From contig OZ025253.1 in assembly GCA_964019135.1 (NCBI GenBank), positions 40,040,548 to 40,104,547 on the forward strand: a DNA stretch of 64,000 bases. The letters are read 5' to 3'. A model generated the notes under the pieces. It was not told the DNA's origin. It was given only the letters and a program-made list of their open reading frames with translations, and ran no database searches. Source of the stretch: Arenicola marina (taxonomy: Eukaryota; Annelida; Polychaeta; Arenicolidae). Both the position numbers and the translations under genes were made by a program. Positions 1 through 64,000 of the stretch are shown here, in pieces (the first letter of the stretch is position 1; every line of letters begins with the position of its first letter).

Positions 1-185
1 TACCCTGTCCATCTTCTTGGACCGGGGGGGGGGGTGCTCTGTGAAAACTTGCGGCCGGGGGGAGGGTGCTCGGAGAACCCGACTTTAACCGTGTATGCTC
101 AAGTTCCCAAGGGGTGGGGGGGGGGGGGGAGTGCAACCCCCCTAACCCCCCACTACCCCCCCCCCCCTCTAGATCCGCCCCTGCA
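1..185. repeat. G/C-rich foldback repeat, right part
   Basis: Runs of G and then C flank a short core, and the right end reads like the GGATCCGCCCC-type end of the element at 4405-4573 (here AGATCCGCCCCTG). It lies in an intron of ALDH4A1. The left end is outside or not clear. The rest of 186-499 is intron sequence in which I see nothing else. Confidence 0.5.
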
Positions 186-499
186 TCTCATTATCCTGGC
201 AGGGGTCTCTGCCCTAGTTTAACATCCACCCACATTTCTTTTTTAACTGATGAACGGTCCTCTAGACTTTTGACGTCTTATTTTTCTGTTGTCCCTTCAA
301 AGTTGAAAATATGGAAAGATCGAACTGTGAATATACTGGGTTTTTTTTCTGATTTAAGCTGATACCAGCTGCTTCAGACTGTATGGCCTTAATGGTGTGC
401 ATGTTTCTTTAGATTTTATATGATAAAATATATGTTTCCATGATATTTTAACTAATAAAATACATGTTTCTTAAGACTTTGATATTAATCTTGCTTCAG

Positions 500-3322
<2,823 letters not shown>

Positions 3323-4404
3323 GCGCAGCCGCCTATATGCACACCGCTTGGTGCACGTGCACTGGCGACAGCACCAGCGGTGAGGGTGACCGAAGGAGCT
3401 GAACGAACCAACGCGAAATCTTTTCCCTGTCGTTCTGTGATCATATTATAGCTTTCGCCAGTCAACCGCTAGGTGTGTTTAGACAGATACCTGTCCTGCA
3501 TACAAACATCGCCCAATCAGTGTGTTAGATATTATAGGGCATTATGGCGGGTTCGCCTCAAAATAATGACTATGGCATAGAGTTGTTACTGATAACAGTT
3601 CCCGTTATGCGGCATTGTAGTCCTACGTATACGTTGTGCGTCCACGTGGTTTTACTTTTGTGGTATACGTATTTATATACGTGTTATAAATGTTATGTAT
3701 ATACCACTTCTACTAATTAGATATGAACCCATAGTGGGGCTCTAAAGTCTAACTGCATTTGTCATACTACATTAGTCAACTACATTAGTCATAGTGCAAT
3801 AATCACTAGTGAAAACTGACTCGGTGTGGTGAAGGCGTTGGGGTTTTCGGTATTTAGGATTTATCAGGGACACAGCAGGGAAGTGACATTGACGCACCCG
3901 TCGAGGTCAGTGGCGGTGTATACAGGATGTTGGCACGTGGGCGTCCGCACGTAGCCCGCTCTGAATACGTGTGGATGTGTGCCTGTCTGTTACCACGAAT
4001 AATTAGTCACGGCAATGACTGTTCCAAGCTTTAAGGAGAGCAACTCTTAAGCAACCTCCAACCAATAACACTTACATCTCCTTAGTATTTATTGACACAT
4101 AATTATCATATGTATGACTGGCCTTGCGAAAGACATTTCCTTTTTTGTATGCTGTTTGCCCGGCCCGATTATATAGATATACAGCGCACGTGACGTCACA
4201 GATGCTCGTAGGCCATGTGCGCTGCCTGTCGCTTCTTGTTCTTTGATATTACCCTTATATCCTGAAACAGTCTCATCGACGTTTTTTTGGGGGGTTTTGC
4301 CGGTGCAGCTGGTGAAGTGGCGGTACGAAACTACTTGTTGCCTATTGGGTGTTCTTTTGTCAAGATAAATGAAAATTCCACGCCTCGGTTTCGATAATAA
4401 TTCA
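3323..4404. other. 3' flank of ALDH4A1, nothing recognised
   Basis: Unique-looking sequence that presumably includes the 3' UTR. I see no conserved reading frame. Confidence 0.5.
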
Positions 4405-4573
4405 AGGGCGGATCCAGGGATAGGGGTCAGGGGGGTCCGGACCCCACCCACCTTTTTTTTGAGGAAGAGCGCTATCAGAGGCGGCGTCTCGCCCCCTCCC
4501 CCACCGGTCGCAAGTTTCAATGACACCCCCCGCCCCCCCCCCCCTCCTTTTCAAATTCCTGGATCCGCCCCTG
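4405..4573. mobile_element. Small G/C-rich foldback element with GGGCGGATCC ends
   Basis: The left end GGGCGGATCC and right end GGATCCGCCC are perfect inverted repeats of 10 bases, continuing imperfectly inward (CCAGG against CCTGG). G runs lie on the left and C runs on the right. Related copies are at 1-185, 24819-24980 and, as a fragment, 37785-37823. No coding content, so a MITE-like non-autonomous element. Confidence 0.65.
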
Positions 4574-4676
4574 TAATTGCACCTATTTCACATCCAATTA
4601 TTGGTTTTATGATCGACCGTAACCTTTTGTCAGTTGAATTAAGATTTTTTTTGCGGGGAACAAACGTTTTGGCGCT

Positions 4677-4826
4677 GAATCAAGCTTCTTTGTCCGGTGA
4701 ATCAAGTTTTTTGTCCGGTGATTCAAGCTTTTTGTGGCGGCGAATCAAGCTTCATACTGCAGCTACCGTTACGGGGCGAGGCCATCAAGCTTCATACTGC
4801 AGTTACCGTTAGGGGCGAGGCCATTT
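4677..4826 (+). repeat. Short tandem repeats around AATCAAGCTT
   Basis: GAATCAAGCTT recurs in a decaying series, followed by two copies of a unit of about 50 bp (CAAGCTTCATACTGCAG). Intergenic. Confidence 0.6.
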
Positions 4827-5154
4827 TGTTTTACTATATTTTACTCCTCTGTTTCCATCTTTCTTATTGGACTCACTTGTAGCCCCATTTTCTTTCGTTT
4901 TATAGTTGATTGTATTTTCTCGTGCGTCGTCTGGTACAGCATGGCAGCTAGTTTGATCATGCACCACTGAAGAACAAATTACACAAAGTAGCATTTATGC
5001 ACATTATCCAATGGTGCCGTGTTTTACGCTTTACGTTTCGACTTTTTACATTGACCGATGGTTTGTTTTCAATAGTGCCTTTACATGGAAGGACATGGGC
5101 GTGTCCCCGTATGTGTGCCACATATAATTCTCGTACCTCTCGCGATATATGTAC

Positions 5155-5695
5155 TGCATGTCACATGTATTACATGTATATTCTGTGATACACGATTCTA
5201 CAGGTAATATATGTATTACATGTAAAACATGTATATCATGTGTCTATTAAATATAACACGTGCATTAGATGTAATACACGTGTTTATTCATTATAACATG
5301 TATTTTATGTATTACATGTGTTTATTCATTACAACATGTATTATATGTAATACATGTGTTTATTCATTATAACATATATGTTATGTATTACATGTGTTTA
5401 TTCATTACAACATGTATTATATGTATTACATGTGTTTATTCATTATAACACATGTATTTTATGTATTACATGTATATCATGTGTCTATGACATATTGAAT
5501 ATAACACATGTATTCCATGTATATCCTATAATACAGATATTATTATAGGTAATAATACATGCAGTACAGGTAATGCATACATTTCCTAAAATACACACAT
5601 TATTACATGTAATATATGAATTACAGGTAACACATGTGTATCCTATAATACAAACCTTACTGCAGGTACCACACGTAATACATGTAAATGTATTA
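5155..5695. repeat. A/T-rich minisatellite of ACATGTATTACATGT type
   Basis: Short self-complementary words (ACATGT, ATACATGTAT) alternate with GTTTATTCATTATAAC. The middle part has a loose period near 40 bp. Almost every word can fold back on a neighbour. No coding meaning. Confidence 0.75.
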
Positions 5696-6261
5696 CGTTT
5701 ACCACTTTTAGTTGGCACTCTATAATGGTTCCGTTTTCTTTACTGTATATTAAATGTACCACTGGTTTCTCTTGGTCGGTCCACCTTGGAATAGACGCCT
5801 GCGACTCTTTGATAGATTTGAATATTCTTTGTTAGTCAGTGGAATGAATTCTCGTACATTATACATTTACAAAGACCTCAATGGAGTTTTTAATTTTTCG
5901 TGATTGGTCGGTGTACTTTTTTTGTATTACTAACTGAACAAACCGTAGAATGGCTCATTTTGAAAGGTTTGCTGATAATACTCTCACTGAGTGATGGTGT
6001 TGCTTCTGTTGGGATGATCATACACGTGTTTCGTTTATAATTATTTCTGTTTGGCTTCGTACTCGTTATTGAGTACCTATATATATCTGTATATGTCTCT
6101 TTTTGACCTTGATTGTCGTCAATAAATAGGTCAGGTCACGCTCTGGTTCGTTTGAAGTTGACCCAGCTGTCAAGAAAATGTTCACACTGACGTGATTCTT
6201 CATGATTTCTGTCTGTGTCTGTCATGTAACATCATTAAGCCATTGGCAGTTGGAGCAAGCT

Positions 6262-6362
6262 ACTTGTGTGTTGGCGCATACTTGTGGGAAGTTACAAATG
6301 TTCACGACCACTTGTATAAAGTTACAGGTGTTCACGACCACTTGTAGGAAACTACAACTGTT
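6262..6362 (+). repeat. Three copies of a ~34-bp tandem repeat
   Basis: CACTTGT(A/G)(T/G) followed by AAGTTACA and TGTTCACGAC recurs three times. The surrounding 5700-6790 otherwise holds nothing I recognise, apart from possible AATAAA signals near 6118 and 6614. Confidence 0.5.
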
Positions 6363-6795
6363 TTGTAATACCTGAATTGGGACCGATACTTAAGTACGTG
6401 CGATTATGAATTGTAAATCTGTACAAACGTGTACAATACTCCAGCGGGTTTGTCCCAGACATATTGTTAACAGGTCGGTCGCCACGACAACCCACTAGAA
6501 GGAGCGACAATGGTTGATATATAATCTGGTGTATAAAGTTGTAAACAGACAATCGTCAGTATTTGCAGATCTATTGTGCAGAGGAGGTTGAACAAAAATT
6601 ATAACCCGTAATCTCAATAAAAATATATGCAGTGGCTTCAATCATTTGTGTTGTTGTTGGCATCGGAGAGAAAGACGTGGTCCGGAGGAAATAGATTTAG
6701 TTTATCCGAGTCCTTAATCCGTTTGCAAGAGGCGTACAAATGCGGCGTTGTCTTGTCAATTAGATAAAAAAGCTCGTAAAATTCTTTCCTGTGGC

Positions 6796-6996
6796 ACCTG
6801 AGAGCCTAACGGCACGTGGATCGGTTGTTCGAGCCCGGCTGTGGCCATGTATGTGTGGTCTCAGGATAAAGATCCCAGGTCTTTCTTCGTAAAGAGTAGG
6901 GGGTTACCCCTGGGGACATGGCTCCACTCTCCCTTCCTTCTCCCATTGACGCGATATGACCAAAAGTGGTTAAAGCGTCCTGAATATACAACCAAT
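6796..6996 (+). mobile_element. SINE copy (5'-truncated), same family as 2855-3115
   Basis: It starts inside the head, keeps GTTCGAGCCCGGCTGTGGCC and the full body, and ends with TTAAAGCGTCCTGAATATAC. From 6997 to 7570 I see nothing else. Confidence 0.8.
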
Positions 6997-7570
6997 CTTC
7001 CCTGTGGTAATTGTATGTTTGAGCTGATTAAAGAAGCCCGTAAACCAAATATTTTGTGTTAAGTTATCCGATTATTTTGTAAAAGCTTCATGAACAAGAT
7101 ACTTTTAGTAATAATATTTAAAAAACAGCTAAAATACCTTGAATAACCTTTTCGGTATTGTTAATTAGCTTAAGTTAACCAGTCCATATCTGTATTATTC
7201 TGAATGATAATAAATAGATATCAACAGATATATCTAAGAATGCAAAGTCTAGCAATCTTAGTCTTAGAGGAGACTGTCAGGACAAACTAATCTTAGATGT
7301 GCTATGGTAACTTTTTTAATTTTTAGAGCTATTGTGGGATACGAGTGCTATAACATACAAACGAGTTTCTTTTTTACGGTCTTTATTCGAGAAGTATTGT
7401 CCCCGACAGCGGCACCATAATGACACAAGACTATGACAATGTTACAAAAAAAACATGAAGTAAAGTCGACGTATTATCGTCCACGGATAATGATGAAAAT
7501 GAAGATCGGTTGAGAACACTGGTTTCAATGTTAAGGGTTGTATCCAGCGAGGTTGGTCCGAGGTGACGTG

Positions 7571-9497
7571 ACATGTCTGATCCTAGTGACCCATCTGAGC
7601 CGCCGTGGTCTGACTTTCCTGGCGACCCATCTGAGCCGCCGTGGTCTTGACTTTCCTGGTGACCCATCTGAGCCGCCGTGGTCTGACTTTCCTGGTGACC
7701 CATCTGAGCCGCCGTGGTCTGACTTTCCTGGTGACCCATCTGAGCCGCCGTGGTCTGACTTTCCTGGTGACCCATCTGAGCCGCCGTGGTCTGTCTTTCC
7801 GGGTGACCCATCTGAGCCGCCGTGGTCTGACTTTCCTGGTGACCCATCTGAGCCGTCGTGGTCTGATTTTCCGGGTGACCCATGTGAGCCGCCGTGGTCT
7901 GACTTTCCGGGTGACCCATCTGAGCCGCCGTGGTCTGACTTTCCGGGTGACCCATCTGAGCCGCCGTGGTCTGACTTTCCTGGTGACCCATCTGAGCCGC
8001 CGTGGTCTGACTTTCCTGGTGACCCATCTGAGCCGTCGTGGTCTGATTTTCCGGGTGACCCATGTGAGCCGCCGTGGTCTGACTTTCCGGGTGACCCATC
8101 TGAGCCGCCGTGGTCTGACTTTCCGGGTGACCCATCTGAGCCGCCGTGGTCTGACTTTCCTGGTGACCCATCTGAGCCGCCGTGGTCTGACTTTCCTGGT
8201 GACCCATCTGGGCCGACGTGGTCTGACTTTCCGGGTGACCCATCTGAGCCGCCGTGGTCTGACTGTCCTGGTGACCCATCTGAGCCGCCGTGGTCTGACT
8301 TTCCTGGTGACCCATCTGAGCCGCCGTGGTCTGTCTTTCCGGGTGACCCATCTGAGCCGCCGTGGTCTGACTTTCCTGGTGACCCATCTGAGCCGCCGTG
8401 GTCTGACTTTCCTGGCGACCCATCTGAGCCGCCGTGGTCTTGACTTTCCTGGTGACCCATCTGAGCCGCCGTGGTCTGACTTTCCTGGTGACCCATCTGA
8501 GCCGCCGTGGTCTGACTTTCCTGGTGACCCATCTGAGCCGCCGTGGTCTGACTTTCCTGGCGACCCATCTGAGCCGCCGTGGTCTTGACTTTCCTGGTGA
8601 CCCATCTGAGCCGCCGTGGTCTGACTTTCCTGGTGACCCATCTGAGCCGCCGTGGTCTGACTTTCCTGGTGACCCATCTGAGCCGCCGTGGTCTGACTTT
8701 CCTGGTGACCCATCTGAGCCGCCGTGGTCTGTCTTTCCGGGTGACCCATCTGAGCCGCCGTGGTCTGACTTTCCTGGTGACCCATCTGAGCCGTCGTGGT
8801 CTGATTTTCCGGGTGACCCATGTGAGCCGCCGTGGTCTGACTTTCCGGGTGACCCATCTGAGCCGCCGTGGTCTGACTTTCCGGGTGACCCATCTGAGCC
8901 GCCGTGGTCTGACTTTCCTGGTGACCCATCTGAGCCGCCGTGGTCTGACTTTCCTGGTGACCCATCTGAGCCGTCGTGGTCTGATTTTCCGGGTGACCCA
9001 TGTGAGCCGCCGTGGTCTGACTTTCCGGGTGACCCATCTGAGCCGCCGTGGTCTGACTTTCCGGGTGACCCATCTGAGCCGCCGTGGTCTGACTTTCCTG
9101 GTGACCCATCTGAGCCGCCGTGGTCTGACTTTCCTGGTGACCCATCTGGGCCGACGTGGTCTGACTTTCCGGGTGACCCATCTGAGCCGCCGTGGTCTGA
9201 CTGTCCTGGTGACCCATCTGAGCCGCCGTGGTCTGACTTTCCTGGTGACCCATCTGAGCCGCCGTGGTCTGACTTTCCTGGTGACCCATCTGAGCCGCCG
9301 TGGTCTGACTTTCCTGGTGACCCATCTGAGCCGCCGTGGTCTGACTTTCCTGGTGACCCATGTGAGCCGCCGTGGTCTGACTTTCCGGGTGACCCATCTG
9401 AGCCGCCGTGGTCTGACTTTCCGGGTGACCCATCTGAGCCGCCGTGGTCTGACTTTCCGGGTGACCCATCTGAGCCGCCGTAGTCCGACTTTCCTGG
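7571..9497. repeat. 36-bp minisatellite, about 53 units, with higher-order structure
   Basis: The unit is built of GACCCATCTGAGCCGCC, GTGGTCTGA and CTTTCCTGGT. Thirty-six bases is a multiple of three and the unit lacks stops in several frames, so long spurious reading frames of 300-680 codons run through it on both strands. They have no independent start or conserved protein, so I do not call a gene. Rare variant units recur together about 938 bp apart (26 units), for example the CCGTCGTGG/GATTTTCC pair at about 7850 and 8788. Three units near 7646, 8441 and 8585 are one base longer. It lies between ALDH4A1 and CSTF1. Confidence 0.95.
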
Positions 9498-9559
9498 ATT
9501 CTGTTGCTATGAGTGGTGCTGTTTTCCGTGTGCCTTCCAGCCGGAATATCCCAGAACAC

Positions 9560-10035
9560 GTCCCATGTGACATGTGTCAGACGGCAGGTCCCACACGACA
9601 TCTCCCATGTGGCAGTTCCAACACGAAACGTCCCAGTCGGCAGATGGAAGGTACCATATGGTAAATCTTAAACTACAGGTCCCACTTGACACGTCCCAGA
9701 CGATGGATCTCACATGGCAGGTCCCATACGGCACACACCAGAGGGCAGGACGCAAACGACGGGTCTCATACGGTAGGTTACATGCGGCACATATCAGACG
9801 GCAGGTCCCATACGGCAGGTCACATACGGCAGGTCCCAGGCGGTCCATACCAGAGGGCAGGACGCACCACAGGCAGGACAGGTCTCATACGGCATGTCAC
9901 ATGCGGCACATATCAGACGGAAGGTCCCATACGGCACATATCAGACGCCATCCCAGACGGTTGGTCCCATACGGCAGGTCTCAGACGGCAGAGCCCATAC
10001 GGCAGGTCCCAGACGGCAGGTCCCATGGCGAGACC
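9560..10035. repeat. 14-bp minisatellite (GGCAGGTCCCATAC) in the 3' flank of CSTF1
   Basis: GGCAGGTCCCATAC-like units repeat with much variation and occasional inserts such as CACATATCAGAC. The array runs to within about ten bases of the CSTF1 stop codon, so on the minus strand it would begin the 3' UTR. Confidence 0.85.
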
Positions 10036-10042
10036 CACCGCT

Positions 10043-10155
10043 TCAGTCAGTCTCGGCCTTCCGGTACCAGAACCTGGCTCTGAAGTCCTCGCTGCAGGTG
10101 ACGAAGGCGGGTCCAGTGGGGGAGTGGGCGAGGGCCCGCACACAGCCATTGTGAC
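10043..10155 (-). CDS. CSTF1: CSTF1 last coding exon
   Basis: It codes [17 protein letters not shown], then [19 protein letters not shown] and stop. The acceptor is TTTCAG. The start of the exon completes a Gly codon. Confidence 0.94.
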
Positions 10156-13100
10156 CTGAAACAGCACCCCACAGCACACGTCATTCATATCCTACCGCGT
10201 CTCCAACATGCATGCGATCCCCCCCCCCCCCAACCCTACCTCCAGCAGGTGAATTTAGCCTTAAATGTACACCACCAAATCGGCTTCTTGAAACACCAAC
10301 ATGTCATTTCATAACACGTCGTTCCGCCATTCACAATAAAAGTGCTTATACATACATGCAAGCACAGCAAACCAAAAGATCGCCAGATTCCAATAAAAAT
10401 TATAAATTGCGAACCAGCAAACAATTCCTGACTTATTATCAAAACATTAAATTTGCTGACCTTGAAAAACCACAAACAAATTTCCGGACTTTTCCAGGTT
10501 TTTCAAGAAGCTGAGAATTTTAGTACCATCAATCACATGTAGTAGATTATACAGCTATAATTCACACAATATGGACATCGTGAGGAAATGTGACCCCACG
10601 AACTAGACGCTTACAAACTTCCTACTATGTTTAAAGAATATACATGACCGCTCTCCCCTCGTTTTTTACACTCCTCTTAAAAGGTTATCAACCATACCAG
10701 CTCTATCGTATCTCCATGAAAAGTCACAGTAATGTGACGCCAAGAATCTCTGTGGCTCCCAAAAAAGTGACACGACTGGGTCTTAATGGAAGTCCCCCGA
10801 TCAAGTTCACATGTTAAGTTTTGTTTATTCTGTTTATTCTGCGATGTGCATTTTATCGGTGCTGACGTACCCAGTGAAAGCAGCCTCTGGCGGTCAGCGT
10901 TACGTACCCAGTGAAAGCAGCCTTTGGCGGTCAGCGTTACGGGAGTCCCAACAGCACAGACTCGTCGTCTTCTCATCCGGGAAGAGCACTGCAGCGAGAA
11001 CGGGGGACATAGGGTGAGATCGGGGGTTAGACTTGGTGTGAGAAAGGGTAAGATAGGGTGAGACGATGTGAGATAGGGTCCGAGATAGGGAGTGAGACAG
11101 GAGGCGAGACATGGCTTGAGACAGCGTGTGATAAAGGGTGTGATAAAGGGTGTTAGATAAGGTAAGACGGTGTTGGAGACGGCGTGAGACAGGGTGAGAC
11201 AGGGCGTCCCAGAGGGTGTGAGATGGGGCATCTGACTGTGGTCAAAATGTGGTTACCATTTAGATATCAGGTTTGTTATGACAAGCACAGTATCAGAACA
11301 CAACATCTCAAAACACAAGTCTGCCTACAATTTTCATGGTAGGCAGCAGTACATTTGCATGTACATGTATAATACAAAAGTCGAATACTCGGAACAGGAC
11401 CAGAGACCACGTGGCGGATTACTGTAGTTTTATGTATTGTACAGGACAAACAACCACGTGGCGGCTTACTGTAGCTATTATTATATTATTGCTATTAATT
11501 ATTATTATTGTACATGACATGCGGCTACATGGCGAGTTAACGTAGCCCTACGTACTGTAATAATTATTATCATCATAATTAACACTGTACACGACCAGCG
11601 CCCATGTGGCGGCTTACCCTAGTCCTGTGTATTGTACTATTATTATTATATTATTATTATTACCCCGGCACACGACCAGCGCCCACGTGGCGGCTTACCG
11701 TAGTCCTCCGTGTGGTTGAAGGCGGCGCAGGTGCGGTGCTGCATCTTGCCCGTGGTGCCGGCGCCGGTGTAGGCGATCAGACAGCGCGCCGTGGACAGCT
11801 CCCACAGCTTCACCAGCGAGTCCTTGCCGCTCGACAGCACGTACTGCAGCCCAAGGTCACGCCCACAAGGTCAAACGTGTATACATACAGCGAGGAAATG
11901 AGCTGCATTTGGAGCAGACGGGGAGCTGGGCAAGAGTCATGCCAAGGTTAAACTAGGATTATGGGAAGTGGTTTGATTGGACTGTAAGACGCGGTATAAA
12001 CGGTGTACACTGTGTACGAACTGACAAAGGTAACACAAGGCAAGTGGACACAGCACAAAGCACGGAACGCACACTCATCGGGGGTAGTACCTAGCGTTGG
12101 TTACAAGCTATAGCGGGCATGAATTGCTGTTTTAAGCCGCTTTATAATCTCTAATAATCGTCCGAAAGCACCTTCCACACGTGACAGGCACGTGACACCT
12201 GCAAATACTGATAATTCGACTGATTGATTGACCTTGACTCCGCGTTACCCATGTTGACCTTGGCAGAACCTTAAACTCGCGTCACCCATGTACACATTGA
12301 CGCGACCTTGACCCCGCGTCACCCATGTAGACCTTGACCCGACCTTGACGCCGCGTCACCCATGTAGACCTTGACCTCGAGTCACCCACGCAGACCTCGA
12401 CTCTAACTTGACATCGAGTCACCCACGCAGACCTTGACTCGACCTTGACCCCGCGATCTGACTGACCTTTCCGTTCCTGGAGAAGCGGACGGAGCAGACC
12501 TCGTTGCTGTCGTGGGCGTCCGAGAAGGTGTTGACGCAGCGGTTGCTGACGCCGTCCCACAACTTGATGGTTCCGTCCTTGGAGCCAGAGACGTACATCC
12601 GGGCATCGGGACTGAAGTCCACCTGGCGGGTGAGGACGACATTAATATATATATATATATATGTACGTCGACTGGTCAATATTAGAACTATAGTGCCTGT
12701 AGTCGAACTATTGTGTCTATATTGGACCTATAGTGTCTATAGTGGACCTATAATGTCTATAGTGGAACTAGAGTGTCTATATTGGACCTAGTGTTTATAT
12801 TGGACCTATAGTGTCTATAGTGGACCTATAGTGTCTATATTCGAACTATAGTGTCTAAATTTGAACTAAAGTGTCTATATTCGAACTATAGTGTCTATAG
12901 TGGACCTATAATGTCTATAGTAGACCTATAATGTCTATAGTGGAACTAGAGTGTCTATATTGGACCTAGTGTTTATATTGGACCTATAGTGTCTATAGTG
13001 GACCTATAGTGTCCATATTGGACCTATAGTGTCTATATTCGAACTATAGTGTCTATAGTGGAACTATAGTGTCTATAATGGAACTATGGTGTCTGGAATT

Positions 13101-16100
13101 GTAGTCTGCCACATCCACTCTAGTTGAACTATTGTGACGCTAGTCCGCTGCCATGACATGAAAGGTTGGTGTGTTATGCCATTTTTGTACACACAATAAT
13201 TGTTGGGCTTCACATGAACCAGCGTGAAAGGGGGGGGGGGCTCCCTAGCTCAGTTGATAAGCAGGTTGAGCTGCAGATCAACAGGTCGTGGGTTCGCGCC
13301 CTGGCACCGACATATGGTCTCCCGCAACAGCATTCCATTGTCCCGCGAGATGTCTCGGCACAACGTCGCCTTCACGAGATCTGAGTCCCTGACACTTCAT
13401 TCGGTTCATCCAGTGACAGATTTCACGAACGCAGTTGAGCCGACTACGGGGCTTATTCGGCTAAAGTTATCTAACGTAACAAATGGGCGATTTTAGTCGA
13501 CTAAGCCCCGCAGCCGGCTAAACTATGAAATAGGCCACAGAGCAGGTGTTTGTGTCTGCATGATATACTGGAGGGATGGGAGGAAGCTCTCCTACTTCGG
13601 CCACGCGGTGCGGCTGTGATCTCTCAGTAGAGGGCGCGTCGCGACAGGAAGGTTTAAGGGGGGCTTGATGATCTTGGGTTGTATGAGGTATAGGAGATAT
13701 ATTCCACTGACCCCTGTGATGGCCTGCGTGTGGTGCTCGTGTGGGTTGGCCGCCACGAAACACTGGAACGTGTTCACGTCGTAAAGGCGGACTGTAAAAA
13801 AACAAACAAGGAAACACATCATGCAAAACACTGAAATGTGTTCTCGTCTTAAAGCAGTATGTTCTATAATTTTTATATTACCAATCTCTTCTCAATGTCA
13901 AATAAGTATATTCTGTCTTGAATTTAAATCCCGAAAGCCTGTGGGCGATCCGGAGAGAAGCAAATTTGTTCACTGAAGCAGACGTTGGTGGCCGGCGTTT
14001 ACCACTTTTTGGTCATATCACGTCAATGGGAGAAGGAAGGGAGAGTGGAGCCATGTCCCCGGGGGCAACCCCCTACTTTTTCCGAAGAAGGACACGATAT
14101 CCTAGCACCGAAGCTGGTCACACTAGGGGTGACCCCACCAACAAGTGTTAAAAGTAATCAGCTTCCAGTAATTCCCTTTCAATGAAAATCGAGTAGCATG
14201 ATAAAACGGTTGCGATCAATATATAGATATATATATATATATTTGATCTACGTCTGATATGACGTAGCGCCCTCTACCCAAAGAGTCCACGCACGTGTTT
14301 CGTGTTCTGTGCCCACCAATAGGAAGTCTCCTGACGGGTGGAAAACCAGGGCGCGCACCTCATAGGCCTCCTGAAAGTAAACAATAACACGTGACAATAC
14401 TAGGCTGGCATACGGTTACATGTTCGTCAGCGAAAATTTGGGGCCACGCCGTGGACTAGTTGGTAGCGCCTTCGACTGTAGTCGGGTGTGCTTTGTCGAA
14501 TATGCGATCCGCGTGTGCGAATGTTAATGCGTGCGCATGGTAAAGATCCCACGTCTCTCTTCACAAAGAGTAGGGCATTACTCCTGGAGGCATGGCCCCT
14601 CACTACGTTGACCCTTCCCAGTGCCGCGATATGGATTACACTGGTTGAAGCGTCCTACTTAATTTAATCAATCATTCAAAACCAAAGCATTTTTAATACA
14701 ACATTAAATTCACAATTATCGTTCGGTTTAAAAAAATTAAAGAATAGCTAGCAAGGAGGTAAAATCAAATGTTCTTTCCCAATGCAACAAATTTAAAATT
14801 GGTTTAAAGTTTAAACCATGTCATATCTCCAGTTAGAATTAAAGTTGCATATCGAGCTATTTCCCGCCAAAACTAAAGATGTTAAAATACAAACAGTCCT
14901 TGAATCATCCAAAATTTCTTTTGTCTATATTCCGCGCATGCCAGACTGCCAAATGCAGTCTCTTATAGCCTTGCCCGTGAAATGAATTAACTACAGGTTT
15001 TCAACTTAGTGGTAAACATCATCACTTTGTGTGCTTCGCGAGGCTTTGTTATAAGTAGCAGTGCCGCGACAGAGTTCTGTGTCCCGAGATAGACACGTTT
15101 GCCCCATCACAGCCGAAACGGCGATGTTTATTAAGTTTCCGAATTTATAGAACCAAACAACCGAGTATTTTTTGCAAATTGTGATATATATGTCGCTTGG
15201 GCTTAGATTTTGGCGGGAAAAGCTCGACAAGTGGACACGTGACTTGAGGGGTACTCTAGGCTTACCTGTATGCTCTTGTAAGCCTTCTTCACGGACGGTT
15301 TGGAAAACTCGAAGAACTTCACGCTGAAGTCTTTACCGCCAGACGCCAAGATTTGATGAACGGGGTGGAAGTCCAAACACGTCACTTCCTGTAGAGCGTC
15401 ACAATGCATAGAAAAACACGTCACTTCCTGTATAGCGTCACAAATCATAGAAAACACGTCCGTTCCTGTACAGCGTCACAATGCATACAAAAATACGTCA
15501 CATCCGGTACAGCGTCACAATGCATAGCACACGTCACTTCTGGTACAGCGTCAAAAAGCATAGAAAAAAACGTCATTTCCTGTAGAGCGTCACTGTGCGT
15601 AGAACACGTCGCTCACTTCCTGTACAGCGTCACAATGCATAGAAAACATGTCACTTCCTGATATACAGTCACTGTGCGAAAAACACCTCACTCACTTCCA
15701 GTACAGCGTCACAATGCATAGAAAAAGACGTCACTTCATGTACAGCGTCACAATGCATATACATGTAATTAACTCTAGAGACACAGTAGTTTACTATCAG
15801 ATATCGTCACGTATCAAGTTTGGTACACAGAGAATTTGGGCGCAACAGTTACAAGGGGATACTTTGTCTATGACAGTCACAGATCACTGGGTGGTTCTAG
15901 CACTCACCGCCGCGTGGTCGTACAGTGTGCGGATCACCGGGTGGTTCTCCATCTGCTGCTGCGGAGTCTCCTGAGCCAGAATCTCCGCTGGGGTGGCGCT
16001 CTTTGCCAGCATGCGCTCCACGTCTAGAATCTGCAGCCAGCACCACGTGGAAAAAGAATGACAAAAGTTTACATAGAGTCATTATCATAGTATACCATAC

Positions 16101-18601
16101 AGCGGTCCAGTATTGTTTCAAAAGAAACAAACGGCCCTTCATTGACATATTTAACATGAAATCATCGTCAAAAAGCATTTCCAATACTAAGATTATATAA
16201 TGACATCGCACTCTTACACAAGCCTTTTTTTCAGATGCAATCACTTTTTAATCGATAAATTCCTCTCTGAAATAACAGCGTTTTTTGAACAAATCCTCCA
16301 TAAAATTGTCGCGTGTGCTCTGCTAGGCCAGCCCAAGCGGCCGGCCCGGGGTTCGAATGCCACCCGTGCAAATGTCCATGTTAGTGCAGGATAAGAGATT
16401 CCATTTCTTTATTCGCCAAGGGTAGGGGCTTACTACTCCCGAAGACACGGCACCTCTCTTCCCCGACATTTCCAATCGTCACGACACAGGCTACATACAC
16501 CGTCCTACATAAATCAATCACTAAGTCAATCTGTATAACACATGGGGGATCGCAAGTGACACTCGCAGTCTTACCTTTATGGAGGCGTCATCAGACCCAG
16601 TGGCAATCAGTTGTCCTGAAACAGTGACAAATACGTACTCCATGGACATGTCAAATCGCCCCACAAGGCTGCGAGGCCCTGGTACAACTTGGTACATAAA
16701 GCTAATGGCCAAAAAAAAATACACGAATCGGTAATATCACTATTCAAGATAATTGGCAGACGTCCCATAATGCGGCCACGGTATTATTTCTCTCATCATT
16801 TACTTCGATTTTATTTTTTTTTTAAATTGGGGGGGGGGGGGGGGGGGCAATAGCATAATGTTTAATATTACTTGATCGTATATTGTAAATTTCGTTTTTT
16901 CCAACAGGAAGCATTGTTGTACGTTCATTTGCAGATTTTCAGGCACCTTGTTAACAGAGGTTAACCATCACCTAAAAGAACACACATACGAACTGACGGA
17001 TTGGCGTTTTCGGCCAGTAATGAAACTATTTTGGATCATATATCTGGACCAGCGTGAAGACCCCACTCGGTAACCAAAGGTAACCGGGCTGAATCCATAG
17101 ATACGCAACCAGCGCCACATGCAGGGTGAGATCTTTACCATTGCGGTGGAAGACCCCTGCTCGGCACGGCCCTTTGTGTGCTGTCACGTAGCAGGTTTCA
17201 TATTGCGCGGCCTCGGGCGATATCGTCTGGACTGAAAACAAACAATTATTATATGATAATTATTATATTATAAGGTAAGATAAAGCTTTATCTAACGTCG
17301 ATATTAAAGTTACTTATTCAACAAAATGTAAACCACGGCGGAGTAGCCTAAACTAATCTTCCGATTCGTCTTTTTAATAACGGACTAGAAACGAGGACTG
17401 AGCTAGCAGGGCTTCATACAGAATGTTGGCGCTTGAATCTGTGCGGCCCCACTCTTCCAATTTTTTACCTTTTGTTGAACTAGTAACATTTAAAACAAAA
17501 AAAGAAGAAAAACACAATATCGACAAGTGTTATGGACAGACAATGATGATAATGAATGACGTACATTTGACCATAAACAATAACGAGAGTAACAAAAGGA
17601 CAATAAGCAATGTTATTGGGCAGGCAGCAATCTGTGGCTGTCTGCCATTCCAACCGTAGCCCGACGCTTGCCGAGGTCTGACAAAGGGTATGAAGGGCTA
17701 ATACATACCGGTAAAGGTTCCTAATACCATTACCAAAACTAGCACTATATGATTACTCATACCATGATATCAAGGGTATCCAGCCATAAAAATGGGAAAT
17801 GAAATGAACTTATTGTTGTCTTAGGCCCGAGTTGTGGTAAATTAAAGGGGTAAATTAGGCCAACAAACCTCTGGGGACAATAACCGACTTGAATAAAATA
17901 CGTCACAAATTAGATGGGCCAGACCAGGTTTCGAACCAGGAACAGAAGTAATTTCCTTGGCAGGCGTAGGCTATTGGCAGGCCAGGGCCGGAGTACAATG
18001 CTTACATGTTACAGTTACATGTATTCTACGTATTTTATACATACCATCTGTTTCAAATTCCAGGTCGATGCCTGTACCGGGGGCAACTGTTTCTCCTTTC
18101 AAAGGCTGACTCCCCTTCTCTGCAACATGCAAGCAACTTGTCAACCAATCTTTACATGTAAATGAATTGAAATGTTTACATAATATGCAGCCTAGTGATC
18201 ACATAAATTCTATTTTGTCATTTCTTATCTTCAACATTCAGTGCTTAAGTAACCTAGAATCACACAAAAATTGTCATACCAAATTTTGTGGTCATCATCC
18301 CATTATTGTCTTTAAAGGCAAATTATTAGCATATGTAATAACTTGAAACAGATACTTCAAAATGCTGATAACTAATTTTTTTACACATACAGTCCTCCAT
18401 ATAACTTAGATTAACATATACGTAGGCTTCCTTCATTTTACAACTGAACTAATGGTTGCTATTTTAGACCTACCTTCCTCTATTTTGAGACCGATGGATA
18501 CAATTCTAGATAATTTATCTGAAGGAGGACAGGCAGGCTGTGCCTGGACAAGTCCAGATAAGTTGACAGCTGCTTGCTGATAACCATCGTAAAACAGCTG
18601 A
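10043..18601 (-). CDS. CSTF1: CSTF1, cleavage stimulation factor subunit 1 (CstF-50), all but the first coding exon
   Basis: CstF-50 is the WD40 subunit of the nuclear CstF complex, which binds the G/U-rich element downstream of the poly(A) site. Twelve exons on the minus strand join exactly in frame (1 base plus 411 codons including the stop), about 410 residues against 431 in human. They cover the end of the N-terminal dimerisation region ([19 protein letters not shown]), the [13 protein letters not shown] stretch, [14 protein letters not shown], and the WD repeats ([65 protein letters not shown]). The end is [10 protein letters not shown], then AETD. All borders are GT-AG. The first coding exon, about 20 codons ending in ...IIS in human, should lie beyond 18601, but I could not identify it. 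Several introns hold minisatellites that copy the adjacent splice site, and SINE or MITE insertions. Confidence 0.96.
10867..10940 (-). repeat. 37-bp tandem duplication across a CSTF1 splice donor
   Basis: Two head-to-tail 37-bp copies (10867-10903 and 10904-10940) differ at one position. Each carries the last codons of the exon plus the donor CTGG|GTACGT. Only the copy joined to the rest of the exon is used in the model. The second donor lies 37 bases into the intron and would shift the frame. Confidence 0.9.
10908..10988 (-). CDS. CSTF1: CSTF1 exon ([16 protein letters not shown]...)
   Basis: It codes [20 protein letters not shown], then RQRLLSLG, matching the last WD repeats of CstF-50. 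The acceptor is GCTGCAG and the donor CTGG|GTACGT. Confidence 0.94.
11011..11232. repeat. Degenerate GTGAGA(C/T)AGGGT minisatellite
   Basis: Loose repeats of GGTGAGACAGG and GGGTGTGATAAA begin directly next to the acceptor side of the 10908-10988 exon and continue into the intron. Confidence 0.65.
11395..11712. repeat. Tandem copies of a CSTF1 splice-donor segment
   Basis: About five diverged copies, 60-75 bp apart, of a segment containing ACGTGGCGGCTTAC(C/T)GTAGTC. Read on the minus strand this is the end of the exon, GACTACG, followed by GTAAGCCGCCACGTGG. The copy at about 11661-11712 is the real exon-intron border. The copies are separated by TATTATTAT-type A/T runs. Confidence 0.75.
11699..11843 (-). 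CDS. CSTF1: CSTF1 exon ([13 protein letters not shown]...)
   Basis: It codes [20 protein letters not shown], then a block ending FNHTEDY. The acceptor is GGCTGCAG and the donor TACG|GTAAGC. Confidence 0.95.
12225..12460. repeat. Minisatellite of GACCTTGACCCCGCGTCACC type
   Basis: Units of about 25-30 bp combine ACCTTGAC and CGCGTCACCCATGTAG or GAGTCACCCACGCAG. The array ends within ten bases of the donor of the 12467-12622 exon but contains no exon sequence. The 11844-12224 intron part before it shows nothing else. Confidence 0.75.
12467..12622 (-). CDS. CSTF1: CSTF1 exon ([16 protein letters not shown]...)
   Basis: It codes [20 protein letters not shown], then LWDGVSNRC and a segment ending VRFSRNGK. 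A complete WD repeat, 52 codons in phase 0. The donor is AAAG|GTCAGT. Confidence 0.96.
12675..13095. repeat. 20-bp minisatellite (GGACCTATAGTGTCTATA) in a CSTF1 intron
   Basis: About twenty units of roughly 20 bp, with GAACTA/GGACCTA variants and a repeated block. It follows an AT dinucleotide run (12644-12661) that lies next to the splice acceptor. Confidence 0.9.
13240..13345 (+). mobile_element. tRNA-derived SINE head
   Basis: An A box (TAGCTCAGTTGATAAGC) and a B box (GGTTCGCGCCC) are spaced as in a tRNA. No matching acceptor stem is seen. Intronic in CSTF1, opposite strand to the gene. Confidence 0.6.
13420..13545. mobile_element. Small palindromic element, copy 1
   Basis: The left arm (GCCGACTACGGGGCTTA) and right arm (TAAGCCCCGCAGCCGGC) fold back on each other, flanked by ATTTCACG and GAAATAGGCCAC. 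A second copy is at 26783-26912. Confidence 0.7.
13712..13791 (-). CDS. CSTF1: CSTF1 exon ([11 protein letters not shown]...)
   Basis: It codes [20 protein letters not shown], then TQAITG. The acceptor is TTTTACAG and the donor AGGG|GTCAGT. Confidence 0.95.
13849..14003 (-). mobile_element. Truncated TTAA-type MITE
   Basis: TTAA and AGCAGTATG start a stretch that matches, in reverse orientation, the right part of the complete element at 46147-46516 (ATTCTGTCTTGAATTTAAAT, GTTGGTGGCCGGC). The other end is missing and the sequence passes directly into a SINE fragment. Confidence 0.75.
14004..14105 (-). mobile_element. SINE fragment, reverse orientation
   Basis: It carries the reverse complement of the common SINE body, with GGTCATATCACGTCAATGGG and GGAGCCATGTCCCCGGGGG. 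Confidence 0.75.
14295..14370 (-). CDS. CSTF1: CSTF1 exon ([16 protein letters not shown]...)
   Basis: It codes [20 protein letters not shown], then TEHET. The acceptor is TTTCAG and the donor ACAC|GTGCGT, and the last base starts a Leu codon completed by the next exon. Confidence 0.94.
14436..14685 (+). mobile_element. SINE copy, diverged
   Basis: It contains TGGACTAGTTGGTAGC (A box) and the body words GGTAAAGATCCCACGTCTC, CAAAGAGTAGGGCATTACTC and GGTTGAAGCGTCCTA. It lies in the intron between the 14295 and 15266 exons. The rest of that intron (14686-15265) is unremarkable. Confidence 0.75.
15266..15388 (-). CDS. CSTF1: CSTF1 exon ([20 protein letters not shown]...)
   Basis: It codes [20 protein letters not shown], then [20 protein letters not shown] and Q, 41 codons in phase 0. 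The acceptor is CTCTACAG and the donor ACAG|GTAAGC. Confidence 0.96.
15375..15765 (-). repeat. Minisatellite made of copies of the CSTF1 splice acceptor
   Basis: About nine to ten units of 30-45 bp. On the minus strand each reads like TTGTGACGC, then TGTACAG, then GAAGTGACGTG, that is, the 3' splice site plus the first bases of the exon at 15388. The unit bordering the exon is the functional acceptor. Confidence 0.88.
15908..16030 (-). CDS. CSTF1: CSTF1 exon ([12 protein letters not shown]...)
   Basis: It codes [20 protein letters not shown], then a segment ending [15 protein letters not shown], matching the linker before the second WD repeat of human CstF-50. The donor is GCG|GTGAGT. Confidence 0.95.
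16318..16540 (+). mobile_element. SINE copy, diverged
   Basis: A B box (GGTTCGAATGCC) is followed by GTGCAGGATAAGAGATTCC, CGCCAAGGGTAGGGGCTTAC and a tail with CGTCCTACATAAATCAATCA. Intronic in CSTF1. Confidence 0.65.
16575..16615 (-). CDS. CSTF1: CSTF1 short exon ([13 protein letters not shown])
   Basis: A 41-base exon coding (G)[13 protein letters not shown]. The acceptor is GTTTCAG and the donor AAAG|GTAAGA. Human has [14 protein letters not shown] here. Confidence 0.95.
17139..17231 (-). CDS. CSTF1: CSTF1 exon ([19 protein letters not shown]...)
   Basis: It codes [20 protein letters not shown], then [12 protein letters not shown]. The acceptor is TTTTCAG and the donor AATG|GTAAAG. The introns on either side (16616-17138, 17232-18044) show a G run at about 16830-16848 and otherwise nothing recognised. 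Confidence 0.95.
18045..18119 (-). CDS. CSTF1: CSTF1 exon ([13 protein letters not shown]...)
   Basis: It codes [20 protein letters not shown], then FETD. The acceptor is GTTGCAG and the donor GATG|GTATGT. The first part is less conserved than [11 protein letters not shown], as in other species. Confidence 0.92.
18474..18601 (-). CDS. CSTF1: CSTF1 second coding exon ([12 protein letters not shown]...)
   Basis: It codes [20 protein letters not shown], then [20 protein letters not shown]. This is the end of the CstF-50 dimerisation region. The acceptor is AATTTCAG, and the first base completes a codon from the unidentified first exon. Confidence 0.93.
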
Positions 18602-20457
18602 CTGAAATTGAATAATTCATTTTATAGGGTCATACCAATAGTCATTCGTACAGCTAATACAGGACCACTGTATGGTATATACTATGATAATGATTCTGTT
18701 GATATATTTAACAATGCCCTTGTTTACCAAGAAATGGCATGTCAAGTTATTATCCATCATTCCATTGGTACTGGCAAAAGTCATGATTTGGTTTATTAGC
18801 TTAACAGGATGCTTTATCATCTGTAATCACTTACATATTATTCCATAATTAATAACATGGAGAAATTGCAAATCACAACACAGCCACAGCTATTAAAAAG
18901 GCTGTGGCTATTTGTATAGGCCCATACCAATAAGCTGATTTGCTATTTGTATGGGCCTGTAACAATGCTGTAATTTCATGTGTATAAGTCACACTTTTTC
19001 TATGCAGCCAAAGGGTGTGACTTATATATGAACCGATAACTCATGATATTATGGTAGTGACATGTAATGCTGCCTGGTAGGGTATAAATCTTCATGGAAC
19101 TTCTTTCTGAACAGAATGCCACATTTCACCAATGAAACATTATATTATCATTAACAGAAAAAATTAAAAGCTAATTGCTCACTATGATTCATTGCAGTAA
19201 AATCATCTGGTAAGTAACAGAGTAAATATAAATTATGTATTAGTTGTATCAATGTTGTTGCTTCTCAATTGGACGGAATAAATTTTCAGGGAGGCAGGTC
19301 AATCTTAACACCATGTGCCAGACAGGACCTGTGACATCCAAACGTAGTATCTGTCCCCGCACTCATTCCGTTCAATAGATTGAGGTGAATAATTACTTAT
19401 ATACAAATGATACTGCACATACTGAGCTCTATAGATCGTTTTGAAGAATTCCTCACTTACGAATAATATGGTAAAATATTCATACAGCACTCAATCTGCT
19501 CTGTGTAGATCTAGGTAAATAATTCCTCATGTACTAATACATAATAATAAAATAGACTATTCAAACTGCACTTTGCTCTAAAGTCAAATTCATCAATGCG
19601 GTTCACACTGTTTTTGGTCGATATTTTCGCTAAAATTGAAGTGAGCGCTCGGAAATTTACAGACAAGCTGCAAAGACCCTGAAAATAACAGTGTAAACAG
19701 CATTAATGAATTTGACTATAGCTATATAAAGGTGCAGAACTCCTTATGTATGAATAACACAGGCTCACAGCATATTATTTATACAGCAATCAGCTCTGTA
19801 TATATATAATATTCCAGGTAAACAATTCCTCACATAGGCCTACCAGTAATAATTCCAGGTAAACAATTCTTCATATATCAATAATACTAGATCTATTAAC
19901 ATTCATACAGTACTCAGCTCTAAATGGATAGAGGTAATTCCTTGCACTACAACGATAATTACTGCGAGAATCTGTATATGGCATTTGACCATATGCCGTG
20001 CAAATAATTGCATGTCATACCGGACCGCCTACATATTAGGCGTTATTTATTATCCACCATTTAACAGAGTGGCTATTAAAGTATAGATGTGAGTACTATA
20101 CATATGGCTGTATAGAGTACCTATCTGATATTTTCTATAGAACTAGGCGGGGAGGGGGGTGGTATTAGGCAGAGGGGATTAGGAATTAAGTGGAGGCTGA
20201 AGGGCGAACCTCGATCAAACGGTTATCGTGTTGCTTCAGGCTAATTAGCTGGACACAGGTGATTTAGGGGAGAGCGGGGCGGAGCACGTACAAGTTGATG
20301 ATAATAAATGCTGTATCATCCTCCTTTTTTTCGGAGGATGCTGCTGGTCCCTGGCGTCCCTGGTGATGCCACCCAGTGAAAGAAAGATAGGCCGACAGAT
20401 GGAGGGACCCGGGGATGGATGACCTTATACATATGTATTGAATCCAAATAAAATAGA
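18602..20457. other. CSTF1 first intron or 5' flank, nothing recognised
   Basis: A/T-rich sequence with short local duplications, such as the AATAATTCCAGGTAAACAATTC words at about 19809-19870. The first CSTF1 exon may lie here, but no stretch gives a convincing N-terminus. Confidence 0.5.
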
Positions 20458-21012
20458 GCTTGACGGGCCCCATAAATGCCTAAGTTCGATATCTAAGTAA
20501 TTTATTTATTTCATCAGTAAGTAAACGAGACCTGTACTGCCGTGTAGTCGCGACAAATAAAGAATTATGCAACGACAACAACCAACTCTGGAACAGATTG
20601 AGCAAAAATGGCTGACATCAGTCAGCGAGATGTATCTGATTGGTCGGCAGTCGAAAAATGTGTCACGTGACACATTGGATGCAACTTCAAAATTTGTTGA
20701 ATCGGGACGAACATTTGCATAGCATCTCCCTATGATGTGATTAATCAAAATGACAGATTTTAGGAGTACCTCCCCACATGAGCGTCATGTGAAAGCTGAC
20801 CAATCGTCATATCGCACACTGTGCCCGAGATCTTGCAGGCGAATTCTCGAGATGTCAGCCATTTTTGCTCAATCTGTTCCTGAGTTGGTTGTTGTCGTTG
20901 CATAATTCTTTATTTGTCGCGGCTAGACGGCAGTACAGGTCTCATTTACTTTTTGATGAAATAAATAAATTACTTAGAAATCGGACTTAGGCATTTACAG
21001 GGCCCATCAAGC
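20458..21012. mobile_element. 555-bp foldback element with ~160-bp inverted repeats
   Basis: The left arm (20458 to about 20617) and right arm (about 20853 to 21012) are close inverted copies. Both carry GGGCCC, AAATGCCTAAGT, CTAAGTAATTTATTTATTTC, CTGTACTGCCG and AGAATTATGCAACGACAACA. The ~235-bp middle codes nothing recognised. It has the size and form of a MITE or foldback transposon. No target duplication was certain. Confidence 0.85.
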
Positions 21013-22009
21013 GCGCCGAAGGTGCGATATTGGGGGTTGAAGCGGGTGCCTGTCGCTCAGTTCCAGCTGGAGTTGTACACCTTGTGTGTTTAGTATGCGT
21101 TGTGGGGCCTCCTACCCCCCCCCCCCCGGCCTCCCCTCTCCACTGATTAACTGTGCCCGGCACCAACGCAAACCCCTCCCCCACCCGAGGGCCGAAATGT
21201 CCCGCGGCCGAAACAGCCAGCGGCCTAGGTGGGCATACAACGGCAAAACAACTCAGTCAACTGCCGACTGGCGGCTGTGAGTTACAAAGCAGTCAATCGT
21301 GAATACCTGATAATTAATCTATACAATTGCTCCCTCTCCTTTACTCCTATAGAACGGTTCGTCATGGTTTTCACGCAGAATCAATTAATTTATGACACAA
21401 AAAACGTCTTTTAAGACGAAACTTTAGCTTGAACACATGAACCGGCGCAACCGGTCGCGTTGCGGAAGTTGGCAAACAGCTGTTAAATACCGAAAAAAGC
21501 AACTCCGATAAACCGACAAATGATTTAAATGCATCGACAAGTCACGCAAATGAATAAAAAAAATTGCCGCTAGATTACTTGTGGCTATCAACAACGCCAA
21601 AGCCACTCAATAAAAGACACGTGTATATGTGAAAAGACTCTGCTCAGTGTGGCCTGCCTATGCTGGCGTGGCACAGCTCTGTTACCGATACTGCAGAATA
21701 CTACACGCGGTGTCTAAATAGGACGCCATCTAGCGATGGAGTGGCGAGTCCGGTGTGACGTACGTTGTGTGACATAACGATCGAAGGAGATAGCGAGGTA
21801 TGAAGGATAAGATCCAGGTTACGCACCAATAGAAACCATCCCCATGATAAGCAATGGAAAACCCCAAATTTTCAACCCCATGCCAGAGAAAAATCGGTAA
21901 CCATGTTTGACTGTGTGGGCCATAGGAAATTATAGAGTAATTATCCAACTTTATTTTTATAAACAAGCAAACATAGGTTGACGTGCGATATTTTTTGCTA
22001 CAGCCCACA
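21013..22009. other. Intergenic, nothing recognised
   Basis: It holds a short C run near 21114 and otherwise unique-looking sequence. The right part may belong to the retroelement fossil that follows, but I see no defined end. Confidence 0.4.
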
Positions 22010-24540
22010 GTATGACACCCGAACTTTCTGTTAAGGCACTTAGACAGCGCCGCCACGAAAATGAGGTATATGCGGAATGGCACGACAGGAGAGACGGCTC
22101 GGCGAGCTTCGTCAGGCTTCTCGGAGAACGGTTTGGTGGAAAGAGGACGGTGTTTCAACAGTCGGATGCCTTCTACGCAAGGCGTCAGAAGGAGACAGAA
22201 ACGCTGCACGATTTTCCCACGTACTGATGCAAATAGTAAACAAGGCGACGCTCACTTTCTTCCGGAACGAGACACATCATGAGAGACCCGTTTGCGGAGA
22301 AGGTTTTTGATCTCAGCCTGAAGCGAGCTAGAGCTCACGAGAAGTATCAGAGACTCCCCCGACACGACTTTTCGAGATTTGAGATGGGAAGCGGAACGCT
22401 GGACAGAAGACGGGGAATTTTACCAGGAAAGTCCTCGAACCCAGAAACCCCATCGTTCTAACGAGGTACAAGCGGTGGATCATTACCAGAAGCAACTGGA
22501 TGTTCTCATGGAGGGACAGAGAAAACTCCAGATGCAGATGGAGGAATATCTGCGACTCTTAAGAAACTTGAAGTAGGACAACCCGTCCGAGGCCAGGATT
22601 CTACACTACGGTACTACTACTATAACCGTGCCGCGCACCTGAAGAGGGACTGTAGGGAAATGAAGTCGGACCAGAGGTTGCCAACCGACCGACCGGACAC
22701 CTACCGGCCGAAAGACCCAATTGGAGAGAGGATTAAAGAGAAATGTCCCAAACGAAGGTCATCTACTGTAGAGAGACGGTGGGTGAAAAAGGCAAGGATG
22801 GTTCAGCGGAACGGCGTAAGATAACGGTCTCTATCATAGGCAAGCGACCAATCCCCTACGTCGGGTTGATCGTGTGCTACTTACAGTTGATGTAAGGAGT
22901 TTCAAGGATTTCCCGTGTCGCAGGTCACCAGCTAGCTGAGGCAAACAGCATCTCCATGATCAAAGTCACGGGACCGCTGTGTGGTTTCTCTTTAATAGAG
23001 CCCATGAAGCGCATGGACTATCCAGGTTTGATGGTGGCGCCAACCCTGGTGAATGCAAACGGAAGTGCTGTCTAGTTGCAGCTGTTGAATATCACGAACA
23101 CAGACATTCCGTTACGAGCGGGAACATCATTGGCGACCTACCACCCAGCCTTAGATGTCGGACAGAGGGAGTGGGATCCAGACGAACGAAATCATCGTTT
23201 CCCGAAATGAAGAGACCTATACCCATCGAAGTGCCCTAGCTCTGCTGTGTTTGAGAACATGCCAGCTGTCAACCTCGAGGAGTTTAGAGAAACGGGCGAG
23301 GAGCTAGCAAAGGCCCGGCAGATCCTCTGTAAATACAGTGACGATTTCATTAAAGACGGTGATGAGATTGGATGCATCAATACGATTTAGTAGGTGATAC
23401 GTACTAAAGAGGACCGACCAGTTACACAATATTATAGAGCGTATACATCCCAATGACTGGACCAAAGTGAAGAAGCACCTGCAAATGCTGTTGGCAAAAG
23501 GCGTAATCAAGGAAAGCATTTCACCGTATGCATCTCCGGTTGTTGTCGCGAGAAAGAATTCGGGGGAACTGCGACTGCTTCGATTACCTGAAGTTGAATT
23601 CCAAGGTTAAGCGGGATTCTTTTCCGCTGGCTCGGATAGAAGAAGTCTTGGAGGTGGTGAAGTGTGCCAAGTTCTTTTCGACTTGGGATCTAGCGGCGGA
23701 TTAAGTCCATCCGGCCAATCGTGAGAAGACCGCTTTCACCATGTCTATGGGACTCTACGAATATCAGCAACTGCCATTTGGTTTGTGCAACGCGCCGGCA
23801 ACATTTTCCCCGCTCATGGCTCATGAGTTTAGCGAGAAGGCGTTTGAACTTCTTTTATTGTATCTGGATGATATCATCATCTACAGTCGGAATGTCCTGG
23901 AATACCTCAAAAGGCCAAGTGTAGAGAGAGTTCAGTATATGTGTCCTGAAGTGACTAAAAATGAAGTCAAGCCTACTAAAGTGGTGGTGCCAACTGAATT
24001 GCGGCCGCGAGTGATTCGAGGACTCCATGACAACCTTGGCCATCAAGGAGTAGGCCGGACGACCACCTTGGTCCACTCCCAGTGTTACTGGCCAAAGAGA
24101 TACGCTGAGGTTCAGGAGTGGATTGCGAATTGTGGTCGGTATCAACTTGGCAAGCTCGGGCTAGTGAAGACATCGATGGGATCCATACTAGCAACCAGGC
24201 CCTTAGAGGTTGTCGCTATGGACTTCACGATGCTAGAGAAAGCCTCAAGTGGCCTGGAAAACGTGCTCGTTCTCATAGACGTTTTCACTAAGTATAAGTA
24301 ACAAAAGACCAGAAGTCCCCAACATTGGCCAAAGTCCTTGCAAAGGGGCGGTTCGTCAAGTTTGGACCACCTCTGAGACTTGACTCTAATAAGGGCCGAG
24401 ATTTTGAAGGCCACCCAGTCAAGGATATTTGCGGCATTTATGACATCACAAAGTGATGGTTGGACTGATGGAGATGGCTGGATGGGAAACCATCTACGGA
24501 TGCTCCGGGACGCTAATGCCATCGTTCAAGGGTGACTGAG
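22010..24540 (+). mobile_element. Ty3/gypsy-like LTR retrotransposon fossil (broken)
   Basis: Recognisable parts in order are a gag-like region (about 22010-22575), a reverse transcriptase region (about 23400-23930, with the family motif YLDDIIIYS) and an integrase zinc-binding and early core region (about 23980-24300). The order is that of the Ty3/gypsy group. The element is clearly broken, with at least half a dozen interruptions. I did not find flanking LTRs. It is probably old, but its age cannot be given from one copy. Confidence 0.85.
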
Positions 24541-24704
24541 AACAACGGCCAGTAGAAGAAAAGCGGCAAGGGGGCGAAGGAGTCTTCTCGCGAAACCACT
24601 TAACATGACGAAATAAGATGCAATTACTGTTCGCACGCCAATTGGACGGCCTACATACTTAAGTATATATGTAACTATAGTGCCCTGCTCCTCTCCCGCT
24701 CCCG

Positions 24705-24818
24705 TCTGCTAGGGCTTTCATGCTTCAAGCTAACAAAAAATAAAACAGATCGATCCAGGAAAACGAACAGGCTGGCAGGACTGTCAAGCGAATCTGCACG
24801 AATCGGCTCTTTCATTAC
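24705..24818 (+). repeat. Interspersed repeat (GCTAGGGCTTTCATGC...)
   Basis: It matches 45588-45680 (shared words AACAGATCGA and AAAACGAACAGGCTGGCAGG). Both copies lie beside a G/C-rich repeat, so they may belong to one composite element. Confidence 0.65.
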
Positions 24819-24980
24819 AGGGACGGATCTAGGGGGAGGGGGGGTTACGGGGGTTGCAATCCCCAGACCCCCTTGGGACCTTGATCATACACTGTAACCC
24901 CCCCCCGCCGCCCCGGTCGCAAGTCGCAAGTTTTTAGAGAGCACCCCCCCCCCCCTTGGTAAATTCCTAGATACTCCCCT
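24819..24980. mobile_element. G/C-rich foldback element, second copy
   Basis: The ends AGGGACGGATCTAGG and CCTAGATACTCCCCT are imperfect inverted repeats. The internal GGTCGCAAG and AAATTCCT are shared with 4405-4573. Confidence 0.65.
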
Positions 24981-25894
24981 GCATTAGGGCATTCTTGAGC
25001 CTGTCAGTGTGAGCGTTTACTGAGACTACAGAGTTTAGTAGGAAACATTTTATTCAGCCGAAAGGCGGCTCTAGGTGTAATTTTTTTACTCTGAACAAAC
25101 AATATATCTATTTGAATGAATCACATATAATTCGTAGAAACCAACGGCGGGGATATGCGTTTATATTATTTCAATACCAGAAACAAATAACAACAGCGGA
25201 AAGGGCGCCCTCCCTGTGGTGAAAATGGTACGTCCCTCGATGGTGTGGTGCTGTGTCATGGGGCATTCCAAATGCTCTTTTGGGGATGGCTTTTCCAGTT
25301 TTGTTTTTCGGAACGTTCTGCGGGTCGATATAACATAACAACCAAGAATATGACCCGACAAGAACCTGCACACTGCTGTCTGGGGACCGTTTTTTTAACA
25401 CATAACTGCGTGGCACATGCCACTAAAGAGCTCAATTCAGCTGGGGTTGGTCATTGGGCGCCACCCCCATTGCTTCCACACACCACCACACACACACGAA
25501 CTTTTTGCGTGGACGAAAATGCATGTTTGGGCATTTTTGGACAAAATGACACGGTTGCCATAGATCTACCCTTGACCTGTACCTGCACCCGCTCCCGCAC
25601 CCTCCCCTCCCCACCCCTTCCACCCCCAAACCTGAACCCGCCGATAGGGGTGTCTGCCATATTGTGACCGCTGTCATGGGTATGCGGTACTTTAGGTCCA
25701 TACTTTTGCGCCATACTGTAGTTTGCGCGCGTGAGTTGCTATAGCAACCACAGCGGTGATGTCACCGCTTGGGTTGAGTTTAGGAGTCAGTTAGTCAGGC
25801 AGCGGCGTTGCAGGAGGACGGGCTTCCAGATAGCAAGCTTGAAGGGGAGTAGGTCTTTTATTTAGTTCGGATACACCGCCCTGCGGAGCAAGGG
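24981..25894. other. Unassigned stretch with a palindromic X-box-like site
   Basis: No reliable gene. GTTGCTATAGCAAC, a perfect palindrome of the RFX X-box type, lies at 25735-25748. CA and CCCC runs occur at about 25480-25635. Confidence 0.4.
25735..25748. promoter_or_regulatory. Candidate RFX X-box palindrome
   Basis: GTTGCTATAGCAAC fits the X-box pattern GTTGCC/T..GGCAAC as a perfect 14-base palindrome. It is followed 180 bases later by CTGGTGCCAG|GTAAGT, which looks like a splice donor. Function is inference only. Confidence 0.3.
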
Positions 25895-26166
25895 GCTGGA
25901 AGACAGTTGTCCAACTGGTGCCAGGTAAGTTGCGCACCGTTAACGGAGTTGGTAACTTGTTTTAATTGAGGGGTTTGAATAAATCATCGAAACTTTGGCC
26001 ATAGTGGATCACCTCATTGCCTTTGCCATCACGTGTTAAGCCAAGACCGTCTCGGAACGAAAGCCCAGTTTAGGGTTGTCAAAATTAAGTTTTATAGATA
26101 GTAAAGTTAACACAACGAGAAGTACAAAACGTTAGAGAAAAGATACTCCCCTTCTTAAAATATCAC
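25895..26166 (+). repeat. Direct repeat, left copy (possible LTR remnant)
   Basis: It shares a long run with 27179-27431: GTAAGTTGCGCACCGTTAAC, CATTGCCTTTGCCATCACG, CCAAGACCGTCTCGGAACGA and AAGTTTTATAGATAGTAAAG. It is followed by TTTGGTGTCGTGAAC, which resembles a primer-binding site next to an LTR. Treated as a fossil. Confidence 0.5.
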
Positions 26167-27178
26167 ATTTGGTGTCGTGAACAAGCGGCCTTTCCGCGTG
26201 AGCGAGCGACAGGTGGCAAAATGGCGAGCGCACTGCCGCATGCGACATGGTGGTTGAGTAATGATGACAATGACATTGATTCACCAGGGAGTTCACTGAA
26301 CAGGTGAAGGACTAGAAAGTTTAGACTAGATTTTGTCAGGATGGGGGATTAAGCAAATACTCATTTGGGATAAATTTTAAGACTTGACCAGGGTTAACGT
26401 AACTCGAGGTAGGGAATCTGTTCCAGTTCTAGAATGTTTGACAGGGGTGAGGCCGTCACGTGATCGAAATGCCGGTCTCTGATTGGCCGAGAAGTGCGCG
26501 TTCGCGCCAAAACTGGTTTTGGGCGGTAATTTTTTGGAAGATGTGGCCCCGGTTTCGGATACATGTTGATGTGTAATGTGACACTGGGTGGCATCGTAAT
26601 CGGTTGACAAAGGTTTTGTGGTTTCCATTGTTGTAGCTGCTATAGTAAATTTGTGTGTTTTTCTTAGCATTTTAGGGAGAAACGTAACGATGCTTGTAGA
26701 GTAATTTGGGTTAGAAATTATGACCTGTTCATTAAGTCGCTTGGAGTTCAAAGGTGTGACACCTGAGGACCTGTGTCCATTGGCGGATTTCACGAACGCA
26801 GTTTAGCCGACTAAGGGGCTTAGTCGTCTAAAGTTACCATGTAAACGATGGGCGATTTTAGCCGTCTAAGCCCCGTAGCCGGCTAAACTATGTACGTGAA
26901 ATAGGCCACTGGTGTCGGAGTACAGCTAGGTGATGACCACACCAATACTTAGTACTTGAGTCAATGAGGAAGTGTGTGCATGACCATGTGGACTGGATGA
27001 CCTCACTCATTCAACGGCTGCCTGCTGAAGTGCTTGACGGGACAACACAGGGCGCCAGAAGGGCGCTACTTCGTGCTGATCTTACGGCAGCCCCAGCAGC
27101 GTCCGCGGCAGCATCGGCGTCCACCTTATCAGCAGCGTCCTCAGCATCAGCGGCGTCACCGACATCATCGGCGTTAGA
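26167..27178. other. Interior between the two direct repeats
   Basis: No protein family recognised. It contains the palindromic element at 26783-26912 and, at 26964-27178, a short frame ending in an Ala/Ser-rich run. The frame stays open to a donor-like CCAG|GTAAGT in the right repeat. Confidence 0.4.
26783..26912. mobile_element. Small palindromic element, copy 2
   Basis: The arms GCCGACTAAGGGGCTTAG and CTAAGCCCCGTAGCCGGC are flanked by ATTTCACG and CGTGAAAT. It matches copy 1 at 13420-13545. Confidence 0.72.
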
Positions 27179-27431
27179 GCTGGAAAACAGTTGTCCCACT
27201 GCTGCCAGGTAAGTTGCGCACCGTTAACTGAGTTGGTAACTTGTTTTGTTTGAGAAACTTTGACCATAGTGTTTCACCTCATTGCCTTTGCCATCACGTG
27301 TTAAGCCAAGACCGTCTCGGAACGAAAACCCAGCTTAGGGTTGTCGAAATTAAGTTTTATAGATAGTAAAGTTAACATAACGAGAAGTACAATTAAAGTT
27401 AGAAAAGACACTAACATTCGTAACATATCAC
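27179..27431 (+). repeat. Direct repeat, right copy (possible LTR remnant)
   Basis: A close but diverged copy of 25895-26166 in the same orientation, about 1.28 kb away. The two ends resemble a small non-autonomous LTR element or a segmental duplicate. Confidence 0.5.
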
Positions 27432-27461
27432 TAATAGGTAAAATAGGTATACGCCAGGTTG

Positions 27462-27650
27462 GTTGGTTGTATATTCAGGACGCTTTAACCACTTTTGGTC
27501 ATATCGCGTCAATGAGAGAAGGATGGGAGAGTGGAGCCATGTCCCCGGGGGTAACCGCCTACTCTTTGCGAAGAAGAACATGGAATCTTTATCCTGCGAC
27601 CACACAGACATGGCCACAGCGGGGCGCGAACCACCGATCCACGTGCCGTG
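27462..27650 (-). mobile_element. SINE copy, reverse orientation
   Basis: Reverse complement of the common body: CAGGACGCTTTAACCACTTT, GGTCATATCGCGTCAATGAG, GGAGCCATGTCCCCGGGGG, ending in GGTTCGCGCCCCGCTGTGGCC on the minus strand. Confidence 0.8.
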
Positions 27651-28274
27651 TAAACCAGGTGGGATCAGTATAACTCCCTTGAGCCTGATCGAAGCCTGCA
27701 TATCACGAGGTTTAGTGGTGGATCCGGATTCTGCAAACGCAAAAGGTGGGACGGGGGGTAAAGGCTTACACAATTATAATGTCACCAGTGAATCATCGGG
27801 AGAAAACGGGGATGGATGCAGGGGGGGAGGGGAGGTTCTACAATTAGTGGGGGCACATTAAGCCATGTCGTCTCCTCCCTCCCCCCATCCCTCCCTGCCC
27901 CCAACACACATACATAATTCTAGATCCTTGATATCCAGTACGACATCATTTACTGTGTGAACGGTCCCTTTGGCTCATTTCGCACGATGACTCAGCGCTT
28001 TTGAAATTGGTCACGCTCGATGGCGCGCACAGGCGCCGTAAATCAGCCGGGGGGGGGGCGTACCCCTATAAACAAGCCCCCCCCCCCCCCGGCCCCCGCT
28101 GTTTAACGGCGCCTGTGATGGTGGGCCAGGGTTCGGGGCTGGGACTGCAGAACGCCACTCCCCGCCCATCTGAGCTTGTCGCTGCCGGGACAAGGGATAC
28201 ACATGCCTCTTAGAGTGGCCAGCGTCGTAGATGGCCCCTGAAAAGCGACGATCGAACCGAAAGCAACGTTGTGG

Positions 28275-28278
28275 TTAA
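28275..28278. other. TTAA site, empty counterpart of a MITE insertion
   Basis: GTGGTTAAGGTAAGTTATCG here corresponds to the two flanks of the element at 46147-46516 in unit 2. Confidence 0.85.
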
Positions 28279-28374
28279 GGTAAGTTATCGTGTCACTTTT
28301 ACGCACGGTTTTGGGGGCCTTAAGTGTCCTCCTGGCCTTATGTGTCCCTCATCGCCCTTTCATTCCCCAGATTA

Positions 28375-28775
28375 TTGTTAGGCTCGTGGATTAAGGGTTA
28401 CGGGTCAGGGATTGGGCATTAGGGGTCATCGGTTAGGTATTAGGAGTCAGGAATTGGGGATTAGGGGTTGGAGATGGAGAATTAGGGGTCACCTATACTC
28501 TTACTGATGATGTCTGAGGACCGTTCCAAGTGCTCAACGCGTTATTCTACTCATTCGGGATTAGGGGTCAGGCATTGGGGATTAGGGGTCAGGCATTGGG
28601 GATTAGGGGTCAGGCACTGGTGATTAGGGGTTAAGTATTGGGATTGGGGATTAGGGATCAAGGATTAGGGATTATGGTCATCGGTTAGGTGTTAGAGGTC
28701 AGGCATAGGAGATCAGGGGTCCTGGGATTGGGGATTTTTGGGTCAGATATTAGAGATTAGGGTTCAGGGATTCGG
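28375..28775. repeat. Degenerate GGATTAGGGGTCAGG minisatellite, unit 1
   Basis: Irregular repeats of about 13-19 bp (GGGGATTAGGGGTCAGGCA), related in look to telomeric TTAGGG but not telomeric in regularity. The unit 2 copy is at 46665-47145. Confidence 0.85.
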
Positions 28776-30166
28776 GCTTTTTAACTTTACTTAATTGTTT
28801 GTCATAGCCGAAGTACATGTATCACTGACTTCATTCCAGCACAAGAGACAGCTAATGTACTGTAAGGAACCCAGAATTTCGTGTAGATACCCCAGTATAG
28901 CATAGAGTTTAGTTAACCACAGCGAGTAAGTCACCCCGGGGGCGTAGGACCAGGGTGGACGGGTGGGGAGGTATCTCAAGAGAGGCAGCTACTGGTCGGT
29001 AGGTTTCATGACCGCTGAGCAGCTGGAGGTCGTCTGGTATTTAAGGCGATCTGGATCCAGAACTGCAGGCCGCGTATGTTAGCGCTAGGCTAAGGCGGTC
29101 AACGTGTAGTTTATTTAGGAGGGAGGCTGGTTAAAAGATAGGTTAGACGAACACGTTTTTTTTGTTATATATATTTTTTTATTATATCTAATATTTCATT
29201 ACAGAACAGTACATAATAACGCCACAGTGACGGCACATTTGGAGAAAAAAAATCACATAGCTGTCATGACGTCACAAAGCAAAAAATTGGAAAATAGACA
29301 GACACAAGACACGTACACAGAGAGGTTTGCTCTCCTCAGCTGAACCCTTTCCACATCTCGCTATGGATTTTTAACGTTCGTCGTTGTTTTGCCACCATAA
29401 GTTCTATATTCTTAAAATAAGATATATAATTAAGACAGCCTGAAATGGTTATGATGTTACCCTTATTTCTGCATGAGTGTACATATTGCTTGGCTAACAT
29501 TATTAGAATATTGCTTACTACGAACTGGACGAACACGGTGCACGTGTTGGGATTAGTTTGGCAGTGGGGGTAAACGGGAAGAGGTTTTTAGGGGCATATA
29601 AAGGAGTGTGGGAAGGCGAAGACAGAATGGGCGTGAGGCAAGAGACATGTCAGAATGAGCGGAATAGAACAGACGGGACAGAATGAGCGAGAAACAGACT
29701 ATAGCAGAGGCCACCAAAATATATACGGACTATTAAATGAACCTAAAGAAACGGAAACAACTTGCGATTGCGAAAGGATTACATATAAAGGGATTGCAAT
29801 AACCCGATAAGCGATAAGCCCAATAGTTCTACAGTACTTTCCGTGTTCTAATATAACTTGTTTACTGGACCACAGGTGTGATATTTCTAAAAAAATTGTC
29901 CACTCTGTTACCGTCATATATTGTATATATACAATCGGTATATAGAAACATCATTCGGAACCAGACTTGACTTGCCGGACTCCAAATATGGAGTCTCGTG
30001 ACGTCATTTATCCCTTCCAGACCACTTTTGAATAATAATAGGTGACTAGTATATGTATGAGCAGCTTTAAGCATTTCTATTATATTCTATTATGATGAAC
30101 ATTAATAAAGTAGACGAATTTTCGCTTTATGTGTTAGAAATATATTTTTAATAAGAGAAATGATAA
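28776..30166. other. Intergenic, upstream of ZNFX1 copy A
   Basis: Mostly A/T-rich sequence with no gene seen. The CRE octamer TGACGTCA occurs at 29267-29274 and 29999-30006. It has no obvious counterpart in unit 2 until about 30040/50480. Confidence 0.4.
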
Positions 30167-30294
30167 TGGGGCAAAACGCCTACCGAGTAGGGTAACACGC
30201 CTACCAAGTGGGTAACTCGCCTACCAAGTGGGATAACACGCCTACCAAGTGGGGTAACACGCCTACCCAATACTGTGGCAGGCGTTTTGCCCCA
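30167..30294. repeat. Foldback repeat with tandem core upstream of copy A
   Basis: The outer arms TGGGGCAAAACGCC and GGCGTTTTGCCCCA pair exactly. Between them GGGTAACACGCCTACCAAGT-like units repeat about four times. Unit 2 has the same element with fewer units at 50606-50671. Confidence 0.8.
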
Positions 30295-31120
30295 AAATGA
30301 AGTGGGCGTTTTACTCCATCAGACAACAGTAAAGTAATTTTAGCCTATCCTGTCTTTATGTAAAGACACATCGTTACACCATATAATCTTGTTATTGTGA
30401 CTGACCTGGTAATCAGAAGTCAGCTATGGCGAGCCAATAATTATCGAGCAATTTTACAACAAAGGAGGTTGTAATGGGAAATTGTCAACGTTATGCATCT
30501 TTTTGCCCACTGAACCCACACGCTTGCCGAAGACTCCTAGTTTTCTGGAACATGCGCGTCTGGGCTATTTTGGGCATGGCCGTCTTACCCCAGCCTACCC
30601 TATGTTCGACTAAGGAAATTACGATCATGGTAACAGAGTTAAACTCCATAAAATTATAACCAAGAAGGCAAATTTGGGTGATCATACAAGGTATATCTCA
30701 TAGCGCGGGAACGCTTTGTGCAAAATATGTCCACTCTGTTACCAAATCAGAAGGCAACAAAGTGGACATCCATGGTAAAAGGTATATTAAGTTCAAACGT
30801 TCTTCTTTCTCAGAATTATGGTTCGGCATTGTCCGATAATTATGACAAGGTGTGGCGACATCGGGACTTAATTTAAGATTTGGTTAGTACCTTTCCATAT
30901 TGAAGTTCCATTCATCTAAACCGGAAGCCCACACACAAGCCTTGAGGCGAGTGAAAGATTAAACATGGTATTTCTGTTGTGCTGTAATCCGCCTCAATTC
31001 TGCCAAGAAAATAGTTCTTTGAGAACGTATTGAATATGCTATACTAAATGCACGACATGTAGAGATCAATACTACTCGAAATAGATCGTTAAAAAGTGGG
31101 CTAACATTTAACAATTGATC
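30295..31120. other. Likely promoter and 5' UTR region of ZNFX1 copy A
   Basis: The parts just after the foldback and the last ~130 bases before the gene are shared with unit 2 (50672-50862). The middle, about 400 bp longer here, is not shared. I see no clear TATA box or initiator that I would defend. Confidence 0.4.
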
Positions 31121-31195
31121 ATGTCGCAGAACCAGCAGATGAATCGCAGACTCGAGCCGCGGCATTCAAGTACACATAAGGGAGGCGTAATCTAG
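31121..31195 (+). CDS. Upstream ORF of ZNFX1 copy A (24 codons)
   Basis: ATG to TAG, coding MSQNQQMNRRLEPRHSSTHK, then GGVI. The stop lies nine bases before the main ATG, in the same frame. The matching frame in copy B is intact with few changes. It may regulate translation, or it may be part of an upstream exon. Confidence 0.45.
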   Translation: MSQNQQMNRRLEPRHSSTHKGGVI

Positions 31196-31204
31196 AACAT
31201 CGTG

Positions 31205-31429
31205 ATGGAAGGGGCAGTGCCTAAATACGGACGTGGGCGTGGTAGACGTGTGGCACAAGAGGGCGGTCGAGACGTGGCACACGAAGACGGTCGAGGCGTG
31301 GCACAGGAACGTGGTCGTGGTGTGGCACACGAGGGCGGTCGAGGCGTGGCACAGGAACATGGTCGAGGCGTGGCACACGAGGGCGGTCAAGGTGTGGCAT
31401 GCGAGGGCGGTCGAGGTGTGGCACACTAG
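31205..31429 (+). CDS. ZNFX1 copy A, N-terminal piece ending at an in-frame TAG
   Basis: It starts with the same MEGAVPKYGRGRGRR as copy B and enters the octapeptide array. After codon 74 a TAG replaces GAG in a ...VAHEGG... unit (31427-31429). The frame reopens at once and continues without further stops to 37246. This may be a real nonsense allele, an early sign of decay, or a sequencing error. Confidence 0.75.
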   Translation: MEGAVPKYGRGRGRRVAQEGGRDVAHEDGRGVAQERGRGVAHEGGRGVAQEHGRGVAHEGGQGVACEGGRGVAH

Positions 31430-31945
31430 GGCGGTCAAGGTGTGGCATGCGAGGGCGGTCGAGGTGTGGCACACGAGGGCGGTCGAGGCGTGGCACACCA
31501 GGGCGGTCGAGGTGTGGCACACGAGGGCGATCGAGGCTTGGCACACGAGGGCGGTCAAGGTGTGGCATGCGAGGGCGGTCGAGGTGTGGCACACGAGGGC
31601 GGTCGAGGCGGGGCACACGAGGGCGGTCGAGGCGTAGCACACGAGGGCGGTCGAGGCGTGGCACACGAGGGCGGTCAAGGCGTGGCACACGAGGGCGGTC
31701 AAGGTGTGGCATGCGAGGGCGGTCGAGGTGTGGCACACGAGGGCGGTCGAGGCGGGGCACACGAGGGCGGTCGAGGCGTAGCACACGAGGGCGGTCGAGG
31801 TGTGGCACACGAGGGCGGTCGAGGCGGGGCACACGAGGGCGGTCAAGGCGTGGCACACGAGGGCGGTCGAGGCGTGGCACACGAGGGCGGTCAAGGCGTG
31901 ACACACGAGGGCGGTCAAGGTGTGGCACACGAGGGCGGTCGTGGT
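31250..31945 (+). repeat. 24-bp coding minisatellite, 29 units (copy A)
   Basis: Twenty-nine units of exactly 24 bp code VAHEGGRG with VACEGGRG, VAQERGRG and GAHEGGRG variants. There are no indels. The other frames are also largely open and give spurious products on both strands. Confidence 0.95.
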
Positions 31946-34900
31946 AGAGGAGCGAGAGACAATTCCCCGAGGGGTACCAATGGCGACAGAGGGGCCTCAG
32001 GCAGCAGAGGGGGCATCGATATTAGAGGGGGCTTTGGCAGCACGGGACGCGCACCAGATGGTGACCGGTCGGGGAGCCGGAGAGAAGGGCATCACCGCCC
32101 CGCCGAACCAATCGACCAGCAATACCTGGAAGCTCTGGCGGAGAAAGATCCCGCGCATATCCTCCTGACGCTCAACTCGGCTTCCTCAGGCTTCACTGAG
32201 CGCATCGGACGCCAATGCACAAACAGCTATGTCAGTAAACTGTTACATGTGATTGCCAAGGCCTGTGCCGTGAGGCTCAGCCTGGGAGATATGAATCAAA
32301 TGCTCATGAGAGTCAACCTCAGCGGCTTCCTGCTGGCGTCCGTCATGCCCTTTGTCACTTCGATGCACATCAGGACAAGAGGGCCGGATACAGAGGCCTG
32401 TTGGGATATTTGTAAACTCGTGCGCAGCCTTCTGCGGTGTATCCCGTCAGCATCCACCGGCAGCGTGACAGCGATTCTTGCCCAGCTCACCAGTCTGACA
32501 AGACTACCCGCCGAGCTTCGGGAAGAGCTTTGCGCCCTGGAGGAGCTGCATGATGACGTGGTGAGGCAGATCCACGGAGGAGACCTCCTCAGAGATGGAG
32601 ATGACGCCGTTGACAAAGGTGGAACAGACCGACCTCCGGATGATTTTAGACGGCTCTCTGTGATCCCCACACCGGAGGACCTCCAGGCGAACGTGGAACC
32701 CTACCTGCCGAAAAACAGGGTGTTTGGTCAATACAAGGACGTCGACGAGTATCTCGACACCCACTTTCGGCTGATGCGGGAAGATGTCATTGAGCCACTG
32801 CGCAACGGTATCAGAGAGTTACTGAGAAACGACAAGAAGTCCTTGAACTCGAAATACATGCAGAATATCAGAGTGTACACAGGAGTTCACGTAGTGATGC
32901 CGCACTGTAGCAGAAACGGGTTACTTATGCGCTTACACTTTGACACGAAATCCTTATCCAAGGTGAATTGGCGAGTGTCGAAGCGGCTTATGTACGGGTC
33001 ATTGGTATGCATTTCTAACGATAGTTTCAAGAGCTTTGTCATTGGCACCGTCTCGAATAGAGACACGGACGACATTATGAACGGCCAAGTAGATGTACAG
33101 TTGGCAGATGTGCAAAACATTGACCCAAACCCTGACATCGAATACGAAATGATTGAGTCCCAAGCTTACTTTGAGGCTTATCGTCATAATTTGGAGGCAT
33201 TGCAAGAGATTGATGATGATAGTCTTCCTTTCCAGCCTTATTTACTGAAGGGGAAGACAGACATGGTGCCTCCAGCATACATGAGAGGACAAGATGTGAG
33301 TTATGATCTCTCACCACTAGTACAGGCTGGCAACCCAGCGAGATTCAAGAAGGTACCAGTGTTGGCCAACAATTCTTGGCCGTCGGCAGATGACATGAAA
33401 TTGGATCAATCCCAATACAAAGCTCTGAAAACTGCGGTTACCAGCGAATTTTCCGCCATCCAAGGGCCCCCGGGCACAGGGAAAACATTCATAGGCTTGA
33501 AGATCATGGAACTCCTATTGCATAACATCGACGCGTGGTCCGGCACGAGGATCGGAAACTGCACGGGTTGTATCTTGGTCATCTGCCGCACGAACCATGC
33601 CCTGGATCAATTTGTGGAGGGCATTCTACAGAAGAATGAAGCGCAGCATACACTTATCAGGGTTGGTGAACAGAGTTCATCAGATAACGAAATTCTTAAA
33701 AAGTGCCTCCTACGAAATGTGAAGAAAAATAGTACAACCCCTGTGGGATTTATAGGTGAGATATTTGGCAATATGCATGGCATCGAGGACAAAATGGCAT
33801 TTTCCCTGACAAAACTGCGATCTCTTCGATCACAGATCATTGATCCGGATTTACTTATGAAAATCATGACACCCAACCATCAGATGTCTATGTTCCGCAG
33901 AAGACAAGACTCCAGGAAAACGTTGTACAAATGGCTGTTTGCAAATACCAAAAGACGCGATTGCAGAAAGGCACAGCGTGGCCAAGACGCGGTGAATATC
34001 AAGAAGATGGCGGAAGACGATATTACGGACCAGGAAGTGGAGAGGATCCAAGCTGACAGGGACATTCTCATTGGAACGGAAGAAAGAGACGACAAAAGGG
34101 AAAAAATCGGAACAAAAACTGAAAACGTCTTGAAAGCGGCATTGGCTGATGACGAGGCCCAATGGGAAAAAGTGTCCGATCATCGGACGGACAAACACGT
34201 GTTTCAAAAGGAGCTCAAAGGGCTTGAACAAATGGACGACCTGGAGGTTTATACCGTGCACAACGTGTGGGCCCTGAACTATGCCGACAGGTGGAGATTG
34301 TACAGGTACTGGGCGGCCGTGCTGCGTGAAGAGATACTGGTCACGATTCAGGCCCTGTGCGATGAGTTCAATGACGCAGCTAAGCGGCTTCGCGAGGCCG
34401 AGGCGGAGACAGACCTCCACGTCATGAGAACGGCGACCATACTGGCCATGACGACCACTGGCGCCGCCAAGTACCGACACATACTGCAGAGGATCAAACC
34501 GCGCATCGTCATTGTCGAAGAGGCGGCCGAGGTGCTCGAGTCGCACGTCATCACCAGCCTCTCCTCAGAATGTCAGCACTTGATTCTCATCGGCGACCCC
34601 CAACAGCTGCGCCCTAACCCGACGGTGTACCGCCTGGCGAAGGAATACCACTTGGATATCTCGCTCTTTGAGCGAATGGTGAAGAACGACCTGAAACGCG
34701 AGCGACTTGTGACTCAACACAGGATGCGCCCAGAAATCGTCAAACTCATCGTTCCACACGTGTATGAATCGCTAGAAAACGACGCGTGCGTTTTGAAATA
34801 CGACCACGTGAGAGGGATCGGTGGGGATGTGTTCTTCGTTAACCACAATGAAGACGAAAACAAAGTGGAAGACACGCGAAGCCACTCCAACTCGCACGAA

Positions 34901-37823
34901 GCCGACTTCTTGGTATCGCTGTGCAAGTACTTGCTTCAGCAGGGTTATGGTCCCGAGGATATCACCATTTTGACAACATACACGGGACAGATGTCTGAAA
35001 TAAGGAAGCAGACTAAGCGATTAGATGCCAGCATGGAAGCGGTGAAAGTGACACCGGTCGACAACTACCAAGGGGAGGAAAACGACATCATTTTGCTGTC
35101 ACTCGTTCGAAGCAACGACGAGGGCAGGATTGGATTCCTCAACATCTCCAACAGAGTCTGCGTGGCACTTTCCCGTGCAAAGAAAGGCTTTTATGCGCTC
35201 GGCAACATGAAGCTGTTACGAGCTGCAAGTAGACTGTGGGATTCTATCTGCAAAGACATCGAGAAGAGCGGCATGCTGGTGGAAAGCATTCCGCTGCAGT
35301 GCCAGTTACATCCTGACACGGTGGTCCAAGCCTCGTGCGCGGCAGACTTCAGCGAGGCGCCCGAGGGAGGATGCACGAGGCCATGCCAGGCGCGCTTAGA
35401 CTGTGGGCACGCTTGTCGACTGCGCTGTCACCCTTGGGATCAAGCACATGAAACATACCAGTGTATGAAACTTTGCGAAAGAACTTTTTCTGGATGTGAC
35501 CATACCTGTGAGAAACTTTGCCACGAAGATTGCGGAAAGTGTCCGGTGAAAGTGAAGAAGATCATGCCGAAATGCGGTCACGAACAGACGATGAAATGCT
35601 CGGTGGCGCCGGAAGAGTTCACTTGTGAAGCCCCGTGTGAAAAGACTCTTGCGTGTGGTCACCTCTGTATCATGTACTGCGGTCAAGACTGCATCACCGA
35701 GAAAATGTGCAACGAGTTTGTTGCAGACCGAAAGTGGCCGTGTGGCCACATTCTGCCCACAGTCTGCCGTAATAATCCAGATAACTTCAAATGTCCAGAA
35801 CCTGTAGAGTGTGTGCTGGACTGCGGCCACATGATTTCAACATTGTGCAGTACGCCCAGGGACGCATTGCGTTGTAAAGAACTGGTGACGACGGCTATGA
35901 AATGCGGCCACAAAGTCACGCTAGAATGTCACGAAATATCTAACTTCAAGTGCGACGTTGAAGTGGAAGTCGAAATGTGCCCTCGTGGATGCAAAGGGAA
36001 CGTACCTTGTCACGACGTGAATGGTTACAGGAAACCCTGTAAAAACATCATATCCAGAGGCTGTGCCAGAAATGACGAACATCAGTTCATGGTCATATGC
36101 CATACGTACGAAAAGGCCAGATGCTCTGCCACATGCCGTCACCCGCTTCCATGTGGACACAGGTGTCAGGGTAAGTGCGGAGAACCGTGCAAGCCTTGCG
36201 GAAACGGCAGTTCCGTATACTGTGGGCACGCACCGTGTCCCAGGCCGTGCGAGGAGTCGTGCTGGCAATGCACATTAGGATGTGGAAACGCCTGTGAACA
36301 CTCGCAATGCACTCGTCGTTGTGATGAGCCGTGTGACCGCAACCCTTGTCAATACCAATGCAAACGTTTGCTCCGATGCGGTCATCGATGTCCCGGGTTT
36401 TGCGGGGAGCTGTGTCCTCGCAGCTGTCGTCAATGCCATTACCGCATCTACCAGCAGATGTACAACAAACTAAAGGTGACACCCGGGCGCAAGGACAAAG
36501 TCGTGGTCGTACAACCGTGTGGTCACGTGATCAGTGCCACGTACATGGACAAGAGAGTCAACCGCTACCTGACGACCACACCGCCCAAGGAGCTCCAACT
36601 CCTGACTTGCCCAATATGTGAGTCACCCGTGTACTACTGTCCACGCTACAAAACTGCTATCCTGTCCAGCGTCAGCGCCTTAGGGGACATCAACAGAGAA
36701 CGTAAGTTCAGGTACCACGCCTTTACAGCGTTGTCATCATGGGGACGCAAGAACAATGAGACTACAAGCGGAATGATCTTGGCGAAGGACTTGATGGAGC
36801 TCACCCAAGGGTCGCACAGCGAAGCGTCTCGACAGTATTACCAAAAGTGCCTTGGATGCTTGTTTCTAACCGCAGCTGCTGAAACAATGAGTCAAAGCAG
36901 GACAAAGATCGCCAAACTCGTGGTGGATGAACTCTCGGATCTTAGTCACAACCGAGATGACATCCGTGTTGAGAAGACGGTTAGTGAAGCAAAGCGTGAC
37001 TTCTTTGTGGCGCATATCAAAGTAATGCTGCAAAGGGTGAAGCGTCCATTGAAACGTGGGGTACTCCTAGACATCATGTTGAGTAGCCGGTCATCATTAT
37101 CAAATGCAAATTCAAGCATCAAGGCACAGTTCCCGGTAGACTTGCGCAACGGAGTAGAAGACTTCATTGAGGAGATGAACAGATACATGACAATCACGGC
37201 GCATACGCACGCGGCAAGGTGGATCGTCTGTGGTAAAGGTGAGTGACAGGAGCCTAATATGATAGAAGTAGTGGCAGAAGTATAGACACTTGCTGCAGTA
37301 TTGACTCACTATGATAGCTCGCCAGATGATAAATGAGCTTAAGGTAACCTTAAAGGTGAATGTCTTCTTTTGCTTCTTGTAAGATCTAAACTTTGATATC
37401 GAAATGGAAGCGAGCGGGATCATCAAAAGTCATTAACATAATGGCTATTGACCAAAGCTTAGTTTGTGTTCCCATATATCATATTTTGAGCCAGTTACTG
37501 GCATTTTACACAGATGGATAAATGCATGGGACCTGGGAACATATTTCGGGCAGTATAATAATTGCCTAAATATCACCATAAACAATCAAGCGGTCATTAC
37601 AGCTCTCAGGCTCTTTCATCAAGGTCACGTGACGTCCGCGGCGAGGGAGGTCTCCTTGGAAACCGCGGCGGGACAGTGTCTCCGCTGCCAGCTTGACGAC
37701 GATGACGATGACATCCGCAATGACGATGTCGATGACGATGACGATGATTACCATTTTTGTTTGAAAACATTCACACACGGGTCGGGCGCCCCCCCCCCCC
37801 CCCTCACAAATTCCTGGATTTGA
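31442..37823 (+). CDS. ZNFX1: ZNFX1-like SF1 helicase with NFX1-type zinc fingers, copy A
   Basis: ZNFX1 is an RNA helicase-like protein, a dsRNA sensor in mammals and a Z-granule protein in C. elegans. Counting from the ATG after the TAG, the order is: octapeptide array to residue 168; Gly/Arg linker; ZNFX1 N-terminal region (YLDTHFRLMREDVIEPLRNG, YFEAYRHNLEALQE); helicase with Walker A GPPGTGKT (675-682), CRTNHALDQF, VEEAAE (1025-1030), GDPQQLRP, QHRMRPE, NYQGEENDIILLSLVRSN and CVALSRAKKG; then an NFX1 cysteine-rich region (GCTRPCQ... to CPRSCRQC). The large exon stays open to TGA at 37246. A good donor (AAAG|GTGAGT, exon end 37238) and acceptor (ATCAAG|GTCACG, 37624) instead give GKGHVTSAAREVSLETAAGQ, then CLRC, an acidic run, and a stop at 37823 inside a foldback fragment. 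Compared with copy B it has lost at least two cysteines and carries the upstream TAG, so it may be decaying. Confidence 0.85.
37239..37623 (+). other. Inferred last intron of ZNFX1 copy A
   Basis: The donor is GTGAGT and the acceptor TTTCATCAAG, giving 385 bases. It is supported by the join CGK|GH, which restores the C-x3-H half of an RZ-type finger. Not proven by a transcript. Confidence 0.55.
37785..37823. mobile_element. Fragment of the G/C-rich foldback element
   Basis: A C run plus AAATTCCTGGAT, as at the right end of 4405-4573. It interrupts the acidic-tail coding region relative to copy B. Confidence 0.55.
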
Positions 37824-39580
37824 CATATAATGGAGCCCTGGCGCAGTGAATCAAAGGCATTTTGGGAGATCATCTCATTTGTACCACCCGCAGTTCTAGC
37901 CCCTACTTTGTGGCGTTGTACCCATGTTGTCATGTAGGGAGGGAGGCATGTCTGGACGCCTGTTCCAACAGTTCCGTGATGGGACTACCGCAGTTCAAGC
38001 TTAATTACCATATATGTGACAGCTCTATAACCTGGATTGCTCACTGACGTTGAAGTGGAAGACCTTTCCATATGCTGCCATGCAATTTCTTGAGCTCGGA
38101 TTTTGTATAGCGGTATTTGATGACGACAACCGTTAATTTACGTGGCACTTAAACGTATCATGTAAATATACCGCGCAACTTGGCATATGTCACCTGCACG
38201 CATACATTATTGTGAATATTATTGTAGGTTGATTCTGTTTGACAAACTTTGTGTATCATGTTATTGAACTGCGAGTCGACTATCGGATTTGGAACGTACT
38301 ATTTCGTTACTTTTCTAACGTCACTTTGGCATTATGACATACATAAGCAAGTCATGCAGTTTGTCAATATTTGTAGAATATTTATGTAATCAGCGATTCA
38401 ATTTGTTCATTTAACTTTTCTTGTTAAAATTTTTTTGTGATCGGTCGTTGTATATGCTATTGAGAATTTTATTTTTCTCTTTGAATATGAAATTATTTGA
38501 TTTATATTGACTGTTCTTGTTGAATTGTAATTATTACTCACTGTATTAGCCCTCGTATTACGTGTTACTGTATTTACATGCAACTTAATAAACTTTAGAC
38601 ATGATGTTACGCGAAAAACATTGTGCATATCTTCGCCGTTCGATGTACATTTGCTGTTATATGCAATGGAAAGCCTGCAATCCTTCCAACGTTTATTTGT
38701 TGAGTGTTGAGGGCTTTAACCGATAACTTTGTAATCTTGTCGTGTGTTAAACATAATAGATCAACCGTTTTCTGGTGTGAAGTTCATTTAGGTTTAATAA
38801 ATGTTCATTTATCGGCATGATAGTCCCAGAATTGTCAGGGGACTATAATATCTGTGTGAAGATGGAAATGTACATTACTGGGGCAATAATACTTAATGTT
38901 ACGTCGCCGACGATGGTGAAGAGTTACGTCCATATACGTTCTTTATATTTACTTATCATACTAAGAAATTGTGTCTGCTCTAGAGGAAGACGTTTCATCA
39001 AGACTGAGCCAACGATTGTGTCACATATAGTAGGTAATCTGCATAATGCCTGCTCTGTTGTTTTGGTTTGCGTGTGTCTTAGCAAACCATAACTTCCTCT
39101 TTTACTGGGTCCATGGATCAAATAGCAACAGTAGAGAAAACATTTTACGCAATAGCTACCACAAGTGGCCAAGCTGGTACTTTGGTGTATGTACGCCGCA
39201 TGCAGGTACAGTACAGAGTTCTCGGGAATCCGTTAAGATATCTGGTCTGCGTTAGATGTACGAAGTTTTCGTAAATATTTGGGCAGCTGTGTAAAACAGC
39301 TGAGCAACTATTGAATTGAGATATTTTGGACGAATCAGTATAACTGACAAATGTTATTCACATTTTTGTTCATGGACATGGTATATATTATATACAAGGT
39401 CTCGATATTAGGCGTGGTCGACATTTCATCATTTATTAAAATTGGTATCGTGTAACAAGATATATCAGAGTGGAGCCTCGTTTTCGGACATATCGATTTC
39501 TTGTTTTCCATCGAAGTTTGGGTTACATGGGGAGTGGCGAGTGAAGTGAGAGTCGGGGAGGGGTGCCTGTAAATGTGGCG
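37824..39580. other. 3' flank of ZNFX1 copy A
   Basis: Paralogous to about 59440-60930. It contains AATAAA-type signals at about 38587 and 38797. No other gene seen. Confidence 0.5.
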
Positions 39581-39584
39581 TCGG

Positions 39585-40437
39585 TGATACACGCTGGCTT
39601 AATGCCACGTCGGTGATGTATGTTGGCATAGTGTCACGCCGGTGATGTACGTTGGCTTAGTGCCGCGTCGGTGATGTACGTTGGCTTAGTGCCACGTCTG
39701 TGATGTACGTTGGCTTAGTGTCACGCCGGTGATGTACGTTGGCTTAGTGCCACGTCGGTGATGTACGTTGGCTTAGTGTCACGCCGGTGATGTACGTTGG
39801 CTTAGTGCCACGTCGGTGATGTATGTTGGCTTAGTGTCACGCCGGTGATGTACGTTGGCTTAGTGCCACGTCGGTGATGTATGTTGGCTTAGTGTCACGC
39901 CGGTGATGTATGTTGGCTTAGTGTCACGTCGGTGATGTACGTTGGCTTAGTGCCACGTCGGTGATGTACGTTGGCTTAGTGCCGCGTCGGTGATGTACGT
40001 TGGCTTAGTGCCGCGTCGGTGATGTACGTTGGCTTAGTGCCACGTCGGTGATGTACGTTGGCTTAGTGCCGCGTCGGTGATGTATGTTGGCTTAGTGTCA
40101 CGCCGGTGATGTACGTTGGCTTAGTGCCACGTCGGTGATGTACGTTGGCTTAGTGCCGCGTCGGTGATGTACGTTGGCTTAGTGCCGCGTCGGTGATGTA
40201 CGTTGGCTTAGTGCCACGTCGGTGATGTACGTTGGCTTAGTGCCACGTCGGGGATGTACGTTGGCTTAGTGCCGCGTCGGTGATGTACGTGGGCTTAGTG
40301 CCGCGTCGGTGATGTACGTTGGCTTAGTGCCGCGTCGGTGATGTACGTTGGCTTAGTGCCACGTCGGTGATGTACCTTGGCTTAGTGCCACGTCGGTGAT
40401 GTACGTTGGCTTAGTGCCGCGTCGGTGATTTACGTTG
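39585..40437 (+). repeat. 29-bp minisatellite, unit 1 (~29 units)
   Basis: The unit is GATGTACGTTGGCTTAGTGC followed by C(A/G)CGTCGGT. A frequent variant here is TCACGCCGGT. The array downstream of copy B is about twice as long. Confidence 0.93.
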
Positions 40438-40960
40438 TGCAACTGGAGGGTTGTTTTTTCACGTCTTGTAAAGTTAATTAGCGCATGTTCTAAAGTTTCT
40501 ATCAACTTCACGATTGAGGAATTGTCAACCAATCAGCATCGAGCAATTTAGCTAATCAGATTGGCTAAAATTCATGAATATTCATATTTATTTAACTTTA
40601 CCAGCTTGTAATATACTTTTGTTACATACGTTTGAATAATAAATAATTTAAATCCTTAATGTAATTGCCGTCAGGATTTGATGTATGCACAATCAGAAAG
40701 ACTTCACGGAGAACTATCTAAAAGTTTGAACAGTGTAACCCTAAAACGTGAGACTGATCCTGAAATTTTCACATTTCTCATTTCTTGGCGGGAAAACGCA
40801 AATCTTGTCACGGTACGGTTAATTAATTGCTCAGTACGCCTACATGAAAGGATGTTTCTTTTTTCCTAATCAAGTACTGACAGCTCTCTGATACATAGAA
40901 TACCTTTGCGATGATTAAGTACATTTCGAGTAAACGATGCCTCTAAACAATCAATACAAG
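40438..40960. other. Flank shared by both duplication units
   Basis: Matches 62586-63055. No gene seen. Confidence 0.6.
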
Positions 40961-42329
40961 GCACATCACCATGGCGGCTGAGAGTGTATGGCTCAAATGG
41001 ACGTCTGATGACGCATGACTGTTGCATGGGGGACGTCTCGCTGCACACGATAATTCAAACCGGGGTCTTCTGGGTCTATTATTTAAAGGAATTACAACGC
41101 TTCGCAGCTTCCCATGCTGATGCAATCGCTGTCATCTCGACCTCAGGTGGAGGCGTGCGGGGGGATAGGGGGGGGGGCAGGTTGACGGTAAGAACACAAT
41201 GAAGAAAGCAGCTGACCGGCAGCGGAGTAGCCAGCAGTATACATGGTAGGGGTGTAGGGTAGGACGTGCGTGTGATTGAGGCTAGGGGAGCGCGCCAGCA
41301 AAGAAGTTCACGGCTTGCATGCAAGTGTGTATTGGCGTGCTTAGTGGAGTTACCCAAAAGTGCCAACACTGTGTGTGTATTGGCGGACATGGCCAGGGAT
41401 TTGAAGGAATTACAGCGTTTCGTAGCTTTCCATGCTGATGCAATAGCTGTCACCTCGGCCTCAGTTGGGGCCCGCGGGCGGGGGGGGGGGGGGCGGCGCT
41501 CGGTTCACGGTAAGAGCACCATGCAGCAAGCAGCAGAACGGCAGCGGCCCGGTGAGCAATAGACAGGGTAGGGGTGTACGGATAAGGGCAGGAGTGCGCA
41601 CCAGTGAAGCGCATCAAAGCCAGAATGCGTGTGTGTATTGGCGGGCATGGAGAAGGCCGGGGTTGGGGCGGCGAGAGGGGGCTCGCGTTAGGCGAACAGA
41701 AACGCCGTATAGTTTACTATTGGAATGGTATTTTAGTCGATTTACGCAAAAGTGTTAACACGGCGAATGTGAACCATATTTTTCCCTGAAGAGCGATACA
41801 ATTCCTCAGTGTCCTATACCATTTTGAACTTTGTATGGTCAATATTGAGGGCACCGTGAATTTCGTTAATTTTACATTAAAATGACCCGTTACGTGATAA
41901 CCACCAGTCTGATTTTAGTACAATTTTAAACATCAGGTCCTAATGTATGACCCAGTCCGTGATAAATATTGGAGGGCGATGGCTTAAAAATTGAAAAAGT
42001 CGGGTTCGAACCTCCAACTTCCAGGCGCTCTGGCACCGTTACGTTGCGCACTCCGGGTTCAAGCTGATATTGGATTTGGGATAAGCTACGTCACCCCTAT
42101 CCACCAGGGCAAGTTTGGTGCTCAGATGTCTTTTAGTTTTTGAGCTACAACCGAAAACTCGATATTTGTATTAGTCAAGAACACGGCCTTGACCCCTGAC
42201 CCAGGTTGCTGAAATGTAATCAATTTTAAGATACAACCTTAAGTAATGTTTGTGTCAAAGATGAGTGGCTGATCGGTTTCTATGTCTTTGGCTCATGGTA
42301 AATTTCAAAAATGTCCTATCTTTTACTAT

Positions 42330-42790
42330 TGGGCCATTTTTGCGTTGCTATGGAAACAAAAAGTAACTGTCCGATTGCATTCATCTTGCACACAATTGAT
42401 AAGGCCGGCCCCTAGGTAGCCTGTACCAAGTAGCGTGAGGCTATGTGTATTTTAACTGCACCGAACATGGAAAAAAGTTAAATTTGTATCTTTCATAATG
42501 GGATTTTCCGTTGCCTTGGAAACGAATACTACCAGTTCGATCGCCGTAATTTTTGGCATAGTCTATCTAGATGGCGGACCAAATGTCCCTGCTAAGCGGC
42601 GTAGAGATACCTGTATGGCAAGTTGTCAAAATCGGGGGACAAAACTTCCATTGGCTCATAATGGCGACTTTCGTCGCCCTGGAAACGGACACTATTGATG
42701 GGATCACTATTATTTTTGACATACGGTACCTGAGTGGTACCTTTAATGTCCCTGCAAAGTCTCGTGACAATCGCTTTGAGATTTAAACAA
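42330..42790 (+). repeat. Three diverged ~165-bp repeats carrying X-box-like sites
   Basis: GTTGCTATGGAAAC (42344), GTTGCCTTGGAAAC (42510) and GTCGCCCTGGAAAC (42673) mark the same point in each unit. The rest aligns loosely. Confidence 0.5.
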
Positions 42791-43097
42791 AAAATTTGGT
42801 GTGGAAAATTTTAAAATTTCCAAAGCCTGTAGCGTGAAAATTATTGCTTCTACGTAAATGTGATAGCGAGAACAACGAGAAAGATATTGAGGAGCTGAGT
42901 ATATAGACACTAATTTCGTGTTTCTAGCTGTAATATTAAGCGAGTTAGACCGAGAAATGTGTTTTGGAGTATGACGTCACCGTGACGTCGACGTCTGACC
43001 GATTTCACCCGGCAACGAACTTGACCTGAGATTAGACTTCTGTCATCTGTTGGCAAAGTTCGACAACGATATCTGCAAGTGTTCGACAGTTATCGCG

Positions 43098-43245
43098 CGG
43101 ACAGACAGACAGACAGACACACACACAAACAGAACTGACCGACATGATGGCAATTTTCGCTATAACATACGGAACTGACCGACATGATGGCGATTTTCGC
43201 CATAACAAACAGAACTGACCGACATGATGGCGATTGTCGCCATAA
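43098..43245 (+). repeat. GACA/CA microsatellite and three ~44-bp repeats
   Basis: A (GACA)n(CA)n run is followed by three copies of AGAACTGACC(G)ACATGATGG with a hairpin-forming GGCGATTTTCGCC. Confidence 0.8.
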
Positions 43246-44380
43246 TAAACCCAAATTATTAAAATCTCGGGGAAATTTTTGGCCATTTGCGACCCGAAAG
43301 AAATGTAGTCATTTAATTTGATACATGCATCTTCAGAAAATCCTTACAATGCAATAACTGAATGTTTGGAGTGTGTAACCCTAAAACTTAGGATTTTTGG
43401 CGTGAAAACACAGATTTTATCACATCACATGGTTATTTGCTCAATACGCCTAAAATAAAGGATATGTTTACATTCATTTTCGTCCTCAATCTAGTACCGA
43501 TACCTGATATTTTGAATACTTTTCCAATTATTATTATGTACATTTTTAGTAAACGAGATATTCAAACATTCGCAATACATACATAAATTATTAAATTCTT
43601 GGGAGGTTTTTAGTCATATTCGAGCCGAAATAATGTTGTCAGGATTTGGTATATATGCGTCATGAAGAAAGCCCTTACGACGCAATAACTGAATGTTTAG
43701 ACGGCGTAACCCTAAAACTTAAGATTAATACTGAAATGTCGATTATTTCATGTCTTTTAAAGTGTCTATCCTTCAAATTACAGAATTTTCCGTCCTGTCT
43801 GTAGCTCACAATAAAATTTAGAAGTGACCGCCAGCCCCGATTTTGCCGCTGAACCAGGCGGTGCCCTTTTTGAAGGTGTGTCCCCGATTGACCAATCAGA
43901 AGGCGATACTCTAATTATATCTAAACCTAAAATGGCGCATACTGTGTGCGCGGAACAAGAGCAAATATAAGCAGCTGCGATTCTAACTCCAATCATGTTT
44001 TTTTTTACGAGGACAATCGTTGAAAGACATATATCAATATGTTGTGTGTTTTTAAAAATAAAATTGTAAGATCATGGTCTACTGCGCGGCTTGGAACTAC
44101 CACAATTCATCCGTAAATCGCGGCCCTCTTCTCTCGTTTCACGCTTTACTCTGAAGGGTACTTCCACTGTAAAGAATTCCCTTCCCTCGGCTTATAACAT
44201 AAGGCGGCGCCACAGGAAGGGGCACAGCATACGTCACTTGCTCCCGACATTGATGGGGGCGGGTTGGCATAATTCGTTCTTCTTACCTGTCCAAAACGAA
44301 GCGTTAACACTCGCCAAATTAATTTTACGATGTAAACTTTCGGTGCAGATCCCGATTAGATTACTTTGGACACCAGCGTT
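43246..44380. other. Unit 1 flank, partly shared with unit 2
   Basis: 43246-43750 matches 63061-63510. About 43755-44375 is absent from unit 2 and holds the THAP-like remnant at 44074. Confidence 0.5.
44074..44151 (+). pseudogene. Possible THAP zinc-finger remnant
   Basis: ATG opens a short frame reading MVYCAAWNYHNSS and then LLSFH before a stop. This resembles the start of THAP domains (CAAxxC...LSFHxFP), with Tyr at the place of the second cysteine. Too short to be sure; no downstream THAP motifs seen. Confidence 0.3.
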
Positions 44381-44530
44381 AAAAAAAGGGGCGGGGGGTG
44401 GGGCATCTTTCGATCGGGTCGAGGGGGATATGTAAAATGGCGTACTGTTTTCATTGAAAAATGACATCCTCGCTAAAGCAAAAGGAGGTGGGAGTCCGGA
44501 CCACCTCCGACCCCCACCCGCCTAGCTGTC
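44381..44530. repeat. G-rich interspersed repeat, unit 1
   Basis: GGGGCATCTTTCGATCGGG through GAGTCCGGACCACC matches 63590-63720. Confidence 0.65.
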
Positions 44531-44564
44531 ATTCTGCTTCATCTGTGTCTACAATACCCTTGTC

Positions 44565-44790
44565 AGGTTTTGAGGGAAATAATTCTTCGTGAACTGGGAA
44601 TGAGGAAATTACTTCTTTGTGAACTGGGAATGAGGAAATTAATTCTTCATGAACTGGGATTCTGGTATTAGCCGACCCTTGTGATCAAGGATTTTCATTA
44701 ATCGTGAACTAGGAATTTCAATAATAAATAACCGTGAATCGGAAAATCGCCAATTTATATCCTTCACTCGCTTCACGCAACAAATCAGCC
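44565..44790 (+). repeat. Interspersed repeat with GTGAACTGGGAATGAGG units
   Basis: Short tandem units lead into GTGATCAAGG, CATTAATCGTGAACTAGGAA and AATAACCGTGAATCGG. Two other copies in the window are at 47735-47900 and 63745-63880. Confidence 0.75.
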
Positions 44791-45044
44791 AAGGTTGTCG
44801 TTGGATCCACGACTAACCACTGAATTTAATGCGTATATCATAATCATAACCATCAGAGTAGGTTTATGTAGCGTATGAGCGGTTATACGGTTAGTTGATC
44901 AACCAGTAGGCGGCCATGTCATGAGTGACTATGCCAGGCCAGCTGATGTGTTGTGTGGGGTTCTTCATATTGCGAGGCAGTTGATCGAGTCATTTTTTGT
45001 CAATGTTGGTCGAGTCACTGTTTAATTAACGCCGTTGGACGCAT

Positions 45045-45400
45045 CACGTTTTATCATTGTTACACTTTACGACACGGCTGATTGTGACCCGTTATGACAG
45101 TTAATTTAGACACGTTATAACACGGTTGATTGGGACACGCTATGAAACTATGGATTGTGACACGTTATGACACAGCGGATTGTGACACGTTATGACACAG
45201 CTGATTGTGTCATGTTATGACACGGATGATTGTGACGTTACGACACAGTTGATTGTGACGCGTTATGACACGGTTGATTGTGACGCGTTGTGACACGGGT
45301 GATTGTGACACGTTACGACACAGTTGATTGTGACATGTTATGACACGGATGATTGTGACAAGTTATGACACAGTTGATTGTGACACGTTATGACCACGCC
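45045..45400 (+). repeat. 25-bp minisatellite (GTTGATTGTGACACGTTATG)
   Basis: About 13 units of 24-25 bp, GACACGTTATGACACAGTTG type. It lies near the junction between the two duplication units. Confidence 0.88.
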
Positions 45401-45587
45401 ATATGGGAATTCCTTTATGCCTATTTCCAAGTCTTGGACTGATGCATAGAAAATGTGGGCCCATCTACAGCCTCCAGATCAATAGCTTTATCTAGCCTTG
45501 GAAGATCTATTCCACTTTCTGTTGCCTGTGACCAGGAGCCTTAATCGCTGGTGGGTGGGGCGGGGGGCGGGGGGGGGGGGGTTATGC

Positions 45588-45745
45588 TAGGGCTTTCGGG
45601 CTTCAGGCTAACAAAACTGAAACAGATCGACGTAGGAAAACGAACAGGCTGGCAGGACTGCCAAACGAATCGGCAACTGTAAATTACATACATACATACA
45701 CTGTAAAAGTCGGGTTCTCCGAGCACCCCCCCCCCCATCCCTCCC
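45588..45745. repeat. Composite interspersed repeat near the unit junction
   Basis: It contains the GCTAGGGCTTTC...GGCAGGACTG segment of 24705-24818, then GTAAAAGTCGGGTTCTCCG, the reverse complement of the start of the window (around 70-90). Duplication unit 2 begins within its right edge. Confidence 0.65.
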
Positions 45746-46146
45746 TGCCCCCAACACACATACATCTTTCTGGATCCTTGATATCAAGTACCAGCTCATT
45801 GACTGTGCGGACGGTCCCTTTGGCTCGTTTCGTAAGCTGACTCAGGTTTTTTTGAAATTGGTCGCGCTTGGCGGTGCGCACAGGCGTCGTAAATCAGCGG
45901 GTGGTGGTGGCGGGGGGGGGGGGGGTATTTACGGGCGCCTGTGGGGGTGGGCCAGGGTTTGGGGGTGGGACTGCAGAACGCCACTCCCAGCACGCGGTGT
46001 ATGCGCGTTACAAAGCCTTCACACTCGGCCATCTGAGCTTGTTCAGGAGATAATCTTGGGGACAAGGAGTCCACATGCCTCTTAGAGGGGTCAGCGTCGT
46101 AGCTGGTGAAAAGCGACGATCGAACCGAAAGGTACGTTGTGGTTAA

Positions 46147-46516
46147 AGCAATATACTTACATGCGCCATCTTAGATTTGTTACATTTGAGAATCAAGATT
46201 AAAGTATCTCGACATCTATGAAGCATATGTTTTATGTTTCTTTGAGTCTGTAAACAAACATTTCAACATAAACCTGCGCGGTTTATTTTTATCGCGCGCG
46301 GACGTGATAGCGAGCCACGGTCGACATCACACACAAAATAGCGAACTGCGAACAGGCGCGTAGGGATATAAAGCCGGCCACCAACTTCTGCTCCGTTGAC
46401 CAAAATGGTTCTCTCCAGATAGCTCGCAGGCTTTCAGGATTTAAATTCAAGACAGAATGTACTTATTTGACATGGAGAAAAGGTTGGGAATAAAAAAAAT
46501 TACGGAATATATTGCT
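46147..46516. mobile_element. TTAA-flanked MITE, 370 bp, complete
   Basis: It is flanked by TTAA at 46143-46146 and 46517-46520. The inverted ends are AGCAATATA and TATATTGCT. Unit 1 has the uninserted site at 28275-28278. TTAA targets are typical of piggyBac-type elements, although the ends do not start with CCC. No coding sequence. A truncated relative is in a CSTF1 intron (13849-14003). Confidence 0.9.
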
Positions 46517-46664
46517 TTAAGGTAAGTTATCGTGTCCCTTTTACGCACGGTTGTGGGGGCCTTAAGTGTCTTTCTGGCCTTATGTGTCCTCCTGGCCTTA
46601 TATGTCCTCCTGGCCTTATGTGCCTCTCATCACCGTTTCACTCCCCAGATTATTGTTAGTCTCT

Positions 46665-47145
46665 GGGATTAAGAGATACAGGTGAGGGTTTGGGCAGTAG
46701 GGGTAATCGGCTAGGTATTAGGAGTCAGGAATTGGGGATTAGGGGTTAGAGATGAAGGTCTAGGGGTCACCTATGCTCATACTCATGATGTCTGAGGACC
46801 GTTTCAAGTGCTCAACGCGTTATTCTACACATTAAGGATTAGGAGTCAGGCATTGGGGATTAGGGTTTAGACATCAGGGATGAGAGGGCAGGCATTGGAG
46901 ATTAGAGGTCAGGGATTATGGATTATGGTCATCGGTTAGGCATCAGAGGTCAAGCATAGGAGATTAGGGGTCCTGAGATTGAGGATTTTGGGTCAGATAT
47001 TAGGGATTAGGGCTCAGGGATTAGGGGTCAGGAATTAGGGGTCAGGGTTAGGGGTCGGGCATTGGGGATTACGGATGAGGGACTAGGAATTAGAAATCAG
47101 GCATGCGGGATTAGGGATCAGATATTGGAATGAGAGTTAGGAGTT
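46665..47145. repeat. Degenerate GGATTAGGGGTCAGG minisatellite, unit 2
   Basis: As in unit 1, but longer and with different variants (GGGATTAGGGGTCAGGAAT). Confidence 0.85.
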
Positions 47146-48867
47146 AGGGCCACTGGATAGGGCCCACGGGTTCGGTTTAAGGCCCACAGGGCGGCGCCAC
47201 GTAACGGGTGGAACAGCGATAAGGGACACAAAAGGCCCCCACATACGGACGATGTCTGTCAGTTGTCGGTAGAGTGCACAAGCAGCCCGATCGGGTGACA
47301 GTCGTCCGCCCTTGGACGACAATCAGATCCGTAAGGTCTTGATTGAAGAAAGTAACAAATACCTGTGCACAATCACTTCAGCCAGCCGCTCACACGCTCC
47401 TCGCTTTAAATGCCAATTTGTTTTTTTAAATAGCCGCCAAATGTCATCAAATATTTATTTTCTAATACAACCAGTGGATGCCTTCAATCATTTCAAGAAA
47501 TTCTGACCTCCAATCCAGGCGATTTCTATCCGAAACTAAGCAGAACTTTTCATTTGACTGCCCGACCGACCAACCAAGACACTGAGCCCGACCACATTTG
47601 GCGCCATTAATGTACGGGTCATGTGACTGTCTTTGGAGCGAGACGTGCGACGGGTGTTCCTTAACAGCGTGCGGCGTTGTGAAGGTGGGGGGGGGGGGGG
47701 TGGGCAAAGGGTATTTCCGCTAGTCGAGAATAGGCTTTTCACCGTGAACTGGGAACGAGGAAAATAATTCTTCGTGAACTGGGAATGGGATATTATCCGA
47801 TCGTCGTGATCAAGGTATTTCATTAATCGTAAACTGAGAATCTTAATATTAAATAACCGTGAATTGGGAAATCGGCAATTCATATCATGTATCCGCCCCG
47901 TCCATTGTATGCGGGAATATTTCCATTTAATTCGTCGTGGTCTTGGAAAAAAGAAATGTATTTTTCGTGATTTAGAAACATGATCCTCCCTTTGCCCCCC
48001 CCCCCCCCCCCACATGGCCCCTCACCTTGTGATTGGGCAATGATTTGTGGCACGGCAACTTTGAAAGACCCCAGCTCCGGGAGCGGCTTCGGCGTATAAG
48101 GGGGCCTGAATATGAATACAGGGGGATTGTTGACTCCAGCGCATTATTTCTTATGTTGGGATACCTGATAGGCCTACGCCCCTGCGTACGTGCTTACTGC
48201 TGGCTACGCCCATGGCTTGATACATCCCACTATTTATGGAGTGGCCAGGGGGTTCAGCATTTGAAAAAGTATACCTTAAGTTCCGAAAGGGGGGCACGTG
48301 CCCCCTGTGCCCACCCTCCCCCCCATGTTTTATGTATAAATGCAGTGAACTTTGCCACATCGCGTGCTGTGCTAGGGGTCTGGAAGGGGGAGGGGGGGGG
48401 GCTCTCTAGCTATGTCCGCCCCGCCACTCACCCAGGATGTTTTGAAGTCCTGCCACACTTCGCCGCGTGATATACATACAGCTATAACCGACACAATGTT
48501 ATTTCATACAGTTATACAGTTGACGCTCGTTTCGATATTGACCATATTGCAAATGTAGTAGGCTAACATCGCAATTAAAAGAGAAACTATTCGTGTAATC
48601 TGTTAAAGCCAGTTATAACAGCTAGTCCATGCCCGCCCAAATGGCATCATATGTACCGTTTATATATAATGCTAAATGAACATTACACAAATGAAACATA
48701 TTATTTAGGTAACGTTATAACGGTTTAATTGCTGATTAAATCGCAAAACATACGGATTTCACCTTGTTGCAGTAGGTATGAAATCCACGGCAGTTCACCA
48801 GACTTTGTGGTATGTGATCACCGGGGTGTTCACGTATGCATAGGCTTGTCAACACGTGTTAGTTTGG
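47146..48867. other. Unit 2 intergenic region
   Basis: The interspersed repeat is at 47735-47900, with G and C runs near 47689, 48000 and 48390. No gene recognised. Confidence 0.5.
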
Positions 48868-48990
48868 TTGGTTATTCAGGACGCTTTAACCACTTTTGGT
48901 CATATCGCGTCAATGGGAGAAGGAAGGAAGAGTGGAGCCTCGGGGGTAACCCTCTACTCTTTGCCGAGATGGACTTTGGGGTTGATCGTT
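48868..48990 (-). mobile_element. SINE fragment, reverse orientation
   Basis: CAGGACGCTTTAACCACTTT, GGTCATATCGCGTCAATGGG and GGGGGTAACCCTCTACTC match the common SINE body. Confidence 0.75.
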
Positions 48991-50243
48991 TTAGAAAATA
49001 TGTTACAACAATTCCACCGCATCCCGCGGCTTAATTTGTTAACATAAATAAGAAGACACTTGGATTTCACCAGAGTTCACCTGACAATGTAAAAATCGCC
49101 GGCTGAGCCACTTAATTATCTATAGTCTCTGCACGTAGGCCCGAACCTCTCAAGCCCACACGTCCTCTCATAGCGATATTTATAGCTAGGGTCACGTGAC
49201 ACACGCATAAGAAAATGAAGTGGGATTCGGCTTGAAAAAGTGGGGTGGCCCCCTTTACACGTCAATGGACAGTACTCATACTAGCATGTGTTCCTCTGGT
49301 GGTTTATCAGTGGCAGCCACGCAATAAAGTGAACGAATGTTATAACAGCCGTGATAGAAGGGTCTGGTGAGTCGGTCTATTCTGGTTCAATGGCAGCTAC
49401 ACCACTGTTTAAGGTAAGCAACCAATAATAAACCTAGGCGATTTTGAGCAGACCTCGGTAAACATCGGCAAACATCAGCGGGCTGTAGCCCTGATTTTAC
49501 GCCGTCTCAGTGAAACAAAGCACGAATAAAACACAGCAAAAGAAGTGGCGACATAGGCAAAATGAATAGAGCATCGTATAATAAGCTGCGGCGATTTAAA
49601 GAAGACCTAGGTAAACATCGACAGCCATCGGCAGGTGTCAGTGAAAGAGGAATCCCTAACTCGTTACGTCATTCACAGGGGAATATATACCATTATATAT
49701 AACCAGATTTATTAAAATGTGAACACAAGGCCTAAATGAAAAAAAATATTTGTGAAATAACATTTTCGTGCGTCAGGACCGGTTTCTCGGGAAATTTGGT
49801 TTGGTGTCAAGATTTTCACTTTTGATGAAATTATAGCCAATTTTGTGAAAGTGTTGATTACAAATGTTGGCAAAAACTGTCTTTATTATTACCATTCTGT
49901 TATTTTTATGGCTACTATTTACATTTGTGGATATCATTCTTGTATTGCACTAGGTTTAAGCTTTCTAAAGAGCTATTACTTATGACAGTGACATAATATT
50001 GAGCTGAGTTGTAGCAGAATTACCTATTCGTGGTAGGTGTCAAGTTTTGGTCATTTTGTGAAATGGAGGTATACTTGGAAAATGGAGACTATTTTTTTAA
50101 CGGGACGGTAAAGTATCTTAAAAAATCAGTGTGTAATTGGGTGTATATTCATAAAATAATTACAAATACAGAGTTCAGCTATTATAGTTAAGTTACCTTA
50201 ATTAATGATAAGGCCTATATTTTTACAGGCACATAGGGTAGAG
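48991..50243. other. Intergenic upstream of ZNFX1 copy B
   Basis: Two short direct copies around GACCT(A/C)GGTAAACATCG (49437-49490 and 49591-49645). Otherwise nothing recognised. Confidence 0.45.
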
Positions 50244-50435
50244 TGGGGCAAAACGCATACCTTAAGCAAGATGCGCCATATTTATTTTCACTGTGATACA
50301 AACAAATCTAGATAACGTCAGAGACTTTCATCGCGCATGGCTGTAGGTTAATGATACATGGATTTCTTTCTAAATATTAACCGTAAGGCGTGGGAAACGA
50401 AAAAGTAAAATTCTATTTGGAGGCGTTTTGCCCCA
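50244..50435. repeat. Foldback repeat with TGGGGCAAAACGC arms
   Basis: The arms TGGGGCAAAACGC and GCGTTTTGCCCCA are exact inverted copies at the two ends of a ~190-bp stretch. Related to the 50606-50671 and 30167-30294 hairpins. Confidence 0.75.
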
Positions 50436-50605
50436 CACCGTTGGCAAAGTATCCTGTTTTTATAGTCATGATATAGGTGAATAATGTATGTATGAGCAGC
50501 TTTAAGCATTTCTATTATGTTGTATTATGATTAACATTAATAGAGTGGACGAATTTTCGCTTTATGTGTTACATAAGAAATACATTTTAATAAGAGAAAT
50601 GATAA

Positions 50606-50671
50606 TGGGGCAAAACGCCTACCAAGTGGGGTAACACGCCTACCCAACACTGTGGTAGGCGCTTTGCCCCA
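50606..50671. repeat. Foldback repeat upstream of copy B
   Basis: TGGGGCAAAACGCCTACC pairs with GGTAGGCGCTTTGCCCCA. One internal GGGTAACACGCCTACC unit is left, against about four in unit 1. Confidence 0.78.
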
Positions 50672-50865
50672 AAATGAAGTGGGCGTTTTACCCCATCAGA
50701 CAACAGTAAAGCTATTTTAGCTTATCCCGCCTTACCTTAACGACACATGGTTACCGAAGTTAAACCCCATCAAATTCTAATCAAGAAGGCAAATTTGGGT
50801 GATCATACAAGGTATATCTCATAGAGCGGGAACGCTTTTGTGCAAAATATGATGCACAATTGATG

Positions 50866-50940
50866 ATGTTGCAGAACCAGCAGATGAATCGCAGACTCGA
50901 GGCGCGGCATTCAAGTACACATAAAGGAGGCGTAATCTAG
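50866..50940 (+). CDS. Upstream ORF of ZNFX1 copy B (24 codons)
   Basis: Codes MLQNQQMNRRLEARHSSTHK, then GGVI and TAG, nine bases before the main ATG. A second ATG directly before it (50863) could add one codon. Same length and stop as in copy A. Confidence 0.45.
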   Translation: MLQNQQMNRRLEARHSSTHKGGVI

Positions 50941-50949
50941 AACATCGCG

Positions 50950-53900
50950 ATGGAAGGCGCAGTGCCTAAATACGGACGTGGGCGTGGTAGACGTGTGGCA
51001 CACGAGGGCGGTCGAGGCGCGGCACACGAGGGCGGTCGAGACGTGGCACAGAAACGCGGTCGAGGCGTGGCACACGAGGGCGGTCGAGGCGTGTCACACG
51101 AGAGCTGTCGAGGCGTGGCACAGAAACGCAGTCGAGGCGTGGCACGGAAACGTGGTCGAGGTGTGGCGCACGAGGGCGGTCGATGCGTGACACAGGAGGG
51201 CGGTCGAGGCGTGGCACACGAGGGCGATCAAGGCGTGACACACGAGGGCGGTCGAGGCGTGACACACGAGGGCGGTCGAGGCGTGACGCACGAGGGCGGT
51301 CGAGGCGTGACACCGGAGGACGGTCGAGGCGTGACACACGAGGGTGGTCGAGGCGTGACACACGAGAGCGGTGAAGGCGTGGCACACGAAGGCGGTCGAG
51401 GCGTGGCACACGAGGGCGGTCGAGGCGTGACACCGGAGGACGGTCGAGGCGTGGCACACGAGGGCGGTCGACGCGTGACACACGAGGGCGGTCGAGGCTT
51501 GACACAAGAGGGCGGTCGAGGCGTGGCGCATGAGGGCGTTCGAGGCGTGTCACACGAGAGCTGTCGAGGCGTGGCACAGAAACGCGGTCGAGTCGTGGCA
51601 CAGAAACGTGGTCGAGGTGTGGCACACGAGGGCGGTCGAGGCGTGGCACACAAGAGCTGTCAAGGCGTGGCACAGAAACTTGGTCGAGGCGTGGCACAGG
51701 AACGTGGTCCAGACGAGGCACAGAAACGTGGCCGAGGCGTGGCACACGAGGGCGGTCGAGGTGTGACACCCGAAAGCGTTCGAGGCGTGGCAACGGAGGG
51801 CCGTCGAAGCGTGGCACAAGATGTCGTTCGAGGCGTGACACCGGAGGACGGTCGAGGCGTGGCACACGAGGACGGTCGAGGCGTGTCACACGAGGGCTGT
51901 CGAGGTGTGGCGCACGAGGGCGGTCGATGCGTGACACAGGGGGGCGGTCGAGGCGTGGCACACGAGGGCGATCGAGGCGTGACACACGTGGGCGGTCGAG
52001 GCGTGACACACGAGGGCGGTCGAGGCGTGACATACAAGGGCCGTCGAGGCGTGACACCGGAGGACGTTCGAGGCATGACACACGAGGGCGGTCGAGGCGT
52101 GACACCGGAGGACGGTCGAGGCGTGACACACGAAGGCGGTCGAGGCGTGGCACACGAGGGCGGTCGAGGCGTGACTCCGGAGGGCGGTCGAGGCGTGGCA
52201 CACGAGAGCGGTGAAGGCGTGGCACACGAAGGCGGTCGAGGCATGACACACGAGGGCGGTCGAGGCGTGACACCGGAGGACGGTCGAGGCGTGACACACG
52301 AGGGCGGTCGAGGCGTGACACACGAGGGCGGTCGAGGCGTGGCACAAGAGGGTTGTCGAGGCGTGACACCGGAGGGGGGTCGAGGCGTGGCACACGAGAG
52401 CGGTCGAGGCGTGACACACGAGGGCGGTCGAGGCGTGACACCGGAGGACGGTCGAGGCGTGGCACACGAGAGCTGTCGAGGCGTGGCACAGAAACGTGGC
52501 CGAGGCTTGGCACAAGAGGGCGGTCGAGGCGTGGTGCATGAGGGCGTTCGAGGCGTGGCACGCGAGGGCGGTCGAGGCATGTCACACGAGAGCTGTCGAG
52601 GCGTGGCACAGAAACGCGGTCGAGTCGTGGCACAGAAACGTGGTCGAGGTGTGGCACACGAGGGCGGTCGAGGCGTGGCGCACGAGGGCGGTCGAGGCGT
52701 GTCACACAAGAGCTGTCAAGGCGTGGCACAGAAACTTGGTCGAGGCGTGGCACAGGAACGTGGTCCAGACGAGGCACAGAAACGTGGCCGAGGCGTGGCA
52801 CACGAGGGCGGTCGAGGTGTGACACCCGAAAGCGGTCGAGGCGTGGCAACGGAGGGCGGTCGAAGCGTGGCACACGAGGACGGTCGAGGCGTGGCACACG
52901 AGGACGGTCGAGGCGTGGTACAGATACGTGATCGAGGCGTAGCCCACGAGGGCGGTAGAGGCGTGGCACACGAGGGCAGTCGAGGTGTGGCACACGAGGA
53001 CAGTCGAGGTGTGGCCCAGGAACGCGGTCGAGGCGCGGCACACGAGGGCGGTCGAGGCGTGGCGCACGAGGGCGGTCGTGGCGTGTCACACGAGAGCTGT
53101 CGAGGCGTGGCACAGAAACGCGGTCGAGGCGTGGCACAGGAACGTGGTCCAGACGAGGCACAGAAACGTGGCCGAGGCGTGGCACACGAGGGCGGTCGAG
53201 GTGTGACACCCGAAAGCGGTCGAGGCGTGGCAACGGAGGGCCGTCGAGGCGTGGCACACGAGAGCGGTCAAGGCGTGACACACGAGGGCGGTCAAGGTGT
53301 GGCACACGAGGGCGGTCGAGGCGTGGCACACGAGAGCGGTCAAGGCGTGACACACGAGGGCGGTCAAGGTGTGGCACACGCGGGCGGTTGTGGTAGAGGA
53401 GCGAGATACAATTCCCCGAGGGGTACCAATAGCGACAGAGGGGCCTCAGGCCGCAGAGGGGGCGTCGATATTAGAGGGGGCTTTGGCAGCACGGGACGTG
53501 CACCAGATGGTGACCGGTCGGGGAGCGGGAGAGAAAGGCATCACCGCCCCGCCGAACCAATCGACCAGCAATACCTTGAAGCTCTGGCGGAGAAAGATCC
53601 CGCACATATCCTCTTGACGCTCAACTCGGCTTCCTCAGGCTTCACTGAGCGCATCGGACGCCAATGCACAAACAGCTATGTCAGTAAACTGTTACATGTG
53701 ATTGCCAAGGCCTGTGCCGTGAGGCTCAGCCTGGGAGATATGAATCAAATGCTCATGAGAGTCAACCTCAGCGGCTTCCTGCTGGCGTCCGTCATGCCCT
53801 TTGTCACTTCGATGCACATCAGGACAAGAGGGCCGGATACAGAGGCCTGTTGGGATATTTGTAAACTCGTGCGCAGCCTTCTGCGGTGTATCCCGTCAGC

Positions 53901-56900
53901 ATCCACCGGCAGCGTGACAGCGATTCTTGCCCAGCTCACCAGTCTGACAAGACTACCCGCCGAGCTTCGGGAAGAGCTTTGCGCCCTGGAGGAGCTGCAT
54001 GATGACGTGGTGAGGCAGATCCACGGAGGAGACCTCCTCAGAGATGGAGATGACGCCGTTGACAAAGGTGGAACAGACCGACCTCCGGATGATTTTAGAC
54101 GGCTCTCTGTGATCCCCACACCGGAGGACCTCCAGGCGAACGTGGAACCCTACCTGCCGAAAAACAGGGTGTTTGGTCAATACAAGGACGTCGACGAGTA
54201 TCTCGACACCCACTTTCGGCTGATGCGGGAAGATGTCATTGAGCCACTGCGCAACGGTATCAGAGAGTTACTGAGAAACGACAAGAAGTCCTTGAACTCG
54301 AAATACATGCAGAATATCAGAGTGTACACAGGAGTTCACGTAGTGATGCCGCACTGTAGCAGAAACGGGTTACTTATGCGCTTACACTTTGACACGAAAT
54401 CCTTATCCAAGGTGAATTGGCGAGTGTCGAAGCGGCTTATGTACGGGTCATTGGTATGCATTTCTAACGATAGTTTCAAGAGCTTTGTCATTGGCACCGT
54501 CTCGAATAGAGACACGGACGACATTATGAACGGCCAAGTAGATGTACAGTTGGCAGATGTGCAAAACATTGACCCAAACCCTGACATCGAATACGAAATG
54601 ATTGAGTCCCAAGCTTACTTTGAGGCTTATCGTCATAATTTGGAGGCATTGCAAGAGATTGATGATGATAGTCTTCCTTTCCAGCCTTATTTACTGAAGG
54701 GGAAGACAGACATGGTGCCTCCAGCATACATGAGAGGACAAGATGTGAGTTATGATCTCTCACCACTGGTACAGGCTGGCAACCCAGCGAGATTCAAGAA
54801 GGTACCAGTGTTGGCCAACAATTCTTGGCCGTCGGCAGATGATATGAAATTGAATCAATCCCAATACAAAGCTCTGAAAACTGCGGTTACCAGCGAGTTT
54901 TCCGCCATCCAAGGGCCCCCGGGCACAGGGAAAACATTCATAGGCTTGAAGATCGTAGAACTCCTACTGCATAACATCGACGCGTGGTCCGGCACGAGGA
55001 TCGGAAACTGCACGGGTTGTATCTTGGTCATCTGCCACACAAACCATGCACTGGATCAATTTGTGGAGGGCATTCTACAGAAGAATGAAGCGCAGCATAC
55101 ACTTATCAGGGTTGGTCGACAGAGTTCATCAGATAACGAAATTCTTCAAAAGTGCCTCCTACGAAATGTGAAGAAAAATAGTACAATCCCTTTGGACTTT
55201 GAGCGACTTACAGGTCAGATATCCGACCATATGCAGCTCATCGAGAACATAATGGCATGTTCCCTGACAAAACTGCAATCTCTTCGATCACAGATCATTG
55301 ATCCGGATTTACTTATGAAAATCATGACCCCCAACCATCAGATGTCTATGTTCCGCAGAAGACAAGACCCCAGGAAAACGTTGTACAAATGGCTGTTTGC
55401 AAATACCAAAAGACGCGATCGCGGAAAGCCACAGCGTGGCCAAGACGCGGCGAATATCAAGAAGATGGCGGAAGACGATATTACGGATCTGGAAGTGGAG
55501 AGGATCCAAGCTGACAGGGACATTCTCATTGGAACGGTAGAAAGAGACGACAAAAGGGAAAAAATCGGAACAAACACTGAAAACGTCTTGAAAGCGGCGT
55601 TGGCTGATGACGAGGCCCAATGGGAAAGAGTGTCCGATCATCGGACGGACAAACACGTGTTTCAAAAGGAGCTCAAAGGGCTTGAACAAATGGACGACCT
55701 GGAGGTTTATAATGTGCACAACGTGTGGGCCCTGAACTATGCCGACAGGTGGAGATTGTACAGGTACTGGGCGGCCGTGCTGCGTGAAGAGTTGCTGGTC
55801 AGGATTCAGGCCCTGGGCGAGGAGTTCAATGACGAAGCTAAGCTGCTTCGCGAGGCCGAGGCGGAGACAGACCTCCACGTCATGAGAAAGGCGACCATAC
55901 TGGCCATGACGACCACTGGCGCCTCCAAGTACCGACACATCCTGCAGCGGATCAAACCGCGCATCGTCATTGTCGAAGAGGCGGCCGAGGTGCTCGAGTC
56001 GCACGTCATCACCAGCCTCTCCTCAGAATGTCAGCACTTGATTCTCATCGGCGACCACCAACAGCTGCGCCCTAACCCGACGGTGTACCGCCTGGCGAAG
56101 GAATACCACTTGGATATCTCGCTCTTTGAGCGAATGGTGAAGAACGACCTGCAATGCGAGCGACTTTTGACTCAACACAGGATGCGCCCAGAAATCGTCA
56201 AACTCATCGTTCCACACGTGTATAAATCGCTAGAAAACGACGCGTGCGTTTTGAAATACGACCACGTGAGAGGGATCGGTGGGGATGTGTTCTTCGTCAA
56301 CCACAATAAAGACGAAAACAAAGTGGAAGACACGCGAAGCCGCTCCAACTCGCACGAAGCCGACCTCTTGGTATCGCTGTGCAAGTACTTGCTCCAGCAG
56401 GGTTATGGTCCCGAGGATATCACCATTTTGACAACATACACGGGACAGATGTCTGAAATAGAGAAGACGATTAAGCGATTAGATGCCAGCATGGAAGCGG
56501 TGAAAGTGACACCGGTCGACAACTACCAAGGGGAGGAAAACGACATCATTTTGCTGTCACTCGTTCGAAGCAACGACGAGGGCAGGATTGGATTCCTCAA
56601 CATCTCCAACAGAGTCTGCGTGGCACTTTCCCGTGCAAAGAAAGGCTTTTATGCGCTCGGCAACATGAAGCTGTTACGAGCTGCAAGTAGACTGTGGGAT
56701 TCTATCTGCAAAGACATCGAGAAGAGCGGCATGCTGGTGGAAAGCATTCCGCTGCAGTGCCAGTTACATCCTGACACGGTGGTCCAAGCCTCGTGCGCGG
56801 CAGACTTCAGCGAGGCGCCCGAGGGAGGATGCACGAGGCCATGCGAGGCGCGCTTAGACTGTGGACACGCTTGTCGACTGCGCTGTCACCCTTGGGATCA

Positions 56901-59279
56901 AGCACATGAAACATACCAATGTATGAAACTTTGCGAAAGATCTTTTTCTGGATGTGACCATACCTGTGAGAAACTTTGCCACGAAGATTGCGGAAAGTGT
57001 CCGGTGAAAGTGAAGAAGATCATGCCGAAATGCGGTCACGAACAGACGATGAAATGCTCGGTGGAGCCTAAAGAGTTTACTTGCCAAGTACCGTGTGAAA
57101 AGACCCTTGCATGTGGTCACCTCTGTACCATGTACTGCGGTCAAGACTGCATCACCGAAGAAATGTGCGACGAAGTTGTTGCAGACCGAAAGTGGCCGTG
57201 TGGCCACATTCTGCCCACAGTCTGCCGTAATAATCCAGATAACTTCAAATGTCCAGAACCTGTAGAGTGTGTGCTGGACTGCGGCCACATGATTTCAACA
57301 TTGTGCAGTACGCCCAGGGACGCATTGCGTTGTAAAGAACTGGTGACGACGGCTATGAAATGTGGCCACAAAGCCACGCTAGAATGTCACGAAATATGTA
57401 ACTTCAGGTGCGACGTTGAAGTGGAAGTCGAAATGTGCCCTCGTGGATGCAAAGGGAAAGTACCTTGTCACGACGTGAATGGTTACAGGAAACCTTGTAA
57501 AAACAGCATCCCCAAAGTCTGTGCCAGAAATGACGAACATCAGTTCATGGTCATATGCCATACTTACGAAAAGGCCAGATGCTCTGCCACATGCCGTCAC
57601 CCGCTTCCATGTGGACACAGGTGTCAGGGTAAGTGCGGAGAACCTTGCAAGCCTTGCGGAAACTGCAGTTCCGTATACTGTGGGCACGCACCGTGTCCTA
57701 GGCCGTGCGAGGAGTCGTGCTGGCAATGCACATTAGGATGTGGAAACGCCTGTGAACACTCGCAATGCACTCGTCGTTGTGATGAGCCGTGTGACCGCAA
57801 CCCTTGTCAATACCAATGCAAACGTTTGCTCCGATGCGGTCATCGATGTCCCGGGTTTTGCGGGGAGCTGTGTCCTCGCAGCTGTCGTCAATGTCATTAT
57901 CGCATCTACCGACAGATGTACAACAAACTAAAGGTGACACCCGGGCGCAAGGACAAAGTCGTGGTCGTACAACCGTGTGGTCACGTGATCAGTGCCACGT
58001 ATATGGACAAGAGAGTCAACCGCTACCTGACGACCACACCGCCCAAGGAGCTCCAACTCCTGACTTGTCCAATATGTGAGTCACCCGTGTACTACTGTCC
58101 ACGCTACAAAAATGCTATTCTGTCCAGCGTCAGCGCCTTAGGGGACATCAGCAGAGAACTTAAGTTCAGGTACCACGCCTTTACAGCGTTGTCATCATGG
58201 GGACGCAAGTACAATGAGACTACAAGCGGAATGATCCTAGCGAAGGACTTGATGGAGCTCATCCAAGGGTCGCAGAATGAAGCGTCTCGACAGTATTACC
58301 AAAAGTGCCTTGGATGCTTATTTCTAACCGCAGCTGCTGAAACACTGAGTCAAAGCAGGACAAAGAACGCCGAAAGCGTGGTGGATGAACTCTCGGATCT
58401 TAGTCACAACCGAGATGACATCCGTGTTGAGAAGACGGTTAGTGAAGCAAAGCGTGACTTCTTTGTGGCGCATATCAAAGTAATGCTGCAAAGAGTGAAG
58501 CGTCCATTGAAACGTCGGGTACTCCTAGACATCATGTTGAGTCGCCGGTCATCGTTATCAAATGCTAATGCAAGCATCAAGGCACAGTTTCCGGTACACT
58601 TGCGCAACGGAGTAGAAGACTTCATTGAGGAGATGAACAGATACATGACAATCACGGCGCATACGCACGCGGCAAGGTGGATCGTCTGTGGTAAAGGTGA
58701 GTGACAGGGGCCTAAGATAATAGAAATATTTGCAGAAGTATAGACACATGCTGCAGTATTGACTCACTATGATAGCTCGCCAGATAGTAAATAAGCTTAA
58801 GGTAACCTTAAGGTGAATGTCTTCTTTTGCTTCATGTATGAACTACACTTTGATATCGAAATGGAAGCGAGAGGGATCATCAAACGTCATCACACTAATG
58901 ACGATTGACCAAAGCTTAGTTTGTGTTCCTATATATCATATTTTGAGCCAGTTATTAAATTACTGGCATTTTACACAGATGGATAAATGCATGGGACCTG
59001 GAAACATATTCCAGGCTGTATAATGATTGCCTAAATATCACCATAAACAATTAATCGGTCCTTAAAGCTCTCGCGATCTTTCATTAAGGTCACGTGACGT
59101 CCGCGGCGATGGAGGTCTCCTTGGAAACAACGGCGGGACAGTGTCTCCGCTGTCACCTTGACGACGATGACATCCGCGATGACGATGATGATGACGATGA
59201 CGATGACATCCGCGATGACGATGACGATGATGATGACGATGACATCCGTAATGACGATGACCTTGATTTAGAAGCATGA
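50950..59279 (+). CDS. ZNFX1: ZNFX1-like SF1 helicase with 100-unit octapeptide repeat, copy B
   Basis: The main exon is open for 2584 codons from an ATG in good context (GCGATGG). Order: MEGAVPKYGRGRGRR; octapeptide array, residues 16-815; Gly/Arg linker; ZNFX1 N-terminal region from about 870; helicase with GPPGTGKT (1322-1329), CHTNHALDQF, VEEAAE (1675-1680), GDHQQLRP (1701-1708), QHRMRPE, NYQGEENDI and CVALSRAKKG (about 1890); NFX1-type cysteine-rich fingers about 1959-2315; helical C-terminal part. It is longer than human ZNFX1 (about 1,900 residues) because of the array. Reading through gives ...WIVCGKGE and stop at 58704. Splicing AAAG|GTGAGT (exon end 58696) to TTAAG|GTCACG (59089) gives ...CGKGHVTSAAMEVSLETTAG, then QCLRC and an Asp-rich tail, 2645 residues in all. 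The helicase motifs are intact. Likely an RNA-binding antiviral or granule protein, by family. Confidence 0.9.
50995..53394 (+). repeat. 24-bp coding minisatellite, exactly 100 units (copy B)
   Basis: One hundred units of 24 bp with no indel. Consensus VAHEGGRG; common variants VTHEGGRG, VTPEDGRG, VAQKRGRG, VSHESCRG, VAQERGPD and VATEGRRS. Blocks recur: the VAQERGPD unit occurs at 51691, 52747 and 53131, that is 44 and 16 units apart. An 803-codon frame on the minus strand and others are by-products of the period. Confidence 0.96.
58697..59088 (+). other. Inferred last intron of ZNFX1 copy B
   Basis: The donor is GTGAGT and the acceptor TTTCATTAAG, giving 392 bases, in the same position and phase as in copy A. 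Confidence 0.55.
59158..59265 (+). repeat. GATGAC repeat coding an acidic tail
   Basis: (GATGAC)n interrupted by ATCCGC/ATCCGT codes runs of Asp broken by Ile-Arg. It is longer in copy B than in copy A (37695-37750). Confidence 0.8.
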
Positions 59280-60930
59280 AGAGGCATTTGGGCAAGCTCC
59301 CCGCACGGTGGGGCTACGCAAGCCTACTGTCGGCCGGGGACAAATTTCAAAATTCTTGAAAAACGGTCAAATCAGCTGTAATTTCTGTAAACATTTGAAT
59401 CTTTAAGAATAAAACATAAAAATAACGATCTCTGCGATAACAGAAATATAATGGAGCCCTAGCGGAGTGAATCGAAGGCAGAGAGTGGCATTTCGGGAGA
59501 TGATTTCATTTGTACCACCCGCAGTTCTAGCCCCTACCTTGTGGCGTGTTATCCATGTTGTCATGCAGGGAGGGAGGCACGACTGGACGCCTGTTACAAC
59601 AGTTCCGTGACGGGACTACCACAGTTCAAGGTTAATTACCATATATGTGGCAGCTCTATAACATGAATTTCTCATCTCGTTGAAGTGCAAGACGTTTCCA
59701 TACGCTGTCATACAATTGCTTGAGCTCGGATTTTGTATACCGGTATTTGATGACGCGTCGACAACCGTTAATTTACGTGGCACGTAAACGTACCATGTAA
59801 ATATACCGCGCAACTTGGCATATGTCACCTGTACGCATACGTTATGGTGAATATTATTGTAGGTTGATTCTGTTTGACAAACTTTATGTATTTTGTTATT
59901 GAACTGTGAGTCGACTATCGGATTTGGAATGTACTATTTCGTTACTTTTCTAACGTTACTTTGGCATTATGACATACATAAGCAATTCATGCAGTTTGTC
60001 AATATTTGTAGAATATTTATGTAATCAGTGATTTAATTTGTTCATTTAACTTTTCTTGTTGAAAATTGTTGTGATCTGTCGTTGTATTTGCTATTGAGAA
60101 TTTCATTTTTCTCTTTGTATAGTTTTATGACCAATGATTTGAGCATTTAAAGAATATGACATATTATTTGATTTATATTGACTGTTTTTGTTGAATTGTA
60201 ATTACTACTCATGGTAATAGCACTCGTATTACATGTTAAAACATTGTGCATATCTTCGCCGTTCGATGTACATTTTCTGTTATATGCAATAGAAAGTCTG
60301 CAATCCTTGCAAAGTTGATTTGTTGAGTGTTGAGGGCTTTAACCGAGAACTTTGTAATCTTGTCGTGTGTTAAACATAATAGATCAACCGTTTTCTGGTG
60401 TGAAGTTCATTTAGGTTTAATGAAATGTTCATTTAGGTTTAATGAAATGTTCATTTATAGACATGGGTAGTCCTAGAATTGTCAGGAGACTATTATATCT
60501 GTGTGAAGATGGAGATGCGCATTACTGAGCAATAACAAATTATATCACAACACCGACGATGGTAAAGAGTTCCGGGTACGTCCATATTCGTTCTTCTTAA
60601 TTTTGGCCATGTTTGTCACAAATTTGTAGTACATGTATGTGTATCTAAATTTGCGGATTGCCATAGTTTCAGTGGTTCACTTACTGGTCCACACAGATAA
60701 CTATAGCATGTGAGCGACTCAATATATTCGACATGACAATCATTGTGATTTACCCACGGTGTGCATTGTGACTGATTGATTTCTTGTTTTTCATAGAAGT
60801 TCAAGTTACATGGGGAGTGGCGCGTAAAGGGAGTCGTGAAGGGGTGCCTATAAAGGTGGCGTTCTCTCAGTGGTATCATAGGAGCGCACGGCAGCCACCG
60901 TGCTAACTACTTCGCTGGTCTGGCTTGTAG
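59280..60930. other. 3' flank of ZNFX1 copy B
   Basis: Paralogous to 37824-39580 from about 59440, with small indels such as a doubled TTTAGGTTTAATGAAATGTTC at about 60411-60450. No other gene seen. Confidence 0.5.
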
Positions 60931-60939
60931 GCTTAATGT

Positions 60940-62505
60940 GGCGTCAGTTATGTCGGTGATGTACTTTGGTTTAGTGCGGCGTCGGTGATGTACGTTAGCT
61001 TGTTGCCACGTCGGTGATATACGTTGGCTTAGTGCCACGTCGGTGATGTACGTTGGCTTAGTGCCGCGTCAGTGGTGTACGTTGGCTTAGTGCCGCGTCG
61101 GTGCTGTACGTTGGCTTAGTGCCGCGTCGGTGATGTACGTTGGCTTGGTGCCACCTCAGTGATGTACGTTGGCTTGTTGCCGCGTCGGTGATGTACGTTG
61201 GCTTAGTGCCGCGTCGGTGATGTACGTTGGCTTGTTGCCGCGTCAGTGATGTACGTTGGCTTAGTGCCGCGTCAGTGGTGTACGTTGGCTTCGTGCCGCG
61301 TCGGTGATGTACGTCAGCTTAGTGCCGCGTCGGTGATATACGTTGGCTTGGTGCCGCGTCAGTGATGTACGTTGGCTTGTTGCCGCGTCGGTGATGTACG
61401 TTGGCTTAGTGCCGCGTCGGTGATGTACGTTGGCTTGTTGCCGCGTCAGTGATGTACGTTGGCTTGTTGCCGCGTCGGTAATGTACGTTGGCTTAGTGCC
61501 GCGTCGGTGATATACGTTGGCTTGTTGCCGCGTCGGTGATGTACGTTGGCTTAGTGCCGCGTCGGTGATGTACGTTGGCTTGTTGCCGCGTCAGTGATAT
61601 ACGTTGGCTTGTTGCCGCGTCGGTGATGTACGTTGGCTTAGTGCCGCGTCGGTGATGTACGTTGACTTAGTGCCGCGTCGGTGATATACGTTGGCTTGTT
61701 GCCGCGTCGGTGATGTACGTTGGCTTAGTGCCGCGTCGGTGATGTACGTCAGCTTGTTGCCGCGTCAGTGATGTACGTTGGCTTAGTGCCGCGTCGGTGA
61801 TGTACGTTGGCTTAGTGCCACGTCGGTGATGTACGTTGGCTTAGTGCCGCGTCGGTGATGTACGCTGGCTTAGTGCCGCGTCGGTGATGTACGTTGGCTT
61901 AGTGTCACGCCGGTGATGTACGTTGGCTTAGTGCCACGTCGGTGATGTACGTTGGCTTAGTGCCGCGTCGGTGATGTACGTTGGCTTAGTGCCGCGTCGG
62001 TGATGTACGTTGGCTTAGTGCCACGTCGGTGATGTACGTTGACTTAGTGCCGCGTCGGTGATGTACGTTGGCTTAGTGCCACGTCGGTGATGTACGTTGG
62101 CTTAGTGCCACGTCGGTGATGTACGTTGGCTTAGTGCCACGTCGGTGATGTACGTTGGCTTAGTGCCACGTCGGTGATGTACGTTGGCTTAGTGCCACGT
62201 CAGTGGTGTACGTTGGCTTAGTGCCGCGTCGGTGATTTACGTTGGCTTAGTGCCACGTCGGTGATGTACGTTGGCTTAGTGCCGCGTCGGTGATGTATGT
62301 TGGCTTAGTGCCGCGTCGGTGATGTACGTTGGCTTAGTGCCACGTCAGTGATGTACATTGGCTTGTTTCCGCGTCGGTGATATACTTTGGCTTGGTGCCA
62401 AGTCGGTGATGTACGTTGGCTTAGTGCCGCGTTGCTGGTATATGTTGGCTTGTTGCCGCGTCAGTGATGGACATTAGCTTAAAGCCGCGTTGATGATATA
62501 CGTTG
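60940..62505 (+). repeat. 29-bp minisatellite, unit 2 (~54 units)
   Basis: Same unit as 39585-40437, but with its own variants: many units read GGCTTGTTGCCGCGTC, and GTCAGTGATG replaces GTCGGTGATG. The right third (about 61780-62340) resembles the unit 1 array more closely. Confidence 0.93.
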
Positions 62506-63589
62506 TGACAGGATTGGCGTATGCACTGTTCACTCGATGCAATACGTTGTAATGTTCATCGAAATAAATCAACTTTTCGACTCACTGTGCAACTGGAGGG
62601 CCGTTTCCCACGCCTTGTATAGTTAATTGGCGCATGTTCTAAAGTTTCGATCAACTTCAGGATTTGGGAATTGTCAACCAATCCGCGTCAAGCATTTTAG
62701 CTAATCAAATTGCTAAAACCATGAATATTCATATTAATTTAACTTTACCAGCTTGTAATATAATTCTGTTATATACGTTTGACTAATAAATCGTTAATGT
62801 AATTGCCGCCAGGATTTAATGCATACATAATAAGAAAGCCTTCAGGACCCACTAACTAAAAGTTTGAAGAGTTCTTTTTTGGCGGGAAGACGCAAATTTT
62901 GTCTTTTACATGGTTACTTAATTGCTCAGTAGGCCTACATTAAAGGATGTTTCCACGTTTTCTTTTTGTTCTTAATCAAGTACTAACAGCCCTCTGATAC
63001 ATGGAATACCTTTTCGATGATTAAGTACATTTCGAGTCGACGATGCCTTTAAACATTCAATATAAACCCAAATTATTAAAATCTCGGGGCATTTTTGGCC
63101 ATAATTGTAGTCAGATTTTGATATATGCATCTTAAAAAAATCCTTACGATGCAATAACTAAATGTTTGGATTTTGTCATGGCACATGGTTATTTGCTCAA
63201 TGCGCCTAAATTAAAGGATATGTCCACATTTCATTTTCGTCCTGATCTAGTACCGATAATCCTCTGATATACTGAATACTTTTCCAACGATTATTATGTA
63301 CATTTTGAGTAAACGAGGGATCCAAACATTCACAATATATACACAGATTATTAAATTCGTGGTAGGTGTTTATTCATATTCGACCCGAAATAATGGTTGT
63401 CAGGATCTGTTATATATGCATCATAAAAAAACCCTAACGACGCAATAACTGAATGTTTGGAGAGCTTAAACCCTAAAACTTGAGATTGATACTGAAATGT
63501 GGATTATTTTATTTTGGCATAGTAGGCCTATACATATTTGTGCATAGATACGGGAATTATCAGACTAGGAAAGTACTATTACCTAGCTC
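62506..63589. other. Unit 2 flank
   Basis: Matches 40438-40960 and then 43246-43750 without the 2.3-kb segment. No gene seen. Confidence 0.55.
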
Positions 63590-63720
63590 ACCTAGGGGGG
63601 AGGGGGGGGCATCTCTCGACCGGGGCGAGGGGGGTACGTAAAATGGCGTACTGCTTTTATTGAAAATGGCATCCTCGCTCAAACAAAAGGAGGGTGAGTC
63701 CGGTTCACCCGAGCCCCCCC
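63590..63720. repeat. G-rich interspersed repeat, unit 2
   Basis: Counterpart of 44381-44530 (GGGGCATCTCTCGACCGGG). Confidence 0.65.
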
Positions 63721-63744
63721 ACTTTCATTTCTGGGACTTTCATT

Positions 63745-63880
63745 TCTTCGCAAACGGGGTATCCCGTATTAACCGACCCTCGTGATCAAGGATTTTCCTT
63801 AATCGTGAACTAGGAATTTTAATGAGATAAATAACCATGAATCGGAAAATCGCCAATTTATAACCTTCACTCGCTTCACA
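63745..63880 (+). repeat. Interspersed repeat, third copy
   Basis: GTGATCAAGGATTTTCCTTA and AATCGTGAACTAGGAATTTT match 44680-44790. The window then ends in sequence shared with unit 1. Confidence 0.7.
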
Positions 63881-64000
63881 AAAAAAAATCGGCTCAAGTT
63901 GTCCTTGGATGCACAACTAGCCACTAAAGTTAATGCGTATGTCATAATTATAACCAATAGAGTAGGTCCATGTAACATATTATCGGTTTTACAGTAAGTT

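Follow-up and report, generated by a model that had tools for sequence, protein, structure and literature searches.

A ZNFX1-type helicase gene of Arenicola marina with one hundred tandem octapeptide units in frame: a possible RG arm

Introduction

Coding minisatellites are a known general class of repeats, and the ZNFX1 helicases are a known protein family. The new feature described here is a predicted tandem-repeat RG arm placed before such a helicase in the polychaete Arenicola marina. A literature search over titles and abstract openings found no report of a tandem-repeat arm on ZNFX1.

ZNFX1 is reported to bind foreign RNA (PMC11959080, PMC12585102), and C. elegans ZNFX-1 to act in inherited silencing (PMC9276528). 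Works cited in PMC13196369 attribute to ZNFX1, in their titles, the clustering of single-stranded RNA and assembly into polymers; its E3-ligase is the topic of others cited there. The ARM-type N-terminal domain is named for human ZNFX1 and is reported as lacking in the grouper protein, for which an N-terminal disordered region is predicted (PMC12585102). A term search of the C. elegans ZNFX-1 paper PMC9276528 returned no mention of disordered, N-terminal or RGG.

Disordered arms with RG pairs stand beside RNA-binding or helicase cores in Vasa/DDX4, PGL-3 and nucleolin. In PGL-3, RGG repeats are described as augmenting condensation beside oligomerising folded domains, more in cis than in trans (PMC13121748). 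By the rule of PMC9633708, which takes at least three RG separated by at most 15 residues, the 50 longest RG/RGG domains reported for C. elegans span 21 to 321 aa. Motifs bearing Phe or Tyr are reported in nematode granule proteins. In a human survey, RG-motif proteins that have nucleic-acid annotation and are predicted to phase-separate are richer in RGG triplets, and those with neither property in RG duplets, although some well-studied motifs are largely RG duplets (PMC12502372).

The array of A. marina is like other coding minisatellites in its unit length, a multiple of three, in its block duplications and in the copy-number difference between paralogues; it differs in sitting before a ZNFX1 helicase. 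Against the solved ZNFX1 chains (PDB 9q9z and 9eve), the gene has the same ARM-type domain, ZNFX1 domain and SF1 helicase core over ~1,170 aligned residues, and a disordered N-terminal leader is what PMC12585102 also reports for the grouper. Here, however, the leader takes up ~850 aa with 100 octapeptides, the NFX1 fingers appear only as Cys-rich repeats and no RZ finger was found in the window. Compared with Vasa/DDX4, PGL-3 and nucleolin, the predicted arm is built of strict 8-residue tandem units without RGG in the array, is nearly charge-balanced and has no Phe and one Tyr.

Results

The window, that is the whole 64-kb stretch of DNA analysed, holds two neighbouring copies of the gene, of which copy B carries the longer array. 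Its features are as follows.

50950..50994, plus strand: copy B start codon and leader MEGAVPKYGRGRGRR, 15 codons (translation)
50995..53394, plus strand: array B, made up of 100 units (24 bp each) with the consensus VAHEGGRG, stop-free over 800 codons (unit parse, TRF)
53395..53559, plus strand: RG-rich unique tail with 5 RG, from the array to the ARM-type domain and overlapping the domain start (sequence)
53545..58696, plus strand: ZNFX1 body of copy B with ARM-type domain, ZNFX1 domain, AAA_11, AAA_12 and Cys-rich NFX1-like region (Pfam; PDB 9q9z, 9eve)
53615..54767, plus strand: B copy of an identical 1,153-bp tract, partner in copy A at 32166-33318 (sequence comparison)
58697..58704, plus strand: intron side of a splice donor, AAAG/GTGAGT, overlapping the apparent stop codon (pattern, 6/6 match)

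By its sequence, copy B is firmly supported as a ZNFX1-type SF1 RNA helicase gene. The frame is open from the ATG at 50950 to 58704 (2,584 aa in the ORF translation), and array B is in frame with a ZNFX1 body of ~1,770 codons. The family membership rests on three parts. The ZNFX1 domain PF25396 is matched in Pfam at residues 1120-1221 with E 4.4e-31 (E 2.3e-31 in copy A), and the SF1 core by AAA_11 (E 3.6e-29) and AAA_12 (E 1.8e-41), both of which are present in both copies. The ARM-type domain is assigned by sequence, with residues 9-160 of 9eve matching query 858-1004 (E 3.8e-6) and 9q9z aligning from query 866.

The 9q9z chain matches residues 866-2037 with E 2.6e-250, its alignment running through QGPPGTGKT and VEEAAE. 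The original prediction of a ZNFX1-like helicase behind the array is borne out by Pfam and by both PDB chains. Its NFX1 fingers fare less evenly: Cys-rich CGH repeats that resemble them follow the helicase in the translation, but no Pfam finger model reports them.

The two ZNFX1 frames both end with WIVCGKG at a perfect GTGAGT donor, the exon ends being 58696 (B) and 37238 (A). The donor at 58697 is the only 6/6 match among the 304 GT sites from 53400 to 58710. As it overlaps the apparent stop codon, the visible stop is probably intronic and the coding sequence probably continues in a later exon.

The donor boundaries 37238/37239 and 58696/58697 cut the apparent start of an RZ finger, which by the RZ layout of the family would be expected to begin in the exon after WIVCGKG. 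Pattern searches of 37.2-51.0 kb and 58.65-64 kb, which a split exon would escape, found no RZ exon, and Pfam gave no RZ match in the last 100 residues of copy B. At the other end of the gene, a short upstream frame (MNRRLE..HKGGVI, 50884-50940 and 31139-31195) is common to both copies and ends just 5′ of the ZNFX1 ATG as a possible uORF.

Array B is far beyond chance. It consists of 100 contiguous, gap-free 24-bp units, 63 of them distinct, and is counted by TRF as 99.8 copies, so that the predicted 100 tandem octapeptides of 800 residues are there at 50995-53394, in frame with the ATG at 50950. A meaning of the number as exactly 100 was rejected, the count depending on the inclusion of the diverged last unit. 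The commonest residues are V at position 1 (90%), R at position 7 (87%) and G at position 8 (89%), and positions 2, 3 and 5 vary most.

An RG pair had been claimed for every unit, which does not hold: it is found in 84 of the 100 B units and 20 of the 29 A units. The B units end in RG in 79 cases and have 94 RG in total, since 10 units have two. Array B has 60 GRG triplets and no RGG, two RGG being present in leader, array and tail together. With a net +25 across its 800 residues it is close to charge-balanced, and it has 58 His, 83 Glu, no Phe and a single Tyr. By the PMC9633708 rule, residues 10-767 of copy B make up one RG/RGG domain of 758 aa with 95 RG, against the maximum of 321 aa reported there for C. 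elegans, and residues 816-844 a second stretch with 5 RG.

AlphaFold2 gave residues 1-415 of copy B a mean pLDDT of 35.7 and a pTM of 0.15, where the single-sequence input itself lowers confidence. Leader and array B together had no matches in PDB and NCBIfam. Array B contains block copies, units 27-34 being 97.9% identical to units 71-78 and units 70-77 96.9% identical to units 86-93. In part at least, then, the array grew by duplication of blocks of as many as eight whole units, a way of growing that keeps the frame automatically.

Copy A lies upstream with the following features.

31205..31249, plus strand: start codon and leader of copy A (translation)
31250..31945, plus strand: array A, made up of 29 units (24 bp each), 18 of them distinct (unit parse, TRF)
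31427..31429, plus strand: TAG stop within unit 8 of array A, in frame (translation)
31946..37246, plus strand: open ZNFX1 body of copy A, which compared with B has lost 3 aa and shows two Cys differences within the Cys-rich region (Pfam, alignment)

Array A, at 31250-31945, has the 29 units predicted for it. It holds 21 RG and 3 RGG, and 20 of its 29 units end in RG. The frame from the ATG at 31205 ends at the TAG at 31427-31429, a stop on which the original prediction is silent. The leaders of the two copies are identical at 44 of 45 bases, and the array ends have related units in both copies, for example one that ends in RD close to the start and VTHEGGQG close to the end. From this common leader and these common ends, the array predates the A/B duplication. 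Three unit haplotypes are common to both arrays and cover 8 of the 29 A units.

The bodies of A and B differ by a dS of 0.043 and a dN of 0.024 (ratio 0.56) over 1,766 codons. In 200-codon blocks, dN/dS goes from no difference up to slightly above 1, and the synonymous-nonsynonymous contrast has a Fisher P of 0.001 on rounded counts. The 1,153-bp identity begins 220 bp beyond the array and, in copies otherwise ~3.5% different, is probably a recent gene conversion. In the 3′ flank, six of seven 250-column blocks (A 37437 to ~38940) are 90-94% identical and one is 72%. A short, strongly diverged A/B patch lies at 33737-33820 and 55186-55278 with a 9-base length difference, where conversion from a further paralogue is possible.

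Copy A also has a diverged patch with its 3-aa deletion, across which B alone can be aligned to 9q9z. Among the alignment rows listed, one copy alone agrees with 9q9z at 9 residues, A at 7 and B at 2, as judged by eye. A long-dead pseudogene was rejected for copy A, which keeps the 9q9z residue at the larger number of sites. Its in-frame stop and 3-aa deletion, like the two Cys differences, are suggestive of recent decay. Its body, where judged, has changed no faster than that of B despite the array stop.

Tandem arrays are abundant in the window, with 62 TRF rows, many of them overlapping. Two non-coding arrays served as controls.

39579..40437, no strand: non-coding 29-bp array 3′ of copy A, 29.6 units (TRF)
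60952..62505, no strand: non-coding 29-bp array 3′ of copy B, 53.6 units (TRF)

These paired arrays lie ~2 kb 3′ of each gene and are free of indels over 83 units in total. Degenerate TTAGGG-like 21-bp arrays are also present upstream of each copy (28398-28776 and 46830-47121). A retroelement fragment at 23705-24301 has an integrase zinc-binding domain above the cut-off and a reverse transcriptase just below it. It was the one clear Pfam match among twenty other open frames of the window, the rest being below the curated cut-offs.

Relatives were sought in prokaryotic and viral collections, for which reason these searches say little. The ZNFX1 body had 17 pattern matches in the prokaryotic contigs, none confirmed by tblastn, and no pattern match in the viral contigs; the degenerate repeat pattern had 0 stretches in both collections.

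The stop codons of the arrays were compared with two expectations. Array B has none against 1.34 expected by column shuffling (P 0.03) and 3.0 expected when the inferred changes are placed at random (P 0.033), both P values being uncorrected; the latter test used the 66 changes, of 97 steps in total, on tree edges of at most two steps. Array A has one against 1.39 (shuffling) or 0.8 (random placement), and A and B on one tree have one against 3.2 (P 0.135). The stop avoidance in array B is marginal.

The other signals of selection on the array are weak as well. Unit variants show no synonymous excess, with 15 synonymous changes in B against 19.8 expected (P(S>=obs) 0.95), 7 in A against 6.6, and 22 in A and B together against 29.1. 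The RG codons are not clearly spared, at 11.0 and 12.2 inferred events against 9.9-18.2 at the six other codons.

Neither coding array has a net length change, in agreement with the earlier claim that both lack frame-changing indels. Arrays A and B together have 0 net indels for 343 substitutions, the eight insertion or deletion marks of array B forming four compensating pairs that were treated as alignment artefacts. The comparison covers six non-coding arrays of the window, with neighbouring marks merged into events by hand. Their indel to substitution counts are 3:48 (36-bp), 0:38 and 0:100 (29-bp), 2:35 (25-bp), 2:42 (20-bp) and ~6:41 (39-bp). The one-base-longer units expected in the 36-bp array (7571-9497) are there as one-base insertions at 7647, 8440 and 8585.

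Pooled, the non-coding arrays give 13:304 against the coding 0:343 (Fisher P 6e-5, on events that are not independent). This contrast supports the argument of the original prediction that the missing indels speak for a kept frame. The argument is weakened by the two 29-bp arrays, which are also indel-free among the six and show that an array can stay without indels where it codes for nothing.

Translation of the array in copy B finds its best support in the anatomy of the locus. The frame is open through all 800 array codons into the ARM-type domain. Between the array and that domain (from ~53545) neither copy has an in-frame ATG; the first ones after the array, at 53740 (B) and 32291 (A), are inside the domain. 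Nor is there a pyrimidine-rich acceptor: the AGs from array to domain are preceded by at most 47% (B) or 42% (A) pyrimidines over 19 bases, a crude measure that uses no splice model.

An intact B protein would therefore need a start at 50950 or at one of the in-array ATGs at 52075, 52243 and 52579 (units 46, 53 and 67), and a shorter arm from one of the latter is possible. Openness alone is cheap for a stop-poor 24-bp unit, as one minus-strand frame is also open across the whole of array B (803 aa from a GTG, 834 codons from stop to stop). Judged from the sequence, copy B most likely has its array translated; the further claim of a kept frame is countered by the in-frame TAG of copy A.

Discussion

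We favour, with a confidence that falls somewhat short of an even chance, the reading that a coding minisatellite has enlarged a disordered leader into an RG arm, whose weak multivalent RNA and protein contacts, in cis to the helicase, would aid RNA clustering or granule entry. The N-terminal leader, disordered in ZNFX1 proteins, would have hosted the 24-bp minisatellite, and block duplication of whole units would have brought it to 100 copies. The product would be a disordered arm of ~800 residues with ~95 RG pairs, offering a weak multivalent contact surface for RNA and protein.

Tethered in cis to a helicase that binds RNA and self-assembles, the arm may strengthen RNA clustering or granule entry, and arginine methylation with Tudor-type readers could tune it. 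Beyond the computed array, frame, ZNFX1 identity by sequence, unit-block growth and want of a predicted fold for residues 1-415, we infer that the arm is translated and touches RNA or partners, as well as any function that it may have. An RNA or condensate role would fit the published ZNFX1 biology. The exact length of the arm is probably not selected.

Several observations speak against a functional arm. The absence of RGG from array B, read with the human RG survey (PMC12502372), counts against an RNA-binding arm. The lack of synonymous excess, the RG codons that are not clearly spared, the stop in array A, the balanced charge and the few aromatics point the same way. A tolerated minisatellite is nearly as likely as a functional RG arm: the array would be translated, its sequence and length would be neutral and the 24-bp unit would expand harmlessly in a disordered leader. 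The wealth of tandem arrays in the window fits this account, as do the unit haplotypes common to A and B, the lack of synonymous excess and the lack of RGG in array B. The non-coding 29-bp array is likewise longer at B than at A, so coding sequence is not alone in having expanded at B. Against neutrality stand the absence of stops from array B and the fewer indels per substitution of the coding arrays than of the pooled non-coding ones; these speak weakly for openness, at least, being of importance, which neutrality also allows.

That the array is absent from the mature protein, through a downstream start or by splicing, with the open frame a by-product of a stop-poor unit, we regard as unlikely. 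The open minus-strand frame, donor-like sites in the array that score 4 of 6 and the open copy A body, with its 9q9z residues kept in spite of the array stop, would suit it. It is opposed by the want of an in-frame ATG and of a pyrimidine-rich AG between array and ARM-type domain in both copies, by leaders that differ at just 1 of 45 bases, and by the loss of the beginning of the ARM-type domain that a start at 53740 would entail. Less likely again is a special case of the RG-arm reading, in which symmetrically dimethylated RG would recruit Tudor or LOTUS-Tudor proteins to germ granules. The analogy is with LOTR-1, which is linked to C. elegans ZNFX-1, and with the N-terminal third of that helicase (PMC9200344; see also the review PMC11959080). 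LOTR-1 is described as associating with granules mainly via its Tudor domain, and the GRG triplets of array B would suit such readers; however, two of the four aromatic cage residues of LOTR-1 are reported as replaced (PMC9200344). Highly improbable is an element acting as folded RNA or G-rich DNA instead of protein. Array B does have a G-rich strand, whose 2.4 kb contain 148 overlapping G4-like matches with two-G runs, as against 15 for the 5.3 kb of the body, but it has no three-G-run match, its first 10 units show no better folding than shuffled sequences (z -0.56) and the window has no Rfam match at gathering scores. A tRNA search found none.

Within the favoured RG-arm reading, the repeat number might further be a fast-evolving, tunable dial, in which the gain or loss of units between paralogues or individuals would alter valency and hence the gathering of foreign or transposon RNA into ZNFX1 particles or germ granules. 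We consider this extension doubtful, at about the level of the Tudor-type readers.

If the array is neutral or untranslated, the locus would clearly exemplify a disordered leader that tolerates a coding minisatellite. If it is translated, a ZNFX1 helicase would carry an RG domain exceeding twice the length of the longest one reported for C. elegans (PMC9633708). The neighbouring copies with 29 and 100 units are a natural length comparison, by which it becomes testable whether RG valency sets the strength of RNA gathering by ZNFX1.
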